Below are positions 1 through 64,000 of a DNA stretch of 64,000 bases, one piece after another. Below the pieces are notes generated by a model that was not told where the DNA came from, did no database searches, and worked only from the letters and a program-made list of their open reading frames with translations. Origin of the DNA: Mesonia aquimarina (GTDB lineage Bacteria; Bacteroidota; Bacteroidia; Flavobacteriales; Flavobacteriaceae). Both the position numbers and the translations under genes were made by a program. The stretch is taken from assembly GCF_003667275.1 (NCBI RefSeq), contig NZ_RCNV01000001.1, forward strand, positions 62,001 through 126,000, given 5' to 3'. Positions within the stretch are counted from its first letter, which is position 1; every line of letters starts with the position of its first letter.

Positions 1-807
1 AAAATAAAAGTTAGGTTCTGCCGTGGCTAGTATGTAAAACTTATCCGTTAAATAATCAAAATCAGATAAATTATTTTGTTTAGAGAAAGCGTGATTATCA
101 TAAAAACTATCGCTTAATTGCTGTTGTGTTATATAATCAGTAGGGCTAGGAGGTGAAGGCGTTATGTCCCCTGTCAAAATAAAATTACTGCTATCTACTT
201 GTGTTTCTCCGTTTCCTATTAATATTTGAGTTTCACCAACATAATAGTAAACTTGATCTTCTCCATCTAAATTAATTTCAAACTTAACTACACTTTCAGC
301 GGGTATAACATAAGGACCGGAAGCGTTAACCACATCTTCTACGGTTGTAGATGTTTGGGTTAGTAAATCATAATTTATAGTACTCCCTGCACCTTCTTGG
401 TAAGAACCAACAAAAGAAAAACTAGCAAAACTAACAGCGTTGCCACCATTACCCCAAACACCTTTTCCTAAATCAAAACGCCAAACATAAGTGACAGCAG
501 ATAATACATTGTTAGGATCTGTTGGGTTGCCACTAACATATTTTGTAGAATGAATAAAAACATTCTGATTGCCTAATTTTGTAAAACCGCCATTCGCATT
601 ATTATTAATGTAATCAGCTATTTGCGTAGTATAAGCCGTATCTAAAGGATCATCAAAATCAACAAATGCATATTTATAAATATTAACGTTGTCTGCTAAT
701 GATTCAAGATATGCGAAATTTGAATTAATAACGGCGCCACCAACTCTTAATTCATCACCATTCCCATCATCGGGAGAAATACCTAAATCTATTTCTTCAA
801 TTGCCAT
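1..807 (-). CDS. Phage tail/virion protein, C-terminus cut by window edge
   Basis: An open minus-strand frame starts with ATG at 807 (MAIEEIDLGISPDDGNGDEL...) and runs without a stop to base 1, giving 269 visible codons. It follows the tail-tip gene and a 48-residue gene in the late operon, so a tail fibre, receptor-binding or baseplate-associated role is inferred from position. The visible part is rich in Asn, Gly and Thr and has no cysteine motif or membrane segment. The N-terminal stretch resembles starts of tail-fibre proteins that list model parameters, but I recognise no named domain. Confidence 0.7.
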   Translation of the reverse strand, partial: MAIEEIDLGISPDDGNGDELRVGGAVINSNFAYLESLADNVNIYKYAFVDFDDPLDTAYTTQIADYINNNANGGFTKLGNQNVFIHSTKYVSGNPTDPNNVLSAVTYVWRFDLGKGVWGNGGNAVSFASFSFVGSYQEGAGSTINYDLLTQTSTTVEDVVNASGPYVIPAESVVKFEINLDGEDQVYYYVGETQILIGNGETQVDSSNFILTGDITPSPPSPTDYITQQQLSDSFYDNHAFSKQNNLSDFDYLTDKFYILATAEPNFYF

Positions 808-808
808 A

Positions 809-955
809 TTATTGATTGTCTAGTGTTACTATTGTACTATCCCAAGTTATTTGCGTGCTATCCCAAGTTATTTTCACTCCCGGCACCGGTAAATTACTTT
901 CGTTAATTGCATTATCTTCATCGTCGCCGTACCATATTTTTTTGTTTTCACTCAT
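809..955 (-). CDS. 48-residue phage protein with a duplicated ITWDST hexapeptide
   Basis: A short minus-strand frame with ATG at 955 and TAA at 809-811 lies one base after the stop of the tail-tip gene and one base before the next start, so it fits the packing of the operon. The product begins MSENKKIWYGDDED and contains ITWDST twice, seven residues apart. That reflects an exact 16-bp direct repeat (837-852 and 858-873). It is acidic and has no signal or membrane segment. It may be a small virion accessory or an assembly factor; function unknown. Confidence 0.6.
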   Translation of the reverse strand: MSENKKIWYGDDEDNAINESNLPVPGVKITWDSTQITWDSTIVTLDNQ

Positions 956-956
956 A

Positions 957-3767
957 TTATAATTGCTTATATGCTTCTACAAATGCTTGCAATCCGGTAA
1001 GGCTTACATTTCCTAAAGCGGTTTCATAATTGGTAAAGGTTATTCTAGATTGCGCGTAAGAAGAAAAACTAAATTGCGGATCTTCATCTATCTCAATAAA
1101 AAGCGTAATAAATATTTCATCCCCTTTTCGGTAAGAAATTATGCCTGTTTCATTTTTTTCACCGGCTATTGCAGGATTAGTGTTATTACTTTCTACATCT
1201 ATTTTCCAAATAAATGCTTGACCGTTACGCTCAATTAATAAAGATGCAGTTGTAGTTCCGGAAACTTCGGTATCTAAATGAATGTTATAAAACAGATTAA
1301 TAGCTTCATTTAAATTTAAATCCGGACTTATAATTAGCTTGTATTTTACGGTTTCTTTATAATATCCCGAAGAACTTGTTATACTGCTATCTGCCGGTAT
1401 TACCTGAAAACTAATTGACGTTTCTGTCAATCTATCTATAGACAGAACATTACTAGCGGTATTACCCGCATTGTCGGTTACGGTTAATTCATATTCGTAA
1501 TGATCTCCGGTTAGGTTGCTAAAAGTAGGAGCAAGGCTGTTTCCGTTACTAATAACATCGCCCGACGGACCTGCAATTTTTTGCCATACAATATTATCTA
1601 TTGTTCCATCAGGATCAAAAGCGGCGGCGTTACTTACCGTTACACTTTGCCCGGTAGAAGAAAGTAGTTTATCATCACCTGCATCGGCATAAGGTTTTAA
1701 GTTTCCAAAAGAAGCGCCATCGTAAACATTTTCTATCATTGTTATGGTAGAAGTGTTATCATCCGGGCGCCACTCGCAATTGCTTATGCTAAAATATTTA
1801 AACTCGCCCTGGTATTTAAACCGAATAATATCATTAAATTTTACCGGCTTATCTACTGTAGCTTCTATACGTAAAAATTTAGATCGGTATAATTTCTGCT
1901 GAATTTCAGCAACTATTTGTCCGTACGGTTTTTGCTGAAGCTTATAAATATCATCAGTCCATTTTAACCATTCGGCACGATCTATAGTAGTCGGTTTTAT
2001 ACGTTGCACTTTTACTACAAATCGGCTAGGGAAGTAGGTAGTTTCAGACTGTAAAACTTTAAGCACCATTAATTCGCTCCCTAAATAATTATAGATTATC
2101 TCATAATTATAAAGCGGAAAATCTAAGCCGGGCGAAATATTACCGTCGTTAGTATTATAAAAAGCTTGATCTTTATTAGTGTCTAATAAACGCGCATCAC
2201 GTATAGAAAGCACAAAAACATTATAATTGTTTTCTGTAAAAAAGTCTAAGTAATCTAACTCAAAAACTTCCTGATTTACAGGCGTTGTTTCTCTAATTTT
2301 CTCTAGGTAAAAACACTTAGAAAGTGCAGAAACATCGTCACTAATTTCTAAGTCTATTGTTTTGGTAGTAGATGCGTTTTCATCAATGCTAACATTATAC
2401 ACATCGTTTTGGCGCTGGTTGCTGTTTTCTACTTCTAAGTTAGTTAACTTATAAGCAGCTACCTTTGTATCTATAACATCATTTGTAGGCTCAAAAAACT
2501 CTACGTTCAGCAAACCGTTTTGTTTTGCTACAAAAGTTAGTTCAGCTTCAGCTTTTCCTGAAGTATCAAAAATTAAACGCTCCGGCGATAATTCTGTAGA
2601 ATTTTTATTGAAAAACAAAACTTCGTTACCTAAACTAATTCTATATTTAGCAAGGTCTATCCATTTTTCAAGTAAACTATCAGCAGGCGAAGCAATTTCT
2701 TCTGAAAAAAATAACTCTACTTCAACGGTAATATTTACGCGCCAGCCTTTTAAAATGTAAGGCTTATCTTTTAATTCTATTTTTCGGTTCGGGTTAAAGC
2801 TGCTGTTTTGAGCATAGTTTGCCAATAACAAATAATCATCAGCCACTAAAACTTCTGGGCGGTAATCGTTATAACTCCAAAAGCGCGAATAATAAAAATT
2901 ATATTGGGCGTTAGGGCTAACATCCCAAGTTACTTCCGGTTCTTGCGCCACACCTTCAGGAAACTTTAATTCAGACGCTTCGTGTATTACCTTAACTTCT
3001 TTAAATGGCGCTTCTACATTAATGCTTGGCGTAGGCAAATACGTAAGTTGCTTTATATTTTTGGTTTGGTTTCCGGTGTATAAATACACGCCACTTATAG
3101 AATATACATCATATTCATTAGTAATAAGCTGGCGTTTATTAATGCCTTCTACATACCAATTACCATTTGCTTGGTACAACTGGCATTGCATAGATTTTAA
3201 AATACTATCTAAAATTTTATACGCATCTACATTACCATCTTCATCTGCATAATGCAAGCCATCGTGAATTATTTGATGCCACTTCTTTTTTAAATGATTT
3301 CTAATAGCAGGATCTAAAAAAATATTAAATTCTAAACCGGTTAATTGCAAAGCCGCCGAAATAAATTCGATTACATTTTTTTCCTTACGGTAAAAATCTT
3401 CAGGTAAATATTTTCCTTTCAACAAAGCCAAACCATCTACGGCAGAAAACTTTACATAAAAAAGCGGGTCATCCCACGGCTCGTTATAACTTTCGGGCAA
3501 TAAAAAGCCTTGCCAAATAACATCGCCGTTATCATATCTTTTTTTAGTTACCCGCCAAAGTTGTTCATCGGGTGTAAAATATTGGTCGTATTTTCCGTCG
3601 GCACCATCATCAACTTCTAAATCAAAATCTAATTCAGATCCCACAATTCCAGGCTCAATAACATCACCACCCAACCAACGCAACGCAATGCTATCTCTAG
3701 ATGCGTAATGCAAGATGAGTTCATCTTGCAAGTCGGTTATTTTTTGTATGTGAATTTGATAATCCAT
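957..3767 (-). CDS. Phage tail tip / distal tail protein with PKD-like domain
   Basis: The 936-residue protein follows the tape measure gene with a one-base overlap, the position of the distal tail or tail-tip (Dit/Tal-like) protein in siphophages. The N-terminal ~130 residues look like a tail-hub domain (an early DxxDELILHY segment, then GDVIWQGFLLPE). Roughly residues 690-778 form a PKD-like beta-sandwich, with AFDPDGTIDNIVWQKIAGPSG and the closing YELTVTDNAGNTAS typical of that fold. PKD-like domains in tails are usually thought to contact surface polysaccharide or protein, so a role in host recognition is inferred. There is no signal peptide. The exact division between hub and fibre functions is uncertain. 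Confidence 0.8.
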   Translation of the reverse strand: MDYQIHIQKITDLQDELILHYASRDSIALRWLGGDVIEPGIVGSELDFDLEVDDGADGKYDQYFTPDEQLWRVTKKRYDNGDVIWQGFLLPESYNEPWDDPLFYVKFSAVDGLALLKGKYLPEDFYRKEKNVIEFISAALQLTGLEFNIFLDPAIRNHLKKKWHQIIHDGLHYADEDGNVDAYKILDSILKSMQCQLYQANGNWYVEGINKRQLITNEYDVYSISGVYLYTGNQTKNIKQLTYLPTPSINVEAPFKEVKVIHEASELKFPEGVAQEPEVTWDVSPNAQYNFYYSRFWSYNDYRPEVLVADDYLLLANYAQNSSFNPNRKIELKDKPYILKGWRVNITVEVELFFSEEIASPADSLLEKWIDLAKYRISLGNEVLFFNKNSTELSPERLIFDTSGKAEAELTFVAKQNGLLNVEFFEPTNDVIDTKVAAYKLTNLEVENSNQRQNDVYNVSIDENASTTKTIDLEISDDVSALSKCFYLEKIRETTPVNQEVFELDYLDFFTENNYNVFVLSIRDARLLDTNKDQAFYNTNDGNISPGLDFPLYNYEIIYNYLGSELMVLKVLQSETTYFPSRFVVKVQRIKPTTIDRAEWLKWTDDIYKLQQKPYGQIVAEIQQKLYRSKFLRIEATVDKPVKFNDIIRFKYQGEFKYFSISNCEWRPDDNTSTITMIENVYDGASFGNLKPYADAGDDKLLSSTGQSVTVSNAAAFDPDGTIDNIVWQKIAGPSGDVISNGNSLAPTFSNLTGDHYEYELTVTDNAGNTASNVLSIDRLTETSISFQVIPADSSITSSSGYYKETVKYKLIISPDLNLNEAINLFYNIHLDTEVSGTTTASLLIERNGQAFIWKIDVESNNTNPAIAGEKNETGIISYRKGDEIFITLFIEIDEDPQFSFSSYAQSRITFTNYETALGNVSLTGLQAFVEAYKQL

Positions 3768-5914
3768 TAAGTTCTTCTAGATCTAGATTTTTCAGTTCTT
3801 AATAAGGCAACTCTTATATCTTCACCACGTATAGAAGTTTCTGCTATATACCCGCTACCGGAATCACCATTAACATCGGCAATCATTCCGCGTAGTTTAT
3901 CTAATGGCGCAATTACTTCAGGATTTGTTTTTGCACCGGAATATTCTCCCATTAATCCAACCGTAGGACCGTTAACAATACCACCATCTGCAAACTTTGG
4001 TATAGATGCAAAAGCAGATAAAACACCACCAACAGCAGTAGCAATAAAAGCGGGTTGTGCAATTACAGCACCGGGACCGGTAAACAAAGCAGATTGTGTT
4101 CCCGAAGCAATTGCGTTAGCAACAGCCTGAGAAAGCAACATAGAAATTAATTCTGTTACCGTTTTTGCCATATTTTTTAAAAAACCTTGCATTCCGGTAT
4201 TCGCTAAATCTAAAGCATCTAAAAATCTGCCCGTAAAATTTTCAAAAGAACCGGCAACTTCATCACCAACAATTCTACCTACTTCAGAAAGGCGCTGCAT
4301 TTTTATAATAACTTCTTCTAAACCATTCTTTACATAATCTGCTTGCTCCGGTACACTATCAGCTAATTCTTCTAAAGGTGAAGGCAAACCACGCATACTT
4401 AAAGAACTAACCGTACTTACTTGCTCCCTAGCTTTACCACCACCTGTAGATACTGGCGTATCTTGATCTATAGGGTTTACCTTAGAAACATCTACTTCAT
4501 CTACCGTAGCTTTGGCAACTAGCTCAATTTTTTCTTTTTGTTGAACGCGATCTAAAGAATCTTTTAAATTGTTATCTAAATTTTTACTGAATTTCTCGTA
4601 GTCTTTTTGAATACCATCTAAAAAGCCGCCAAAGTTTTTACCGGTTTCTAGCAATCCCTTATTTAAAATCTTTGGTATTTCAGATATATTTCCGGTAAGA
4701 ACAGCTTTAAAAACTTCGCCAATTGTACCGAAAATAGATTTTATATTTTCACCTACGTGTTCTAATAAAGTTAGCAAGCCATTAAAAATAAGTTTACCAA
4801 CTTCAAACAAGGTTTTAAAAGTTAAAATGATGCTTTCAACAATTACCCGAAAGGCAATACTTTCATTATACAGATCTATAAAGTAATTTGCCAAATCTAT
4901 TAAAGTGGCTTTTATAGGCTCCCAATACTTATAAATAATTACACCTACAGCAGTAAGCGCGGCAATTACCAATCCAACAGGACCGGTTAAAATTGCAAAG
5001 CCCGAAGCTAGGGCAGGAAGTATGGTTGTAGCTAAAGTTCCCAATGCTAACAAAACAGGACCTAAAGCCGCCGCTAAACCGGCAACCACCACAATTATTT
5101 TTTTAGTATTTTTATCTAACGAACTAAATTTTTCTATTAAAGAAGTTACAAAAGTTGCCAGCTTCTGTACGTAGGGTAAAATAATTTCGCCAAACTGAAC
5201 CGCTAAATCATTTAACCTAGCTTTAATCAATCGCATTTGGTTTGCAAAACCATCGCTAGTTCTTGCATAATCGCCAATTGCATTTTTGCTTTGTTCTTGC
5301 GCAAGTTGCAAAGTAGCAAAAGCTTTTGCCTGGCGTTCGGTTTCAAACGTTAAGCCCTGTTGCGTATTTTGTAATACACGCGCTTTAACATCGGCTTCTA
5401 AAATAGAAATCCCTAAAGATTTAACGCTTTCTCGTTCCCCTAATAGCGCTTTGGTTAAGGCTTGTGACGCACCTTCTGCGCCACCGGAATAATTGGTAAA
5501 CGATGCTAAATCTACTGCAAGCTTGTTTACTTCAGTAGATAAGTCTAAGGCAGATGCTTGCGAAAAACCAAAACCGGTTAATAAATCTCCCGTATCAGAA
5601 AGTAATTGTTTAGAAGCTTTAGAACTTAAGCCGTAAGAGTTTCTTAAAATATCTGCCGATTCTTTTGCAGATTCAGAAATACTAGAAAATACGGTATCAA
5701 ATTTTGCTGAAGTTTCTTCTGCATCGCTTGCCGCTTTTACAAAAGCAACCCCCAAACCGGCAACAGGCAACGTAACACCAAGTGTTAAATTACGCCCTAC
5801 ATTTTGCATTTGCTTTCCGGCTTTATTCAACTGCTTTTGCGCATTTTGCAATTGCGAGCTAAACTGCTTTAAATCAGCATTAAATCTGATGGAAATTTTC
5901 GCAAATGAGGACAT
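3767..5914 (-). CDS. Phage tail tape measure protein, TP901 family
   Basis: This 715-residue protein sets tail length and is threaded through the tail tube. The N-terminus has long heptad-like helices (QFSSQLQNAQKQLNKAGKQM) followed by the Ala/Gly-rich TP901-type core (about residues 50-250). Hydrophobic segments lie near residues 270-330, as usual in tape measure proteins that also help DNA enter the cell. It lies between the G/GT-type chaperone genes and the tail tip gene, the universal order. The ATG at 5914 is the first good start. 169 bases separate it from the GT frame, an unusually long gap for this operon, and that gap contains a 25-bp repeat. Confidence 0.93.
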   Translation of the reverse strand: MSSFAKISIRFNADLKQFSSQLQNAQKQLNKAGKQMQNVGRNLTLGVTLPVAGLGVAFVKAASDAEETSAKFDTVFSSISESAKESADILRNSYGLSSKASKQLLSDTGDLLTGFGFSQASALDLSTEVNKLAVDLASFTNYSGGAEGASQALTKALLGERESVKSLGISILEADVKARVLQNTQQGLTFETERQAKAFATLQLAQEQSKNAIGDYARTSDGFANQMRLIKARLNDLAVQFGEIILPYVQKLATFVTSLIEKFSSLDKNTKKIIVVVAGLAAALGPVLLALGTLATTILPALASGFAILTGPVGLVIAALTAVGVIIYKYWEPIKATLIDLANYFIDLYNESIAFRVIVESIILTFKTLFEVGKLIFNGLLTLLEHVGENIKSIFGTIGEVFKAVLTGNISEIPKILNKGLLETGKNFGGFLDGIQKDYEKFSKNLDNNLKDSLDRVQQKEKIELVAKATVDEVDVSKVNPIDQDTPVSTGGGKAREQVSTVSSLSMRGLPSPLEELADSVPEQADYVKNGLEEVIIKMQRLSEVGRIVGDEVAGSFENFTGRFLDALDLANTGMQGFLKNMAKTVTELISMLLSQAVANAIASGTQSALFTGPGAVIAQPAFIATAVGGVLSAFASIPKFADGGIVNGPTVGLMGEYSGAKTNPEVIAPLDKLRGMIADVNGDSGSGYIAETSIRGEDIRVALLRTEKSRSRRT

Positions 5915-5963
5915 AAAAAGGCTTTTTATAAGTACTAAAAGTACCCGAAGCCTATGTTTCTAT

Positions 5964-5988
5964 AAGGAACAATTTGTTTCTTTTTAAA
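5964..5988. repeat. 25-bp direct repeat, copy 1 (upstream of tape measure gene)
   Basis: These 25 bases, beginning AAGGAACAATTTG on plus, are identical to 12729-12753. The flanking bases differ at once on both sides. The inner part GGAACA-ATT-TGTTTC is an imperfect palindrome. This copy lies 50-74 bases upstream of the tape measure start. Possible roles are a late-gene operator or a recombination site. Confidence 0.9.
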
Positions 5989-6082
5989 CGAAAAAAAGCA
6001 GCCCGAAAGCTGCTTATATTTCCTGCGGAATTATAAAAAGACACGCTCCCCGTTTACGTGCTGAAAAAAATAAAACCGCAGG

Positions 6083-6804
6083 TTATTTTTTTGGTGTTCG
6101 TTTATCAATATCTTTCCAAAACGCTTTAATTTCTTCGGGTGTTTTGTTCTTCTTTTTTGCACTTTTCTTATCCCACGGCAACGCGTAAAGTTGTTCTAAA
6201 CTTTTTTGCGCATCTTGTTTTTTTAAATGTGGCCGCAGCATACTTACCACCAATTCGCGGTGCATTTCCCAATGCTCACGGTTTTGCGCCTTTTCCTTAT
6301 CTATAAGTTTTGTTTTGCCTTTTACAATATTAGCAAAAGTACGCGGCGTGGTGCTGTAAAATGCTACTTCAGAAAAACCGAGAATCCCTAAAGCAAGTTC
6401 TTCCAGCTCGTCCCAGGTTACTTCTTTTTGGTTGCTTTCTTTCCCGGCTTCTTCCCGGGCTTCGGGTTTCCCTGGCTAGGCATACTTTTTTGAAAAGCAT
6501 CCATTACAATAGAGAGTTTACCACCTAAAAACAAAATGTTTAGTAATTCATCTTTATTTGGTAAATCTAAATTAGGATCTGCATTTGTAATTGCCGAAAA
6601 AACAAGATCAGCAACTTTATCTCCAGATTCAAAAGTTATCTCAACTTCTTCATCTTTTTTTGCTTGCGGAAAAGCCGCCTGTATTTCATTAATAACAGAT
6701 TGCATTCCCGGGCAATTCCATTTTTCACCAAGTAAACGGAAAGCACCGTACCCGAATTTAATCGGGTAGGCTTTTCCTTGTATTTCTATTTTTTCAGTTG
6801 CCAT
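6083..6804 (-). CDS. Tail assembly chaperone fusion (G-T type), made by -1 ribosomal frameshift
   Basis: The frame downstream of the G-type gene (6083-6439) has no start of its own that explains its length. It is open back through the 3' end of the upstream gene in the -1 frame. Slipping at GGGAAAG (6445 to 6439) joins 122 residues of the upstream product to 118 residues, beginning ...ESNQKEVTWDELEELALGI and ending DKRTPKK, for a 240-residue fusion. Lambda gpG/gpGT and many siphophages make tail chaperones this way, with the fusion recruiting tail tube subunits to the tape measure protein. Position between the tail tube and tape measure genes agrees. A 60-residue start at 6265 exists but would drop about half of the conserved extension. 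Confidence 0.85.
6418..6804 (-). CDS. Tail assembly chaperone (G-like), unshifted product
   Basis: A 128-residue acidic protein with a strongly basic tail (GKKPGKKATKKK) starts at ATG 6804, three bases after the tail tube gene. By position it is the G-type tail chaperone that coats the tape measure protein during assembly and is absent from the virion. The core (residues 1-105) has a segment YGAFRLLGEKW seen in chaperones of this class. The last codons hold the slippery heptamer that yields the longer G-T product in a minority of translations. Confidence 0.82.
   Translation of the reverse strand: MATEKIEIQGKAYPIKFGYGAFRLLGEKWNCPGMQSVINEIQAAFPQAKKDEEVEITFESGDKVADLVFSAITNADPNLDLPNKDELLNILFLGGKLSIVMDAFQKSMPSQGNPKPGKKPGKKATKKK
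6439..6445 (-). promoter_or_regulatory. Programmed -1 ribosomal frameshift heptamer GGGAAAG
   Basis: Read on the minus strand the zero-frame codons are CCG GGA AAG, giving G GGA AAG, the same heptamer used in the lambda G-T genes. After the slip, reading continues GAA AGC AAC in the frame that is open to 6083. The zero frame stops at 6418-6420, seven codons further on. The 3' stimulatory structure, if any, was not modelled. Confidence 0.85.
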
Positions 6805-6806
6805 AA

Positions 6807-7238
6807 TTACGCAGGGTTTATTTCTACTTTATTAAGTTTGTTTGTACCACTTAACGAGATAGAAGTAGTTGCATCTTCATTTACTGGCGCAGTTAAATCT
6901 AGTTGAGAAATAAAAGCCGTTCCGGTAAGCTTGTAAGTTGCATCATCTTCATCAGGTACAAATTCAATTGCAATTGAATCGGTACTATCATCATCGTACA
7001 TATCAAACACTAAAAAGAAATCGTTAGTATCGGTTCCATCGCCGTTGTAGGTTGCCAACGCATCCATTGTGGCAGTCCAGGATTTTTTTCCTTTCGCACG
7101 TTCAATACCATCGGTATCTTTTGTTATTCTATCTCTAATTTCTCGCGTTAGCGAAAGCGAGCAACTTGTAGCGTGGTAAACAGTACCATCATCTAAAGTT
7201 AACCGCAACTCGCCATTAATTACTTTTTCTCCAGCCAT
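6807..7238 (-). CDS. Phage major tail tube protein
   Basis: The 143-residue protein starts MAGEKVINGELRLTLDDGTVYHATSCSLSLTREIRDRITKDTDG. It has the all-beta pattern and size of TP901-1-type major tail proteins, which polymerise into the tail tube. The acidic stretch DMYDDDSTDSIAIEFVPDEDD and a C-terminal set of hydrophobic strands fit that fold. It lies directly before the G/GT chaperone genes and after the tail completion gene, the standard place for the tube gene. Confidence 0.88.
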   Translation of the reverse strand: MAGEKVINGELRLTLDDGTVYHATSCSLSLTREIRDRITKDTDGIERAKGKKSWTATMDALATYNGDGTDTNDFFLVFDMYDDDSTDSIAIEFVPDEDDATYKLTGTAFISQLDLTAPVNEDATTSISLSGTNKLNKVEINPA

Positions 7239-7258
7239 TGCTTTTAGGTTTTATGCCG

Positions 7259-7621
7259 TTAGGCGTTATTAATTTTAGTTTCAAATTTTAAGTGTACGTA
7301 AGCGCTTTTTGCTTCGGTATCGGTATAACCTGGCTTTGCGCCTCTATCGTGCCAGCGGTGTTTTTCTGTTACCGTATCACGAATAACAGAAGCAATTCTA
7401 GAAACTTCATTTAAAGTTTCTGCATAAACAAAAACTGATATTTTTACAGGAATCATTCTTTCCTTAGTTCCGTAGCCTTCAGCTTCAAATACATAGGTTG
7501 AAAAAGGGTATTCCGTGTTTTCTTCAGCTAACTCCCAAAATATTTTATTACTCCCAATTTCAGAAGTAATATCACTATCAGTTAAAACTGCACCTATATT
7601 TTCTGCTATTGTAACTATCAT
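7259..7621 (-). CDS. Tail completion / neck protein, DUF3168-like
   Basis: A 120-residue protein whose ATG overlaps the stop of the HK97-gp10-like gene (shared bases 7618-7621). DUF3168 proteins cap the tail at the neck (tail terminator). The central SVFVYAETLNEVSRIASVIRDTV segment and the ...RGAKPGYTDTEAKSAYVHLKFE end match what I recall of the family, but the family is short and divergent. Position just before the tail tube gene supports the call. Confidence 0.72.
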   Translation of the reverse strand: MIVTIAENIGAVLTDSDITSEIGSNKIFWELAEENTEYPFSTYVFEAEGYGTKERMIPVKISVFVYAETLNEVSRIASVIRDTVTEKHRWHDRGAKPGYTDTEAKSAYVHLKFETKINNA

Positions 7622-8112
7622 TTGCTTAACTTATCAATTTCACGTTGTATTACGCGTTCTGCTTGTTGCTCGTATTTTGAAACCGCGCTTTGTTCTACTG
7701 AAGAAAACGCTGCATCTCTCGCTTTTTCTACTACGGTATTTTTGCCTTTACGGCTACCGCGTTTATTACTTCCTACACGCGTACCTTTTTTAACGACCAT
7801 AAATCGGTAATAAGCATCGTGTTTTCCCTTTTTACCTGGGCGAATAACTACCGAAGGATTGCCACCGACTTTACTAGCCGGAACTGTTTTTGTTGAAACA
7901 GATTTAGAAAGCGTTCCCGCCGGGTATTCTGTACCAAACCTTCTTTTATCTCGCGTACCTACAGGAAGATTCCTTGCGTAGGCTTGCTCTAATGGCTTGG
8001 CTAACTTGCGTTGAATTTTTAAGATTTCTTTACGGGTTACCCGATCGTCAAGTTTTTTTAACTTTCGGTTTAGCTCGTTAAATCCTTTTATTTCAACTAC
8101 ATCTTTAGCCAT
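7618..8112 (-). CDS. HK97 gp10-like neck protein
   Basis: The 164-residue basic protein starts MAKDVVEIKGFNELNRKLKKLDD, the classic opening of HK97 gp10-type proteins, followed by a Lys/Arg-rich centre (KKGTRVGSNKRGSRKGKN). These proteins are neck or minor tail components joining head to tail. It overlaps the head-closure gene by eight bases and the DUF3168-like gene by four, consistent with coupled translation. Confidence 0.85.
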   Translation of the reverse strand: MAKDVVEIKGFNELNRKLKKLDDRVTRKEILKIQRKLAKPLEQAYARNLPVGTRDKRRFGTEYPAGTLSKSVSTKTVPASKVGGNPSVVIRPGKKGKHDAYYRFMVVKKGTRVGSNKRGSRKGKNTVVEKARDAAFSSVEQSAVSKYEQQAERVIQREIDKLSK

Positions 8113-8455
8113 CTTTTCGGCTGGTTTTTAACTCTAAAAAACGCTTCATTTTTCCTTGCCCAATAGGTAATGCACTGTGTATTTCAAAATCGCCATCATC
8201 TTCTAATCGAATAAAATACTTTGTTCCGTTTTTATTCAAATCTTTACTATAATGAGTAATAAACTTTAAAACTTCCAGCGATCTTATTTTGCCGTCATCA
8301 TCATCTTCTTCACCGGAAACCGGCATTTGCTTTAACCATATTTTTTTAATAAACTCATCAACATATACACGTTCTTGCGTTGGCGTATTAGTATATACAC
8401 GCTTAAATAATTTTCCGCGCGTACTCAATTCGCCTTTATGTATGGTTGTAGCCAT
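8105..8455 (-). CDS. Phage head closure protein (SPP1 gp16-like)
   Basis: A 116-residue protein between the connector and the HK97-gp10-like genes, where head-closure (stopper) proteins lie. It carries ERVYVDEFIKKIWLKQMPVSG and SLEVLKFITHYSKDLNKNGTKYFIRLEDDGDFEIHSALPIG, in line with the small beta-barrel of this family. It shares one base with the connector gene's stop. Assignment rests on order, size and general pattern. Confidence 0.72.
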   Translation of the reverse strand: MATTIHKGELSTRGKLFKRVYTNTPTQERVYVDEFIKKIWLKQMPVSGEEDDDDGKIRSLEVLKFITHYSKDLNKNGTKYFIRLEDDGDFEIHSALPIGQGKMKRFLELKTSRKDG

Positions 8456-8997
8456 TAGTATTTTTTATACGGTCTTAATTTTGCTTTGGCAGCAGTTTCC
8501 ATTTTTATGGGTCCGTTTTCGCGGTAGGTATCTTGTTGTGCAAAAATTAATAAGGCCGCCGCTTTAATATCGGCTGGCATATCGGTTTCTGAATAGCCAA
8601 TTTTACAATTTACCGTAACCGAACCACCAAAGTTTTCGGGTTCTGCAATATCTAAACGAAGCATATTATTGCCTGTTATTAAGGTATAATCTGCCGCATC
8701 TATAGTTTGCGTGTTATCGTCTTTATCTTGATAGGTAACCGAAGTTATTTCTGCTAATCGCTCTGAAGGCACAAAACTTTTAAACCATTTATCTATTTGT
8801 ATTACGCAATCTTCACGCAATAAAACAGGATAACCAACATAGTTTTCAATTTCAGCAGAAGCAGAATCAACAAAGATTTGAAGTAACGGATCTTCATCTT
8901 CAAACTCAATTTTGCTATTCATTTTCGCCATTTCTAACGAAACAATTTTTACATCTGCGGCTTTGTTGCCAACTTCTATAACTTCGTAAGCCATCAT
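8455..8997 (-). CDS. Phage head-tail connector protein (gp6-like)
   Basis: The 180-residue protein has SLEMAKMNSKIEFEDEDPLLQIFVDSASAEIENYVGYP, a variant of the helical hallmark of gp6/gp15-type adaptors (LKxHLRID...DD..L...I.aA...iE.Y.g), and ends with AAALLIFAQQDTYRENG. The family forms a ring beneath the portal. It is placed downstream of the capsid gene and upstream of the head-closure gene. Two Met codons start it (MM); either may be used. Confidence 0.85.
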   Translation of the reverse strand: MMAYEVIEVGNKAADVKIVSLEMAKMNSKIEFEDEDPLLQIFVDSASAEIENYVGYPVLLREDCVIQIDKWFKSFVPSERLAEITSVTYQDKDDNTQTIDAADYTLITGNNMLRLDIAEPENFGGSVTVNCKIGYSETDMPADIKAAALLIFAQQDTYRENGPIKMETAAKAKLRPYKKY

Positions 8998-9006
8998 AAT
9001 AGGTTT

Positions 9007-9378
9007 TTAAACTTCTTGTACATCACCGGCTTCAATCATTTCTGCCGCTTGTTTTTCTTCAATCTCGAAAGTTTGCCCTTTGCTATAAGAAAGCAAGTAT
9101 TTACCCGCCAAATTGCCCACCAAAGCTTTTACTTTCTTCATTCCTTTTTTGGTAGAAGATTTCTTTTTCTTTTTAGTAGGTTTTTTCGGTGCTTTTGTCG
9201 GGTTGTTTTCAGCATTTTCAGCATCTTTAATATCTTCCGGTTTCTTTTCTGCTGTTTCGGCTTTACCTTCGGTATCTGAAGCAGTTTCTTTTTTAGTTTC
9301 CGGCGCTTTTACTTCTTGCGCATCGGTAACTTCTGCATTTTTTACTTCATCTGAAGTTTTCGTTTTTTTAGTCATCAC
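9007..9378 (-). CDS. Charged Lys/Glu-rich phage protein of unknown function
   Basis: Of 123 residues, the first ~85 are a low-complexity Lys/Glu/Ala stretch, probably disordered. The last ~40 (KALVGNLAGKYLLSYSKGQTFEIEEKQAAEMIEAGDVQEV) look like a small folded unit resembling the short C-terminal module often encoded beside capsid genes. It sits between the capsid and connector genes. It may be a head decoration or head-completion protein; I do not recognise a named family. Confidence 0.6.
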   Translation of the reverse strand: MMTKKTKTSDEVKNAEVTDAQEVKAPETKKETASDTEGKAETAEKKPEDIKDAENAENNPTKAPKKPTKKKKKSSTKKGMKKVKALVGNLAGKYLLSYSKGQTFEIEEKQAAEMIEAGDVQEV

Positions 9379-9456
9379 ATTAAGTTTTTAAAACAAAGCC
9401 TTTACCCGTCCAGCAAAGGCTTTGTTACAGTTATTGAATTGACAGATTCAAAAAGA

Positions 9457-10782
9457 TTACGACAAAGTAATTTTCTTATTAACCGCAAAACCTTCAGGGT
9501 TTGCCGCCATAATATCACGATGAACGTTAACGATCATTCTAATTTCATTACTAGAAGCTTTTGTGTAAGGATCTAACGTAAAGTTAATTCCACCCCAGAA
9601 GCCAGCATATACATTTGAAAAATCACCGTAAATTAATGGGTAATTATCATCAGTACCTGAAAGAACCGGAAGCAAAGAAGTTTTTACGGTATCGGTACCA
9701 TAAAGCGTATTTTGCTTATCCATTAAAAATTGACCGCTACCAGAATCAATTGTAATTCCTTTTGCCAAGGCAGCTAATTTTTTATGAATTAAGAAAATAG
9801 GATCTCCCATTACATTTTCATCATCAACTTCACCTTCTAATTCTAGAATTTTAGCCAATGTTAGCGGACCTTCAGCGCCACCAAAAACAAAAGCTAAATC
9901 TGGATCGTTTAATAAACCTAAGGTATTAGGCGCATTACCATCACCATTTAACATATCTAACATTAAACGCTTGTTTAATGCAGTTGTAATTCTTTGACGT
10001 ACATCTTGCTCAATATTAAAAGCCGATTGCGCAATTAACTGATAAGAAATAGCGGTTTCTAAAGCCGTTCTTTTAGGACTTAGCACGCGCTTGTCATACG
10101 TTACTTTTTGAGATGTAGTACTTGCAGTTTCTGCTAAGTTCTCAAAAGTAAATTCACCACCACGATTTAACGGGTAATCACCGTTTAAACCTCTTTTAAT
10201 AGTAACACCTAAATCTTCAATCTTCAAGCGATCTACAAAAGTTGGTAACATTTCGCCCATTTCTTCGCGAACTAATTTACCACCATAGTTTCCGCTATCT
10301 TGCGTAACGGTGTGGCTATCTGCACGAAACATCATTTCGCTAGGAATATTCATTCCGCGTGCAGGAACTTTTAAACCTTGATCTCTCAATTCATCTTTAG
10401 CAATTTCGTTTACTTCAGACTCCACACCATCAATAGAACGGTTTTCAAGCTGAAGCTCCATTGCTCTTTTCATAGAGAATTGAGACATAATTTTACGCTT
10501 TTCCGCAGCTTCGCCTTTTTCAGCTTTACCACCGGTTCTTTTTTGCGGATCGTTTTTAGGCGTTCCGTTTAAATCGGCAGCACGTTTAGCCGATTCATCC
10601 ATTTTCTTTTGGCGCTCAATTTTCTTATCGAACTCCTTAATCTCGGTATCTAAAGCATCAAATCTTTTTTCCTGATCGTCGTTCATATCTCGACTTTCAG
10701 AATTTTGTGCTTCATCTACGATTGCCTGTTGAGCCTTTACTTTTTCGGCTCGCTGTTGTTGTAATTCTGCTAACTTGTTCAT
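9457..10782 (-). CDS. Phage major capsid protein, HK97 family
   Basis: The 441-residue product begins with a long charged helical region (residues 1-~110, MNKLAELQQQRAEKVKAQQ) that acts as a built-in scaffold in HK97-like capsids and is removed by the prohead protease. The rest has the HK97 core pattern, ending DPYTKASSNEIRMIVNVHRDIMAANPEGFAV. It directly follows the prohead protease gene (three bases between). Length is slightly above the HK97 norm of about 385. Confidence 0.95.
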   Translation of the reverse strand: MNKLAELQQQRAEKVKAQQAIVDEAQNSESRDMNDDQEKRFDALDTEIKEFDKKIERQKKMDESAKRAADLNGTPKNDPQKRTGGKAEKGEAAEKRKIMSQFSMKRAMELQLENRSIDGVESEVNEIAKDELRDQGLKVPARGMNIPSEMMFRADSHTVTQDSGNYGGKLVREEMGEMLPTFVDRLKIEDLGVTIKRGLNGDYPLNRGGEFTFENLAETASTTSQKVTYDKRVLSPKRTALETAISYQLIAQSAFNIEQDVRQRITTALNKRLMLDMLNGDGNAPNTLGLLNDPDLAFVFGGAEGPLTLAKILELEGEVDDENVMGDPIFLIHKKLAALAKGITIDSGSGQFLMDKQNTLYGTDTVKTSLLPVLSGTDDNYPLIYGDFSNVYAGFWGGINFTLDPYTKASSNEIRMIVNVHRDIMAANPEGFAVNKKITLS

Positions 10783-10785
10783 TTT

Positions 10786-11466
10786 TTAATAGCGATTTTG
10801 ATTAACAATTAATTGAGCGCGAAAAACATCAAGGCTTCTTGACGCTCTTTTATTTTCTTCTTCCTGTTTTTCTTCGGAAGATTTATTGTCGTTTTTACGT
10901 TGTTCTTTGTGTTGCTCGAAACTTCTTTTCCCTACTTCTGCATCTTCATAAGCAGGAAATGTTACGGGAGAAACATCGTATATTTTAGATATTTTTTTGA
11001 TTTGGCGTAGTTCCTTATCATTTTCATCTGTAGCATCGTGCCAAATAACTTCACTAGCTTGAAAAGCAAATGAAGATTGAGAAACATCACCTAATTCTAT
11101 AGAAGTCTGTAAATCTCTCGCGTAACTAATATCTGGTGTTATGTAAGAATATTTTAAGCCTTTTTCATCTACAGAAAGTGTTAATGTTCCCTTACCGTCT
11201 TTAGAACGAGCCAAAATTTTATTTGGATTATGATTAAAAAGACATCTAACGTCATCATTTAAAACATCGTCGAAAGCACCAGGTAAAATTTCTTCTTCAA
11301 ACCAAAATAAATCTGCACGTTTATTAAAAACAGCAGCATAACCTTCAATTTCAGCAGGTTTTTCTTCTTCGCCTTCTTCAGCTCGCTTTTCAACCGTAAC
11401 AGGTGTTACAAAATAGCGTCTTTCAGCGCCTTCTATTTTATCGATATAATCACGCTCCTTGCTCAT
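10786..11466 (-). CDS. Prohead protease, HK97 family (S78-type)
   Basis: The 226-residue protein carries IEGYAAVFNKRADLFWFEEEILPGAFDDVL and DVRCLFNHNPNKILARS, with the catalytic His of the family in LFNHN. The serine region is DVSQSSFAFQ. It cleaves the capsid N-terminal arm during maturation. The tail is charged and probably self-cleaved. It overlaps the 3' end of the portal gene by 17 bases, and the order portal-protease-capsid is standard. Confidence 0.94.
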   Translation of the reverse strand: MSKERDYIDKIEGAERRYFVTPVTVEKRAEEGEEEKPAEIEGYAAVFNKRADLFWFEEEILPGAFDDVLNDDVRCLFNHNPNKILARSKDGKGTLTLSVDEKGLKYSYITPDISYARDLQTSIELGDVSQSSFAFQASEVIWHDATDENDKELRQIKKISKIYDVSPVTFPAYEDAEVGKRSFEQHKEQRKNDNKSSEEKQEEENKRASRSLDVFRAQLIVNQNRY

Positions 11467-12658
11467 TTTCTATCTGTTTTTTAAGTTGTTGTTCGTTTAG
11501 AAGATTAGACATTTGCAAAAATTCATCGCCGCCATCGTAAGGGTTCATATCTTCTAATTGTCTTATTTCATTTGGATTTATAGCCTTCACAAATGTTAAG
11601 TCTTTATAGAATTGCCCGCGTGCTTTAGGGTCGACTTGCAATAATTTTTTAAAGTTTTGATGTATATGAAAACCTTGCTTTATTTCAGTTGAAGTAAAAA
11701 GCTTCACTTCAAATTCTTGCTTAAACTTTTCAGCAAAAGGCATTACGGCACGGTGTAAATAATCAATTTCCATTTGCGTTAAGAAATTGTAACCGCCTTC
11801 ACCCGGAATTGCCAATTTATGTGCCGGCATCTGAAACCATCTTGCAACATCTGAAACGCCACTTGCGTAGGTTTCTATAAATTGTGCTTCGGCTGGTTTT
11901 AATGTTATCGGTTTGTATTTCATCCCTTCATCGAGTAGGGGAGCGCGGTGCTTTTGCCCGGAACTCATTGCATCTGAAAAGGCTTTGCTTATTTCTTTTT
12001 TCTTATCTAATTTTACAGATAGTTCACTTTCTAAAACTCCTTGTGATATTCCGCGATCTTGTAAGGAATCGCTACCAAATTTTTGCGCATAAAGCGAAAC
12101 GCCTAAATTATCTGCTGCATATTCTAATACTGATCTACCGCATACGCCATCAAAAGAAAAGCCGGGGATATGCAATATTTCATCTGAAGAAAAAAGATTT
12201 CCTTTAATTCTGTACCATAATTTGCCTTCGTAATCTATTACGCTTACCTGGTCGGGATCTATAAACTGTAAGGATGCTACTTGACCGGCGCCATTACGCA
12301 CAATTAAGGCATAAGCGTTACCGCGCATCATAACAGCAACCGCCATTATAAATTTAAAAACAAAAGCCGTCATATAATTGTTGGGCTTTCGGTATAATAA
12401 ATAGTCTATAGAGTGGTCCGGCTGATGTTTGTTGGTGTTATCTTTTTTTAGATAAACCGACATCGGCAAAAGTGCCAACGAGTTTGCTACGGTGTTTACC
12501 GCTGCATAAAAAGCCGAAATGGTAAGTGATGTTTGGGTGTTTACGCTTTTAGAAGCTTCGGTTAAGCGTATAGGAAACAAAGAGGCCATTCCCGAAATTG
12601 GGTTTGACCTTTTTGAGACTAACTGCGAAATTGCATTTTCAAATAAATTGCTTCCCAT
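11450..12658 (-). CDS. Phage portal protein
   Basis: A 402-residue HK97-type portal: ISAFYAAVNTVANSLALLPMSVYLKK near the N-terminus, GNAYALIVRNGAGQVASLQFIDPDQV in the middle and the helical stem/crown region with MPAHKLAIPGEGGYNFLTQMEIDYLHRAVMPFAEKFKQEFEVKLF. The dodecameric portal is the DNA entry gate of the head. It is the first gene of the head block. Unusually, the terminase genes are not next to it but 4.7 kb away, past the recombinase/cassette-like insert and small genes. Confidence 0.95.
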   Translation of the reverse strand: MGSNLFENAISQLVSKRSNPISGMASLFPIRLTEASKSVNTQTSLTISAFYAAVNTVANSLALLPMSVYLKKDNTNKHQPDHSIDYLLYRKPNNYMTAFVFKFIMAVAVMMRGNAYALIVRNGAGQVASLQFIDPDQVSVIDYEGKLWYRIKGNLFSSDEILHIPGFSFDGVCGRSVLEYAADNLGVSLYAQKFGSDSLQDRGISQGVLESELSVKLDKKKEISKAFSDAMSSGQKHRAPLLDEGMKYKPITLKPAEAQFIETYASGVSDVARWFQMPAHKLAIPGEGGYNFLTQMEIDYLHRAVMPFAEKFKQEFEVKLFTSTEIKQGFHIHQNFKKLLQVDPKARGQFYKDLTFVKAINPNEIRQLEDMNPYDGGDEFLQMSNLLNEQQLKKQIENEQGA

Positions 12659-12728
12659 ATTAAACCAACTAAACTTTATTATGAATAAAGATTACATTGG
12701 TAAATGTATAGGGGCTAAGAAGTTATTA

Positions 12729-12753
12729 AAGGAACAATTTGTTTCTTTTTAAA
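12729..12753. repeat. 25-bp direct repeat, copy 2 (between portal start and second recombinase)
   Basis: Identical to 5964-5988 over 25 bases and in the same orientation. It lies 71-95 bases upstream of the portal ATG and 16 bases beyond the end of the recombinase gene at 12769-13569. The position upstream of a head/tail gene matches copy 1. Confidence 0.9.
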
Positions 12754-12768
12754 TATTTTTGCTTTTAA

Positions 12769-13569
12769 TTAAATTGGCGTATTGGTTTGTGATAAAAAAC
12801 TATTAGAAATATGTGTATATATTTCTGTGGTTTTACTGCTTTTGTGGCCCGCTATTTTTTGAATGATTCTAATATCGGTTCCGGTTTCTAGCATTGTAGT
12901 AAAACAGCTATGGCGTAACAAGTGAAAATGATAGCTTGCTCCTAAATATTTTTTTACTAATTGATTGCAACTGGAAGTGGTGTATTTTAATTTATTTTGA
13001 CCGTTAAATAAATATTCTACAGGTTTATATTGCTGAAAATATTTTCTTAGAAGGAATAATAATTTTTCACTTAACGGAACGTAACGATCATTACCTCCTT
13101 TAGCATTTCTAATTGCTATTAAATTTCGCTTGGAATCTATATCTTTTATTTTAAGATTAATAACTTCACTCACCCGAAGCCCAACACTATAAGCTACACT
13201 TAAAATGGCTTTGTGTTTTAAATTATCTATTTCTGAAATGGTTTTAATTAAATAATTTTTCTCGATTACCCGCGGAAGTTTGTTTTCCTTTTTAGGGTAA
13301 GGTATTTTAGAAACTTTATTTTTCATCCCAATTGTTAATTTATAGAATAACTTTACCGCACAAAGATTTTGTTTTCGGGTGTTTAGTGTTTTAAAACTAA
13401 GTAGATATTCTTTAATTTTCTCATTAGGTATTGCTTTTGGTTCGGTTTCGTTTTCAAAATGATTTAGAAACTTAAGCACATTAATTTCGTAACATTTAAT
13501 TGTGCTTTCAGAATTGTATTTCAATCTTAAATCATTCGAAAACTTTAAACTCCATTTTCGAATATTCAT
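12769..13569 (-). CDS. Xer-like tyrosine recombinase inside the phage structural block
   Basis: The 266-residue protein has an N-terminal SAM-like core-binding domain (SESTIKCYEINVLKFLNHFENE) and a full catalytic domain: Arg in VGLRVSEV, Lys in NAKGGNDRYVPL, HxxR in HFHLLRHS, His in AGHKSSKT and the nucleophile in TEIYTHIS. It is about 30-60 residues shorter than usual XerC/D and integron IntI proteins. It lacks the extra helical insert that IntI has before the HxxR box. It is a second recombinase in the same prophage, with three small genes and GTTAT-cored hairpins on its 5' side. It may mobilise those genes, or the local 25-bp repeats; neither is proven. Confidence 0.9.
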   Translation of the reverse strand: MNIRKWSLKFSNDLRLKYNSESTIKCYEINVLKFLNHFENETEPKAIPNEKIKEYLLSFKTLNTRKQNLCAVKLFYKLTIGMKNKVSKIPYPKKENKLPRVIEKNYLIKTISEIDNLKHKAILSVAYSVGLRVSEVINLKIKDIDSKRNLIAIRNAKGGNDRYVPLSEKLLFLLRKYFQQYKPVEYLFNGQNKLKYTTSSCNQLVKKYLGASYHFHLLRHSCFTTMLETGTDIRIIQKIAGHKSSKTTEIYTHISNSFLSQTNTPI

Positions 13570-13706
13570 AATATATTAGTTGATTTTAGTGGTTTAACAG
13601 TTGGTTTTTATATATAGTAGTTATAGTGCAATAAAAACTGCCGAAGCTAAAAAAAGAAAGCAATATGACGTTTATCAACGCTCTACCAGCCGCATAGACG
13701 TTTTTA

Positions 13707-13770
13707 CGGCACATAACTAAGAATATAACAAATGCTTGGGTTTTATATTTTAATCGAAATTATGGCTGCG
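13707..13770 (-). repeat. attC-like imperfect hairpin D
   Basis: CGGCACATAACT (13707-13718) and AATTATGGCTGCG (13758-13770) are imperfect inverted copies. They enclose the last codon and stop of the 80-residue gene and a 39-base loop. In gene direction the site ends AGTTATGTGCCG, near the GTTRRRY core of integron attC sites. The rest of the 190-base interval up to the recombinase start holds no gene. Confidence 0.45.
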
Positions 13771-14002
13771 TTTTATTTTTTGCCAACGCTAATAGATTAG
13801 GATTTACTTCAAATTTAGATTTATCTATATTATTATGTTCGCAATATTTTAAAAGACCATAGTACCAGTTTTCGTTTAATTTCTCAATAGGTCTATATTC
13901 AACATCATATAGAAAATCTTTCATTTCTGCTACCTTAAAACCGTCGCTGTGCCACGTTCCAAAAACAACATTAAACATTTCTATTAAATTTTTATCATCC
14001 AT
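13760..14002 (-). CDS. Cassette-like small protein (80 aa), unknown function
   Basis: An 80-residue acidic protein (MDDKNLIEMFNVVFGTWHSD...KNKTQP) with aromatic-rich centre NENWYYGLLKYCEHNNIDKS. It has no signal peptide, membrane segment or catalytic motif that I can see. It is the nearest of three small genes to the Xer-like recombinase and its stop lies inside an imperfect hairpin, as cassette genes often do. Function unknown. Confidence 0.6.
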   Translation of the reverse strand: MDDKNLIEMFNVVFGTWHSDGFKVAEMKDFLYDVEYRPIEKLNENWYYGLLKYCEHNNIDKSKFEVNPNLLALAKNKTQP

Positions 14003-14031
14003 AATTTATATTTTTGCCTTTGCGCTAAAAA

Positions 14032-14108
14032 ATAAAACGCTCGACGGTTAGTAATTGTATTTAATTTTGTGCTTAAAGGCGCACTTGCCATATTCATATC
14101 CGTTATAT
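14032..14108 (-). repeat. attC-like imperfect hairpin A
   Basis: On plus, ATAAAACG (14032-14039) and CGTTATAT (14101-14108) form inverted arms with one mismatch. Between them lies a second short hairpin, GTGC...GCAC (plus 14069-14084). The 3' arm includes the stop of the 109-residue gene. Weak taken alone; considered because it repeats the layout of sites C and D. Confidence 0.3.
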
Positions 14109-14432
14109 GCAATGCTCTGTTCCGTTCCAAACCAACCTTTGTTCGTCTAATTTAGAATAGTATTCATTCATTTTTTCACTACCTACAACCTTTTTTAGTT
14201 CCTGCTTCCAGAAATCTTTTTCAAGATTATGCAGTTCGTTAGAGCGAATAAGCTTAGCTGTTTCGCTTGGGTTTTTTATTGCATTGTAATTAATGGTTGC
14301 TAATCTTAGTCTAAATCCTGATATTATTGCTCTAACTTTAGGTATCAAGACTTCTTTACTAAAGTAAGGTTCTTCCCTTATAGCTTGTACTAAGATTTCT
14401 GTAAGTTGTTTTGTACTTGTTTCTCTACTCAT
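14103..14432 (-). CDS. Cassette-like small protein (109 aa), unknown function
   Basis: The start is placed at ATG 14432 (MSRETSTKQLTEILVQAI). The longer frame to 14513 would overlap the upstream gene and translate the repeat region, so it is rejected. The product is a helical, mixed-charge protein (SETAKLIRSNELHNLEKDFWKQELKKVV) without recognisable motifs. The stop codon lies within ATATAACGG, one of the repeated GTTATAT cores. The 9-mer GCATATAAC/GTTATATGC flanks the gene in inverted orientation (14102-14110, 14465-14473). Function unknown. Confidence 0.55.
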   Translation of the reverse strand: MSRETSTKQLTEILVQAIREEPYFSKEVLIPKVRAIISGFRLRLATINYNAIKNPSETAKLIRSNELHNLEKDFWKQELKKVVGSEKMNEYYSKLDEQRLVWNGTEHCI

Positions 14433-14464
14433 TTTAATTAAATTTATAGTTAATAATCCGCACA

Positions 14465-14487
14465 GCATATAACACGTGTTGTGCATA
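14465..14487 (-). repeat. Compact palindromic site B between two cassette-like genes
   Basis: The site contains GCATATAAC (14465-14473), the perfect palindrome AACACGTGTT (14471-14480) and GTGTTGTGCATA (14476-14487). The last is the inverse of TATGCACAACAC at 14954-14965, on the other side of the YopX-like gene. Outer bases GCACA and GCTGTGC on minus also pair. It is shorter than a typical attC. Confidence 0.5.
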
Positions 14488-14493
14488 ATACAA

Positions 14494-14940
14494 CTAAAAG
14501 CACGTAGCATCATAAACGGACTTGTTTAACATTTCTGGGGTTTCATAAATATTTCCAACAATCTCATAATGCCAATGATTATTTAAAACATTTGAATCTG
14601 GCCACATAATTTGACTTCCAAAAGCATTTAATTCAGATCTAAAATCATCTTCATTTTGATTAGTAATTGGAAAAGAGTTCCATCTATATTTATCCCATTT
14701 TATTTCGTAATAATAATGAGTTGCTTCATTCGAGTAGAACAAACTATCCTTGTCGGTACACCTTAATAAGTCGCCTTCAAAAATTTCAACTTGATTAATA
14801 TCGTTCAATCCAGTTCCACGCATAACAATTAAGTCGTCAAATTCTTCATTTGTTAATCGAGCGGAATTAATTAGAATTGCCTTTAAACTATTGTTTGGTA
14901 ACATTTTTTTTCTTGATTTGCTATAACTTCTAAAATTCAT
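14494..14940 (-). CDS. YopX-family phage protein
   Basis: The 148-residue protein contains the two hallmark segments of YopX: MRGTGLNDINQVEIFEGDLLRC and the C-terminal HWHYEIVGNIYETPEML. YopX proteins are common in temperate phages of Gram-positive bacteria and Bacteroidota; their function is not established. The gene is bracketed by an inverted 12-mer (14476-14487 and 14954-14965) and site C lies upstream. The last codons run into site B. The start at 14940 gives a slightly longer N-terminus than usual; a start at the second Met (14904) is possible. Confidence 0.8.
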   Translation of the reverse strand: MNFRSYSKSRKKMLPNNSLKAILINSARLTNEEFDDLIVMRGTGLNDINQVEIFEGDLLRCTDKDSLFYSNEATHYYYEIKWDKYRWNSFPITNQNEDDFRSELNAFGSQIMWPDSNVLNNHWHYEIVGNIYETPEMLNKSVYDATCF

Positions 14941-14966
14941 AATTAAAAAGTACTATGCACAACACC

Positions 14967-15074
14967 GTATAACCGCCATTGCATCTGATTTTCCTTTCGG
15001 AAAATCCTCGCAATTGTCTGTGTTTTGGCTTATTAATATTCATAATTTCTTTATTTTGCAACGGACGGTTATAC
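14967..15074 (-). repeat. attC-like hairpin C (108 bp) with GTATAAC/GTTATAC ends
   Basis: Plus-strand arms GTATAACCGCCATTGCA (14967-14983) and TGCAACGGACGGTTATAC (15057-15074) are inverted copies. They differ by two mismatches and one unpaired base, the asymmetry expected of single-strand-recombined attC sites. The loop contains a perfect 8-bp hairpin GATTTTCC-TTTC-GGAAAATC (14987-15006). TATGCACAACAC (14954-14965) adjoins it. Length and end motifs fit the attC range, but the cores are GTTATAC rather than strict GTTRRRY. Confidence 0.65.
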
Positions 15075-15103
15075 TTTCCGTTACCAAAAATTAAAACATT
15101 TTG

Positions 15104-15505
15104 CTAACTAGCTTTTTGTTGATTTTCTAACCAGGCATCACGTTGCTTTTTAAATTCCATAGTAGATCCTATTTGGCTGATGGCTTCAGATGCATTTTTG
15201 CATCCTAAAGATTTTGCAAAGAGCAAAGATTTTTCGTGGCCATCCATATCTGCTATTTGCTTTTGGGTGGTTTCTTCAATTTTTAATTGATCTTTAGCAG
15301 TTTCTACACCAAAACTTTCATCAGGTTGTTTTTCTTTGCCTAGTTTTGCGCTAAATTTTAAGGCGTCTAATTGCAGTTTGTGATTACTGATAATTGTGTT
15401 AGAAATATCTACTACAGATTTTACCTTTTGCGGCTCTACCTTATCTTCTATAACTTCTTGGACTAGTTTAAAAAGTCCGTTGTTTAAATCGCTTAAATTT
15501 TCCAT
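15104..15505 (-). CDS. Hypothetical phage protein (133 aa)
   Basis: A helical, charged protein (MENLSDLNNGLFKLVQEVIEDKVEPQKVKSVVDISN...) with no enzymatic motif. The segment VEPQKVKSVVDISNTIISNHKLQLDALKF resembles proteins often found just before phage terminase or HNH genes in Bacteroidota phages, which have been suggested to act with packaging. That link is only from memory. It overlaps the start of the HNH gene by one base, so the two are probably translated together. Confidence 0.6.
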   Translation of the reverse strand: MENLSDLNNGLFKLVQEVIEDKVEPQKVKSVVDISNTIISNHKLQLDALKFSAKLGKEKQPDESFGVETAKDQLKIEETTQKQIADMDGHEKSLLFAKSLGCKNASEAISQIGSTMEFKKQRDAWLENQQKAS

Positions 15506-16299
15506 TACTTTAAATTTTTTAAGAGTTTGTTTTTCAGTTTTATTGTTGTTTGTAATTCTTCGGGTAATTCTCTAAATCCTTCAATATTTCTACGGGCGTT
15601 TTCTGCTTTGCTTATCATTTCTAAATTTTCGGGAGCAATGTTTTTTGTGTTGCCATCTTTAAAAGCGATTAGATAGCCTTTTTTAATTTTTCCGAAATGC
15701 TTTTTGTAAACCAACCGATGTATAAATTCCCACTTATCTGGCTTGGCTACTTTTTTTATTAAATAGGCTTTTCCGCAGGTATCAATATGTTCTGTAATAG
15801 TGCCTACTGGTTTATTGTTATGCGGAATGTTTCCTTTTTTAAATTGATTTTTTTCAATTATTTTAATTTGCTCGGGCGTTAAGTATTCTTCTAGTTTTTT
15901 ACCTTTATTTTTTGGGGCTTGTCCTTTTTTAAATTGATTTTTACGCTTGTTTTTTTCAATAATTTCTGCCGGTATAACTAGGTTTAGTTTTTTCATTCTA
16001 AGATTAATACCGCAGTAACTTTTACCAATTTTTTTTGCCATTGCTTTAATTGGCATTGTTAGGTAGTTTTCTTGAATGAATTTATCCATTTGCGGGGTAA
16101 AGCTTGTTTTGCCAATACGTTTTCTAGAACGTAAAGCGTTTACTTCTTTTTTGGTTAGTGATAAATTATTTTCTCGCAAGTATTTTTGAACCGTAGTTCT
16201 TGAAACGCCTAATTTTTCTGAAATAAAACGAGATCCCTCTAATCGGTTTTCCCGAATAAATTGCTTTTGCTTTTCTGTATGTATTCCGAGTTTAGGCAT
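15505..16299 (-). CDS. HNH-type endonuclease with N-terminal helix-turn-helix repeats
   Basis: The 264-residue protein has two HTH-like units (RFISEKLGVSRTTVQKYLRE, about residues 25-50, and KAMAKKIGKSYCGINLRMKKL, about 85-105). A basic linker follows, then a C-terminal HNH_3-like domain (WEFIHRLVYKKHFGKIKKGYLIAFKDGNTKNIAPENLEMIS). The first His is present; the second usual His position is Phe (IAFKDGN), as in many phage homologues. Homing endonucleases and packaging-linked HNH nucleases share this layout. It may be a selfish gene or may help packaging. Confidence 0.78.
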   Translation of the reverse strand: MPKLGIHTEKQKQFIRENRLEGSRFISEKLGVSRTTVQKYLRENNLSLTKKEVNALRSRKRIGKTSFTPQMDKFIQENYLTMPIKAMAKKIGKSYCGINLRMKKLNLVIPAEIIEKNKRKNQFKKGQAPKNKGKKLEEYLTPEQIKIIEKNQFKKGNIPHNNKPVGTITEHIDTCGKAYLIKKVAKPDKWEFIHRLVYKKHFGKIKKGYLIAFKDGNTKNIAPENLEMISKAENARRNIEGFRELPEELQTTIKLKNKLLKNLK

Positions 16300-16300
16300 T

Positions 16301-16636
16301 TTAAAAATTTGAATTAAATATTTCGTTGGCTTTTTTTATTGCTTCGGTTCTGGCTTCTTGTATTTTGTTAAACCTTTTGTCTTTTCCGTAAACCATTAAT
16401 TTTTCACCATCCCATAACTTATATCTAAACACGTCTAATCCATAAATATTTATAAGCAGATCAACACTTATAAAATAATCTACTAAAACACCAAATTGCA
16501 TAGAAAATGGAAATTTGTAAAAATGATTTACATCTTCTTTCGTTGGGTTTTCGCAGTCCCAAGCTATATTTTCTTTTAGCCATATTAGCAACCACTTTTC
16601 AAAAGCTTTTTTACATTTACCGGTTAACTCCATCAC
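16301..16636 (-). CDS. Hypothetical phage protein (111 aa)
   Basis: A soluble, aromatic-rich protein (MMELTGKCKKAFEKWLLIWLKENIAWDCEN...) ending ARTEAIKKANEIFNSNF. It overlaps the next upstream small gene by four bases. No recognised domain, signal or catalytic motif. It belongs to the group of short genes inserted between large terminase and portal. Confidence 0.55.
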   Translation of the reverse strand: MMELTGKCKKAFEKWLLIWLKENIAWDCENPTKEDVNHFYKFPFSMQFGVLVDYFISVDLLINIYGLDVFRYKLWDGEKLMVYGKDKRFNKIQEARTEAIKKANEIFNSNF

Positions 16637-16827
16637 TTTTTCAATTTTTTTGCGGCTTCTATAAACATATAGCCGATGATTATTAATTCAGTTAGCATTA
16701 AAAAGATTATTAAAACCCAACGCGGCCACCAGGAAGCAATAAATTGCCACTCGTATAACCAGCTTGTTAGCATTGGCAATAAAAAAGCGGCGATAATTAA
16801 ACTTAATAGATACAGGGTGTTTTTCAT
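16633..16827 (-). CDS. Small membrane protein (64 aa)
   Basis: Two predicted membrane segments, LYLLSLIIAAFLLPMLTSWL and WVLIIFLMLTELIIIGYMFI, and a basic C-terminus EAAKKLKK. It overlaps both neighbours by four bases. Small double-spanning phage proteins can be holins, but its place between head genes and terminase, far from any endolysin, gives no support for that. Function unknown. Confidence 0.6.
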   Translation of the reverse strand: MKNTLYLLSLIIAAFLLPMLTSWLYEWQFIASWWPRWVLIIFLMLTELIIIGYMFIEAAKKLKK

Positions 16828-17072
16828 TTCTTATTAGATTTATGAAAGTAGGTTAGGCTTCTTTTAAAACTATAGTGGCTTTCGTAACGATGTTCGCCAA
16901 ATAGTTCTAAATGTTTATCGTTTACGTAGTTAAAGCATTCTACATTAGTTTTATGCTTTGGCAATTGCTCAAAATAATATTGAAAAAAGCCTTGCCGGGT
17001 TCCTAATTGCTTCAAAAGGCGATTTTCATTCTGAAGCTCGTTGAGTTCGGTTTTCCATTCGGGTTGTTTCAT
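16824..17072 (-). CDS. Hypothetical phage protein (82 aa)
   Basis: A charged protein (MKQPEWKTELNELQNENRLLKQLGTRQGFFQYYFEQ...) with a short leucine-rich coiled-coil near residues 8-24. It ends HRYESHYSFKRSLTYFHKSNKK, a basic tail that could bind nucleic acid. It overlaps genes on both sides by four bases. No family recognised. Confidence 0.55.
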   Translation of the reverse strand: MKQPEWKTELNELQNENRLLKQLGTRQGFFQYYFEQLPKHKTNVECFNYVNDKHLELFGEHRYESHYSFKRSLTYFHKSNKK

Positions 17073-17395
17073 AGCTGGTTAGGATTTCTGTTAGGTAATT
17101 TTATCTTGAGTTCTTCTTTAGTAAAAGTTTCCCACTTTTTGATAGGCATAAAATCTTCAGCACAATTTGTCTCTATTGAATATTCACCCGGTACAATACC
17201 GCCAGGTACAAAACTTGGCGCAGGAAAAATTTCATCTAATCTTTTAATTTGTTCTGAAGTTTTCATAATAATTGTTGAAGCTTTTACCATTCTTTCAATC
17301 ATTTCTTCAGGTGTACAATTATTATCCGCTGCTAATTGATTAACTTTTTTTATAACCGATTTATCTTCTAATTGAATATTGAATTGCTTTTTCAT
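17069..17395 (-). CDS. Hypothetical phage protein (108 aa), possible ribbon-helix-helix N-terminus
   Basis: The first 50 residues (MKKQFNIQLEDKSVIKKVNQLAADNNCTPEEMIERMV) have the strand-helix-helix look of ribbon-helix-helix proteins. The remainder is Pro-rich (FPAPSFVPGGIVPGEYS). It lies one base after the large terminase gene in reading direction. A DNA-binding role is only a guess from pattern. Confidence 0.5.
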   Translation of the reverse strand: MKKQFNIQLEDKSVIKKVNQLAADNNCTPEEMIERMVKASTIIMKTSEQIKRLDEIFPAPSFVPGGIVPGEYSIETNCAEDFMPIKKWETFTKEELKIKLPNRNPNQL

Positions 17396-17396
17396 C

Positions 17397-19160
17397 TTAA
17401 ATAAATATTTCTTCGTTATCGTTATTGTATTTACTTTGGTTGCCGTTATCTTCGGTTATGGTTCCGGCAAGTGCCATAATTGTTGCTATAATCGGGTCAA
17501 TACGTTTGGTACTTTTGTTTTTTACATAGCGAATATTTTCGTTTGGGTCCTCATAAGCTACGCAACCGCTTAAAGTCCACGCTAAAATTGGGTGGCCGCC
17601 GTGCCGAAATTTATTACTGAATGCCAGGGTTTCAAATTCTGTTGTAGGAAATGAAAAATGCGTAATAGTCTGCGGAAAAGGATGCACTTCTATTGCATTT
17701 TTCTGTAAATTTTGCACCAATTCTGTTGCTTTCCACGGGTCATATTCATACCATTTTGGCTGTAAAACATCCCATAAATAAGATAAATATTGGCGTACAA
17801 CGGCGTAATCTATTTGGTTGCCTTCGGTTGCGGTTAATACGGGTTGCTTTTTCCAAAAATCTTCATATTCAAAAGGTGTATCGGTAAAATCTATATAGTC
17901 GGCAAGTTTTAGATCTTTCCAAAAACGGTAAGGCACGCGATCTTCCTTACTACGTTTATCAATTGTATCTTTAGGGCAAAAATTAAACGGAAGCAAATCG
18001 CGATAACCGTTTTCATCTGCATTACTTACAAATACTATTGAAGTTAAATCTGTTGTGCTACTTAAATCGAAAGCAGCGGCGCAACCTAATTCTATAAAAT
18101 TTTTCAGCTGAATTTTACTGCTGGACTTAGCCCAAGTTTCTGAAGGTATGCGAACTTCTGCCGCATCTACCCACATATTTAAGTGTTTGGTTTTAAAGTT
18201 AGGTATTTTACTAGGCTGGTTTACTGCTTTGGTATATTCAGATTCTAATTGATCTTTATAAACTGAAACGTTTAAATTAGGATTGGCTTTCTCCCAATTT
18301 TCAGTATTTTCCCAATCGTCGCCCTCGTCCAGGTCGTGAATCATAATAAATATATGATCGTCTTTTTTGTGGCCTTCTAAAATATCTATGTAAACATCTT
18401 CGGCGGCTTTGCAAACGGATTGCATATTAAACCCGGCGGTAGTAATGATATAAAGCAGCGGATTTTTACGCGCTCCCATTGCAGATTCTATTACTTCACG
18501 TACGCTATCGTCTTTAAAAGCGTGATATTCATCTAAACAACCAAGCGAAATATTCAGACCATCTTGTGTTTTACTATCACCACCAAGAAATCTTATTTTA
18601 CCCATTTCTCTAGGGAAGCGTATTTCTCTTTGCGTTAGCTTTACACCTATTTTTCTTAGCGGAAGTGATTTTAAAACAAAGTCATACGCTTGCTCCCAAA
18701 CAATTTTTGCTTGTTGTTCTTTTGTAGCCGCAGAATAAACTTCTGGTGAAGCTTCATCATCAAAACATAAAAAGTATAATTGAAGCCCAGCCATAACTGC
18801 TGTTTTTCCATTTTTACGAGCCACTTTTTCATAAACAGTTCTAATTCTACGTTTATTATTTTTTCCTTTCCAGGCCATTATGTTGTATAACGTAAATTGT
18901 TGGTAAGGCGATAGAATAAAAGCCTCCCGATTTATTGCTTTTTCGCCTTTGGTATGTGTTAGAAATAACTCAAAGAAATCTATAATATGCAGCCCCGCAT
19001 TATGATCTAAGTAATAACCATCTTCTTCTGCGGTTTCTATCCACGAGAAAAAACGGTTTACCGCTTGCTTTATGCGTTTGCCGGTAATTATTTTACCATC
19101 ACGCACATTATAAGCGTACTGAAACGGAATGCTATTTTTTATTTCTTTGGTGAGTTTCAA
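17397..19160 (-). CDS. Terminase large subunit
   Basis: The 587-residue packaging motor has an N-terminal ATPase with a Walker A-like ARKNGKTA (VYEKVARKNGKTAVMAGLQLYFL, about residues 110-130) and Walker B LGCLDEYHAF. The C-terminal nuclease carries AAFDLSSTTDLTS and YEYDPWKATELVQN. This is the arrangement of HK97/T1-type TerL (Terminase_1). It follows the small subunit gene by three bases. It cuts and pumps DNA into the prohead. Confidence 0.95.
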   Translation of the reverse strand: MKLTKEIKNSIPFQYAYNVRDGKIITGKRIKQAVNRFFSWIETAEEDGYYLDHNAGLHIIDFFELFLTHTKGEKAINREAFILSPYQQFTLYNIMAWKGKNNKRRIRTVYEKVARKNGKTAVMAGLQLYFLCFDDEASPEVYSAATKEQQAKIVWEQAYDFVLKSLPLRKIGVKLTQREIRFPREMGKIRFLGGDSKTQDGLNISLGCLDEYHAFKDDSVREVIESAMGARKNPLLYIITTAGFNMQSVCKAAEDVYIDILEGHKKDDHIFIMIHDLDEGDDWENTENWEKANPNLNVSVYKDQLESEYTKAVNQPSKIPNFKTKHLNMWVDAAEVRIPSETWAKSSSKIQLKNFIELGCAAAFDLSSTTDLTSIVFVSNADENGYRDLLPFNFCPKDTIDKRSKEDRVPYRFWKDLKLADYIDFTDTPFEYEDFWKKQPVLTATEGNQIDYAVVRQYLSYLWDVLQPKWYEYDPWKATELVQNLQKNAIEVHPFPQTITHFSFPTTEFETLAFSNKFRHGGHPILAWTLSGCVAYEDPNENIRYVKNKSTKRIDPIIATIMALAGTITEDNGNQSKYNNDNEEIFI

Positions 19161-19163
19161 TTT

Positions 19164-19598
19164 TTAACCGTTTTTTCTGTTTTTAAATCCTTCAAATAAA
19201 TCACCTTGCCCTGGGTCAATTTCTTGTTTCAGTTCTTTTTCAGATTTAGGATCTAAACCAAATTGCTTGAAGCATTGCATAATTGCTTTTTCTGCATCAC
19301 GCTTTATAGTCAGTTCTACAGAAATATTTTCAGCACCAGATTTATAAAGCTGCTTGTAACCGGTACCCATTTCTTCTTTGTTCTTTTTTCTAATTTCACG
19401 AACCGCCCATTCCCATTGCGAAAAGTTTTCGGCCATAACTTCCAACGCCGGTACGTGAACGCGCTTTAAAGAATTTGCTGAAATTAAAATCTTAGCAATT
19501 CTTTTAAAATGAGATTTAGCTTTGCTATCTAAATAAGTTCCTGGCTTCGGTATCTCTTTAACCAATTCAGTTCCAGTCCCTTTGTGTGCTATTTCCAT
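19164..19598 (-). CDS. Terminase small subunit, P27 family
   Basis: The 144-residue protein has PKPGTYLDSKAKSHFKRIAKILISANSLKRVHVPALEVMAENFSQWEWAVREIRKKN and the C-terminal DPKSEKELKQE. Together they give the P27-family pattern of phage small terminases. It recognises the packaging site and recruits TerL, whose gene is next. An 82-base spacer separates it from the HNH nuclease gene and contains a run of eight C. Confidence 0.88.
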   Translation of the reverse strand: MEIAHKGTGTELVKEIPKPGTYLDSKAKSHFKRIAKILISANSLKRVHVPALEVMAENFSQWEWAVREIRKKNKEEMGTGYKQLYKSGAENISVELTIKRDAEKAIMQCFKQFGLDPKSEKELKQEIDPGQGDLFEGFKNRKNG

Positions 19599-19680
19599 AT
19601 CTAACTATTTTATACCCCCCCCTTAAAAAACTACACCGAGTAAAATTTTGATTAAATGGCGATGTAGGAAGGTTTTGTTT

Positions 19681-20019
19681 CTAGGTGTTTTTACCGGGTA
19701 TGCCCTTTTTTTCTTTATAACCGTGTGCTTCTTTTCCTGATTTACTATCGTGATGAAATTTGCATAAACTTTGCAAGTTTTCTTCACTTAACTTAGCGCC
19801 GCCATCTTCTATTCGCTGAATGTGATCTACATACTTTGCGGTTGTTACTTTGTTTTCAGCTTCGCATTTTATACACGTAGGATTCTTTTGTAAGAATGCT
19901 TTACGAACCTTGCGCCAAGACCACGAGTTGTAAAACTTCTCATTCTCTGCTAAACGTCTGCCATAAGGTTTACGCTCATTAACCCAACTTCTTTTTATTT
20001 TCTTTGGTTTGTAAGGCAT
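19681..20019 (-). CDS. HNH endonuclease (terminase-linked)
   Basis: A basic 112-residue protein with CxxC (PTCIKCE), the HNH core YVDHIQRIEDGGAKLSEENLQSLCKFHHDSKSGKEAHG and a Lys/Arg-rich N-terminus. HNH proteins beside small and large terminase are widespread in HK97-like phages and are needed for specific cos-type cleavage in HK97. All metal and catalytic positions (DHI, N, HH) appear present. It lies directly upstream of the small terminase. Confidence 0.92.
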   Translation of the reverse strand: MPYKPKKIKRSWVNERKPYGRRLAENEKFYNSWSWRKVRKAFLQKNPTCIKCEAENKVTTAKYVDHIQRIEDGGAKLSEENLQSLCKFHHDSKSGKEAHGYKEKKGIPGKNT

Positions 20020-20030
20020 AAGTTTATTTT

Positions 20031-21440
20031 TTAAAATGCAACTCCAGGTTCACCTTGTGGAATATCACTATCATTCCATTGTTCGCTTTCATCGTAAGGG
20101 TTTACGTACTTGGTTTTGTTTTCAATATACTTCATAGGCACGTTACCAAGCGAGCCATTTCTATTCTTAACCACGATTAAACAAGCGTTTGCATTTGCAT
20201 CTAATCCTAAATCTTCATAAAGGGTCGGGTGAGATTCAGGACTGAAACCGTAAACACTTGGTCTATAGATTAAGCCAATAACATCTGCCGCATCTTCTAT
20301 TGCTGAAGATTCCCTAAGGTGATGCTTTTGCGGAATCTTGTAAGTATCTCGCTTAACTTCTCGACTTAATTGCGATAGAGCGATAACAGGAATTTCTAAT
20401 TCTTTTGCAATATTCTTAGCTTCACGCGCCGCTTCAGCAATGTTTATTCGAGTATCTTTATCGCCAGAAAACATTTGTATAAAATCTATTACTAGAATTT
20501 CTATATTATATTTTCTTTTCATCATTCGTGCTTTCCGCTTCATTTCGATAACAGTTAACGCCGGTTGATCGTCAATATGAATTGGTAAATTCTTCATTTC
20601 TTCTACGGTTTTCAATAAGCCGTGAAAGTATTCCGGTTTCTCAAAACCATTGCGCATTAACTGATTCATATGATAATTGCTTTCATTAGCAATACCACGA
20701 ATAGCCAACTGTATTACACTCATTTCCATAGAGAACATTCCACAAGAAATGTCCTGTTTAGAAGCAGCTAACATTGTGTTCATTACGTAAGCTGTTTTAC
20801 CCATTCCGCTGTCACCACCAATAACAATTAAATCTGTTGGCTGCCATCCAGAAAAATGTTTATCGGTTGTATTTATGCCGGTTGGAACGCCTGTAATTTT
20901 ACCGTCATTATTCGTTAGAAATTCTACACGTTTTGGTACTTCAGAAATAGCATCGTACCAAGTTTTAGAAGTATGGCCTTTTGCTGTTATATCTGAAACT
21001 TTGTCTAATTTTGCGCTTACGCTATCTATCAAATCAAAAACATCAAGTTTAGAATCATAAGCCAGATTAATACCGTAATTACAAAGGCTTATAACTTCAC
21101 GAGCCATAAACTTTTGCAGAATTATACGGCAATGATATTCTAAATGCGCAGAAGAAGAAACTTTTTGAGTTAGCTGAATCATATAATAATCGCCGCCAAC
21201 GCTTTCAAGTAGTTTTATATCTTTTAATTTTTGACTAACGGTTAATAAATCTACTTTGCTATTAGATTCATAAAGCAGTTTTATTGCCTTGAAAATTGAT
21301 TGATGTTCGTTTTTATAAAATACTTCGGGGTTAGAAATTACCGCAAACGCTGCATCTAAGCCTTTTTCATCAATAAGCATTGCACCTAAAATAACTTCTT
21401 CTAAGTCTACAGCTTGTGGTATTATTTTTCCTTTTTGCAT
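20031..21440 (-). CDS. dnaB: Phage replicative DNA helicase, DnaB family
   Basis: A 469-residue DnaB-type hexameric helicase: N-terminal domain (AVDLEEVILGAMLIDEKGLDAAFAVI, residues 10-110), Walker A GGDSGMGKTAY, the H4 region EILVIDFIQMFSG (Walker B) and the arginine/RecA-like end YRPSVYGF...NRNGSLGNVPMKYI. It unwinds the fork at the phage origin. It overlaps the initiator gene stop by one base; initiator-helicase pairs of this kind imply direct loading, as with lambda O/P or phage-type DnaB modules. Confidence 0.94.
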   Translation of the reverse strand: MQKGKIIPQAVDLEEVILGAMLIDEKGLDAAFAVISNPEVFYKNEHQSIFKAIKLLYESNSKVDLLTVSQKLKDIKLLESVGGDYYMIQLTQKVSSSAHLEYHCRIILQKFMAREVISLCNYGINLAYDSKLDVFDLIDSVSAKLDKVSDITAKGHTSKTWYDAISEVPKRVEFLTNNDGKITGVPTGINTTDKHFSGWQPTDLIVIGGDSGMGKTAYVMNTMLAASKQDISCGMFSMEMSVIQLAIRGIANESNYHMNQLMRNGFEKPEYFHGLLKTVEEMKNLPIHIDDQPALTVIEMKRKARMMKRKYNIEILVIDFIQMFSGDKDTRINIAEAAREAKNIAKELEIPVIALSQLSREVKRDTYKIPQKHHLRESSAIEDAADVIGLIYRPSVYGFSPESHPTLYEDLGLDANANACLIVVKNRNGSLGNVPMKYIENKTKYVNPYDESEQWNDSDIPQGEPGVAF

Positions 21441-22246
21441 TATCCTAATTTTTTAAATTGAGGTTGAAGCTTAATTATATTATCTTCCTGTTTTTGCTTT
21501 CCGGTTTTTAAGCCACCGTTTTGCAAAACTTTGAGCGTGTAACTTGAAGCTTCGCTTCGTAATTGCGTAAGTGGTTTATCTAAAGCGTTAGAAGTCCACT
21601 TGTTTTTTAACCAATGCAAAAGCACCGGAATAACTTCTTTTTCAAAATTGATTTTTAAACCTTCAGCTTTTAATGAAATTTGTAAACGTTCGTGCCAAGT
21701 TTTTCCGGTTAAAATATTTTCAAATACTACAGCATTTTCTTCTTCAATTTTTTTCAAAATCTCTTTGAGAGAGTTATCATTAGTATTATTATATATATTA
21801 TATGTCGGATTTTTTTCCGAGTTTGAAGTCGGTTTTTGAGGATTGACAGTAGCTGAAGTACTATTTTCATTTTCGGAAATTTTTCCGAGTTTAGTCGGAT
21901 TTTTTTCCGAGTTTGGGGTGAAGTCGGAAATTTTTCCGAGTTTATTCCAGCCTTTTCCAAGGGCAGAAAGTCTTATAAAATCTTTACGATTTTGCTTCTT
22001 AAATTCAATTAATCTTTTTTCAGAAAGTGATTTAAAAGCACGGTAAACGGTATCTGTTTTGCTGAAGAAAAAAGGCAGTTCTTCTATTACTTTTGTACGA
22101 GATATAAAGTAATAGGTTTTACCTGAAATAACTTCATCATTTGCCCAACTAGAAAGCTGGTTAAACAAATCCATCATAGCACCTTCAGCAGCTGTTAAGC
22201 CGTGCTTTTTACATTTTTCTTGATTTATGATTACGTTGTAGCGCAT
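21440..22246 (-). CDS. Phage replication initiator-like protein carrying origin iterons
   Basis: The 268-residue protein has an N-terminal winged-helix domain (MRYNVIINQEKCKKHGLTAAEGAMMDLFNQL... to residue ~95) and a low-complexity linker (about 95-155) in which SEKNPT and KLGKIS recur. Its C-terminal part (about 155-268) ends SYTLKVLQNGGLKTGKQKQEDNIIKL. The linker is encoded by four 21-bp iterons. This is the lambda-O layout, where the initiator binds sites in its own gene. It sits directly upstream of dnaB. DnaD/replisome-organiser homology is possible but not seen clearly. Confidence 0.78.
   Translation of the reverse strand: MRYNVIINQEKCKKHGLTAAEGAMMDLFNQLSSWANDEVISGKTYYFISRTKVIEELPFFFSKTDTVYRAFKSLSEKRLIEFKKQNRKDFIRLSALGKGWNKLGKISDFTPNSEKNPTKLGKISENENSTSATVNPQKPTSNSEKNPTYNIYNNTNDNSLKEILKKIEEENAVVFENILTGKTWHERLQISLKAEGLKINFEKEVIPVLLHWLKNKWTSNALDKPLTQLRSEASSYTLKVLQNGGLKTGKQKQEDNIIKLQPQFKKLG
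21786..21943. repeat. Putative phage origin: four 21-bp iterons plus AT-rich tract
   Basis: Copies lie at 21804-21824, 21872-21892, 21894-21914 and 21923-21943. Each has the form TCGGAnnTTTTTCCGAGTTT on plus; two contain the perfect palindrome TCGGAAATTTTTCCGA. An AT-only stretch (21786-21803) adjoins the first copy and could be the melting region. The array lies inside the initiator gene, upstream of dnaB. Confidence 0.7.
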
Positions 22247-22986
22247 TAAACTTCAAAAATTCTAAGCGTTGGGTGTAATTCTCTTATTTGCTCAATTTCT
22301 GCATCAATAAGCTTATCACGCATTTGCTCTACATAATCATTTGCTTCTGGCGAAATAAGCCTACAAGATAGATCTCCGGCATCAATAGAAATTTCTACAT
22401 CTAAGGTCTGTTTAGGCTGACCTTTAAAAATTGGAATCGTAATTTTAAAGCTTTCAGGTATGTTAGAATCTACCGCTTGTGCTAAAAGTATTTTACGGTT
22501 TCCGCGACCGTCGTCTGCGTTTTCAATATCTTTATCTACTTTAGCTTTAAACTTTCGCAACTCGTTAACCAGCTTCATTGCCTTATCTCTAGTTTCAAAA
22601 TGCGAACGGTTCATTTTAATAAACTCTCCCAATTCTAAGGAGGTGTAAGATTTATCTGAATTAATACCAAACTTTTCAAATATTTCTGTAAACTCTAAAA
22701 CACCTAAAAAATGGCTTTCCCACTCTCTACCTTCATCTTCAATAAATTCAATACTCTTTTTTTCTCTATTTATCTCAATTCTAGAAAAAGCTAAAACGTT
22801 ATCACCGTTTTCAACTTTATCAGTTAACCAATTAGAAGGATTTTCTAAATGTATTCTAGGTACTGAAATTGTACCTTCAATTACCGCAGGTTTTCTTATT
22901 GCTGGTAATTTTTCAGCTTCACCGTGCCGAATTATTAATTCTTTTACTCCGTTTTCTACGGAAACATTAATCTTTTGATCTTTCAT
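22246..22986 (-). CDS. DUF2303-like phage protein
   Basis: Start chosen at ATG 22986 (MKDQKINVSVENGVKELIIRHGEA), because the longer start at 23028 would overlap the preceding gene. The 246-residue protein has an early region of short strands (KPAVIEGTISVPRIHLEN) and the later IPESFKITIPIFKGQPKQTLDVEISIDAGDLSCRLIS, which I recall as the hallmark of the DUF2303/YfdQ family found in phage early operons. Its function is not established. It lies between small early genes and the initiator gene, overlapping the latter by one base. Confidence 0.6.
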   Translation of the reverse strand: MKDQKINVSVENGVKELIIRHGEAEKLPAIRKPAVIEGTISVPRIHLENPSNWLTDKVENGDNVLAFSRIEINREKKSIEFIEDEGREWESHFLGVLEFTEIFEKFGINSDKSYTSLELGEFIKMNRSHFETRDKAMKLVNELRKFKAKVDKDIENADDGRGNRKILLAQAVDSNIPESFKITIPIFKGQPKQTLDVEISIDAGDLSCRLISPEANDYVEQMRDKLIDAEIEQIRELHPTLRIFEV

Positions 22987-22996
22987 TATTAAAAAT

Positions 22997-23434
22997 TTAA
23001 TTGGTTCCTGTATTTTTACTCGATTCATCTACAATTCTAAACTGGCGTTCTTCAGCTAATAGAACTCGCTGATAAACTAATTCGCCTTTAGCATTGTAGT
23101 AACCCATCATTCCTTCTTCTTGATCTGCCATTAAAAAAACTTCTTCTTCAACTTCTTCAACACGACTACGTATTTTTTGAAGGTTGGCAGATACACTTGC
23201 TTTTAAAGGTTTTACTTTAGATTTTAAACCGGTTAAAAACTCTTTACGTTCTTCATCAAGCTTTGCCAGCTTAATAGATTCACTGGTTAAGTCATCTTTT
23301 AATTTCGATAACTCATTTGCATCTAATGCTTTTGGGTAAGTGAACTGCTCACTTGTTTCTGCATTGTTTTTTAAAATTTGCAACCGTTCTGCTGGGCTTT
23401 CAGATTGCAGGATCTTTTTATCCATAACTATCAA
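22997..23434 (-). CDS. Hypothetical early phage protein with coiled coil (145 aa)
   Basis: A strongly helical, charged protein. Residues 40-105 (LSKLKDDLTSESIKLAKLDEERKEFLTGLKSKVKPLKASVSANLQKIRSRVEEVEEEV) form a long heptad-like coil, followed by a short segment EGMMGYYNAKGELVYQRVL. Proteins of this shape are common beside recombination or replication genes in Bacteroidota phages. No catalytic motif seen. Confidence 0.55.
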   Translation of the reverse strand: MIVMDKKILQSESPAERLQILKNNAETSEQFTYPKALDANELSKLKDDLTSESIKLAKLDEERKEFLTGLKSKVKPLKASVSANLQKIRSRVEEVEEEVFLMADQEEGMMGYYNAKGELVYQRVLLAEERQFRIVDESSKNTGTN

Positions 23435-23450
23435 TTTATTTGGTTTAACA

Positions 23451-23747
23451 TTAATTTTTCACTTTAGCATTTTGTAGCATTTTAAACAAGCGTTCCAGAT
23501 CGGTTACTTCTTGTTTTGCTTCAAAATTTAAGAGCAATTCAATAGAAAAATCCTCTATTTTTTGAAGCATAAAATCTTTATTTATCTGAAAAAACTTAGC
23601 AATACAGCGTTCACTAATTTTGGTTAATTTTTGAGCCAGGTAACAGGCCATAATTTTAACCGAAGTATCTTTAATTCCTTTAACATCATAAACATCTACA
23701 CCGTTGGCGTAGGTTACAATTGCCGTAATTGTTTTTAAATCTTCCAT
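23451..23747 (-). CDS. Hypothetical early phage protein (98 aa)
   Basis: A small helical protein (MEDLKTITAIVTYANGVDVYDVKGIKDTSVKIMACYLAQKLTKISERCIAKFF...). The repeated pattern of Ile/Leu-rich helices with Arg/Lys suggests a soluble regulator, but no family is recognised. The segment TKISERCIAKFFQINKDFMLQKI could be helix-turn-helix-like (ISERCIAKFFQI). Promoter-proximal in the early operon. Confidence 0.5.
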   Translation of the reverse strand: MEDLKTITAIVTYANGVDVYDVKGIKDTSVKIMACYLAQKLTKISERCIAKFFQINKDFMLQKIEDFSIELLLNFEAKQEVTDLERLFKMLQNAKVKN

Positions 23748-23829
23748 ACATAAAAATTTTAAAAAGCCTTATTTTTTCAACCGCACGTTTTACCGTAAAG
23801 GCTTTGCGGTAACTACTCACGAAAAAAGA

Positions 23830-23970
23830 CTATTGTTTAGTTCCGTTATAAACTTCGCCGGTACTTTTTCGACTAGGTTGTTCTTCTACATCGTTTTCTA
23901 AAACCCAAAGCCATAAAGCAACTAGGGTTAGTATTACGCCTATTAATATACCGAATAATAAAACCATCAT
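23830..23970 (-). CDS. 46-residue single-pass membrane protein
   Basis: A short frame from ATG 23970 (MMVLLFGILIGVILTLVALWLWVLENDVEEQPSRKSTGEVYNGTKQ, given in parts: a ~20-residue hydrophobic helix, then an acidic-polar tail) to TAG at 23830-23832. Its ATG overlaps the TGA of the 60-residue gene (ATGA), a sign of real coupled genes. Function unknown. Confidence 0.5.
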   Translation of the reverse strand: MMVLLFGILIGVILTLVALWLWVLENDVEEQPSRKSTGEVYNGTKQ

Positions 23971-24149
23971 ACCGTTGTATTTTTATTGCAGTTTGCACAT
24001 TGTTCTACACAACCAAAAGCACCGCCAACAGGATTGCATAAATTGCCGGTTTTCTTAAAATTGCATTGTTTTTTAAAGCCAATTTGTAAAGGCCTTTTGT
24101 AAAAAGGTTTAGGGTATTGCTTTCCTACTTTTGAGTTTAATTTTGCCAT
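23967..24149 (-). CDS. Cysteine-bearing small phage protein (60 aa)
   Basis: A 60-residue basic protein with six cysteines spaced C-N-F-K-K-T-G-N-L-C...CVEQCANC, compatible with a zinc-knuckle or Fe-binding site. The Lys-rich start (MAKLNSKVGKQYPKPFYKRP) could bind nucleic acid. It overlaps the 111-residue gene by 13 bases and the small membrane protein by four. No named family. Confidence 0.5.
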   Translation of the reverse strand: MAKLNSKVGKQYPKPFYKRPLQIGFKKQCNFKKTGNLCNPVGGAFGCVEQCANCNKNTTV

Positions 24150-24472
24150 TGTCCGCGTTTTTTTGCCAAGCGAATAGCCTCGGCGGTTAGTAATTTATAT
24201 TGTGTAAGTTTTCCCTTAGAAGTAGGGAATAGGGTATGTTTTTTTGCGTGGGTTTTTGCATAACTCTTTACAGCCTTAACACTTATGCTACCCCATAGTT
24301 GCGCTTCTGAAATCTCTTTCATCGTTAAGGCTTTTTTTGCCAACAGGCGCGAACGTAAATTTGTAAATTCTCTATGCTTTAGTTCATTTTCTACCAAAGC
24401 ACGGGGCGCAATTACCAAATCGTTAGCTTGTAAATGCTGCATTAAACGTTCTATGTTTACCACGCCTTCCAT
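24137..24472 (-). CDS. Putative DNA-binding phage protein (111 aa)
   Basis: A basic helical protein. KKALTMKEISEAQLWGSISVKAVKSYAKTH (about residues 45-75) looks like an excisionase/MerR-type helix-turn-helix that selects a target by its recognition helix. The tail is rich in Lys (LAKKRGQWQN). Placed in the early leftward operon it could be a small regulator or excisionase. The HTH reading is by eye. Confidence 0.5.
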   Translation of the reverse strand: MEGVVNIERLMQHLQANDLVIAPRALVENELKHREFTNLRSRLLAKKALTMKEISEAQLWGSISVKAVKSYAKTHAKKHTLFPTSKGKLTQYKLLTAEAIRLAKKRGQWQN

Positions 24473-24634
24473 TTACTCGCTGTCTTTATTTTTATCTAAA
24501 CCTAAGCCAATACAAGCCCACAGAATAGAAAATGCTATTAAAAACCAACCACCGCCAGTATAACCGGAGTAGAGTAAAAAAGCGCCAAGGCTTCCAAAAA
24601 AATAGGGGTAAGATGCTATTACAGCTTTGTACAT
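24473..24634 (-). CDS. 53-residue membrane protein
   Basis: From ATG 24634 to TAA 24473-24475. Two hydrophobic helices, YFFGSLGAFLLYSGYT and GWFLIAFSILWACIGLG, then a charged tail DKNKDSE. It is packed tightly between the 85-residue and 111-residue genes (two bases and none). Function unknown; small membrane proteins in early phage operons may affect the host envelope. Confidence 0.5.
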   Translation of the reverse strand: MYKAVIASYPYFFGSLGAFLLYSGYTGGGWFLIAFSILWACIGLGLDKNKDSE

Positions 24635-24636
24635 TT

Positions 24637-24894
24637 TTATTCAGCTTTTAGTTGTTCTAGAATATCTGTCAAATCATTATTAAGATTATCGTTGTGTACG
24701 CGCATAATCCAAAAAAATTCAAGTTGGCGCGCTTTTCTGTAATCTTTATACTTCTCATTCATCTCTGCCACAACATTTACAAATGAAGCACGAGAGGTGA
24801 AACCCCGATTTTTAAACTCGCTTAAAATTTTTAATGATGTTGCCATTTTATCTACGGCTTCATCTTCAGAAGAAATGCAAATTGTTTTTTTCAT
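24637..24894 (-). CDS. First gene of the leftward early operon (85 aa), unknown
   Basis: The first minus-strand gene after the divergent control region, encoding 85 residues (MKKTICISSEDEAVDKMATSLKILSEFKNRGFTSRASFVN...). It is helical and acidic with no recognised domain. In lambdoid-like layouts the first gene opposite the repressor is often a Cro-like or antirepressor gene, but no helix-turn-helix is obvious here, so function is left open. Confidence 0.55.
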   Translation of the reverse strand: MKKTICISSEDEAVDKMATSLKILSEFKNRGFTSRASFVNVVAEMNEKYKDYRKARQLEFFWIMRVHNDNLNNDLTDILEQLKAE

Positions 24895-24986
24895 AACTTT
24901 GTAAAATTTGTATCAGCTAATTTGTGGCACGGGGTTTGTAATCTCGTTTGTAATAATTAGTTGACAAGGCAAATATATACATAAAT

Positions 24987-25010
24987 ATACATATATATAG
25001 ATATATGTAT
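24987..25010. promoter_or_regulatory. Candidate lysogeny operator: inverted repeat ATACATATA-N6-TATATGTAT
   Basis: Perfect 9-bp arms at 24987-24995 and 25002-25010 lie in the 152-base divergent region between the 85-residue leftward gene and the plus-strand HTH gene. It overlaps an AT-rich tract with related ATATAC steps. It is positioned where a phage repressor would control both directions. Confidence 0.5.
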
Positions 25011-25046
25011 GTTAAAATGTATTATAAAAACTATAACTAACTAATT

Positions 25047-25511
25047 ATGAATGCATTAAGTAAAGAAGAAAAAATGAAGCTAATCATAGAATTAGCTGAA
25101 AAACACGATATTACAGCTTATGAATTCGGTAATAATACCGAAATAAGCACTTTTGCAGCAGATAGACTATTAAGCGGTAAAACAGGAAACCCTAGCAGAA
25201 AAACAGTAAATGAAATGCTGTTTTATATAGAAAATAAAATAGTAGGGACCAAAGTTGGGGTAGAGGAAAAGCCCGAAATATATAAAGCAAAGGGCAAATC
25301 TGTAGAAGATGTTTACAATTCTATTGAACGATTAACAGAATTAGTAACTAAAAATAATAGAGTTTTCTCAAAGGCTCTAGAAGCAACATTACTAAATACA
25401 GAAGAAATTTTGGTCCATACAGAAACTATAGAAGATCATATTAAAAATAATATAGATTCACTCAACAGCCTTGAGTCCGTTGTCGAGAAAAGTTTGCGAA
25501 GAAACTCGTAG
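25047..25511 (+). CDS. Putative phage repressor-like protein (154 aa)
   Basis: It is the only plus-strand gene facing the early operon. The first ~55 residues (LIIELAEKHDITAYEFGNNTEISTFAADRLLSGKTGNPSRKTVNEMLFYIENK) read like an XRE-type helix-turn-helix, whose usual form selects a target with the turn near the LSGKT segment. The rest is a long coiled region (residues 85-154) that may dimerise it. It lacks a LexA-like peptidase part, so induction would need another route (for example an antirepressor). Confidence 0.65.
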   Translation: MNALSKEEKMKLIIELAEKHDITAYEFGNNTEISTFAADRLLSGKTGNPSRKTVNEMLFYIENKIVGTKVGVEEKPEIYKAKGKSVEDVYNSIERLTELVTKNNRVFSKALEATLLNTEEILVHTETIEDHIKNNIDSLNSLESVVEKSLRRNS

Positions 25512-25604
25512 TTCTTCAATAATACGCAAGCGTTCTTTTCTCGAATAATTTTTTTTAAAGGTAGAATAATTAATTGCACGTTTTAAGTTTTTGTTGTTTT
25601 TCAT
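25458..25604 (-). CDS. Possible 48-residue basic protein, convergent to the repressor gene
   Basis: A minus-strand frame with ATG at 25604 and TGA at 25458-25460. It overlaps the 3' end of the plus-strand HTH gene by 54 bases. The peptide is Lys/Arg-rich at its N-terminus, with helical ERLRIIEELRVSSQTFLDNG. It fills most of the 196-base gap before the next plus-strand gene. Could be chance; listed because its composition is protein-like and short DNA-binding proteins are common there. Confidence 0.3.
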   Translation of the reverse strand: MKNNKNLKRAINYSTFKKNYSRKERLRIIEELRVSSQTFLDNGLKAVE

Positions 25605-25707
25605 AATTGACCGATTTATAAATAAAACCGCAATAAAAGTTATTTATTTTTAAGAATAATTTTAAATTAGTTAACTAAAATCATAAATAAATAAGATATA
25701 AGTAATT

Positions 25708-26463
25708 ATGAAAAAAACTTTACAATATATTTTTAGTACAATATTTTTACTCATAGGATTTGTTTGGGTGTTTTTTGCACCCATTGCCGGTTCACTTTTT
25801 CTTTTAGCGGGTTTATTTATACTACCAATTATCTCTTCTCAAATCAAAATAAAAAGTTTTTTAAAGTATGTAGTAGCTATTGTGCTTTCTATTTCAGCAT
25901 TTGCAGCGTTAGGATATACTATTGCAGATTTAGGAGAAGAACAAGCACATAAAAAACGCAAAAAAAAATCAAATTCCACAGAATATGCTTTAGAAGTTTT
26001 AACAGAAATGAATGATTCTGTTTATAATAAATTAAAGCGTGATTCACTTGAAATTAAATATTTTCAAAAAGAAGATTTGAATAAAAACTTTTTATCACTT
26101 TTAAAAGAAAACTCCCATAAAAGAGATAGCTTATTAGAAGAAAATCGTAATAAAAAAATTAATGATAGCCTTAATAAAATTACAAAAGCTGAAGAAAAAG
26201 CAATTGCAGAACGTGATGAAATCATTCAAAAGCAATTTAGTTCTTGGAATGGAGCGCATAGAAATTTAGAAAACCTTATTCAAAAAAATATGAATGACCC
26301 AGATAGTTACGAACATATTAAAACTGTCTATTTTGATAAGGGCGATCATTTAATTGTTATCACTTCTTTTAGAGGAAAAAACGCTTTTAACGCCACCATA
26401 AAAAATTCAATCACCGCAAAAGTTGATTTAAATGGAAATGTAATAGAAGTTATTGACCAATAA
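25708..26463 (+). CDS. Lysogeny-side membrane protein with coiled coil (251 aa)
   Basis: Three membrane segments in the first 75 residues (FLLIGFVWVFFAPIAG, LFLLAGLFILPIIS, YVVAIVLSISAFAALGY). A charged coiled-coil region follows (about 100-175), then a small C-terminal domain, SSWNGAHRNLENLIQKNMNDPDSYEHIKTVYFDKGDHLIVITSFRGKNAF, similar to short domains attached to exported phage or host proteins. It lies between repressor and integrase on the lysogeny strand and converges on the integrase with a 14-base overlap. It may be expressed from the prophage and act in superinfection exclusion; this is inference from position. Confidence 0.6.
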   Translation: MKKTLQYIFSTIFLLIGFVWVFFAPIAGSLFLLAGLFILPIISSQIKIKSFLKYVVAIVLSISAFAALGYTIADLGEEQAHKKRKKKSNSTEYALEVLTEMNDSVYNKLKRDSLEIKYFQKEDLNKNFLSLLKENSHKRDSLLEENRNKKINDSLNKITKAEEKAIAERDEIIQKQFSSWNGAHRNLENLIQKNMNDPDSYEHIKTVYFDKGDHLIVITSFRGKNAFNATIKNSITAKVDLNGNVIEVIDQ

Positions 26464-27661
26464 TTTTCAATTGCGCGGCATCGCGTTCAGCTTCGGGGTA
26501 TTTGTCTTTGTAAACCGTATCTATATCATTACGTTCGTGGCCCATAAGTTCGCGCAATAGATCTTCTTCTATACGGGCAAATTTACCCATAGTCGCAAAG
26601 GTGTGGCGCATTACTTTACTGGTTAAATTATCATTTTTAGGCAGCAATTCTATTGCCAGGCGTTTTTGTAAAATCTTTAGGTTCCGGTTATGATTATCTC
26701 TAAATGTTTTGTAAGAAGTCCACGCTTTTGGCCACGAGAATAAATATTCTTTTTTCGGGTTATCACATTTATATTTATCAATAATATGCTGGGCTTTTTC
26801 AGTCAGCAGAATATCAAATTCATACTGCCGGTCGCCCAACTTTCTACGCGTTAGAAAAACCCGGTTATTACTAAGATCATTCTTTTTTAAGTAATAAATA
26901 TCAATTAGATCGGCGCCACAAAAATAAAACTGAAGCAAACAAAAATCAATTGCCCGCTGGTAACTAGGATGTTCTAAACTCAAATTTTCAAATTCGCGCA
27001 AAGTTTCTTCTGAAAGATAGCGGTTTTTTGCCCGCCGCTTTTTTATTTTTACACCATCTAACGCCCCAATAAATGGTTTTTTATCTTCAATAACACCAGC
27101 TTTTACCGCGGCATTGTAATTTGCGCGTATGGTTGCAATGTAAACCCGAATGCTTGTATTTTTATTACCAAGTTCTTTCTGGTAATTTTTAAAGCGCTCT
27201 ATAAATTGCGGGGTAATATCTTTAAAATTCAGTTGCGGCGAAAATGTTTCAAAAGCCTTTTTTGCATCTCGATAGATAGAAGCGTTCCCATTTCGGTTTT
27301 GGCTTTCCATTAGTTTAATTCTTTTATCCATCCAGGAATAAAAATTTAAACTAACAGTAGGTTTTTTATCTGAAAAAAAATCAAATGCCGCCGGAAAATC
27401 ATCAAGTTTCCTAAAATCAGAAAGCACCGCTTTTTTACGAATGTCTAAAATAGTAGTGTATAGATCTTCAAAATCATCGTGCGAAGGCAACGGAAGGTTA
27501 GAAGTTAAATCCCAATCTTCTTCAAAAGAATACCCAATTGTTTTTCTTCTCGTTTTTCTATTATGCGAAATAATCAGTTTCACCGGAAAACCATATTCGC
27601 CTTGGCCGTCGGTTTTATATAATTTTACTGTAGCTTTCATTCGTAAACTTTTCGTAAACAA
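26450..27661 (-). CDS. Prophage integrase, tyrosine recombinase with arm-binding domain
   Basis: The 403-residue protein has an N-terminal arm-type DNA-binding domain (ATVKLYKTDGQGEYGFPVKLIISHNRKTRRKTIGY), a SAM-like core-binding domain (about 100-210) and a catalytic domain. The box with the first Arg reads FYFCGADLIDIYYLK, so the usual Arg is not in place, as known for the CTnDOT-type integrase IntDOT. The HxxR box is KVMRHTFATM, the His is MGHERND and the nucleophile is in VYKDKY. It sits at the right end of the prophage, next to tRNA-Pro. Confidence 0.92.
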   Translation of the reverse strand: MFTKSLRMKATVKLYKTDGQGEYGFPVKLIISHNRKTRRKTIGYSFEEDWDLTSNLPLPSHDDFEDLYTTILDIRKKAVLSDFRKLDDFPAAFDFFSDKKPTVSLNFYSWMDKRIKLMESQNRNGNASIYRDAKKAFETFSPQLNFKDITPQFIERFKNYQKELGNKNTSIRVYIATIRANYNAAVKAGVIEDKKPFIGALDGVKIKKRRAKNRYLSEETLREFENLSLEHPSYQRAIDFCLLQFYFCGADLIDIYYLKKNDLSNNRVFLTRRKLGDRQYEFDILLTEKAQHIIDKYKCDNPKKEYLFSWPKAWTSYKTFRDNHNRNLKILQKRLAIELLPKNDNLTSKVMRHTFATMGKFARIEEDLLRELMGHERNDIDTVYKDKYPEAERDAAQLKIIGQ

Positions 27662-27733
27662 ATTACGTAAAAATTACCCTTTTTAACCAATTTAGGAAGG
27701 AATAAAGAATTTTACAGAAGTGTTAAAAACTAA

Positions 27734-27759
27734 GAAACCCCGCCAATAGACGAGGTTTC
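27734..27759 (-). terminator. Hairpin terminator between integrase and tRNA-Pro
   Basis: On the minus strand GAAACCTCG and CGGGGTTTC pair over nine positions (one T.G wobble) around an 8-base loop, followed by TTAGTTTTT. It lies just past the tRNA-Pro 3' end and before the integrase start, so it can end tRNA transcription. Confidence 0.7.
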
Positions 27760-27766
27760 AAGTAGT

Positions 27767-27840
27767 CGGGGTGGCAGGATTCGAACCTGCGACCTCCTGC
27801 TCCCAAAGCAGGCGCGATAACCGGGCTACGCTACACCCCG
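27767..27840 (-). tRNA. tRNA-Pro(TGG)
   Basis: On the minus strand a 74-base cloverleaf: acceptor CGGGGTG with CACCCCG, anticodon loop CTTTGGGA with TGG, and T-arm GGTTCGAATCC. No encoded CCA follows. Its 3' end faces the integrase, a common phage attachment position. Confidence 0.95.
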
Positions 27841-27909
27841 ATAATGGTTATCTGTTTGCGAGTGCAAATATAAAATTAATTTTTACTTTTGCAAACTCTT
27901 TTTTTCTGG

Positions 27910-27991
27910 CGGAGAGACCGGGATTCGAACCCGGGCATCCCGAAGGATGACAGCTTAGCAGGCTGCTGCATTACCACTCTGCCACCTCTCC
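27910..27991 (-). tRNA. tRNA-Ser(GCT)
   Basis: On the minus strand: acceptor GGAGAGG with TCTCTCC, anticodon loop with GCT (CTGCTAAG), a long variable arm (CATCCTTCGGGATG) as in serine tRNAs, discriminator G, and an encoded CCA at 27907-27909. Confidence 0.94.
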
Positions 27992-28108
27992 GTTAAATTA
28001 TGAACGTGTGCAAATCATTTTGCGGTTGCAAACTTAATACATACTTAGCTTCTAACCAAAGGAATTTTATGCTTTTTTTCGATAAAATTTTAGGTTTCTA
28101 ATTAGCAG

Positions 28109-29353
28109 TTAGTTAGCAAAAGTAGATTTTTCCGATTTAATTAGTTTGGCCAATAAGGGAATCATTTTTTTATGATTTCTTACAAAAGGATTGTTCTTAT
28201 TCCAAACGTATCCGGCTAAAACAGCACAAATTTGTTGCTTAATTTCGGGGGTGGGTTTTTGGTGTAGAATAATTTCTTGCAAGTTTCCGGTGTACCATTC
28301 TTTTACGTAGGTCGAAAAAACTTCAACGCCTTCTTGCATATAATCTACATAGCCTTTTTGCCAATCAACCTTTTCACCATTCAATTGTTTGGCGCATAAT
28401 TTTGCAGCTAACAGACCAGATTCTGTTGCAAAAGAAACTCCGGAAGAAAAAACAGGATCTAAGAATTCGGCGCTGTTTCCGGTTAACACAAAATCATCTC
28501 CGTAAAATTTAGTCACATTTTTAGCGATATTATTTACTTTAATCGGTTCGAAATTAAAATCGAGGTCTTTAAATTGAGGATAATATTTTTTAGTATCAGG
28601 AAGCATTTGCGTGAATGCTTCAGAGGTATTAGGGGAAAATTTTTGAAACCATTCTTTTTTTCCCACAAAACCGATACTGGTATTTCCATTAGAAAACGGG
28701 ATGTACCAAAACCAGACTTCATTTTCAATAATGTCAAACGTGATGAGTTCTCCTTCTTTTCCTGTTGGACGATTACTATCTTTTACTTGGGTGAATATCG
28801 AAGAATGTATCGCGGTTTTAGGTGCTGCTTCTAAGTTTAGCTGCTTTGCCAACACTCTTCCGGGACCGCTCGCATCAATAATAAATCTTCCTTGATACTT
28901 TTCCTTAATGTTATTCTTTAATGTAGTGACAACCACTTTTTCAGAAGCTGAAAACTCAATATTTTCAACCTTTGTTGCAAATTCAATAGAAACCCCATTT
29001 TTTTGACATTCTTCAGCTAAGACATTATCAAAATGATCTCGCGGAACTTGCCACGTCCAATCCCATCCTTCACCAAATTTTTCTGAAAAGTCAAAATTTC
29101 CTTCCACTCCATTTCTAATAAATCGAGCGCCTATTTTTACTTGATAATTTTGCTTTTTAAGACAAGTTAATAGACCGGCTTCCTCAAAATTATCCATACA
29201 ACGGGGAATTAAACTTTCGCCCACAGTGTACCTTGGGAAGTTTTCTTTTTCAATAATTTTTACGGAAAAACCATGCTTCTTTAGATAGGAAGCCGCAACT
29301 GTTCCGGAAGGTCCCGCACCAATAATAAGCACATCTACATGCTCTTTTATCAT
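28109..29353 (-). CDS. FAD-dependent oxidoreductase (halogenase/monooxygenase-like) of the pigment cluster
   Basis: The 414-residue flavoprotein begins with a Rossmann motif GAGPSGTVAASYLKKHGFSVKIIEK. It has YTVGESLIPRC, the GESL-type signature of the tryptophan-halogenase/geranylgeranyl-reductase-like family, and GNSAEFLDPVFSSGV near residue 290 for FAD. The WxWxIP motif of true halogenases is replaced (EVWFWYIPFSNG), so halogenation is uncertain; hydroxylation or reduction of the polyene or its aryl head is equally possible. It diverges from the tyrosine ammonia-lyase operon and such genes recur in flexirubin clusters. Confidence 0.82.
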   Translation of the reverse strand: MIKEHVDVLIIGAGPSGTVAASYLKKHGFSVKIIEKENFPRYTVGESLIPRCMDNFEEAGLLTCLKKQNYQVKIGARFIRNGVEGNFDFSEKFGEGWDWTWQVPRDHFDNVLAEECQKNGVSIEFATKVENIEFSASEKVVVTTLKNNIKEKYQGRFIIDASGPGRVLAKQLNLEAAPKTAIHSSIFTQVKDSNRPTGKEGELITFDIIENEVWFWYIPFSNGNTSIGFVGKKEWFQKFSPNTSEAFTQMLPDTKKYYPQFKDLDFNFEPIKVNNIAKNVTKFYGDDFVLTGNSAEFLDPVFSSGVSFATESGLLAAKLCAKQLNGEKVDWQKGYVDYMQEGVEVFSTYVKEWYTGNLQEIILHQKPTPEIKQQICAVLAGYVWNKNNPFVRNHKKMIPLLAKLIKSEKSTFAN

Positions 29354-29359
29354 ACTAGA

Positions 29360-29390
29360 TTTTCTTTATGGGGTAAATATACTACATTTG
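29360..29390 (+). promoter_or_regulatory. Bacteroidota-type promoter of the pigment operon
   Basis: TTTT (29360-29363), 19 bases, then TACATTTG (29383-29390), close to the -33 TTTG / -7 TAnnTTTG consensus. Transcription would begin near 29397, so the ATG at 29424 is used rather than the in-frame codon at 29388, which lies in the -7 element. Confidence 0.65.
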
Positions 29391-29423
29391 CGCAAGCTGC
29401 TATTGTTAGAATTTTTCAGAATT

Positions 29424-30962
29424 ATGCTAAAAGGAACACAAGCCATAGAATTAGATGATTTTTATGCCGTTTTATTTGAAGAAAGTCAAATTGAATTATC
29501 TTCAGAAATATTAAAACGAGTAGAGAAAAGTTATCAATTTCTTCAAGATTTCTCTAAAGACAAAGTTATTTACGGGGTAAATACCGGCTTTGGTCCCATG
29601 GCGCAGTATAAAATAGATGAAAAGGATCAGCATTCGCTTCAGTATAACTTAATACGAAGTCACGCTTCCGGAACCGGAAAAATTTTAGTACCTATTTATG
29701 TAAAAGCTTTAATGCTGGCACGTTTAAACACGTTGAGTTTAGGGAAATCTGGTGTGCATAAAAGTGTAATTGAAGTCATGACCCAACTAATCAATAAAAA
29801 TATTACGCCTCTCATTTTTGAACATGGCGGAGTAGGAGCGAGCGGCGATTTAGTGCAGTTAGCGCATTTGGCCTTGGTGTTGATTGGTGAAGGTGAAGTT
29901 TTTTACAAGGGAGAACGTGTTTCTACAACAAGTGCTTTTGAAGCTGAAAAAATTAAACCAATTCAAATAAAAGGCAGAGAAGGTTTGGCATTAATGAACG
30001 GTACGTCGGTGATGACAGGAATTGGAATTGTAAATACCATTTACGCTGAACGGCTGTTGAATTGGTCGGTGTTTTGCAGTTCATTAATTAATGAGGTGGT
30101 AAAAGCTTATGATGATCATTTTTCAGCTCAGTTAAATGAAGCAAAATTGCATGAAGGGCAGAAAAACATCGCTAAAAAAATGCGTGATCATTTAGCCGAC
30201 AGCAAACGAATAAAAAAACGTGATCAGCACCTTTTTAAACCGACCGAAGAAAAAGTTTTTAAAGAAAAGGTTCAAGAATATTATAGCTTGCGTTGTGTGC
30301 CGCAAATTCTAGGACCGGTGCAAGATACGCTCAAGCAAGTGAAAAAAATTTTAGTAGAAGAAGTAAATTCTGCTAACGATAATCCGATAATTGATGTAGC
30401 TTCCAAAAACGTTTATCACGGCGGAAATTTCCATGGAGATTATGTAGCGCTAGAAATGGATAAATTAAAATTAGTCATCACTAAATTATCAATGTTAGTC
30501 GAGCGTCAGCTCAATTATTTATTGAATTCGAACCTCAATAATTTTTTAACGCCATTTGTGAATTCAGGAAAATTAGGACTTAATTTCGGGATGCAAGGCA
30601 CACAATTTACCGCGGTTTCTACCACAGCAGAAAACCAGGCGCTTTCTAATTCGATGTACATTCACAGTATTCCTAACAATAATGATAATCAGGATATTGT
30701 AAGTATGGGAACCAACGCGGCGAATATGACCAAAAATGTTATTGAAAATTCTTTTGAAGTCGTTGCCATAGAATTAATCACCTTAGTTCAGGCGGTATAT
30801 CAATTAGATATTGTAGCTGAATTATCGTCTACTTCTCAACAAGAGCTTCAAAAAATACAAGAATTTATTCCGAAGTTTTCAGAAGATCAAGCCATGTATC
30901 CTTTTGTTCAGCAAATGAAGTCTTATTTACTTCAAAATGAAATCTATTCTGAAAAAAAATAA
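29424..30962 (+). CDS. Tyrosine ammonia-lyase (coumarate starter synthesis)
   Basis: The 512-residue protein has the MIO-forming Ala-Ser-Gly (residues 139-141 in GGVGASGDLVQLAHLAL) and NPIIDV, QGTQFTA and NNNDNQDIVSMG active-site regions. The selectivity pair is Ser79-His80 in LIRSHASGTG. I recall this context and the following stretch as near-identical to the highly active tyrosine ammonia-lyase of F. johnsoniae. It deaminates tyrosine to 4-coumarate, the aryl starter of flexirubin and aryl polyenes. The start at 29424 is chosen because the longer frame begins inside the promoter. It is the first gene of the operon, with the ketoreductase three bases downstream. Confidence 0.92.
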   Translation: MLKGTQAIELDDFYAVLFEESQIELSSEILKRVEKSYQFLQDFSKDKVIYGVNTGFGPMAQYKIDEKDQHSLQYNLIRSHASGTGKILVPIYVKALMLARLNTLSLGKSGVHKSVIEVMTQLINKNITPLIFEHGGVGASGDLVQLAHLALVLIGEGEVFYKGERVSTTSAFEAEKIKPIQIKGREGLALMNGTSVMTGIGIVNTIYAERLLNWSVFCSSLINEVVKAYDDHFSAQLNEAKLHEGQKNIAKKMRDHLADSKRIKKRDQHLFKPTEEKVFKEKVQEYYSLRCVPQILGPVQDTLKQVKKILVEEVNSANDNPIIDVASKNVYHGGNFHGDYVALEMDKLKLVITKLSMLVERQLNYLLNSNLNNFLTPFVNSGKLGLNFGMQGTQFTAVSTTAENQALSNSMYIHSIPNNNDNQDIVSMGTNAANMTKNVIENSFEVVAIELITLVQAVYQLDIVAELSSTSQQELQKIQEFIPKFSEDQAMYPFVQQMKSYLLQNEIYSEKK

Positions 30963-30964
30963 AT

Positions 30965-31696
30965 ATGAAATATGCTTTAATTACCGGCGGTTCAAGAGGA
31001 ATTGGAAAAGCAATTGCCATTTCATTAGCTTCAGAATTATATTATAATATTATTCTAACCTATAAAAACAATACCGAAGCTGCAGAAATTACACAGCAAG
31101 AAATCCAAAGCTTTAACGTAACATGTGATCTATTAAAATTTGATGTCGCTAACGCGGAAGAAACTACAGAAACATTAAAAAATTGGGAAGAAAAAAATCC
31201 GGAAGCCACCATAGAAGTCATCGTCAATAATGCCGGAATCACTGCCGATGGTTTATTTATGTGGAATTCTACCGAAGATTGGAACAAGGTTTTGCAAACT
31301 ACGCTAAACGGTTTTTATAATATAACGCATCATTTTATTCAACAACTGCTGAAAAACCGCTACGGAAGAATTATTAATATTTCTTCGGTTTCCGGCGTAA
31401 TTGGTACCGCGGGACAAACCAATTATTCGGCAGCAAAAGCCGGTTTAATCGGTGCGACAAAAGCCTTGGCGCAAGAAGTAGCCAAACGAAAAATTACCGT
31501 AAATGCGGTTGCACCGGGGTTTATAAGTTCTGATATGACTAAAGATTTAGATGAAAAAGAACTACAAAAGCAAATCCCGATAAATCGTTTTGGGAAACCT
31601 GAGGAGGTAGCCGATTTGGTGTGTTTTTTAGCTTCTAAAAAAGCGGCATATATTACCGGAGAAGTCATAAATATTAACGGCGGAATTCCTACATAA
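30965..31696 (+). CDS. 3-oxoacyl-ACP reductase (FabG-like SDR)
   Basis: A 243-residue short-chain dehydrogenase with NADPH motif TGGSRGIGKAIA, NNAGIT, catalytic Ser in ISSVSGVIG and YxxxK in NYSAAKAGLIGATKAL, and AVAPGFISSDM. In the aryl polyene pathway it reduces the 3-oxo group after each elongation. It is probably specific to the cluster's carrier protein rather than the housekeeping FabG. It is three bases from the lyase and five from the acyltransferase. Confidence 0.93.
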   Translation: MKYALITGGSRGIGKAIAISLASELYYNIILTYKNNTEAAEITQQEIQSFNVTCDLLKFDVANAEETTETLKNWEEKNPEATIEVIVNNAGITADGLFMWNSTEDWNKVLQTTLNGFYNITHHFIQQLLKNRYGRIINISSVSGVIGTAGQTNYSAAKAGLIGATKALAQEVAKRKITVNAVAPGFISSDMTKDLDEKELQKQIPINRFGKPEEVADLVCFLASKKAAYITGEVININGGIPT

Positions 31697-31700
31697 AAAT

Positions 31701-32594
31701 ATGGCAGAGTGGAAAGGAAAATCTAGAGGAAGCGTTTCTGGACTTAAAGTTTTTGTGTTTTTTATTAAACATTTCGGTTTGCGTGCGGCATATATTTTAT
31801 TGTGTTTACCGGTTCCTTATTTTGTGTTTTCGGCTCCCAAAGCTTCCAAGAGTATTTTTACTTTTTTCCATAAACGCTTGGGGTATTCTAAATTCCATGC
31901 TTTCTTCCAAATTTTTAAAAGTTATTACTTCTTTGGGCAAACCTTAATCGATAGAATAGCCGTTACGGTAGGACATCGCGATAAGTTTACTTATGAATTT
32001 GACGGCGTTCATCACATCGAAAATTTATTAAAAAAGGGGGAAGGCGGAATTTTATTTACCGCTCATATCGGAAATTTTAATATCTCCAGAACCTTTTTTG
32101 AAACGCTTGAAAATCCGGCAAAAATAAATATGGTGATCACCGATTTAGAGCATGAAAATATCAAGGAATACTTAGAATCGGTTACTGGAAAAACCAATTT
32201 AAATTTAATTGTAGTTGAAGAAAGTTTATCGCATATTTTTAAAATAAATGAAGCTTTACAAAATAATGAATTGCTGGTTTTTGCTGCCGATAGAAGCGGA
32301 GAAGGAAAATCTTTAACACAGGAATTTTTAGGAAAAGAAGCAGCGTTTTTTAGCGGTCCGTTTAAATTGGTGGCTAAAAAAAAGCGTCCGGTTTTATTTG
32401 TGCATATTATGCGGGAAAAAGGATTTCATTATCATTTATATGCGCGACCTTGCGAAACGGAAATAAATTCCGAACACGAAATTTTAAAGTTATATACCGG
32501 TAATTTAGCTGAAATGGTCAAAAAATATCCCAATCAGTGGTTTAATTTTTATGATTATTGGGCGGATTTTAAAAAAGAAAAACTGAAGAATTAA
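31701..32594 (+). CDS. LpxL-like lysophospholipid/lipid A-type acyltransferase
   Basis: The 297-residue membrane protein has an N-terminal membrane anchor (GLRAAYILLCLPVPYFVFSA) and the family block GEGGILFTAHIGNFNISR. The catalytic His is present, but the acidic residue five positions on in LpxL (HxxxxE/D) is Asn here (HIGNFN). The C-terminal YPNQWFNFYDYW matches the family. In flexirubin and aryl polyene clusters such enzymes are thought to transfer the acyl product to a lipid carrier or outer membrane moiety. The Asn may mark a changed activity. Confidence 0.85.
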   Translation: MAEWKGKSRGSVSGLKVFVFFIKHFGLRAAYILLCLPVPYFVFSAPKASKSIFTFFHKRLGYSKFHAFFQIFKSYYFFGQTLIDRIAVTVGHRDKFTYEFDGVHHIENLLKKGEGGILFTAHIGNFNISRTFFETLENPAKINMVITDLEHENIKEYLESVTGKTNLNLIVVEESLSHIFKINEALQNNELLVFAADRSGEGKSLTQEFLGKEAAFFSGPFKLVAKKKRPVLFVHIMREKGFHYHLYARPCETEINSEHEILKLYTGNLAEMVKKYPNQWFNFYDYWADFKKEKLKN

Positions 32595-32595
32595 G

Positions 32596-33039
32596 ATGAA
32601 ACTTCCCATTCATACGCTAGAAGAAATTAAAAAGTTAATTCCGCAGAAAGAACCTTTTATTATGGTGAGTTCTTTATTGTCCTGTTCTTCAGAAGAAGGG
32701 ATTACCGCTTTAAAAATTGAAGCAGATAATATTTTAATTGAAGAAAATCAGTTTTCAGAAGCCGGTTTGTTAGAACATATGGCACAAAGCATTGCGTTAC
32801 AGGGCGGTTTTTTAGCAAAGCAAAATGTAGAAAAAAGACCAAAAATCGGTTATATAATTTCTATCAAATCAGCTAAAATTTATCAGCTCCCAGAAATTAA
32901 TTCAACTATAAAATCCAACGTCCGTAAAATCCATGAAATAGCCGGAATGACAAATTCTCTTGTTATGGTTAAAAATGAGCAAGAACAACTACTAGCGGAA
33001 GCAGAAATAAAAACTTACGAGCAAAAAACAGGGAATTGA
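32596..33039 (+). CDS. Hot-dog 3-hydroxyacyl-ACP dehydratase (FabA/Z-like)
   Basis: A 147-residue single hot-dog domain: IPQKEPFIMVSSLLS, the central helix SEAGLLEHMAQSIALQGGFLA and later strands GYIISIKSAKIYQLP. It carries the EHMAQS sequence where the catalytic acid of FabZ usually lies (EAMAQ). It would introduce the conjugated double bonds after ketoreduction. A second, smaller hot-dog protein lies at 39250-39612, so the pathway has two dehydratase subunits or steps. A toxin-antitoxin pair follows before the first ketosynthase. Confidence 0.8.
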   Translation: MKLPIHTLEEIKKLIPQKEPFIMVSSLLSCSSEEGITALKIEADNILIEENQFSEAGLLEHMAQSIALQGGFLAKQNVEKRPKIGYIISIKSAKIYQLPEINSTIKSNVRKIHEIAGMTNSLVMVKNEQEQLLAEAEIKTYEQKTGN

Positions 33040-33050
33040 GCAAAAATCGT

Positions 33051-33071
33051 TATTTTTGATAATTATCAAAA
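33051..33071 (+). promoter_or_regulatory. Toxin-antitoxin promoter/operator: -7-like box in an 18-bp palindrome
   Basis: TATTTTTG (33051-33058) matches the -7 consensus TAnnTTTG and overlaps the perfect palindrome TTTTGATAATTATCAAAA (33054-33071), eleven bases before the antitoxin start. No good -33 box is seen at 19 bases. The site is placed for self-repression by the complex. Confidence 0.6.
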
Positions 33072-33081
33072 CTGTATTCAA

Positions 33082-33318
33082 ATGGATATGACGGCTCAAA
33101 TAAAAAAGGACTTGATCTCAAGGATTAAAAATTCTAAAGATTTGAATTTTTTAAAAGCTCTTCAGACAATTTTTGACACCTCCGAACAAGCTTTATATCA
33201 ATTATCTCCTGAACAAGAAAATTCTATTTCAATGGGTAGAGAACAACTAAAAAATGGTCAGTATTCGAGTAATGAATCTGTAATTTCTGAAATGAAAGAA
33301 TGGCTAGCAAAAAAATAA
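33082..33318 (+). CDS. Antitoxin of RelE/ParE-type module
   Basis: A 78-residue acidic protein (MDMTAQIKKDLISRIKNSKDLNFLKALQTIFDTSE...) with the C-terminal toxin-binding tail SNESVISEMKEWLAKK. Addiction-module antitoxins of Bacteroidota show exactly this pattern. It overlaps the toxin start by 19 bases. It would neutralise the toxin and, with it, bind the palindrome upstream. It lies inside the pigment operon, between dehydratase and ketosynthase. Confidence 0.8.
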   Translation: MDMTAQIKKDLISRIKNSKDLNFLKALQTIFDTSEQALYQLSPEQENSISMGREQLKNGQYSSNESVISEMKEWLAKK

Positions 33319-33599
33319 TTTGGTCAGATTTTGCCAAATTGGAGTTCCAAAATATTCTTGAATATTATATCAAAAGAAATAATTCTACTACATACAGTAT
33401 ACAACTTCTAGAAAAAACAGAAGACTTATTAAAAACGCTATCTAAAAGTGAATTTATCGGAAGGTTAACTTCAAATAAAAAAACACGTGTAATACCAATG
33501 AATAACTATTTGATTTTCTATGAAATAAAAAAAGAGCATATTGAAATAGTTTCATTTTGGGATAACAGACAAGATGATAAAAAGCTAAATATTAAATAA
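33300..33599 (+). CDS. RelE/ParE-type toxin
   Basis: The 99-residue basic protein has the family features: IIWSDFAKLEFQNILEYYIKRN at the N-terminus, VIPMNNYLIFYEIKKEHIEIVSFWDNRQD at the C-terminus. RelE proteins cleave mRNA on the ribosome and ParE proteins poison gyrase; the sequence does not decide between them. Its stop is 16 bases before the ketosynthase start. Presence in a biosynthetic operon may stabilise the cluster, or it may be a recent insertion. Confidence 0.85.
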   Translation: MASKKIIWSDFAKLEFQNILEYYIKRNNSTTYSIQLLEKTEDLLKTLSKSEFIGRLTSNKKTRVIPMNNYLIFYEIKKEHIEIVSFWDNRQDDKKLNIK

Positions 33600-33615
33600 A
33601 TACAATTGTTTATTA

Positions 33616-34758
33616 ATGGATGAAGTTTTTATCACAGACGACCAGATTATAAGTCCGCTTGGTTTTTCTTCTGAGGAAAATGTAAAAAATTTACGAAATG
33701 AAGTTTCCGGAATTCAAGAAATTTCTGATCCCGATTTAGCCCCTTTTTCATTTTTTGGAGCAAAAATAAATCGTGAAAATGTAGCGGAAGAATTCAATGC
33801 AATCGGTCCTTTATCTAAATACACCTATTTAGAACAGCTTATGATTTTAGCAATTGATAAGCTCTTGAAAAAAAATACCGAAACCGATTTCTCCAATACC
33901 TTACTCGTTGTTTCTACCACCAAAGGAAATATTGATTTGCTTAAAAGTCTAGGAGATTTTCCTGAAAAAAGAGTTAAATTATACGAATTAGCACGAGCTA
34001 TCCAACATTTTTTTCAATTTAAAAATGAACCACTGGTAGTTTCAAATGCTTGTGTTTCTGGTGCATTAGCGGTTGGGGTAGCGAAAAAAATGCTTCAGCA
34101 AAAAAAATATAAAAATGCTATTGTCGTTGCCGGCGATCTGTTATCAGAATTTGTGTTATCCGGTTTTAATTCTTTTCAAGCTTTAGATGATAAAATTTGT
34201 AAACCCTATTCAAAAAATCGTAACGGAATTAATTTAGGAGAAGCTGCAGCAGCAGTTTTAATAAAAAAACAATCCACTAAAAAAAATGCTATAAAAATTT
34301 TAGGCGAAGCTTCTGTTAATGATGCCAACCATATTTCCGGTCCTTCAAGAACCGGCGAAGGTTTGGTGAAAAGTGTAGAAAAAGCGTTGTTGGAAGCTAA
34401 AATTTCTTCCGAAAAAATAGATTTCATTTCAGCTCACGGAACCGCTACTTTATTTAATGATGAAATGGAAGCCATTGCCTTTCATCGTTTAGGTCTATCG
34501 CGAAAACCATTACACAGTTTAAAAGCTTATTACGGACATACGCTAGGAGCTTCAGCGCTTTTAGAAACCATTATTACCAAACACAGTTTAACGCAAAATG
34601 AACTGTATAAAAGTTTAGGTTTTAGCGAAAACGGGGTCAGTAAAGCTTTAAATATTATTGAAAACCCGAAAAAACAAGACTTGCAAATTGCTTTAAAAAC
34701 GGCTTCCGGTTTTGGCGGTTGTAATTATGCTATTATTTTTGAAAAAAAATCCGTTTGA
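33616..34758 (+). CDS. Beta-ketoacyl synthase (ketosynthase 1)
   Basis: A 380-residue thiolase-fold condensing enzyme. The catalytic triad is complete: Cys146 (NACVSGA), His274 (SAHGTATLFND) and His308 (YYGHTLGAS). The C-terminal SGFGGCNY is family-typical. It extends the coumaroyl primer with malonyl-ACP. In related systems ketosynthases pair with a Cys-less partner; here a degenerate ketosynthase-like gene follows with a four-base overlap (TTGA). Confidence 0.88.
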   Translation: MDEVFITDDQIISPLGFSSEENVKNLRNEVSGIQEISDPDLAPFSFFGAKINRENVAEEFNAIGPLSKYTYLEQLMILAIDKLLKKNTETDFSNTLLVVSTTKGNIDLLKSLGDFPEKRVKLYELARAIQHFFQFKNEPLVVSNACVSGALAVGVAKKMLQQKKYKNAIVVAGDLLSEFVLSGFNSFQALDDKICKPYSKNRNGINLGEAAAAVLIKKQSTKKNAIKILGEASVNDANHISGPSRTGEGLVKSVEKALLEAKISSEKIDFISAHGTATLFNDEMEAIAFHRLGLSRKPLHSLKAYYGHTLGASALLETIITKHSLTQNELYKSLGFSENGVSKALNIIENPKKQDLQIALKTASGFGGCNYAIIFEKKSV

Positions 34759-35336
34759 AAAATAAGTACTTTATTACTGATTTTGTAAAATTTTCTAAGC
34801 AGTTGAAAACAGCAGATGTAGACGCTATTCAAACTGAACTGAAAGAAGAATATAAAGCCTTGGCAGTGCAATACCCTAAATTTCATAAAATGGATTTACT
34901 GTCAAAATTAGGCTTTATCGCTACAGAGTTATTGCAGAAGAAAGTGAATTTCCCGTCAGATACGGCGTTAATTTTTCAAAATAATGCTTCCAGTTTAGTT
35001 ACTGATATTCAGCATCAAAAAAGTATACAAGAAAAAGATGCTTATTTTCCTTCGCCTTCTATTTTTGTGTACACTTTACCCAATATTGTCATGGGCGAAA
35101 TTGCTATTCGGCATCAATTACAAAGTGAAAATACATTTTTTATCAGCGAAAATTTTCAAGCAGATTTAATTAAAAACTACACGCAATCTTTACTAGATAC
35201 CAAAAAAGCTTCCGCTTCTATTTCTGGCTGGATTGATTTGAATACCGAAGGATATAATGTATTTTTGGCCTTTATTTCTGAAAAAGGAACATTACCTTTT
35301 ACCACAGAAAATTTACAACATAAATTTACAGCATAA
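34755..35336 (+). CDS. Degenerate half-size ketosynthase-like protein
   Basis: A 193-residue protein starting with TTG at 34755. YPKFHKMDLLSKLGFIATELLQKKVNFPSDTALIFQNNASSL resembles the N-terminal half of a ketosynthase (KMDRFSK...ALVFGT), and FVYTLPNIVMGEIAIRHQLQSENTFFI the region leading to the active site. There is no Cys or HGT motif, and the protein stops at half length, so it is not a condensing enzyme. Similar short ketosynthase-like genes occur in flavobacterial pigment clusters. It may be a structural partner. The start is not an ATG; a downstream ATG at Met46 is a weaker option. Confidence 0.6.
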   Translation: MKNKYFITDFVKFSKQLKTADVDAIQTELKEEYKALAVQYPKFHKMDLLSKLGFIATELLQKKVNFPSDTALIFQNNASSLVTDIQHQKSIQEKDAYFPSPSIFVYTLPNIVMGEIAIRHQLQSENTFFISENFQADLIKNYTQSLLDTKKASASISGWIDLNTEGYNVFLAFISEKGTLPFTTENLQHKFTA

Positions 35337-35588
35337 ATGAGCGATTTACGGGAAGAGCTAAAGTATAAAATTATAGAACAACTTAATTTAGAAGATATTT
35401 CGGTTGATGAAATTGAAAATAATGACGAATTATTTGGCGATGAAATTGGTTTAGATTCTATAGATGCACTAGAATTAATTGTCTTGCTAGAAAAAGATTA
35501 CGGTATAAAATTAAGCGACCCTAAAAAAGGAAAAGAAGTTTTTTATAGTGTAGAAACTTTGGCAACTTTTATTGAAAATAATCGATAA
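35337..35588 (+). CDS. Acyl carrier protein of the pigment pathway
   Basis: An 83-residue acidic protein with the phosphopantetheine site DEIGLDSIDALEL (Ser41). The helix pattern LREELKYKIIEQLNLEDISVDEIENNDELFGDEIGL is the usual four-helix bundle. It carries the growing polyene. It starts on the base after the preceding stop, so translation is coupled. Only one ACP is seen in the window; flexirubin and aryl polyene clusters often have two, and the second may lie elsewhere. Confidence 0.92.
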   Translation: MSDLREELKYKIIEQLNLEDISVDEIENNDELFGDEIGLDSIDALELIVLLEKDYGIKLSDPKKGKEVFYSVETLATFIENNR

Positions 35589-35591
35589 AAT

Positions 35592-36785
35592 ATGAGTGAA
35601 CGTATTGCTGTTACCGGGATTGGTACAATTTCTGCTATCGGAAATTCGGTTGCCGAAAATTTTGAAGCTTTGCAGAAAAGTACATCCGGGATTGGTAAGA
35701 TTTGCTATTTAGAAAGCGTTCACAGCGATAAATTTCCCTCAGGAGAAATAAAGTTAAGCAATAAATTTTTAGCTGAAAAATCAGCGATTCCGCGTGATAA
35801 ACTATTCACAAGAGCTGCATTATTAGGCTTTCACGCTGCAAAAGAAGCTTTGACCCAGGCGGATATAAATTTGCCAAACGCAAACTTAGCTTTTATTAAC
35901 GGTACCAGTGTTGGCGGAATGGATTTTACCGAACAGCATTTTCAAGACTTTCAAGAAAAGGCAGCTTCAATAAAATTTATTGAAGCGCAACATCCGGGAT
36001 TTACTACAAATACCATTGCAGATTTTTTGCAAATTAATGATTTGGTTAGTACGGTTAGTACCGCTTGTTCTTCGGGAGCAAACGCAATTTTAACCGGTGC
36101 AAAATTAATACAAGCTAACAAAGCCGATTATGCCTTAGTAGGCGGCACCGATTGCCTGTCAAAATTTACCTTAAACGGCTTCAACAGTTTAAAGATTTTA
36201 TCAGAAAGAAAATGCCAAGCTTTTGATGAGAATAGAAGTGGATTAAATTTAGGTGAAGCCGCCGCATATTTAGTGTTGGAGTCAGAAACACAAGCAAAAA
36301 AATCAGGTAAAAAAATTCTGGCATATTTAAGTGGATTTGGAAACGCCAATGACGCGCATCACCAAACGGCTTCATCAGAAACCGGGGAAGGGTCTTTTTT
36401 AGCTATGAAAAAAGCTATAAATTCTGCTGAATTATCACCAAAAAAAATTGATTATATCAACGCACACGGCACAGCAACACTAAATAATGATTTAAGCGAA
36501 GGTATTGCGATAGAACGTGTTTTTAATGAAATTCCCCCAGTGAGTTCAACCAAAGCTTTTACGGGCCATACGTTGGCTGCTGCCGGAGCTTTAGAGGCAG
36601 TTTTCTCTATTTTATCGCTTCAGCATCAAGTAGTTTTTACTAACTTGAATTTTCAGCATAAAATGAAGGAATTACAGTTTTTACCGGAACAAAAATTTCA
36701 ACAGCGAAAAATAGAACACGTGTTATCCAATTCATTTGGGTTTGGCGGAAATTGTTCAAGTTTAGTATTTTCAAAAAATATATGA
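35592..36785 (+). CDS. Beta-ketoacyl synthase (ketosynthase 2)
   Basis: A 397-residue condensing enzyme of the FabF-like type with complete catalytic residues: Cys159 (STACSSGANA), His292 (NAHGTATLNND) and His326 (FTGHTLAAAG). MSERIAVTGIGTISAIGNS and the closing SFGFGGNCSSLVF are typical. Its end overlaps the next, Cys-less ketosynthase-like gene by four bases (ATGA), a pairing seen for KS and chain length factor in type II systems such as E. coli aryl polyene clusters. It is likely the main elongating KS. Confidence 0.92.
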   Translation: MSERIAVTGIGTISAIGNSVAENFEALQKSTSGIGKICYLESVHSDKFPSGEIKLSNKFLAEKSAIPRDKLFTRAALLGFHAAKEALTQADINLPNANLAFINGTSVGGMDFTEQHFQDFQEKAASIKFIEAQHPGFTTNTIADFLQINDLVSTVSTACSSGANAILTGAKLIQANKADYALVGGTDCLSKFTLNGFNSLKILSERKCQAFDENRSGLNLGEAAAYLVLESETQAKKSGKKILAYLSGFGNANDAHHQTASSETGEGSFLAMKKAINSAELSPKKIDYINAHGTATLNNDLSEGIAIERVFNEIPPVSSTKAFTGHTLAAAGALEAVFSILSLQHQVVFTNLNFQHKMKELQFLPEQKFQQRKIEHVLSNSFGFGGNCSSLVFSKNI

Positions 36786-37864
36786 GTCAAGAAATTTACA
36801 TCAACGGAATAGGATTTGTCGGCGCGCAAGCTATTTTTCCTCGTGAAAAGACAATTTGCTCAAGCTTTAATACTTTTTCTACTCCAATTCTTGATTGTCA
36901 GTTTTCTGAATATCAAAAATATATTCAAAAAGGAGCGATGCGGCGCATGTCTTCTTCTGTGAAAATGGGAAGTGTAGCCGCAAAAAAAGCCTTATCTGAT
37001 GCTAAAATAGAATTGCCGGATGCCATAATAACCGGAACCGGAATGGGATGTAAGGAAGATTCTGATATCTTTTTAGCTAATCTATTGGCACAAAAAGAAG
37101 AACTTTTGACTCCCACAAAATTTATTCAATCTACACACAATACAGTCGGTGGGCAAATTGCGCTGCAACTGCAAACAAAGGTTTATAACAGTACTTTTGT
37201 GCAAGGTGCCGCATCTTTTGAATCTGCTATCTTAGATGCCGATTTGAGCTTGTTTTCTGAAAATGATGAACAAAATTTTTTAGTTGGCGGTATTGATGAA
37301 ATTTCAAAAACCACGATTGATTTACATCGGTTAAACGGACAAATAAAAAAAGAAGCTGAGGTTTTAAACGAAAACTTATTAGCCTATAAAACTTCGGGAA
37401 GTATTGCCGGTGAAGGGGCTTCGTTTTTTGTGATTTCTAACCAAAAAAATGAACAGACTTATTGTAAAATAAAGGCGATAAAAATTTTTAATTCACTTGC
37501 TGAAGAAAAATTAGCTAAGAAATTAAAAGACTTTTTGAAGGTCAATAATTTAGCGGAGCAAGAGATTGATTTATTGATTTTAGGAAAAAATGGAGACGTA
37601 AATTTTGATTTTTATTATGATGATTTGCAGCGAAATTTTCCTGAAGAAACTCCGCAGTTGTATTATAAACACCTAATCGGAGAATTTTATACCGCTTCAG
37701 GTTTTGCAAATGCACTTGGAGCACATATTTTAAAAGAGCAACAAATTCCCAAAAAATGTGTTTTAAATTCGACTTATAAAAACCCAAAAAGCATTAATCG
37801 AATTTTACTTTATAATCAATATCAAGGAAGAGATCATAGTTTTATAATTTTAGAAAAATGCTAA
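36782..37864 (+). CDS. Chain-length-factor-like ketosynthase without catalytic Cys
   Basis: The start is set at ATG 36782 (MSQEIYINGIGFVGA), which overlaps the KS stop by four bases; the longer frame at 36752 would lie inside the KS gene. The 360-residue protein keeps the thiolase fold (IITGTGMGCKEDSD, GSIAGEGASFF, TASGFANALGA) but Ala144 (VQGAASFES) replaces the nucleophile and the HGT box is lost (GKNGDVN). Such partners set chain length and stabilise the KS. Together with KS2 it probably forms the heterodimer. Confidence 0.82.
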   Translation: MSQEIYINGIGFVGAQAIFPREKTICSSFNTFSTPILDCQFSEYQKYIQKGAMRRMSSSVKMGSVAAKKALSDAKIELPDAIITGTGMGCKEDSDIFLANLLAQKEELLTPTKFIQSTHNTVGGQIALQLQTKVYNSTFVQGAASFESAILDADLSLFSENDEQNFLVGGIDEISKTTIDLHRLNGQIKKEAEVLNENLLAYKTSGSIAGEGASFFVISNQKNEQTYCKIKAIKIFNSLAEEKLAKKLKDFLKVNNLAEQEIDLLILGKNGDVNFDFYYDDLQRNFPEETPQLYYKHLIGEFYTASGFANALGAHILKEQQIPKKCVLNSTYKNPKSINRILLYNQYQGRDHSFIILEKC

Positions 37865-38631
37865 GATTTAAAAATATTAATGCGTTTTTTTTGCTGATTC
37901 TAGCAATCTCAGTTTATGGGATTTTTCAATTAAGCTGGCCTTTATATTTGCTGTTAATTGTATTGTTTTCTTGGTTAAGCATTACTTTTTATGGTGCAAC
38001 AAACGTTCGGTTGAATTATTTTTTTACTGCTTTACATCAACAAAAAAATACTGCTAAGAAGGAAGTCGCGCTCACCTTTGACGATGGACCCGCTTCGCAA
38101 ACCAAAGCTATTTTGGCACTTTTAAAAAAATACAATGCCAAAGCTACTTTTTTCTGTATCGGTCATAAAATAGATGAACAACCCGAAATTTTTAAACAGA
38201 TAATTTCTGAAGGTCATACGGTAGCAAATCATACTTATTCGCATGCAAAAAACATCGGTTTTTTTAGTTCAAAATCAATTCAGCGGGAATTAGAAACTTG
38301 TAATCTAGCCGCTAAAAGTGTTGGTGGGGTAGAGATGAAATTATTTAGGACCCCATTTGGAATCAGTAATCCCAAGATAAAAAAAGCATTACAAAAAACC
38401 GGACATCAGCCCATTGGTTGGAGTATTCGTTCGTTTGATGCGTTGTTTTCTTCACCCGATTTAATCTTTAAGAATATAGCGAAAAAAATAAAGCCGGGCG
38501 ATGTAATTTTATTGCACGATACACAAAAACATACACCCGAAATTTTGGAGCGATTATTGATTTTATTGCAGGAAAAATCCTTAAAATCGGTTAGCATTAA
38601 TAAACTTTTTAATATTTCAGCTTATGCTTAA
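37858..38631 (+). CDS. Polysaccharide deacetylase family (NodB) protein
   Basis: A 257-residue protein with two N-terminal membrane helices (ILAISVYGIFQLSWPLYLLLIVLFSWLSITFY) and a NodB domain: TFDDGP at residues ~75-80, the metal-binding HxxxH-like HTYSHAKN, RTPFG, and the C-terminal LLHDTQ with the catalytic His. The members are metal-dependent amide/ester hydrolases. In this cluster it could remove an acyl or acetyl group from the lipid-linked product; substrate unknown. It overlaps neighbours by seven and eight bases. Confidence 0.85.
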   Translation: MLRFKNINAFFLLILAISVYGIFQLSWPLYLLLIVLFSWLSITFYGATNVRLNYFFTALHQQKNTAKKEVALTFDDGPASQTKAILALLKKYNAKATFFCIGHKIDEQPEIFKQIISEGHTVANHTYSHAKNIGFFSSKSIQRELETCNLAAKSVGGVEMKLFRTPFGISNPKIKKALQKTGHQPIGWSIRSFDALFSSPDLIFKNIAKKIKPGDVILLHDTQKHTPEILERLLILLQEKSLKSVSINKLFNISAYA

Positions 38632-39247
38632 AAAAACACTTTTTTTAATTTTATTATGTGGCTTTTCAGGTTTTTCACAACAACAATTATCGACTGCTGA
38701 AACAGAAAAACTTAAAACTGAATTAAGGCAAGTTGTGAATTCTATAAACTCATTAACAGGTGATTTCACTCAAATTAAATCGGTAGAATTTATGGAAGAC
38801 GATGTGGAAAGTTCAGGCAAATTTTTCTACCAAGAACCCAAACAAATCAAGTGGAAATATGAACAACCACTAGCGTACAGCATTCGCTTTTTAGAAGATA
38901 AGATTTTACTGAGTCAGCAAGGCAACACGCAAGAAGTAGATGCAAATTCTAATGCCTTATTAAAACAATTGAGTGAATTTTTATCAGAAAGTATTACCGG
39001 AAAGATATTAGAAAGTGATGCCTTTACTATTACATATTTTAAACATAATGGAACTTATTCAGCACAATTAAATCCTAATGAAAAGGAGTTAAAAGAAGTT
39101 TTCAGTCGTATTATTTTACATTTTGAAGAACGCTATTTAATCAATAAAATAGAATTGATAGATCCTAATGAAGACACTACGATTATAGAATTAAACAACG
39201 TGAAACTTAACACTTCATTAGAACAAAACACATTTAAAACGCCATAA
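38624..39247 (+). CDS. LolA-like outer membrane lipoprotein carrier
   Basis: The 207-residue protein has a signal peptide (MLKKTLFLILLCGFSGFSQQ) and the LolA body: VNSINSLTGDFTQIKSVEFMEDDVESSGKFFYQEPKQIKWKYEQP, the beta-barrel that holds lipids. It shuttles a hydrophobic cargo through the periplasm. In pigment clusters a LolA paralogue beside an MMPL exporter is taken to move the polyene lipid to the outer membrane. It overlaps the NodB gene by eight bases. Confidence 0.9.
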   Translation: MLKKTLFLILLCGFSGFSQQQLSTAETEKLKTELRQVVNSINSLTGDFTQIKSVEFMEDDVESSGKFFYQEPKQIKWKYEQPLAYSIRFLEDKILLSQQGNTQEVDANSNALLKQLSEFLSESITGKILESDAFTITYFKHNGTYSAQLNPNEKELKEVFSRIILHFEERYLINKIELIDPNEDTTIIELNNVKLNTSLEQNTFKTP

Positions 39248-39249
39248 AA

Positions 39250-39612
39250 ATGTTAGAAAATTTTGTTGAAGTAAACGAACGTAAATCTACTGAAAATCAA
39301 CAAGAAACAATTTTTAAAATCGACGAACAACATGAAGTTTTTTCGGGTCATTTTCCTGATAAGCCTGTCACGCCCGGTGTGGTATTGATCGATCTTTTTA
39401 AAAAAGAAGCTGAATTTTTTTTTCAGCAAAAATTGCAACTGATTGAATTAAAAAATGTGAAATTCATCAAACCTATTTCCCCTCAAAAAAATAGCCTACT
39501 TTCTTTATCATCATCTTTTTCTGAAGAAGGTGAATTTATAAAAATTATCGGGAAGGCTTTTTTTCAAAAAGAGCTTTGTACAAAGTTAACTCTTATCCTT
39601 AAAAAAGTGTAG
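39250..39612 (+). CDS. Hot-dog dehydratase-like protein (FabZ-like)
   Basis: A 120-residue protein with FKIDEQHEVFSGHFPDKPVTPGVVLIDLFK. That is the FabZ block (HPFLIDHF...GHFPDxPVxPGVL): the catalytic His (SGHFP) is kept, and the Glu position differs (IDLFKKEA instead of IEAMAQ). It ends NVKFIKPISPQKNSLLSLSSSF. Together with the dehydratase at 32596-33039 it may form the dehydratase activity. It lies two bases after the LolA-like gene. Confidence 0.78.
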   Translation: MLENFVEVNERKSTENQQETIFKIDEQHEVFSGHFPDKPVTPGVVLIDLFKKEAEFFFQQKLQLIELKNVKFIKPISPQKNSLLSLSSSFSEEGEFIKIIGKAFFQKELCTKLTLILKKV

Positions 39613-39636
39613 TTTTGCCGCTAGTAGCGACAATCT

Positions 39637-40821
39637 ATGATTTATCAAGAAAAATTTGATCGGTGGAAATGCTGTGTTATTATTCCCACTTATAATAACC
39701 AAAAAACGCTTGCGCGCGTGATAAAAGATGTGCAGCGTTTTACCTCAAATATTATTCTTGTAAATGATGGTTCTACCGATGATACTTCAAAAATTTTAGC
39801 TGATTTCCCTGAAATTGAACAACTTCATTTTCAACAAAATAAAGGAAAAGGGCGTGCGTTAAAAGCAGGTTTTAAAGCTGCCGGAACGTTAGGATACGAC
39901 TTTGCAATTACCATAGATTCCGACGGTCAGCATTTTGCAGACGACTTTAAGGTTTTTTTAAACGAACTAGAAAAGCACGACGGCCAAGAAATGTTGCTAA
40001 TTGGATCTCGTAAAATGGACGGCCCAAATGTGCCGAAACAAAATAGTTTTGGAAATAAATTCTCAAGTTGGTGGGTTTACATAGAAACCGGCGTAAATTT
40101 AGAAGACTCGCAATGCGGTTATCGCTTGTACCCACTTCGAGTGGTGAATGCGATGAAATTATTTACCCCAAAATTTGAGTTTGAAATTGAAGTTATTGTA
40201 AAAGCTTCTTGGCGAAAAATTCCGGTGAAAAATATACCTATAAAAGTACTTTACGATCCCGATGAACGTGTTAGCCATTTTAGGCCATTTATAGATATTG
40301 TTCGCATTACGCTTTTAAATATTTGGTTTGTATTTGTTGCGTTTTTGTTTATTATTCCACAAAAGAGATTCAAAGAGTTTAAACGAAAAAAACGGAAAGA
40401 AATTTGGCGTGACGATATTTTAAAAATAGACGAACCGCCACATAAAAAAGCTTTTGCGATTGCATTAGGAATCTTTATTGGTATTTCACCTTTTTGGGGT
40501 TTACAAACCTTATTGGTTTTCTTTTTGGCGCAACTTTTTAAGCTAAATAAAGTAGTTGCTTTTCTATTTTCTAACATTAGTATTCCACCATTTATTCCCT
40601 TTATTGTTTATGCGAGTTACCGTGTTGGTGGGGTTATTTTAGGCAATACAAATGAGTTTCATTTTTCATTTGACAGTATTGAGAGTTCACTTGCTATTTT
40701 ATTGGAAATGAAACAATACCTTATTGGCAGCTTTAGTTTGGCTATTTTGGCAGCAGCTTTTGTCGGATTCATTTTTTACATTGTATTTTTAGTGTTAGCT
40801 AAAGCAAAAAAGCCTTTGTAA
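39637..40821 (+). CDS. GT2 glycosyltransferase fused to DUF2062
   Basis: The 394-residue protein has an N-terminal GT-A domain with VIIPTYNNQKTLARVI, NDGSTDDT and DSDGQHFADD (metal-binding acidic cluster), residues 1-~230. It has a membrane helix near ~220-245 and a C-terminal DUF2062 domain (KKAFAIALGIFIGISPFWGLQTLLVFFLAQLF) with several helices. DUF2062 is found alone or fused to glycosyltransferases in Bacteroidota. It could add a sugar to the polyene lipid or to its carrier. It begins after a 24-base gap that holds a TAGTTTTG (-7-like) sequence, so an internal promoter is possible. Confidence 0.85.
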   Translation: MIYQEKFDRWKCCVIIPTYNNQKTLARVIKDVQRFTSNIILVNDGSTDDTSKILADFPEIEQLHFQQNKGKGRALKAGFKAAGTLGYDFAITIDSDGQHFADDFKVFLNELEKHDGQEMLLIGSRKMDGPNVPKQNSFGNKFSSWWVYIETGVNLEDSQCGYRLYPLRVVNAMKLFTPKFEFEIEVIVKASWRKIPVKNIPIKVLYDPDERVSHFRPFIDIVRITLLNIWFVFVAFLFIIPQKRFKEFKRKKRKEIWRDDILKIDEPPHKKAFAIALGIFIGISPFWGLQTLLVFFLAQLFKLNKVVAFLFSNISIPPFIPFIVYASYRVGGVILGNTNEFHFSFDSIESSLAILLEMKQYLIGSFSLAILAAAFVGFIFYIVFLVLAKAKKPL

Positions 40822-43296
40822 GTGATTGCACGATTCTTTATAAATACATTTCAGAAATTTCAACAGTATAAAATTATTGGTTTTCTGCTGTTACTTATTT
40901 TTTTGTTAGTTGCAAGTTTTGGTGCTTTTCAATTAAACTTTAAAGAAGATATTGCTGCACTTATTCCTAAAAATGAAAAAGCAGAGGAGTTGCAAAAAAT
41001 CTTGAATACGGTAGATTTTTCTGATAAAATCATTGTGAATTTTTCAGCAGAAAGTAAGCCTCAGGCTCTTAACTCTTTTGGCAGTGCCAATAAAAATCAG
41101 AAAGATGAATTAGTAAAAGTTGCCCAACAGTTTTTAGATTCTATCGTAAAATTACAACCCGCTTATATTGAGAAAATCCAAGGAAAAGTTTCTTCTGATG
41201 AAATGGATAAAACCTATGCTTTTGTTCAGCAAAATTTACCGTTATTTTTAGCGGAAGAAGATTATAAAACTTTAGAACGTCGCATAACGAAAGATAGTTT
41301 AGCAGCTAAATTAAAAGGTGTTTATAAAAGTTTACTTTCTCCGGCAGGCTCTTTCACAAAAAAATATTTATTAAAAGATCCCTTGCAAATTACGCCGCTA
41401 GGCTTAGAGAAATTGAAGCAATTACGAGTAGGAGAGGAGTACCAACTTTATCAGAATTTTTTATTGGCCAATAGCGGTAGAAATTTACTGCTCTTTATTA
41501 GTCCCTCATTCCAAAAAAACGATGCCGAAAAAGCAGAAGAATTTGTTGAAAAATTAACCGAACTATCCATAAAAGTAAGTCCGAAAAATAATTCTATAAA
41601 AATACATTCGTTTGGTTCTGTATTTTATAGCGTAGCCAATGCAAAACGTATAAAAGCCGATATTCAATGGACTTTAGGGATCGCATTATCCATTTTACTG
41701 GTCTTGTTAATTTACTTTTACAGGAAAATATATATTCCACTAATTTTATTTTTACCCAGTATTTTTGGTGCTATTAGCGCACTTGCCATGTTGTTTGTTT
41801 TTCAGCAAGAAATATCTTTGATTGCTTTAGGAATTGGCGCTGTTTTGTTGGGAATTTCGTTAGATTATGGGTTGCACGTTCTTACGCATTACAGAAATTA
41901 TACTGATATCAAAAAACTTTACCAAGAAGTAAGCAGTGCAATTTTAATGAGCAGTTTAACTACCGCAACTGCTTTTTTTTGTTTGCTATTTGTAGAAAGT
42001 GAAGCCTTAAATGATTTAGGGGTTTTTGCAGGAATTAGTGTAATTATAGCTGCGGTATTTTCGTTGCTTTTGATTCCGCAATTTTATCAACCTAAAAAAC
42101 AGATAGCGCAAAAAAATACATTTATAGATCGCTTAGCAAGTTTTCCTTTTGAGAAATCGAATATACTTTTAATTGTTTTAGGAATTGCTTTAATTTTTGG
42201 CGCAGTTAATTTTTATAAGGTTGGTTTTGAAGAAAATTTATCCAGTTTAAATTATGAACCAAAATCTTTACAACAAGCCAAAGAAGAGCTTTCAACGATT
42301 ACGTATCAAGATCAAAAAACCCTGTATTTAATTTCTCACGGAAATAGTTTAAGTGAAGCTTTAGCAACAAATGCTTTAGTAACAAAAAAAATAAACGATC
42401 TTCAAGAAAAAGATGAAATTCTTTCCTTTAGCAGTGTTGGCGGTTTAGTTTTAAGCCGAGAACAACAACTCCAAAAACTAAAAAAATGGGATAATTTTTG
42501 GTCAACTGATCGTAAAAAAACACTTCAGCAGAATTTAATTGAAGAAGGAAAAAAACTAGGATTTAAAGCTTCAACCTTTTCAGATTTTTTTGAAAAAATC
42601 AACCAAAATTATCAACCTATTTCTTTAGCCGCTTATAAAGTGAATCCTAATTTTCCTGTAAATGAATTTATTAGTGAAAATGGAAATAATTTTCATACCG
42701 TACTAAGTTCGGTAAAACTATCAGAAAATAAAATTGAAGCCTTTAAAACGCATTTTAACAATCAGAAAAACTTGACTATAATTGATCGACAAGCTTTGAA
42801 TCAAAATTTATTTGGCGGATTAAAAATGCATTTCAATAGTTTGATTTTATATTCTTTTGGAGCAATTTTCTTACTTTTACTAGTGTTTTACAAGAACATT
42901 CGTTTAAGCTTAATTACGCTTCTACCTATCGGTATTACTTGGATTATAGCAATGGGAATGATGTACCTTTTTAACATACAATTCAATATTTTTAATGTCA
43001 TTATTTCTACTTTCATTTTTGGACTTGGCGTCGATTACAGTATTTTTGTAACCAATGCTTTGCGTCATAAACAAAAAGATGAAAATTATAAGTTGCAAAC
43101 CCATAAAACTTCCATTATACTTTCAGTTTTCACAACATTATTAGGAATGGGAGCTTTAATTTTTGCGGTTCATCCGGCTTTAAAATCAGTTGCTATTATT
43201 TCCATCATCGGAATTTTAACGGCAGTCTTGGTTTCGTTCTGCATTCAACCTTTTATCTTTAAACTTTTGATGAATTTCCCTAAAAATAATGACTAA
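40822..43296 (+). CDS. MMPL/RND-type lipid exporter
   Basis: An 824-residue polytopic protein with the repeated RND organisation. There is one N-terminal helix, a large periplasmic loop, and six-helix blocks ending GIGAVLLGISLDYGLHVLTHYRN and STFIFGLGVDYSIFVTNALRH, the GxxxDY proton-relay motifs. It matches the MMPL exporters of aryl polyene clusters that move lipid-linked product across the inner membrane. The start is GTG at 40822, directly after the preceding stop. It overlaps the C45 gene by eight bases. Confidence 0.92.
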   Translation: MIARFFINTFQKFQQYKIIGFLLLLIFLLVASFGAFQLNFKEDIAALIPKNEKAEELQKILNTVDFSDKIIVNFSAESKPQALNSFGSANKNQKDELVKVAQQFLDSIVKLQPAYIEKIQGKVSSDEMDKTYAFVQQNLPLFLAEEDYKTLERRITKDSLAAKLKGVYKSLLSPAGSFTKKYLLKDPLQITPLGLEKLKQLRVGEEYQLYQNFLLANSGRNLLLFISPSFQKNDAEKAEEFVEKLTELSIKVSPKNNSIKIHSFGSVFYSVANAKRIKADIQWTLGIALSILLVLLIYFYRKIYIPLILFLPSIFGAISALAMLFVFQQEISLIALGIGAVLLGISLDYGLHVLTHYRNYTDIKKLYQEVSSAILMSSLTTATAFFCLLFVESEALNDLGVFAGISVIIAAVFSLLLIPQFYQPKKQIAQKNTFIDRLASFPFEKSNILLIVLGIALIFGAVNFYKVGFEENLSSLNYEPKSLQQAKEELSTITYQDQKTLYLISHGNSLSEALATNALVTKKINDLQEKDEILSFSSVGGLVLSREQQLQKLKKWDNFWSTDRKKTLQQNLIEEGKKLGFKASTFSDFFEKINQNYQPISLAAYKVNPNFPVNEFISENGNNFHTVLSSVKLSENKIEAFKTHFNNQKNLTIIDRQALNQNLFGGLKMHFNSLILYSFGAIFLLLLVFYKNIRLSLITLLPIGITWIIAMGMMYLFNIQFNIFNVIISTFIFGLGVDYSIFVTNALRHKQKDENYKLQTHKTSIILSVFTTLLGMGALIFAVHPALKSVAIISIIGILTAVLVSFCIQPFIFKLLMNFPKNND

Positions 43297-44959
43297 TAAA
43301 AGTAGTTTCATATCAATATATAAAGTCATTAGTTGGGGATTTTTATGCTTAATTTTTCAGGCTTGTGGGGTTCAGAAATCCTTAGAAGACCGACCTGAAA
43401 AAACAAGACTAGATCAAGCTTTACCGGAAAGAATTCAGCTGAATCAAACTACTTTTCAACTCAAAAACAACCGACTACAAAAAAACAAAGAAGGTCTTTG
43501 GGAACTTTATGTAGAAGGCGATCCATTAGAACGCGGCTACGCAATTGGCTCCTTATCTAAAGAGCTAATCCAAAAACAGGAACGCGTTTTCATGGAAGCG
43601 GTTTTAGAACAAGTAGATTCGGAGTCTTACCAGAAATTTTTGAGTAAGATAATCGCTTGGTATAACCGAAAACTTTACCAGCACGTAAACGAAGAATTTA
43701 AGCAAGAAATTTACGGAATATCCCGTTTCAACACCGGTGAATATGATAATTTTGCCAAACCTTATGTGCGGTCTTTATATTTGCATGGCGCACACGATAT
43801 TGGTCACGCCTTGCAAGATCTAATGTTAGTAGGTTGTACTTCATTTGCTGCTTGGGGCGAAAAAACAAGCGACGGACAATTATTAGTAGGCCGAAACTTT
43901 GACTTTTATGCAGGTGATCAATTTTCGGAAGAAAAAATTATTGCTTTTATCAAACCAACACAAGGTCATCCGTTTATGATGTACACCTGGCCCGGGTTTA
44001 TTGGCGCAGTTAGCGGAATGAACAAAGAAGGCTTAACCGTAACCATAAACGCCGGAAAATCTAAAATTCCGTTGATTGCAAAAACACCTATTTCTTTAGT
44101 GGCGCGTGAAATTTTACAATATGCAAAAACCACTACAGAAGCCATTGAGATTGCGAGAAAGAAAGAAGTTTTTGTATCAGAATCCATTATGGTTTCTAGC
44201 GCTATCGATAAAAAAGCGGTATTGATAGAGGTTTCCCCTAAAAATTTTGGGGTTTATGAAGTTGAAAATTCTAATCATTTGAGTTGTTCAAATCATTTTC
44301 AAAGTGAAGCATATGCTAATGATAAACGGAATTTAGCAAGTATTGAAAACAGCCATACGCAAGCACGTTTTGATAGAATGGAAGAATTAATTCAAGAAAA
44401 GAATACATTAAACCCCAAAAAAGCGGCAGAAATCTTACGAAATAAAAAAGGAGTAGCAGATGCTATTCTAGGCTTTGGAAATGAGTTGGCTATCAATCAA
44501 TTGCTTGCCCACCACAGTATTATTTTTAAACCTGAAGAAAAACAAGTCTGGGTGTCTACAAATCCTTATCAATTAGGGGCTTATGTTGCGTATGATTTAG
44601 ATGAAGTCTTTGCTGAAGAGTCAAAATTAAAATCAATAGATTCCTTAAAAATTGAAGCAGATCCTTTTTTGTTTACTGAAGAATTTAAAGATTATGAAAA
44701 ATTTAGAGCTCAAAAAAAGATTATAGAAAAATCTATTCAGCAAAAAGAACAAATTTCCTCAAAAAAATTAACAGCGTTTATCAGTTTAAATACGGACTTT
44801 TGGGAAACACACTTTTTAGTTGGTAAATATTATTACGAACAAAAGGACTATAAAAAAGCCATTATAAATTTTAAACAAGCCTTGCGCAGAGAAGTAACAA
44901 GCTTAGCTGATGAAGAAATGTTGAAAAAGTACCTAAAAAAAAGTTATCGGAAATTATAA
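43289..44959 (+). CDS. C45-type acyltransferase/hydrolase lipoprotein
   Basis: The 556-residue protein has a lipoprotein signal with Cys26 in LIFQACG. Its Ntn-hydrolase domain of the acyl-CoA:6-aminopenicillanate acyltransferase (C45) family has the nucleophile candidate Cys183 in LVGCTSFAAWG and the GRNFDFYAG segment that follows it in this family. EGLTVTINAGKS and MVSSAIDKKAVLIEVSP match later strands. The C-terminus has a TPR-like pair (FLVGKYYYEQKDYKKAIINFKQAL). It is probably anchored at the outer or inner membrane and may join or cleave the acyl chain of the pigment lipid. Confidence 0.82.
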   Translation: MTNKSSFISIYKVISWGFLCLIFQACGVQKSLEDRPEKTRLDQALPERIQLNQTTFQLKNNRLQKNKEGLWELYVEGDPLERGYAIGSLSKELIQKQERVFMEAVLEQVDSESYQKFLSKIIAWYNRKLYQHVNEEFKQEIYGISRFNTGEYDNFAKPYVRSLYLHGAHDIGHALQDLMLVGCTSFAAWGEKTSDGQLLVGRNFDFYAGDQFSEEKIIAFIKPTQGHPFMMYTWPGFIGAVSGMNKEGLTVTINAGKSKIPLIAKTPISLVAREILQYAKTTTEAIEIARKKEVFVSESIMVSSAIDKKAVLIEVSPKNFGVYEVENSNHLSCSNHFQSEAYANDKRNLASIENSHTQARFDRMEELIQEKNTLNPKKAAEILRNKKGVADAILGFGNELAINQLLAHHSIIFKPEEKQVWVSTNPYQLGAYVAYDLDEVFAEESKLKSIDSLKIEADPFLFTEEFKDYEKFRAQKKIIEKSIQQKEQISSKKLTAFISLNTDFWETHFLVGKYYYEQKDYKKAIINFKQALRREVTSLADEEMLKKYLKKSYRKL

Positions 44960-46237
44960 ATGAAAATAGGATCTAATCATATTAAAAATTGGCAAGAAAA
45001 TCAGCAAGAATTATTGCAACAGCAAATACTATATATTGCAGAACATTCCCCATATTATCAACGTATTTTTAAGGAGAATAAGCTTGATATTAGTGATTTT
45101 TCTTTAGTAGATTTTTCAAAACTTCCCATAACGACAAAAGAAGACTTAGCGCGTTATAATGATGAATTTGTAGCCGTTCCACAGTCAGAAATTATAGATA
45201 TTGTTACTACCTCAGGAACCTTGGGAGAGCCGGTTAGCTTTGCGTTAAATGAGGATGATTTACAACGCTTGGCAACCAATGAGGAGCAATCTTTTCAGCA
45301 AATTGGTATTACAAAAAACGATGTTGTACAAATAACCACCACCTTAGATCGTCAGTTTGTAGCTGGTTTAGCATACTTTTTAGGCTTACGAAAACTCGGT
45401 GCGGGCATTATTCGTTTAGGCGCCGGAATACCAGAATTGCAGTGGAAATCTATTCTCCGTTTTCAGCCTACTTACCTCATTAGCGTTCCTTCTTTTTTAC
45501 TGAAACTGATTGATTATGCTGAAAAAAACGGAATTGATTGCAATAAAACTTCTATAAAAGGAGCTATTTGCATTGGCGAACCGATTAGAAATGAAAATTT
45601 TGAATTGAATCCCTTAGGCCAAAAAATCACAGCGCATTGGGGTATTGAATTATTTTCAACCTATGCCTCAACAGAAATGTGTACCGCATTTACCGAATGT
45701 AAAGCCCATGAAGGAAACCATATCCAAGAAGATTTAATTTTTACAGAAGTTTTAGACGACAATGGAAATCCTGTAAAAGATGGCGAAATAGGCGAATTAA
45801 CGATTACTACCTTAGGTGTACAAACGATGCCATTATTGCGATATCAGACCGGCGATATGGTAAAGAAAATTAGTTCAACATGTTCTTGCGGAAAAAATGG
45901 CGAAAGAATTTCAGCCGTTTTAGGTAGAAAAAAACAACTGATAAAATATAAAGGAACTAGCATTTATCCCTTACAAATTTTAAATGCCTTAGCTAGTTTT
46001 CCTGACCTAAAAAACTACCTTATAATCGCTTCTTCTAATAGTTTAAATGAAGATGTGTTAAGTGTTGTAATTGAATACGATACAACTTTTAAAATTCAAC
46101 AGAACTTAAGAGAACATCTACAAGCAACTATCCGAGTAATTCCAGAATTAGTACTGTGGAAAAAAGAGACTTTGCAACAAGCAATTTTTAATCCAAAATC
46201 CAGGAAACCAATTCGTTTTTTAGATAAGCGAAACTAG
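44960..46237 (+). CDS. Phenylacetate-CoA ligase-like adenylating enzyme
   Basis: A 425-residue ANL-superfamily protein of the PaaK type: P-loop TTSGTLGEPVSFAL, the A-motif region YASTEMCTAF, TLGVQTMPLLRYQTGDMV, and a short C-terminal domain with GRKKQLIKYKGTSIYP. It is expected to activate 4-coumarate from the ammonia-lyase and pass it to the carrier protein or CoA. It ends the operon and its 3' end overlaps the convergent methyltransferase gene by four bases. Confidence 0.88.
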   Translation: MKIGSNHIKNWQENQQELLQQQILYIAEHSPYYQRIFKENKLDISDFSLVDFSKLPITTKEDLARYNDEFVAVPQSEIIDIVTTSGTLGEPVSFALNEDDLQRLATNEEQSFQQIGITKNDVVQITTTLDRQFVAGLAYFLGLRKLGAGIIRLGAGIPELQWKSILRFQPTYLISVPSFLLKLIDYAEKNGIDCNKTSIKGAICIGEPIRNENFELNPLGQKITAHWGIELFSTYASTEMCTAFTECKAHEGNHIQEDLIFTEVLDDNGNPVKDGEIGELTITTLGVQTMPLLRYQTGDMVKKISSTCSCGKNGERISAVLGRKKQLIKYKGTSIYPLQILNALASFPDLKNYLIIASSNSLNEDVLSVVIEYDTTFKIQQNLREHLQATIRVIPELVLWKKETLQQAIFNPKSRKPIRFLDKRN

Positions 46238-47421
46238 TTTTTTCTACAAAACAAAACTACTTTTTCTTGATTTTCTAAGCTTGTAAAAAATAGATAAACA
46301 TGACCCCCGTCTTTTATTGAAAACTTTTTTCTGATCTGCGCAACGGTGAGTGGGAAATTTCTAGTGGTAATATTTGCTTTTTTTAACTGAAGTGATTTTA
46401 TATTTTTTTTGTTGAAAGGAATAGTTTCCACAATTTTAAAACTTCTTCCGGGAAAATTTATTTTCTCTTCAGAAGTATATAAATGACTGTGTTTTGAAAG
46501 TTTAAAGACAGGAAGTTTATTAGAAATACTTAAAAATAAACCACTTTTTAAAATAGCGGAATTTGGTTCATATAAAAATTGAAGTGGTTTTTTATAAGTA
46601 CCTTCAAGCTGCTTTTCTTCAAAAAAATCACCTTCAAAAAATTGATCCTTTTTTTTAGAAATATTAATTGTTATCAGCGGAATCTCATTCAAATTATTTT
46701 GATCCGTTAACACCCATAATAATTCTTTTACTTCATTTTCTAGGGCGACAATATGAATTTCTTTTACATAGTTTAGTTGCTCTATCCCCAGTTGTAAATC
46801 GAGTAGAGGAGAGGTCTTTATTAGTATTTGCTTTGATTTTTTTAAAAATAAAGACAGCGAATTCAACACATCCGGTTCGCAGTCTTCTAAGCGAAAAACC
46901 TTTCCTTTGACAGAAGAACGGCGCGATGGATCGATAAAAATCCAATCGAATTCTTTATCGCTTTGTTCTAAATATTCAATTCCGTTGCCGGCATAAAATT
47001 CACAATTTTTTTTACTCGATAAGTGTTTAAAGTTATGTTCGGCTAATGTAGAAAGGTCGGTATTTAGTTCACAATGAGTTATTTGATCTACTTTTTTAGA
47101 AAAATAAAGAGAATCTATTCCAAAACCACCGGTAAGATCAATTAAGTTTTCACCTTTAACTAAGGTACTTTTATATGCTGCAGTTTTTTCGGAAGAGGTC
47201 TGCTCTAAATTTAAAGTTTTCGGATATAAAACGGACTCGCAGTTATACCAACTTGGTAATTTTGACTTTGCTTTTTTTCGCGCTTCTACTTGTTGTGCTA
47301 AAGTCTGAATTGTAATATCCGGAAAAGGACTTCCTTTGAGAATTAAACGTGAAATATCTTCGTTCTCATTCCTTTTTATAAATTTCTGAACTTCTGGTTT
47401 TAATAATTTCAACGGAAGCAT
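46234..47421 (-). CDS. Class I SAM-dependent methyltransferase, THUMP-like domain
   Basis: A 395-residue methyltransferase of the Bacteroidota-specific type with a ferredoxin-like N-terminal region, SAM-binding DLTGGFGIDSLYFSKK, the motif FIDPSRRSSVKGKVFRLEDCEPDV and a C-terminal THUMP-like domain (NITTRNFPLTVAQIRKKFSIKDGGHVYLFFT). The family is probably a tRNA or rRNA methyltransferase; the target is not shown here. It is the last gene of a minus-strand set that also includes a permease, a SpoU methyltransferase and DUF4159. Confidence 0.82.
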   Translation of the reverse strand: MLPLKLLKPEVQKFIKRNENEDISRLILKGSPFPDITIQTLAQQVEARKKAKSKLPSWYNCESVLYPKTLNLEQTSSEKTAAYKSTLVKGENLIDLTGGFGIDSLYFSKKVDQITHCELNTDLSTLAEHNFKHLSSKKNCEFYAGNGIEYLEQSDKEFDWIFIDPSRRSSVKGKVFRLEDCEPDVLNSLSLFLKKSKQILIKTSPLLDLQLGIEQLNYVKEIHIVALENEVKELLWVLTDQNNLNEIPLITINISKKKDQFFEGDFFEEKQLEGTYKKPLQFLYEPNSAILKSGLFLSISNKLPVFKLSKHSHLYTSEEKINFPGRSFKIVETIPFNKKNIKSLQLKKANITTRNFPLTVAQIRKKFSIKDGGHVYLFFTSLENQEKVVLFCRKN

Positions 47422-47422
47422 T

Positions 47423-48514
47423 CTATAAATCTTTTGTCAGTTTTTTGACGATTTTATATTCGCTAAATGCTTCTTTCGCAATTACTTTAATGGCGGTGTA
47501 CACCGGGATTGCAACAATCATCCCGATCACATTAAACATTAAACCTGAGATTAATATGATCAAGAAAATTTCTAGCGGATGAGATTTTACACTTTTCCCG
47601 AAAATAAGCGGCTGATTGATAAAATTGTCAATCAATTGGGCGATAGAATATCCGGCTAACACATAAAGCATTCGAGGTAAAATTACCGTAGAAAATTCGG
47701 CTCCAAGATTACTGGAGATTACAAAAAGCATCATTAAGATTCCTGCGAATAGTGGCCCTAAATAAGGGACTATATTTAAAAATGCACATATAAATGCAAT
47801 AGCAATCGGGTTATCCACTTTAAAGGCTGTCAGTAAAATTGTGTACAAAACAAACAATACAAAAATTTGTAAAGTTAAGCCTACAAAGTAGCGGGATAGC
47901 AAAACTTTGATTTTATGAAAAACGCGTTTAAAACGTTCTTCTTCACCTACATTTGAAAAAACAAGCACACTATTCAGCATTAATTTACTGTCTTTCAGCA
48001 AGAAAAAAGAAATAAATAAAACAGAAAATAAGGCAATAAAAGTGGCTCCCAATCCGCCAAAAACCATATTTAGAAAATTGGGAATCAGTTTTAAATCAAA
48101 ATTTTTAATAAAACTTGTACGCTGTAACCCTTCAACAATATTAATTTGTTCCTGTAACCCAAGATATTCACGCACTTGAACATTTAAAATATTAAGGTCG
48201 TTTTTAAAAGCTTCAATATCAATTTGACTTAAGTTTTTGCTTTGTTCTACCACAATAGGAATAAACAAACCAATAAGTCCCACAACGACAGCTAAAACAA
48301 GTACTAAAACAGTTATAACCGCTAATTGATTAGGGAACTTAAGTTTTTCTTTCAAGAAAATAACAACAGGTCTTCCTATTAAAGCGATTACTGCTGCAAT
48401 AGCAATGTAAACGATAACAGATTGAACTTCCCAAATAAAATATAATAGAAGAATAATCCCGGCGATAATACCGAGTGCTTTTAATATTCCGGTGGCTAAG
48501 GTTTTTGAATTCAC
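47423..48514 (-). CDS. AI-2E family permease
   Basis: An integral membrane protein of about 363 residues with the AI-2E pattern: N-terminal helices, IALIGRPVVIFLKEKLKFPNQLAV, the FLLKDSKLMLN turn and PFLNIVPYLGPLFAG-like FICAFLNIVPYLGPLFAGILMM. The start is placed at GTG 48514 (VNSKTLATGILKALG); the longer frame to 48577 would overlap the SpoU gene by 50 bases and adds a polar, non-conserved stretch. Substrates are unknown; family members export small molecules or Na+. Confidence 0.86.
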   Translation of the reverse strand: MNSKTLATGILKALGIIAGIILLLYFIWEVQSVIVYIAIAAVIALIGRPVVIFLKEKLKFPNQLAVITVLVLVLAVVVGLIGLFIPIVVEQSKNLSQIDIEAFKNDLNILNVQVREYLGLQEQINIVEGLQRTSFIKNFDLKLIPNFLNMVFGGLGATFIALFSVLFISFFLLKDSKLMLNSVLVFSNVGEEERFKRVFHKIKVLLSRYFVGLTLQIFVLFVLYTILLTAFKVDNPIAIAFICAFLNIVPYLGPLFAGILMMLFVISSNLGAEFSTVILPRMLYVLAGYSIAQLIDNFINQPLIFGKSVKSHPLEIFLIILISGLMFNVIGMIVAIPVYTAIKVIAKEAFSEYKIVKKLTKDL

Positions 48515-48527
48515 AGTGCTAAAGGTA

Positions 48528-49052
48528 TTATTTCTTTTGTAAAGCGAGTAATTTTTTTGTGATTTCGTAAAGAGCAATTCCTCCGGCTTGAGCTACGTTC
48601 ATACTGCTGTTTTTACCAAACATTTGTATATGAACAACTTTATGTGCTTTTTGCAGGATTTCTTGATTTACTCCAAAATTTTCTTCCCCTAAAATAAGTA
48701 TTATTTTTTCGTTTGCTTTTAGTTGAATGGAAGCTATAGATTCACTATTATCAGTTATTTCTAAGCAAAATAATTGATAGCCTTTTCCTTGATAATCTGT
48801 TAGGGTTTGTTGAATATTTTCAGTAATTTCATGAGGAACATAATTTACGGTAGAACGTGCTGTTCTTCTTAATCTGTTACTGTTTAAATTAATATTTTTT
48901 CCTGAAAGAATTAATTTTTCAACCTGAAAAGCATCAGCTAATCGAAACAAACTTCCCATATTTGCCGGACTTTGTAAGTTATCAGCTATTAAAATTATTG
49001 GGAATTTTTTTTCAGAAAACTTAGCGTTTGTATGATCTAACTGCATTGCCAT
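48528..49052 (-). CDS. TrmH/SpoU family RNA methyltransferase
   Basis: A 174-residue SPOUT protein with all three knot motifs: NLQSPANMGSLFRLADAF, LILGEENFGV and NSSMNVAQAGGIALYEIT. It lacks the N-terminal L30-like domain of full-length TrmH/RlmB proteins, so it resembles the short tRNA or rRNA 2'-O-methyltransferases. The target cannot be told from the sequence. The second Met (MQLDHTNAK) is an alternative start. Confidence 0.9.
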   Translation of the reverse strand: MAMQLDHTNAKFSEKKFPIILIADNLQSPANMGSLFRLADAFQVEKLILSGKNINLNSNRLRRTARSTVNYVPHEITENIQQTLTDYQGKGYQLFCLEITDNSESIASIQLKANEKIILILGEENFGVNQEILQKAHKVVHIQMFGKNSSMNVAQAGGIALYEITKKLLALQKK

Positions 49053-49055
49053 AGT

Positions 49056-49706
49056 TTAATTTTCAAAAGCATATTTTACAATATTAGCTCCCATTTTTAA
49101 AGCTTTTAAACGGACATCTTCAGGATCATTATGCACTTCTTTATTTTCCCATCCATCTCCTAAATCACTTTCTAGGGTAAATAAGAGTACTAATCTGTTT
49201 TCATCAAAAATTCCAAAAGCTTGCGGTTTTTTTCCGTCGTGTTCGTGAATTTTAGGCAAACCTTTTGGAAATTCATAAGCACTGGAAAAAATGGAATGAT
49301 TCGCGCCAAGTTCTTTTAATTCTTGATTTGGAAATATTTTTTTTATTTCCTTTTGTATATATTCATTCATTCCGTAATTGTCATCAATATGTAAAAACCC
49401 GCCACCAAGTAAATATTTCCGTAATTGACTGGCGTCTTCTTCGCTAAAAAACACATTTCCATGACCCGTCATATGAATAAGCGGATATGAAAATAAATCA
49501 ACGTCACTTGCTTCTACAGTTACCGGTTCGGGATTAATACGCGTTTTAATATGCTCATTACAAAACTTTATTAAATTAGGTAGAGCAGTAGGGTTACTGT
49601 ACCAATCGCCACCACCGCCATATTTTAAAACGCCAATTTCTTGTGCTTGAGCAAAAAACGTAAAAAAACAGCAGAGTAAAAGAACGAAAACACGTTTCAT
49701 AAACAA
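49056..49706 (-). CDS. DUF4159 domain protein, secreted
   Basis: A 216-residue protein with a signal peptide (MFMKRVFVLLLCCFFTFFAQA) and the DUF4159 body: GVLKYGGGGDWYSNPTALPNLIKFCNEHIKTRINPEPVTVEASDVDLFSYPLIHMTGHGNVFFSEEDASQLRKYLLGGGFLHIDDNYG. It is a flavodoxin-like fold of unknown function, often near RNA or envelope genes in Bacteroidota. It is the first gene of the minus-strand run. Confidence 0.88.
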   Translation of the reverse strand: MFMKRVFVLLLCCFFTFFAQAQEIGVLKYGGGGDWYSNPTALPNLIKFCNEHIKTRINPEPVTVEASDVDLFSYPLIHMTGHGNVFFSEEDASQLRKYLLGGGFLHIDDNYGMNEYIQKEIKKIFPNQELKELGANHSIFSSAYEFPKGLPKIHEHDGKKPQAFGIFDENRLVLLFTLESDLGDGWENKEVHNDPEDVRLKALKMGANIVKYAFEN

Positions 49707-49850
49707 AAATTTCTGGAAATATACGGAATTAATCGTGTTTTAAACCCTGAGAACTATTCTGTATGTGAAATTTTAATGATGATTTTTTAATTTTTTTCTA
49801 TATATTTAAATGTTATTTAATTTAATAGTGTTGATTTAAACTTAAAAATT

Positions 49851-50078
49851 ATGAAAGATTATATAAAAATTTTAACGGATACTTCAATCATTGTAAATAG
49901 GATCGTTGCTTTATTAGAGCAAAAAAACATTTCTATACGTATTCGAGATAATGTTGAGTCAGGACGATTAGCTGGTTTTGGAGTTCAGCAAAACGATGTA
50001 GAACTGTATGTTCATAAAGCGGACTATAATAATGCTCAACAACTTATTGAAGGTTTTAGGGAAGAACAAGAATTGTAG
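49851..50078 (+). CDS. DUF2007-like small protein
   Basis: The 75-residue protein (MKDYIKILTDTSIIVNRIVALLEQKNISIRIRDNVESGRLAGFGVQQNDVELYVHKADYNNAQQLIEGF, shown here only as the recognisable order of parts: tDTSIIVNRIVALLE, then NISIRIRDN, then VELYVHKADYNNAQQLI) follows the DUF2007 pattern, a small alpha-beta sandwich proposed to sense a signal; role unclear. A 144-base divergent region separates it from DUF4159 and has no clear -33/-7 box. Confidence 0.78.
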   Translation: MKDYIKILTDTSIIVNRIVALLEQKNISIRIRDNVESGRLAGFGVQQNDVELYVHKADYNNAQQLIEGFREEQEL

Positions 50079-50108
50079 GAAGGCCTTTATTTATAAAATG
50101 TAATTATT

Positions 50109-50732
50109 ATGAAAAAGTTATGCTTATTATTTTTTTTCTTGACATTTACAATTTCGCTATTTGGGCAAGTAAAACCGGTAGAAAACTTGAGTTGGACCCA
50201 TTGGTATGATTATGGCAATAATTATTTTAAATTAGAATGGGAGGAACCAAAAAAACCTCATAATCAAATTATTGGATATAACATATATAGAGAAAATAAC
50301 TTATTTATTTTCATTAATGAAACTTCAATTTATAATGTTAAAAGTTCCGTTACCCCTCCAAATGTATCGAATTGTGGCGGAGAAGATTTTATTCTTTATA
50401 GTAATTTAAATGGATTTACAGCTTATGTAACAGTGGTGTATTCAGACGAAATTGAGTCGGATCCTAAATCAATAGAAATTAGCGGTCCGCTTTTAAGTAC
50501 TGATAAAAATGAACATAAAAAAGTTAAAATTTATCCTAATCCATCCGAGGGGTTGGTAAACATTCAAAATAGTAGTTTAATAAAAATTCAAATTTTCAAT
50601 TTAAATGGTAAATTGATTAAAGAATGTAAACCAGATAATGAAATTGATTTATCAGAAATTTCAAAAGGAGTTTACCTTATAAAATTATTTTCAGAAAAAA
50701 ACGTATCCTTAGAAAAGCTCATTCTAAAATAA
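50109..50732 (+). CDS. T9SS-exported protein with fibronectin-III-like domain
   Basis: A 207-residue protein with signal peptide (MKKLCLLFFFLTFTISLFGQ), a fibronectin III-like region (PVENLSWTHWYDYGNNYFKLEWEEPKKPHNQIIGYNIYREN) and a type A secretion tail, KIYPNPSEGLVNIQNSSLIKIQIFNLNGKLI...EISKGVYLIKLFSEKN. The tail directs export through the Bacteroidota type IX system. Function of the mature protein unknown. The 122 bases to rsmE hold no gene. Confidence 0.88.
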   Translation: MKKLCLLFFFLTFTISLFGQVKPVENLSWTHWYDYGNNYFKLEWEEPKKPHNQIIGYNIYRENNLFIFINETSIYNVKSSVTPPNVSNCGGEDFILYSNLNGFTAYVTVVYSDEIESDPKSIEISGPLLSTDKNEHKKVKIYPNPSEGLVNIQNSSLIKIQIFNLNGKLIKECKPDNEIDLSEISKGVYLIKLFSEKNVSLEKLILK

Positions 50733-50854
50733 CGATTTTCCTATATTATTTGAATCAATAAAATAATTGATAATTTACATTAACTATTTATCTTTATTTG
50801 AAATAAATGTATTTACCTAAAAGAATATTGCTTTCAAGCTATAATTTATCAAAC

Positions 50855-51562
50855 CTATTCATGCACCAAATTTATTGTATGACAAGCAACAATGGCAGCA
50901 GTTTCGGTACGTAAACGGTTTTTTCCTAAACTTACCGGTTTGTAATTTTTTTGTAATGCAGTTTTTATTTCTTCGGAAGAAAAATCGCCTTCCGGACCAA
51001 TTAAAATCGTGTAATTTTGCTGGAGTTCAATATTATTTTTCAACGGATTTTTTTCTTCATCTTCTTCACAATGCGCGATAAAACAATCGTCTGTATTTTC
51101 TTGATTGATGAAGTCTTGAAAAGAAATAGGTTCTGCTAATTCAGGTATATTATATTGCAAAGACTGTTTAAGCGCGCTTTGTAAAATTCGTTCAAAACGA
51201 TCTAACTTCACTACTTTACGTTCACTGTGATCACAAATTATCGGTGTGATTTTATCGATACCAATTTCAGTGGCTTTTTCTAAAAACCATTCAAACCGAT
51301 CATTTTTTTTAGTAGGCGCAATAGCTATATGAATTTTATAAGATCTTTTTTCTTCAATTTCAATCGACTCAATTTCAGCTAAACATTTATTATGGTTGTT
51401 GTTTAGTAAGCGCGTATTAAATAAAATTCCTTTACCATTGGTAACAAGCAATTGATCGCCAATTTGTTTACGGAGTACTTTTACAATGTGCTTGCTTTCA
51501 TCTTTAGGGAATTGCACTTGTTTATCGTCTTGCTGAAGTGAGGGATTAAAAAAAAGTTGCAT
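50855..51562 (-). CDS. rsmE: 16S rRNA (uracil-1498-N3)-methyltransferase RsmE
   Basis: A 235-residue SPOUT enzyme with the RsmE N-terminal PUA-like domain (QFPKDESKHIVKVLRKQIGDQLLVTNGKG), IAIAPTKKNDRFEWFLEKATEIGIDKITPIICDHSERK, and the knot YTILIGPEGDFSSEEI plus SLGKNRLRTETAAIVACH. It methylates U1498 of 16S rRNA at N3. It shares the minus strand with tsaD, nine bases upstream. Confidence 0.95.
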   Translation of the reverse strand: MQLFFNPSLQQDDKQVQFPKDESKHIVKVLRKQIGDQLLVTNGKGILFNTRLLNNNHNKCLAEIESIEIEEKRSYKIHIAIAPTKKNDRFEWFLEKATEIGIDKITPIICDHSERKVVKLDRFERILQSALKQSLQYNIPELAEPISFQDFINQENTDDCFIAHCEEDEEKNPLKNNIELQQNYTILIGPEGDFSSEEIKTALQKNYKPVSLGKNRLRTETAAIVACHTINLVHE

Positions 51563-51571
51563 AAATTTTAT

Positions 51572-52594
51572 TTAAAAACGATACCGTGATTTTGCACTAA
51601 TAGAAGCATCTGTAAAATCCTTCTTTAAAAACTTATAATGGCCTACAATGGCAATCATTGCAGCATTATCTGTGGTATATTCAAATTTTGGGACATAGGT
51701 TTTCCATCCCCATTGTTTTTCGGTTATTTTTAAAGCTTCTCGAATACCTGAATTAGCAGAAACACCACCACCAATCGCAATCTGATTTATTCCGGTTTGT
51801 TTTACGGCTTTTTTTAATTTATTTAAAATGATTTTTACAATGGTATGTTGAAATGAAGCGCAAATGTCAACAAGGTTTTCTTCAATAAATTTTGGATTTT
51901 TTTCCATTTCGCGCTGTAAAAAATATAACATAGAAGTTTTTAAACCGCTAAAACTAAAATCGAGATCTTTTACATTTGGTTGTGGAAATTGAAAAGCCTT
52001 CGGGTTTCCTTGCTTAGCGTATTTATCTATCAGCGGGCCAGCAGGATAGGGGAGTTCTAGCATTTTACCGCATTTATCAAAAGCTTCTCCTACCGCATCA
52101 TCTAAGGTTTCACCTATTACTTCCATATCAAAATAATCATCCACTTTTACAATTTGTGTATGACCGCCGCTAATGGTCATTCCTAAAAAAGGAAAGCTAG
52201 GTTTTTCAAAGCCATCTTCTTCAATAAAATGAGCTAATAAATGCGCTTGCATATGGTTTACTTCAATCAACGGAATCTGTAAAGCCATAGCCATAGATTT
52301 TGCAAAAGAAATGCCTACAAGTAAGGAACCCATCAATCCGGGTCCGCGCGTAAAGGCAACTCCACTTAAATCTTCTTTGGTAATTCCCGCTTTTTCAATA
52401 GCTTGATGTATAACCGGAACAATATTTTGTTGATGCGCTCTAGAAGCTAGTTCTGGTACTACACCACCATATTCTTCGTGTATTTTTTGCGTGGCTACAA
52501 CATTGCTCAAAATTTTTCCGTTACAAAGTACAGCTGCCGCAGTATCATCGCAAGAAGATTCAATACCGAGTATGTAAATATTTTGTGAAGTCAT
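51572..52594 (-). CDS. tsaD: tRNA N6-threonylcarbamoyladenosine transferase TsaD
   Basis: The start is placed at ATG 52594 (MTSQNIYILGIESSCDDTAAAV), giving 340 residues, the family length; an in-frame ATG at 52681 would add 29 residues with no homology. ASKHA-fold motifs are present: GIESSCDDT, the metal-binding NHMQAHLLAH, GGHTQIV, GGVSANSGIRE and TDNAAMIA. With TsaB/C/E it makes t6A37 in ANN-decoding tRNAs. The tamB gene diverges from it. Confidence 0.96.
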   Translation of the reverse strand: MTSQNIYILGIESSCDDTAAAVLCNGKILSNVVATQKIHEEYGGVVPELASRAHQQNIVPVIHQAIEKAGITKEDLSGVAFTRGPGLMGSLLVGISFAKSMAMALQIPLIEVNHMQAHLLAHFIEEDGFEKPSFPFLGMTISGGHTQIVKVDDYFDMEVIGETLDDAVGEAFDKCGKMLELPYPAGPLIDKYAKQGNPKAFQFPQPNVKDLDFSFSGLKTSMLYFLQREMEKNPKFIEENLVDICASFQHTIVKIILNKLKKAVKQTGINQIAIGGGVSANSGIREALKITEKQWGWKTYVPKFEYTTDNAAMIAIVGHYKFLKKDFTDASISAKSRYRF

Positions 52595-52773
52595 TAAGAT
52601 TTTTTGGGCATAGAAATTGTTAATATTGATTTTATCCTGCTTAAATTTGCAATTTAATAGAAAGCCGATTAAAACTAGCATTTCTAAAGCAAAATTAGTA
52701 TTATTCTTTGCAATTAGAAATGCTTTGTCTAAGATAATTTAAAGTTAAGTACATCAAAAAAATATTAAAAATA

Positions 52774-55700
52774 TTGGGAAGAGTATTGGTAGCAATTTTG
52801 CTGCTTTTCCTTATTTTGATTTTGGTGTTCTCAATCCCATCGGTGCAAACTTCTGTTGCTGAAAAAATCACTTCACAAATTAATCAAGATTATGATGTTG
52901 ATATCAATGTTGAACGTGTAAGTATATCGTACAATGGGAAAATTGTTTTAGAAAATGTTTACATCGCAGATCATCATCAAGATACCTTGATTAGTGCTCA
53001 AGATTTAAGTACTTCTTTGGTTAATATTCCGGGAATGCTGTCGGGCAAACGTTTAGATTTTACCAATGTGACGGTAGATAATCTTAAGCTGAACATTAAA
53101 ATGTACAAAGGGGAAGATCAAGATAACCTTTCTTTGTTTAGTGATAAATTTAATGACAGCACAGCCACGCAACAAAATTTTATTCTAACTATTGATCATA
53201 TTATCGCCACAAATAGTCGATTTCGTTACATAGATGAAAATCAAGATTTTTCTGACATAATAACGTTAAATAATTTAGATATCGATGCGTCTAATTTATT
53301 GGTGGAAGGCAAAGATTTTGCCATTGATGTACGTACTTTAAATGCCACGGAAAAACAAGGCTTAGAAATTAAAAATTTGAGTACAAAATTTTCGTACACT
53401 ACTAAACATATGAAGTTTCAGGAGTTATCACTAATAACGCCAGAATCTAAAGTTAAAGGAGATTTACAATTCTCCTATGAAAATCCGCAGCAGTTAGCCG
53501 ATTTTGAAAATAAAGTAGCACTAAAAGCTAATTTCAGCGAAGTATCCATAGCTTCAAAAGAACTAAATTATTATTATAATGAATTTGGTAAAGATGAACA
53601 AATTACTTTCAATACCAAATTAGAAGGAACTCTAAACAATTTACGTTTAAACGAACTCGATTTAAACGGAATGGACCGAACACGTATTAAAGGTTCACTA
53701 AGCTTAGAACAGCTTTTTAGTGAAAATAAAGATGATATTTTAGTAAGTGGAAACTTTGATGAATTAGCCACTAATTATTACGACCTAACTAATTTATTAC
53801 CTCGTGTTTTAGGAGATCAACTTCCTGATAAATTACAAGAAATTGGCAATGTAAATTTAAGCGGTTTTATTGAAGCTAGTCCCAAAAAGCTTACTGTAAA
53901 ATCTACTACCAACACACAATTAGGAAATGCCGAACTTGATGTTACACTAGGCGATTTAAACGATCCTGATTTTGCTACCTACCAAGGTAATGTAATATTT
54001 AAAAATTTTAATATTGGTCGCTTGGTTGGTGTTCCTTCTTTAGGAAAAGCTACGTTTAATTTAAAAGTTGATGGCGTTGGTTTTACTGAAAAAACGCTTA
54101 ATTCTAGTGTAGAAGGAAAAATTAATAAATTAAATTTCAATAATTATACTTATAAAAATATTGATGTTCTTGGTGTTTTTGACAACCTACTTTTCAATGG
54201 TAAATTAGACATAAATGACCCTAATTTAAAACTCAATTTTAATGGTGTTGTAGATGCTTCACAAAAAGTAAATACCTATAATTTTAGCGCAGATATAGCT
54301 TATGCCGATTTGCATAAACTGAACTTTATTGAGCGCGATACAACGTCTGTTTTTAAAGGTAACTTGGTTATGAATATGCAGGGAACTTCTGTAAATGATG
54401 CTGAAGGAAAAATTTATTTAGAAAATGCCAGCTACCAAAACCCAAAAAACACTTATCAGTTTGATGAATTGACCGTTTCATCAAGTTTTAATGAAAATGT
54501 AAGAAAAATCACTGTTAACTCACCCGATATTATTGATGGAGAAATGGAAGGTGATTTTAAACTAACAGAAATTCCCGAACTTTTTCAAAATGCTTTGGGT
54601 AGTTTGTACACTAATTACAAACCCATTCCCATTGAATCATATCAATACTTAGATTTTAATTTTAACATTTATAATAAGATTGTTGATGTTATTTTTCCTG
54701 ACATTGAGCTTGCTCCAAATACCTTTGTTAAAGGAAGTATTGTTTCAGAAGAATCTGAATTTAAACTGACTTTTCGCTCTCCTAAAATTAATGCTTTTGA
54801 TAATGTTTTAGATGATGTAACACTTCAGGTTGATAATAATAATCCGCTTTATAACACGTATTTAGAGATAGACAGTGTAAATACAGGTGTTTATAATTTT
54901 TCAAAGTTTAATTTGATTAATGTAAAATTAAACGACACTTTATTTATGCGAACTGAAATGCTTGGTGGGGCAGATAATGATGATGAATATAACCTGAGTT
55001 TTTACCATACCTTAAATAAAAATAATAAATCTGTAGTCGGTATTCGTAAATCTGATATTAAATTTAAAGACAAACGTTGGTACCTTAATAAAGAAAATAG
55101 ACCTAACAATACGATTGTTTTTGATAACGACTTTAGAAATTTCAATTTAGATACATTAACCTTAAGTCATAAAAATGAAGCTATTCGCTTAAGCGGAGTT
55201 ATGCGCGATAGCACGTATAAAAATTTTAAGCTTGATTTTTTAAATGTTGATTTAGCAAAAATTACGCCTTCGTTAGATAGTATAGATCTTAGCGGTACGG
55301 TTAATGGTAAACTTAATTTTTTACAGGAAGACGGAATTTACAAACCCACCTCTTCGTTAAAAATAAATGATATCGCGTTAAATGATATTTCTTACGGAAA
55401 TTTAAATCTTGATATTAAAGGAAATAAATCCTTAACAACCTATAATGTAAAAGCCTTACTCGGTAATAAAACCTATGATTTCTTAAAAGCAAACGGAGCC
55501 ATAGATATTAAAAGTTCAGGTTCTACTATTGATTTAGATGTTGCTTTAGATAAGTTCAAATTAGATGCACTTAGCGCTTTAGGAGCCGATGTCATTACCA
55601 ATATTAGAGGAACAGCTTCAGGGAATGCAAAAATCAACGGAAGTTATAAAAACCCGGATATTACAGGGAAATTAAGCCTAGAAAATGCTGGATTAAAAAT

Positions 55701-57189
55701 ACCTTATCTCAATGTAGATTTAGACTTTCAAGATAAAGCCATTGTAAATTTAACTGAACAGCAATTCAATTTTGATGAGATTCCTATTGTTGATACTAAA
55801 TATAAAACTGAAGGAACGCTAAACGGAACTATTTCCCATAATAACTTTTCTAAATGGGAATTGGATTTAACACTAAATGCTCCCGATAGATTATTGGTTC
55901 TTGATACTGACCAAGAAGAAAACTCACTCTATTACGGAACTGCTTTTATTAGTGGTGGCGCAACGATAAAAGGACCTACAGACGAGTTGGTAATAGATGT
56001 GAATGCCAAAACCGAAGAAGGAACTATTTTTAAAATTCCACTGAGTGATACAGAAACTATCGGCGATAATTCTTTTATTTATTTTTTAACACCCGAAGAA
56101 AAAAAGGCATTACAAGAAGGGAAAGAAATTAAAATTAAAGAAGTAAAAGGACTTGAATTATTTTTTGAATTAGACGTAACCAGCGATGCAGAAGTTGAAG
56201 TTGTGGTAGATCAAAACAGCGGAAGTACTTTACGCGGCTCTGGTGCAGGAACTTTATTAATCGAAATAAACACCAACGGAAAATTTAATATGTGGGGGGA
56301 TTTCGTAGTTTATGAAGGAGTTTATAATTTCAAGTATGCAGGTTTGGTCGAGAAAAAATTTGAAGTAATTTCTGGCGGAAATATTACGTGGGACGGTAGC
56401 CCGACTCGAGCTAATTTAAATGTAAGTGCACTGTATAAAACGGAAGCTAACCCTGCAATTTTATTAGAAAACCCAACTATTAATCGAAACATACCGGTAG
56501 AAGTTTATATCGATTTAACCGGGGAGTTAACATCAACAGATTTAGAGTTTAATATTGAATATCCTAATTTAAGTTCAGTAGTAAAATCAGAATTACAGTA
56601 TAGAATTTCAGATCGTCAAAATACAGAATTACAAGCTTTATCCTTAATTACACAAAGCAGTTTTTATAGTCAATATACTGTTGGGCAAAATGCCGGAAGT
56701 TTACTGTTTGAAAGAGCCTCCGGACTTTTTGATGATATTTTTTCAGATGAAGACGGTAAATTTAAAGTCGGCATAAATTATGTACAAGGCGATAGAACAC
56801 CAGATCAAGACACTGCCGATAGATTTGGGGTCACGCTTTCTACACAGATTAGCAAACGGATTTTAATCAATGGTCGAGTAGGGGTTCCTATCGGCGGAGT
56901 TACCGAATCTGTTGTGGTTGGTAATGTGGAAGTTGAATTACTCTTAAATAAAGAAGGAACACTGCGTGCAAAAGTATTTAACAGAGAAAATAACATACAA
57001 TATATCGGCGAAGAATTAGGCTACACACAAGGGGTTGGTTTATCGTATTCGGTAGATTTTGACACGTTTCGAGAACTGATCAGAAAAATTTTAAATAAAG
57101 AAATTAAAGTTGAAGAACTCCCTGAAAAAGTAGAAGATAATGACCAGCAATCCTTAGCACCAGATTATATTAATTTCCCGGGAAGTTGA
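52774..57189 (+). CDS. tamB: TamB-like translocation and assembly module protein
   Basis: The 1471-residue protein has one N-terminal helix (RVLVAILLLFLILILVFSIPSVQ), a very long beta-helical body built of repeated beta strands, and the conserved C-terminal DUF490 region (ending with GSLLFERASGLFDDIFSD, then VGINYVQGDRTPDQDTADRFGVTLSTQISKRILINGRVGVPIGG). TamB spans the periplasm and, with TamA or Omp85 partners, helps insert outer membrane proteins or move lipids. Size agrees with Bacteroidota TamB proteins (1400-1700). The first codon is TTG at 52774; no ATG is in frame upstream before a stop (52735). Confidence 0.92.
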   Translation: MGRVLVAILLLFLILILVFSIPSVQTSVAEKITSQINQDYDVDINVERVSISYNGKIVLENVYIADHHQDTLISAQDLSTSLVNIPGMLSGKRLDFTNVTVDNLKLNIKMYKGEDQDNLSLFSDKFNDSTATQQNFILTIDHIIATNSRFRYIDENQDFSDIITLNNLDIDASNLLVEGKDFAIDVRTLNATEKQGLEIKNLSTKFSYTTKHMKFQELSLITPESKVKGDLQFSYENPQQLADFENKVALKANFSEVSIASKELNYYYNEFGKDEQITFNTKLEGTLNNLRLNELDLNGMDRTRIKGSLSLEQLFSENKDDILVSGNFDELATNYYDLTNLLPRVLGDQLPDKLQEIGNVNLSGFIEASPKKLTVKSTTNTQLGNAELDVTLGDLNDPDFATYQGNVIFKNFNIGRLVGVPSLGKATFNLKVDGVGFTEKTLNSSVEGKINKLNFNNYTYKNIDVLGVFDNLLFNGKLDINDPNLKLNFNGVVDASQKVNTYNFSADIAYADLHKLNFIERDTTSVFKGNLVMNMQGTSVNDAEGKIYLENASYQNPKNTYQFDELTVSSSFNENVRKITVNSPDIIDGEMEGDFKLTEIPELFQNALGSLYTNYKPIPIESYQYLDFNFNIYNKIVDVIFPDIELAPNTFVKGSIVSEESEFKLTFRSPKINAFDNVLDDVTLQVDNNNPLYNTYLEIDSVNTGVYNFSKFNLINVKLNDTLFMRTEMLGGADNDDEYNLSFYHTLNKNNKSVVGIRKSDIKFKDKRWYLNKENRPNNTIVFDNDFRNFNLDTLTLSHKNEAIRLSGVMRDSTYKNFKLDFLNVDLAKITPSLDSIDLSGTVNGKLNFLQEDGIYKPTSSLKINDIALNDISYGNLNLDIKGNKSLTTYNVKALLGNKTYDFLKANGAIDIKSSGSTIDLDVALDKFKLDALSALGADVITNIRGTASGNAKINGSYKNPDITGKLSLENAGLKIPYLNVDLDFQDKAIVNLTEQQFNFDEIPIVDTKYKTEGTLNGTISHNNFSKWELDLTLNAPDRLLVLDTDQEENSLYYGTAFISGGATIKGPTDELVIDVNAKTEEGTIFKIPLSDTETIGDNSFIYFLTPEEKKALQEGKEIKIKEVKGLELFFELDVTSDAEVEVVVDQNSGSTLRGSGAGTLLIEINTNGKFNMWGDFVVYEGVYNFKYAGLVEKKFEVISGGNITWDGSPTRANLNVSALYKTEANPAILLENPTINRNIPVEVYIDLTGELTSTDLEFNIEYPNLSSVVKSELQYRISDRQNTELQALSLITQSSFYSQYTVGQNAGSLLFERASGLFDDIFSDEDGKFKVGINYVQGDRTPDQDTADRFGVTLSTQISKRILINGRVGVPIGGVTESVVVGNVEVELLLNKEGTLRAKVFNRENNIQYIGEELGYTQGVGLSYSVDFDTFRELIRKILNKEIKVEELPEKVEDNDQQSLAPDYINFPGS

Positions 57190-57235
57190 TTTTCTATGTG
57201 TGATTTTTTATTTTTAGCCGTTGTAATTTTATTCT

Positions 57236-57871
57236 ATGAACTTCGATAAAAAATATAAAGTATATACGTGGAAAAACTGGATGTATCTTCATTGGATTCT
57301 CAATCCCGGTTTGCTTATTAATGAGCTTATTCTGGGTCAACGCGTTCCAAAAATCACTTTAGAAGATCAAGATTCAAATTTACCTAAATTTGAGCGGATG
57401 TATATTCCTTGTCCGCATTGCCATACAATACACGACAGCAGAACTTGGTCTCCGCAAAATGGTACAGGTTTTAAAAACTGGTTTGGTTTATTTTGCCCAA
57501 AATGTAAAAATACCATTCCGTGTTTAATGAATTTCTTTTCGTTATTAGTTTTAACAATCACCTTTCCTATTTGGGGCTGGTTTAAAGAATATTTAAAACA
57601 ATCTTGGTTAAAAAAACAACCCGATCGATTTAAAAACTCAGAAATCAAGCCTTACAAAAATCCTTTTCAGGGTAAAGGCTGGATTAAACAGGGCTTAATG
57701 TGGGGTGCATTTATGTTTGTTTTTATGACTTTTATCTTTCCTCTTATTAATGGTTCAGAAATCACTTGGTTAAGTGTATTAATAGCAATTCCTATTTGGA
57801 TTATTGGCGGACTTGCATTTGGTTTTTGGACGAAAAAAATTTTAGGAAAACGCATTCAGAAGCGATCTTGA
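57236..57871 (+). CDS. Zinc-ribbon membrane protein of unknown function
   Basis: A 211-residue protein with an N-terminal amphipathic region (DKKYKVYTWKNWMYLHWILNPGLLINELILGQRVPK) and a CxxC zinc ribbon (YIPCPHCHTIHDSRTW...FGLFCPKCKNTIPC). Three or four hydrophobic segments follow (FFSLLVLTITFPIWGWF, MWGAFMFVFMTFIFPLI, WLSVLIAIPIWIIGGLAFGFW). Similar small membrane proteins accompany envelope genes in Flavobacteriaceae. No catalytic motif. It lies 46 bases after tamB. Confidence 0.7.
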   Translation: MNFDKKYKVYTWKNWMYLHWILNPGLLINELILGQRVPKITLEDQDSNLPKFERMYIPCPHCHTIHDSRTWSPQNGTGFKNWFGLFCPKCKNTIPCLMNFFSLLVLTITFPIWGWFKEYLKQSWLKKQPDRFKNSEIKPYKNPFQGKGWIKQGLMWGAFMFVFMTFIFPLINGSEITWLSVLIAIPIWIIGGLAFGFWTKKILGKRIQKRS

Positions 57872-57967
57872 GATAAAATCGATTTTTCAATTTAAAATAA
57901 ATGTATCGTATATTAGATGCAAAAGATATTTTTCTATCTTTAGCTGATATATAAATTATTTTAAGCA

Positions 57968-59527
57968 ATGAAAAAAACTACTTCCCACTCCATATTGCTA
58001 TTTGCTTTTATCGTTTGCATTGTATCAATAAAAGGCTTTGCACAATCGGTTACCGGAACTTTGATTGATGAAAAAACAAAAACAACCATCCCATTTGCTA
58101 ATGTCCAGATTGGCAAAAATTATGGTGTAATTACCAATCAGGAAGGAAAATTCAATATAAATATTCGGGATTTTTCAGAAAATGATTCGCTAACATTTTC
58201 AAGCTTAGGATACGAGAAAAAAAGTATAGCTATCAAAGATTTTCAGGGAGATAAAGTTTATTTACAAGAAAACGTAAATGAGCTTGATGATGTTTTATTG
58301 ATGGATAGAAAATTAACTGCTGAAGAAGTTATGCAGCGTGTTAACGAAAATATCAGTAAAAATTATGGAAACCCTTTAATGAAATTTAGCATTTTTCATC
58401 GTGTAAAAAATAGTACTACTCCCGGAAAATTGAAATTTGATATTAAGAAAGCAGATTTTATCCCGAAGGAAACATTGCGAGAATTTAATGATAATATGGA
58501 GCAATTAGCCGCTAAAGCTAAAGGAACAACTACAAGTTTTTTTAATGCCGATTTAGTTGAAGTTGCCGTAAGAGATGAAGATTCTTTAAAACTTTCGGTT
58601 AAAAAAGCTACCGAACTTATTAATGAGAAAAAAGACAACTCTATGAGCGTCTTATTGGGAGATGTTATAGAGCAAATTGGCAAAAAAATAAAAAGTTCAA
58701 ATACGTTTAAAGTACGAACCGGCATTATTCCTATTGGAGACTCTGTAGATCTTTCCAGTAGTTTTATGAATGAAAAAAAAGATAGTATTGATTCTGTTTC
58801 AACCCAATCTTTACGCTATAAATATTCCAACTTATTAAAAGACGATCCTTTTCATAGACCGGAAGGCGGTTTTGAAATTGCTATTGGCGGTACAGGAAGT
58901 GGGAGTGGAGTTATTTTTAATCATATAACTGAAGTAGATGATTATGAGTACAAAATTGAAGATATTTCAACTTTTAATGGCGAATTTATTTATGTGATTT
59001 CCTTTAAACCCGATAGCGGATTTTTTGGCGGTGGCGGAAAATACATTGGTAAAATTTATGTATCAACTGAAACATTTGCTGTCGTAAAAACAGATTATGA
59101 ACTAGATGAAGGCGAACATGGTAAAAAGTTTAATATGAAGTTTTTATTGGGTATTAAATTTGTTGAAAATGAAAAAAGCGGTACAGTAATTTTTCAGAGA
59201 GATGAAAAAGATAAATACGTTCCTAAATATATGCGAACTTCGGGAAAAATGTATGCCTTTGCAGATCGATCTTTTGTATTTAAAGAAAACGATGAGAATA
59301 AGGATGACAGAATTAAGTTGAAGTTTAAATTCACCATGGAATTTGATAATGCATATACAAACGAATATTTATTTGTTGATCCTACATCAATTTCATCTGA
59401 AGAGTTTGATGCTTTTCAAGAAAATCTTGGGGTACCTGTAGAAAAAACAGCAAAATACAATCCAGAAACATGGAAGGATTATAACATCATAGCCCCAACT
59501 GAAGATATTGAAGAATATGAATATTAA
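57968..59527 (+). CDS. Secreted protein with carboxypeptidase regulatory-like domain
   Basis: The 519-residue protein has a signal peptide (LLFAFIVCIVSIKGFAQS), a CarboxypepD_reg-like domain (VTGTLIDEKTKTTIPFANVQIGKNYGVITNQEGKFNINI) and a long beta-rich C-terminal half. In Bacteroidota this architecture is found in surface or periplasmic proteins linked to envelope or TonB-dependent uptake (DUF5686-like). The body has charged tracts and no enzyme motif. It stands alone with 96 bases upstream. Confidence 0.82.
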   Translation: MKKTTSHSILLFAFIVCIVSIKGFAQSVTGTLIDEKTKTTIPFANVQIGKNYGVITNQEGKFNINIRDFSENDSLTFSSLGYEKKSIAIKDFQGDKVYLQENVNELDDVLLMDRKLTAEEVMQRVNENISKNYGNPLMKFSIFHRVKNSTTPGKLKFDIKKADFIPKETLREFNDNMEQLAAKAKGTTTSFFNADLVEVAVRDEDSLKLSVKKATELINEKKDNSMSVLLGDVIEQIGKKIKSSNTFKVRTGIIPIGDSVDLSSSFMNEKKDSIDSVSTQSLRYKYSNLLKDDPFHRPEGGFEIAIGGTGSGSGVIFNHITEVDDYEYKIEDISTFNGEFIYVISFKPDSGFFGGGGKYIGKIYVSTETFAVVKTDYELDEGEHGKKFNMKFLLGIKFVENEKSGTVIFQRDEKDKYVPKYMRTSGKMYAFADRSFVFKENDENKDDRIKLKFKFTMEFDNAYTNEYLFVDPTSISSEEFDAFQENLGVPVEKTAKYNPETWKDYNIIAPTEDIEEYEY

Positions 59528-59588
59528 TTTCATTTAGCTATCTAGTATTAATTTTTTAACAAAGATTGCTTACTTAGTTTTTATGCTT

Positions 59589-60134
59589 TTACCACAGATT
59601 TTTGTTGATTTTGTAAAGAATGCATTTTTCATAAGCAGGATATTCTTTTAAATTGGGATGGTTAAACTCTCCAACTTTTTCCATTCCGATTTTTATCATA
59701 ACATTTTCTGATTGCTTATTTTGCTTGCTACAGGTTGAAATTATATTCTTTAAATTTAAGTGATTGAAGGCAAATTCAAGGCATTTTTTTGCTCCTTCTG
59801 TTGCAAAACCATTTCCCCAGGCACTTCTTTTTAACCGCCAGCCAATATCCGTTGCTGGAGTAAAGTCAGTTTTATAATTTTGATAAGCTAATCCTATAAA
59901 TCCAATCAATTCTCCCGTTTTTAAAATTTCGGTAGCAAAATAATTATAACCATATTTATTATAATGTATTTTAAGTCGATCAATAAATTCTGCTGTTTCT
60001 GTTTTGGATAAAGGTCTAGGGAAATGCTTCATCACATCCAAATCAGCATTTATTTTTGCGAATTCATCTAAATCATTTTCTGTCCAGTTACGGAATCCAA
60101 GTCGTTCAGATTTAAAAATATATTCTTTTTTCAA
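59589..60134 (-). CDS. GNAT family N-acetyltransferase (RimJ/L-like)
   Basis: A 181-residue acyltransferase of the Acetyltransf_3 type: SERLGFRNWTENDLDEFAKINADLDVMKHFPRPLS at the N-terminus, TGELIGFIGLAYQ, TDIGWRLKRSAWGNGFATEGAKKCLEFAFNHLNLKNI (CoA-binding turn GNGFA) and NVMIKIGMEKVGEF. It probably acetylates a ribosomal protein or a small amine; substrate unknown. It reads away from the secreted protein before it and is downstream of the symporter gene. Confidence 0.9.
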   Translation of the reverse strand: MKKEYIFKSERLGFRNWTENDLDEFAKINADLDVMKHFPRPLSKTETAEFIDRLKIHYNKYGYNYFATEILKTGELIGFIGLAYQNYKTDFTPATDIGWRLKRSAWGNGFATEGAKKCLEFAFNHLNLKNIISTCSKQNKQSENVMIKIGMEKVGEFNHPNLKEYPAYEKCILYKINKNLW

Positions 60135-60168
60135 TATTAAGAGATTAAATTATCTTTTTAAAATCGAT

Positions 60169-61896
60169 TTAAATCACCTTTTTCCAAATTTTAATAAGAA
60201 TCCCCCAGCTAACTAAACTAACTGTAAAAGCAATTCCGCTTAATAAGAGATCGCCGTAAATAAAGTATCCGGTACCAAATAAAACACTGTAAACTCCAGA
60301 TATACCGAGCAAGAAAGCTAAAATCTTATAATTGATATGATGAAATCTTCCGTGCTCATCAAATACCAATTTTTCAAACGAAGCTAAGGTTTCTTGTTTA
60401 GAAGGTTTCGTCAATAAACTAACCGCAACCCAAGCAATTGTAGTTATAATAACACCCGCAACTAATTGCCAATGAGATTCCCAAGTTAATAATGGTGTTT
60501 CCATTTTATTGTTTGCAAAAAAGAAAATAGCAACTAAAAAAGAAACTGCCATTGCTGTTATTTCACTATACGGATTAATACGATACCAAAACCAACGCAA
60601 AATAAAAAGCAAGCCGGTTCCGGCACCAATTTGCAATAATAAATTAAAAGCTTCTTGGGCTTCTTCTAAAAACAATGAAAGTAAACCTGCTAAAATCATC
60701 ATCGCAAAAGTTGAAATTCTACCCACTAAAACTTTTTCTTTCTCAGAAGCTTTTGGTTTAACAAAACGCGCATAAAAATCGTTTACGACATAACTGCTTC
60801 CCCAGTTTAAATGTGTAGAAATGGTGCTCATAAAAGCGGCAATTAGGGAAGTAATAACAATTCCTAATAAACCGGCCGGTAAAAAAGCCAACATTGCAGG
60901 ATAAGAGAGATCATCTTTAATAAAGTTTTTGCTTAAATCGGGAAAAGCTTCTTGTAAACTTGCTAAATCAGGATACATTACAATTGAAGCCAAACCAATT
61001 AAAATCCAAGGCCAAGGACGCAAGGCATAATGTGCGATGTTAAAAAATAAAGTAGCTAAAATTGCATGTTTTTCATTTTTAGCTGCTAGCATACGTTGTG
61101 CTATATAACCTCCACCGCCAGGTTCAGCTCCGGGATACCAAACACTCCACCATTGTACAGCTAGTGGAATAATTAAAATAGGGATAAATAATTCCGGTTG
61201 ACTAAAATCAGGAAAAAATTGCGTTTTTTCACTGATTTCGGGATGCGATAATAAATTTTCTAAGCCTCCAATTTTAGGTAGATTTAAAATATGGATTGAA
61301 GCCCAAATACTCCCGATCATAGCAATTATAAACTGAATGAAATCAGTAATTAAAACTCCACGTAAACCGCCAAGCATCGAATAAATTACAGTAACTAATG
61401 AAGCAACCACTAAGGTTTGAATTTCTGAAAAGCCAAACATAACGTGACCTATTTTTATAGCAGCTAAGCAAACACCTGCCATAATAACAATATTGAAAAA
61501 AACGCCTAAATAAATTGCCCTGAATCCACGAAGAATTGCAGCACTTTTTCCGCTGTAACGTAACTCATAAAATTCTAGGTCGGTTGTTATATTACTTTTT
61601 CGCCAAAGTTTGGCATAAAAAAAGACGGTTAACATTCCGGTTAACAGAAAACTCCACCAGATCCAATTTCCAAAAACACCATTTTTTCTTACAATTCCGG
61701 CGACTAAACCCGGTGTATCAGCTGCAAAAGTGGTTGCAACCATAGAAACGCCTAATAACCACCACGGCATATTTCTACTGGATAAGAAAAAACTGTTTAC
61801 ATCTTTACCACTTTTTCGTGCAATGAGAACGCCTATCAATAAACTGATAAAAAAGAATGCTCCAATAAATATCCAGTCAATAAGCGCTAATTCCAT
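60169..61896 (-). CDS. Sodium:solute symporter family protein
   Basis: A 575-residue SSS-family transporter with about 13 membrane helices: IDWIFIGAFFFISLLIGVLIARKS, GGLRGVLITDFIQFIIAMIG and LIAAFMSTISTHLNWGSSYVVNDFY, which holds the Na+-site Ser/Thr motif. Family members carry sugars, amino acids or carboxylates with Na+. I cannot tell the substrate. The RidA gene lies 114 bases upstream in transcription sense. Confidence 0.93.
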   Translation of the reverse strand: MELALIDWIFIGAFFFISLLIGVLIARKSGKDVNSFFLSSRNMPWWLLGVSMVATTFAADTPGLVAGIVRKNGVFGNWIWWSFLLTGMLTVFFYAKLWRKSNITTDLEFYELRYSGKSAAILRGFRAIYLGVFFNIVIMAGVCLAAIKIGHVMFGFSEIQTLVVASLVTVIYSMLGGLRGVLITDFIQFIIAMIGSIWASIHILNLPKIGGLENLLSHPEISEKTQFFPDFSQPELFIPILIIPLAVQWWSVWYPGAEPGGGGYIAQRMLAAKNEKHAILATLFFNIAHYALRPWPWILIGLASIVMYPDLASLQEAFPDLSKNFIKDDLSYPAMLAFLPAGLLGIVITSLIAAFMSTISTHLNWGSSYVVNDFYARFVKPKASEKEKVLVGRISTFAMMILAGLLSLFLEEAQEAFNLLLQIGAGTGLLFILRWFWYRINPYSEITAMAVSFLVAIFFFANNKMETPLLTWESHWQLVAGVIITTIAWVAVSLLTKPSKQETLASFEKLVFDEHGRFHHINYKILAFLLGISGVYSVLFGTGYFIYGDLLLSGIAFTVSLVSWGILIKIWKKVI

Positions 61897-62010
61897 CTTA
61901 GTAAGGAGTTTTTTATTTTATTGGCTCCGCAAAAGGTATAATCTTTCGAGGCTTGCCTCTAAATTTAATTTTCACAATTTATTTTCATGGACTTTCCAAG
62001 GGGTGATTTG

Positions 62011-62391
62011 CTATTTTACAGCAATGGCACTAATTTCTACATTCACAAATTTTGGTAGATTGGCTACTTCAACAGTTTCTCGAGCAGGTGCGGTTTCTTC
62101 ATCAAAATAAGTGGCATATACGTTATTAATTTCAGCAAAATTATTCATATCGCTAATAAAAATGGAGGTTTTTACCACATTTTCTAAGGTCATTTCAGCT
62201 TCGTCTAGAATTGCTTTTAAATTTTCCATCACCAACCGCGTTTCATTTTCTAAAGAGTCGGTTACTAATTCGTTTGTGTCTGGATCTAAAGCAATTTGTC
62301 CTGAAACGTATAATGTATCTTTAATTAAAACTGCTTGATTATAAGGACCAATAGGAGCAGGGGCATTTTTTGTAGTGATAATTTTTTTCAT
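62011..62391 (-). CDS. ridA: RidA family reactive enamine/imine deaminase
   Basis: A 126-residue YjgF/RidA protein: KKIITTKNAPAPIGPYNQAVLIKDTLYVSGQIALDPDTNELV, KAILDEAEMTLENVVKTSIFISDMNNFAEINNVYATYF, APARETVEVANLPKFVNVEISAIAV with the conserved Arg near residue 105. It hydrolyses reactive enamine intermediates from PLP enzymes. It is 13 bases beyond the LptD-like gene and appears co-directional with it. Confidence 0.96.
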   Translation of the reverse strand: MKKIITTKNAPAPIGPYNQAVLIKDTLYVSGQIALDPDTNELVTDSLENETRLVMENLKAILDEAEMTLENVVKTSIFISDMNNFAEINNVYATYFDEETAPARETVEVANLPKFVNVEISAIAVK

Positions 62392-62404
62392 GTGCTGTAT
62401 TATT

Positions 62405-64000
62405 TTATAAACTTCTATCCCGTTCTCTGTTTTTATCGTATTTAATATCGCTCAAGACGCTGGCTTTAATTCCGATAAAGAAATACCAAGAAGCTCTATT
62501 TCCGAAAGGTGTCCAGTTAAAAGTCATTCGCCAACTCTCTAAATCTCGAGCAAAACGTAATTGTGTATAAGTAAATCCTTGATTTTTAAGATCGTAACCT
62601 GAAGATGCTCCCACAGACCAACGCGGTGATAATTCTACATTCCCTGAAAACATAATTGAATGGGAAGAAATTTCACTATTTCGTGTAGCATTATCATAAG
62701 TCATTGTGTAGGAAACTCGTAAATCCCAAGGAATTTTATAGTTATATCTTTCCGTGTCATTATTAACTACTTTTTCTTCCTCTTCTTTTTCATCATAGAA
62801 CTCCCCATTTAAATCAGTAGATTTACCGAACAAATCATCCGGTCGGCCACCATTTCTGAAGGTTTCATTTTCTAATTCATCTGTATTTTCTTTGCCACCT
62901 GTAAAATCTGAACTTGAAAAAGAATATCCAAAACTTACGTTTGCACGTGTTAACCTAAAGAGGCTTCCTCCATTATCAATATTTAATTGATCTATTCGTT
63001 GATTTTTATTATTCAACGCATACGGATCTAAAGCACCATTAAAATTGATATCAAATTTATCCTGTACAATAGGAAGTGTTCCTCTTATGGTTACCGGAGT
63101 TAATTTTAATGAATCTGCAGCAAGATCATAAGAGGTCGAAAATTGTAAGTTTTTCAGTAAGCTAATTTTCCTAGGTTCCTCACTAAGTGAATCTTTGGCT
63201 TCTACCTTAGCTTCAAAGTCATTTGTTACCGAAAGTCCAACCGAACTAGAATAGCGATTGTTAGGTGCTCCAAATAAAGTGTTCTGAAAGCGTGAATATT
63301 CAACAACTTCTTCTTCTAAACCGGAAGTTTCTGGAATAAGATAGCTATCGTAAAATTGATCAAATTTCGGATTAATATTATAACTAATCGAGGGTCGCAT
63401 CACATGACGAATGGCTTTAAACTTACTATCCTTATTAAATTTAAAAAGACCGTAAACAGTTGTTCCTATACTCGTATTAAAATTATAGGTCCTGTAAGAA
63501 TCAAATCCACCAACAGTATCAATTACGGTTTCTTGTTGTTGCTCGTCATACGACTGTCTGTAAGTTTTAAACAACCAATTTTCTTCAAATTGAGTTCCCG
63601 CACTAACACTAAAATATCTAAATAGTTTAAAGTTGGTATTAATTGGAATAGAATGTTTAATTCCAGTATTAGCATTTTTAAACATTTCCGGTTTAAAAAA
63701 TAGAGAATCTGTTGTTTGGTAACGATTTTCACCACGAATGTTATACTGTAAATTGATATTTTCTATAATACCTTTTTTTGTTCCGACTTTAGGAGCAAAC
63801 GGATAAATTCTGGCAACATTAGCTTGCAATGTTGGCAAGGTCATATTAATTTCTTGTGTTTGTGTGTTTTGATTGTGCGTGGCACTTAAGCTTAAATTAA
63901 CTTGTGGATCGCCTTCAAAAGTTTTAGAATAACTAACCGAAGAGCTCAAGTTATTATTCAGGAAATTCCCTGTGTTTGTTTGATTAATAGTTTGTTGATA
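62405..64000 (-). CDS. LptD-like outer membrane LPS assembly protein, N-terminus cut
   Basis: The frame stays open to the right edge, so the true start lies outside the window; 531 codons are visible. It ends in the C-terminal beta-barrel of the LptD family: PKVGTKKGIIENINLQYNIRGENRYQT, SPRWSVGASSGYDLKNQGFTYTQLRFARDLESWRMTFNWTPFGNRASWYFFIGI, and aromatic C-terminal strands. LptD inserts LPS into the outer leaflet. The TTG at 63947-63949 is internal, not the start. Confidence 0.82.
   Translation of the reverse strand, partial: YQQTINQTNTGNFLNNNLSSSVSYSKTFEGDPQVNLSLSATHNQNTQTQEINMTLPTLQANVARIYPFAPKVGTKKGIIENINLQYNIRGENRYQTTDSLFFKPEMFKNANTGIKHSIPINTNFKLFRYFSVSAGTQFEENWLFKTYRQSYDEQQQETVIDTVGGFDSYRTYNFNTSIGTTVYGLFKFNKDSKFKAIRHVMRPSISYNINPKFDQFYDSYLIPETSGLEEEVVEYSRFQNTLFGAPNNRYSSSVGLSVTNDFEAKVEAKDSLSEEPRKISLLKNLQFSTSYDLAADSLKLTPVTIRGTLPIVQDKFDINFNGALDPYALNNKNQRIDQLNIDNGGSLFRLTRANVSFGYSFSSSDFTGGKENTDELENETFRNGGRPDDLFGKSTDLNGEFYDEKEEEEKVVNNDTERYNYKIPWDLRVSYTMTYDNATRNSEISSHSIMFSGNVELSPRWSVGASSGYDLKNQGFTYTQLRFARDLESWRMTFNWTPFGNRASWYFFIGIKASVLSDIKYDKNRERDRSL

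Follow-up and report, generated by a model that had tools for sequence, protein, structure and literature searches.

A probable phage-borne integron with an Xer-like recombinase lacking the IntI insert in Mesonia aquimarina

Introduction

Class 1 and chromosomal integrons show a recombinase gene at the start of the array, an adjoining attI at which cassettes with G/TT boxes are inserted, and hairpins folded from the bottom strand with an extra base. The locus described here shares these traits and differs in three respects: its recombinase lacks the IntI insert and falls in clades of its own, its sites belong to a different family, and recombinase and cassette genes are on one strand, with the genes of the phage arrays read opposing the sites. 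In the literature, the I2 helix is presented as the innovation through which folded single strands became substrates of integron integrases (eLife 2020, PMC7790495), integrons of Bacteroidota are already known (PMC2426708, PMC8618304, PMC9668308), and the IntegronFinder 2.0 paper names a single complete integron in Bacteroidetes proper, that of Salinibacter ruber M1 (PMC9024848). Because of that single record, a large pool of mobile genes may have been overlooked, and a widespread system that has sites of that kind but no I2 makes the idea of the I2 innovation testable. Smyshlyaev et al. (2021; PMC8138268) report an "integron-like" subgroup in which the insertion is not fully conserved, and the accessible text mentions neither arrays, nor sites, nor cassettes from Bacteroidota. 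Integron parts in phages, a trait of this locus too, were described by Qi et al. (2023; PMC9892861) as phage integrons and attC clusters; the integrases that they report are of the IntI type, and the word "Xer" is absent from the main text.

The window analysed here is a stretch of 64,000 nucleotides of M. aquimarina (positions 62,001 to 126,000 of contig NZ_RCNV01000001.1), in which a first-pass annotation had proposed a phage-borne cassette system. The locus is a real array, and the finding is wider than that annotation claimed: arrays are found in other phages and also in bacterial chromosomes. We consider it very probable, judging from the sequence, that the window holds a small phage-borne integron not defined by IntI, that is, an integron-type system with an I2-less recombinase. 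Among the titles and abstracts listed as matches in the open literature, a scope that leaves out preprints and most subscription journals, no description of this system was found.

The recombinase of the window

The short tyrosine recombinase (Table 1) has the full catalytic set that the first-pass annotation assigned to it: residues R132, K157, H216, R219, H242 and Y251 are invariant in the 32-row alignment A4. It shares fold and catalytic residues with XerA, XerC and XerD, its nearest NCBIfam models are XerA/XerD, and its best matches among solved structures are 4a8e and 5hxy. Against the integron integrase model TIGR02249 it scores 129.0 bits, and five of its relatives 117.2-213.4 bits, below the cut-off of 265. 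The IntI insert, whose absence had been noted before, is missing from every array recombinase measured: the distance from the catalytic Arg to HxLRH is 84 residues in the window recombinase (measured on the identical protein in L009) and 131 in canonical IntI (12/12), and aligned to IntI4 (2a3v) the window protein shows a gap at the insert. Phage-type rows give 84 (n=10) or 89 (n=2) and the chromosomal-type rows listed give 89, with no value from L017, L020 and L130; L127 gives two values, 130 and 89, and alignment A2 shows it without an insert. These enzymes also differ from the Xer recombinases: they adjoin cassette arrays, and they show an Arg-to-His spacing of 84-89 against 92-96 in the XerC/D-type rows giving a value, and nine XerC/D rows form a separate clade (100/100) that excludes the window recombinase, represented by the identical L009 protein.

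An ordinary phage or dimer-resolving Xer recombinase, beside unrelated small genes and hairpins that are chance or decorative, would agree with the NCBIfam placement and with the prophage block, where small genes of unknown function are common. We regard this as highly improbable: cassettes tile the locus, the same layout and a recurring attI are found in other phages, and insertions in the Freya phages lie exactly at attI. The second recombinase of the window, near tRNA genes, is also likelier to be the prophage integrase than the array recombinase is. In a search of viral contigs for relatives of the portal and of cassette gene 3, the close ones belonged to the same prophage only.

The cassette array of the window

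The array spans 13619-15080 and begins 50 bp upstream of the recombinase start, at an attI-like junction. In 13560-15115 the longest GTT-led reverse-complement pairs are the starts and end boxes of cassette 3 (12 bases), cassette 1 (10 bases) and cassette 2 (9 bases), and in 3000 dinucleotide shuffles none reached a chain of three cassettes and six reached two. The GTT boxes, noticed by the first-pass annotation as GTTAT-cored sites near gene boundaries, thus serve as cassette boundaries, and the ends match as those of putative circles must. A fourth pair of 9 bases (15080/14894-14902) was rejected as a cassette, since its end precedes its start. The geneless unit next to the junction, possible cassette 0, is the weakest of the four: read by eye, its ends show 6/10 ungapped matches, or 9/9 allowing one extra A in the start.

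Table 1. Coordinates of the features of the recombinase and cassette locus in the window (a slash in the junction marks the boundary).
Feature	Position	Strand	Description
Portal gene	11450-12658		Pfam search
Xer-like tyrosine recombinase	12769..13569	(-)	266 aa, without IntI insert, Pfam PF00589
attI-like junction	13606..13621	(+)	TTTATATATAGTA/GTT, boundary at 13619
Possible cassette 0, geneless	13619..13769	(+)	start GTTATAGTGC; end box 13712-13721, GGCACATAAC, followed by the degenerate site D
Cassette gene 3	13760..14002	(-)	80 aa, no family
Cassette 3	13770..14101	(+)	start GTTTTATTTTTT; end box 14027-14038; weak site A to 14104
Cassette 2	14102..14477	(+)	start GTTATATGC; end box 14465-14473; site B 14465-14487
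Cassette gene 2	14103..14432	(-)	109 aa, no family
Cassette 1	14478..15079	(+)	start GTTGTGCATA; end box 14954-14963
Cassette gene 1	14494..14940	(-)	148 aa, YopX-family phage protein, PF09643, 49.8 bits (cut-off 22.4)
Open frame inside site C	14930..15043	(-)	37 aa, overlaps gene 1 start by 11 bases, read by eye
Site C (attC-like)	14961..15082	(+)	AAC...GTT core; next box GTTACC at 15080
Second recombinase	26450-27661		near tRNA genes

The three short genes are all on the recombinase strand and read toward it, as first described; what had been taken for an anomaly is the rule in the phage arrays read. Cassette gene 2 more likely starts at 14432 (MSRETS) than at the longer start; queried from the latter, it showed no Pfam or PHROG match, and neither did gene 3. 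Two stop codons fall inside sites, in agreement with the first-pass annotation: that of gene 2 in site A, and that of gene 3 (13760-13762) in site D, just past the cassette boundary. None of the three genes had a tblastn match at 1e-4 in the other loci compared, so these genes are not constant companions of the recombinase.

Folding of the window sites and of their family

Site C is 108 bases long, with GTATAAC and GTTATAC as its ends, and its stem has 16 paired positions plus a single extra base; its folding energy is -18.0 kcal/mol on the bottom strand and -14.0 on the top, which bears out its earlier ranking as the strongest hairpin. Covariance model R1, of which site C is itself one row, finds it in the window at 78.1 bits (E 2.4e-14), with a runner-up at E 0.22. 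The single-strand folding proposed for each site was favourable for C but not for the others: site A gives -3.4 (top) and -3.1 (bottom) kcal/mol, site D -2.3 and -2.8, and site B is stemless, with AAC and GTT separated by 4 bases. With stems weak or absent and the covariance model matching only C in the window, A, B and D were rejected as attC-like hairpins; AAC/GTT boxes together with bottom-strand folding are found in C and its family and not in A, B or D. With three of its four sites poorly folded or lacking a stem, the window copy may be in decay. That the system is real and this copy a relic no longer moving cassettes is a quite possible, though not the favoured, reading, to which the geneless cassette 0 with its imperfect start also points; the intact recombinase frame with its catalytic residues and the good order of site C argue for a copy that would still work.

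Site C belongs to a family of sites of about 120 bases. Among 395 genomes of the phylum, searched with Infernal under stricter filters and with at most eight candidates scored per genome, 136 have such sites. The pattern matches for the site were not attributed to chance because 31/36 measure 106-111 although 84-114 was permitted. In 38 aligned sites, including that of the window and chosen beforehand for a stem base with five or more bases paired, bottom-strand pairing holds in 98.0% of the 608 cells and 15/16 stem pairs vary on both sides, a result matched by 0/500 shuffles. The 96 non-Watson-Crick cells comprise 84 that are G.T on the bottom strand (38 of them from one invariant A.C column) and two that are G.T on the top. 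The bottom strand is the more stable in 107/115 sites, and in 26 of the 28 phage sites listed, which include those of the window and several whose far end was estimated. This bias and covariation show that site folding is under selection on one strand.

Stem-loops of this kind could also be RNA elements, such as terminators or leader structures, or dispersed hairpin repeats: they are intergenic, the bottom strand of phage arrays is also transcribed sequence, and site C contains a short open frame. However, the bottom-strand bias keeps its polarity in chromosomal arrays, where the opposite strand carries the genes; the two ends of a cassette correspond; similarity from one genome to another stops at GTT; and the nine loci searched gave no Rfam family above the gathering score. 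An mRNA function of the stem was rejected, and this alternative seems to us scarcely credible.

Arrays in bacterial chromosomes

The sites form arrays adjoining an Xer-like recombinase also in bacterial chromosomes, one of them within the genome of the window; the longest chain read contains 66 cassettes (G068), with some chance links toward its end. In the 395 genomes, sites were found in 136, the chromosomal recombinase type in 111 and both in 78 (odds ratio 9.2), which removes the objection that the hairpins might occur without linkage to a recombinase; the recombinase, at the strict threshold, is missing from 58 of the 136 site-bearing genomes, and sites are missing from 33 of the 111 genomes with the recombinase. 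Cross-genome matches numbered 41, seven of them read base by base, and include a 916-bp cassette, bounded by GTT boxes, that two genomes share at 99.9% identity although their array recombinases differ. Genes run with the sites in 66/69 chromosomal cases and against them in 29/29 phage cases; G068 has 58/61 genes forward, a count that omits cassettes above 3 kb and chains below 10, gene direction being that of the longest ATG frame. One comparison of loci drew on 26 of the 80 named loci, mainly by available downstream sequence.

A canonical IntI moving these cassettes in trans, with the I2-less gene as a passenger, is in our judgement very unlikely. Canonical IntI is frequent in other members of the phylum, being over the cut-off in 39 of 118 genomes, sites are also present in 15 of those 39, and IntI1 recombined several phage attC sites, according to the accessible text of Qi et al. 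(2023; PMC9892861). Against this, IntI was over the cut-off in none of the 13 array genomes searched, 16 canonical IntI loci gave no hit with the site model, and arrays begin at the I2-less recombinase; in the 118-genome subsample, rebuilt from handle numbers, sites accompany the I2-less type, with an odds ratio of 8.0, whereas IntI shows no such association (0.71, p 0.43). Some other recombinase may act on the cassettes in trans.

Phage arrays and the Freya phages

By our reading, cassette chains adjoin homologous recombinases in other phages, at seven of the 17 loci besides the window, one of the seven (L118) having no close recombinase, and L020 is perhaps an eighth; the loose chain test gave 57 links forward against a background of 19 in reversed sequence. 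No convincing chain was seen in L011, L014-L017, L019, L115-L117 or Cellulophaga phage Ingeline. Of the 14 phage rows listed, which include the window and count L011 and L012, one sequence, as two, 8 have the attI motif [CT]ATATA[GA]TA/GTT (slash, boundary) at a distance of some 30-52 bp from the recombinase start; L015 and L020 show a near-match, and L014, L017, L019 and L115 lack it. Among 15 phage records a site was found in 12 at E <=0.05 and in 11 at 0.001; six of these records also supplied the site model, and that of L118, with a distant recombinase match only, was chosen for its sites.

In the co-isolated Polaribacter phages, Freya_6 differs from Freya_5 by an insertion of 472 bp and Freya_10 from Freya_9 by one of 307 bp, in a comparison that left out isolates 2, 3, 4 and 7. 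Each difference is a single cassette exactly at attI, and the recombinase side is identical over 2000 bp. Whole cassettes are thus gained or lost at attI between these phages, which offer a cultured model for watching cassette gain. The attI beside the recombinase gene is clearest in Freya and is assigned in the window by likeness, the Freya enzyme being a distant relative of the window recombinase (36% identity only). Matching ends and movement as units are found for cassettes, imperfectly for some of Freya: no 9-base end partner lies within 9 kb for the first cassette of Freya_1 or for that of Freya_6, and on eight cultured-phage loci the site model matches Freya_8 and Freya_10 only.

The phage chains, the Freya insertions and the covarying stem support the proposal of the first-pass annotation that an Xer-like enzyme recombines folded single-stranded sites. 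The compact recombinase would act on two kinds of site, the attI next to its gene and attC-like sites folded from the bottom strand, and circular cassettes would be inserted at attI and excised from the array. From the sequences we infer that this recombinase is the catalyst, that a single strand is exchanged and that the copy in the window remains functional. Since phage cassette genes oppose the site direction, they share a strand with the late genes and the recombinase, and they would probably be expressed by read-through.

Relation to known integrons

A second integron lineage in Bacteroidota and their phages is a likely reading, one whose Xer-like enzyme would have lacked the I2 helix from the outset; the strand and the extra base would be recognised by other means, for instance by the short core of 84-89 residues or by the added N-terminal domain of the chromosomal type, and the phages would carry a mirror-image version whose cassettes they keep exchanging among themselves in nature. 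The chromosomal N-terminal domain may resemble the HARP domain. The IntI1 tests of Qi et al. (2023; PMC9892861) included, in the accessible text, sites of Polaribacter phage P12002L, whose cluster in that study encodes two methyltransferases. P12002L contains one site of the present family, at 14503-14624, which does not adjoin the annotated methyltransferase genes (29248-32126 and 38118-38816).

Organization of the window array

The window carries a copy of a putative integron-type cassette system with a recombinase lacking I2, the IntI-specific insert. As read from sequence, the system operates like an integron; under the customary definition it falls outside the integrons, since a search for the IntI insert showed it to be absent in the array recombinases measured. 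A tiled array runs from 13619 to 15080, upstream of the 266-residue window recombinase. An integron cassette is a circle prior to insertion, so its starting bases (GTT...) are the reverse complement of its closing bases (...AAC), and the test applied here required a GTT-led start to reverse-complement an AAC-terminated end. Three end pairs, among the longest GTT-led pairs in 13560-15115, tile the array without overlap; shuffles of this region gave a chain of three in 0/3000 and a chain of two in 6/3000. A fourth 9-base pair, 15080 with 14894-14902, shows reversed order (the end precedes the start) and hence is no cassette. An extra cassette start is located at 13619, directly after TATATAGTA, and in 8 of 14 phage rows the junction [CT]ATATA[GA]TA|GTT lies close to where the recombinase gene starts. 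Cassette 0, which opens at 13619, is the least sure of the window's units, because its start matches 13712-13721 at 6/10 positions ungapped and at 9/9 when one extra base is allowed.

Features of the window
Feature	Position	Strand	Characteristics
Tyrosine recombinase	12769-13569	-	266 aa, two domains
Cassette 3 end pair	13770 with 14027-14038		12 bases
Cassette 2 end pair	14102 with 14465-14473		9 bases
Cassette 1 end pair	14478 with 14954-14963		10 bases
Second tyrosine recombinase	26450-27661	-	403 aa, SAM_5 domain
tRNA-Pro and tRNA-Ser genes	27765-27991		adjoining the 403-aa recombinase
Putative pathway cluster	29388-35336		
Putative toxin pair	33082-33599		within the pathway cluster

All cassette genes of the window are on the minus strand, opposite to the site direction. 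Gene 1 encodes a YopX-family phage protein (Pfam), and genes 2 and 3 show no match in Pfam or PHROGs. The first-pass annotation had described four attC-like hairpins: site C stands as a good site, with a stem of 16 pairs plus one extra base, and A, B and D reduce to mere boundaries because they fold weakly or are stemless. The window is a short phage copy of the cassette system, whose present activity is uncertain.

Distribution of the sites and chromosomal arrays

The end pattern of site C shows 36 matches in IMG/VR, 31 of them 106-111 bases long, and is present in 62 of 149 genomes of the window's own family (reversed pattern, 2). Another phage, L028, contains at 323-450 a 130-bp stretch 92% identical to window 14956-15083, which covers site C; its 2.3-kb locus has no further match to the window. 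Phage P12002L (L251) shows one site of the C family at 14503-14624, away from its methyltransferase genes, and no annotated integrase.

Genome G068 shows 20 pattern matches across 68 kb, in a single direction and adjoining a relative of the window recombinase. Its main chain has 66 linked cassettes, the median length over all 80 linked cassettes is about 600, and the site model (the covariance model of the C family) gives 90 matches by hand count. The assembly of M. aquimarina itself carries a chromosomal array on contig 25: a 383-aa recombinase, 40% identical to the window's over the shared part, is followed by cassettes which pass the same end-matching test (ten links on that strand, one likely a chance pair). 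Contig 25 (L098) also has a 6.2-kb multi-gene cassette at 4877-11107 of the reverse complement, including a histidine kinase and a chromate transporter. Contig 22 (L110) shows a second chromosomal-type recombinase at the contig end and two sites of the C family (879-1002 and 1544-1671; 2130-3320 is listed with them), so this genome may have a second array.

In 80 named loci with a chromosomal recombinase, the strict chain test gives 34 sites on the recombinase strand and nine on the opposite one (reversed-sequence control: one and four, respectively). The site model, run on 26 of these loci, gives 64 matches in 19 and none in seven; all 64 are oriented as the recombinase gene and 62 are downstream of it. 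Winogradskyella, Seonamhaeicola, Arenibacter, Polaribacter, Algoriphagus and Flavobacterium are among the named hosts that carry sites. In chromosomal arrays attI is immediately after the recombinase stop, often with a dyad whose arms covary, such as ATAAACGCAATTGCGTTTAT and ATATAGTAACTTGTTACTATAT (by eye).

Chromosomal and phage arrays are mirror-image layouts. In chromosomes the recombinase comes first and the array after, with genes co-directional with the sites in 58/61 (G068) and 8/8 (M. aquimarina); phages have the array ahead of the recombinase, and 29/29 of their genes, the window's three included, are opposed to the sites. In both, the recombinase is at the attI end, on the same strand as the cassette genes.

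Single-strand folding

In 38 aligned sites, 98.0% of stem pairs are standard when read on the bottom strand, and 15 of the 16 pairs vary in both partners; shifting the pairing register gives 26-47%, and the top strand pairs at 84.5%. The strand gap comes from G.T cells (84 bottom-only versus two top-only), 38 of the 84 being in one invariant column. Only sites with five or more paired bases at the stem base entered the set, and these pairs therefore carry little weight by themselves; no selection was applied to the wobble bias. Across 45 non-redundant sites, the extra bases of the stems number 40 in the right arm and five in the left. Folding stability favours the bottom strand in 107 of 115 sites (top seven, tie one), with 300 control stretches splitting 162 to 130, and in 26/28 phage-array sites; window A is opposite and window B is a tie. 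A structure serving the mRNA would have a polarity that tracks the gene strand, and a recombination site need not. The polarity is alike in phage and chromosomal arrays, though the gene strand relative to the sites is switched in phages; an mRNA role is therefore disfavoured against that of a recombination site.

Recombinase types and linkage

The distance from the catalytic Arg to HxLRH is 131 residues in 12/12 canonical IntI of the phylum, and 92-96 in the XerC/D-type rows where it could be read; the chromosomal type has 89 and the phage type 84 (ten rows) or 89 (two), with no value from L017, L020 and L130. A 70-protein tree places IntI (100/100), XerC/D (100/100), the chromosomal type (97/94, 36 rows) and the phage type (97/98, 11 rows) in groups of their own; two rows lie outside them, and the tree supports no particular branching order among the four. 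Chromosomal-type recombinases carry at the N-terminus an additional domain of about 75 residues; structure prediction gives it an alpha/beta fold (mean pLDDT 85.3), and a Pfam search of two of the proteins found no family for it.

Of 395 genomes of the phylum, 136 carry sites and 111 the chromosomal recombinase: 78 have both, 58 sites alone, 33 recombinase alone and 226 neither (odds ratio 9.2). In a 118-genome subsample, rebuilt from handle numbers, canonical IntI exceeds the cut-off in 39 genomes, none of them among the sampled members of the window's own family; sites are linked to the I2-less type (odds ratio 8.0) and not to IntI (odds ratio 0.71, p 0.43). IntI is over the cut-off in 0/13 array genomes, and the site model has no match in 16 canonical IntI loci.

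Cassette movement

Seven cross-genome pairs were examined base by base. Genome G101 and Winogradskyella ursingii HL4150 share a 916-bp stretch at 99.9% identity, and their array recombinases belong to different tree branches; the match opens at CGTT of one site and closes at CCGTT of the next, with unrelated flanks. The homology of an 87% pair stops at GTT at either end, and that of a 92% pair just at AAC at either end; in a 77% pair one end falls at GTT and the opposite end just past AAC. In the remaining three, two clean box ends are not seen.

Of 17 phage loci, the window not counted, that carry a relative of its recombinase, seven or perhaps eight have cassette chains, and loose chain links in phage loci number 57 forward versus 19 in reversed sequence. 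In arrays L010, L012, L018, L114 and L118, several reversed cassette genes begin within a site, so that the hairpin arm encodes N-termini such as NIGAVMRS and NKGAVRRS.

As their genomes read, cultured phages are direct evidence of cassette movement. The Freya phages, with a recombinase 36% identical to the window's, were co-isolated from one Polaribacter host (MT732463-MT732472); the paper describing them gives genomes of 44.0-48.9 kb, and neither "integron" nor "insertion" appears in its main text (PMC8776804). In all six isolates compared (1, 5, 6, 8, 9 and 10) the junction GTTATAGGGGT|GTT is 47 bp from the recombinase start, and this common attI junction is followed by a differing cassette. 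Freya_6 differs from Freya_5 by an added 472 bp, and Freya_10 from Freya_9 by an added 307 bp; each insert begins at the GTT of attI and runs up to the following GTT. Flanks are identical over at least 2000 bp on the recombinase side in both pairs, and on the far side over at least 464 bp (Freya_5/Freya_6) and 3793 bp (Freya_9/Freya_10). In the end test the 307-bp insert passes at 9/9 and the 472-bp insert matches over just 6 bases (by eye); for the first cassette of Freya_1, no 9-base end partner lies within 9 kb. Both inserts contain a reversed open frame. In Freya_10, 4.94 kb separates attI from the cassette that adjoins it in Freya_1.

Other genes of the window

The 403-aa recombinase is likely the prophage integrase. 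From translations, we take the pathway cluster to be of pigment or fatty-acid type (ammonia lyase-like, reductase, acyltransferase and ketosynthase genes), and the small toxin pair within it is presumably ParE/RelE-like.
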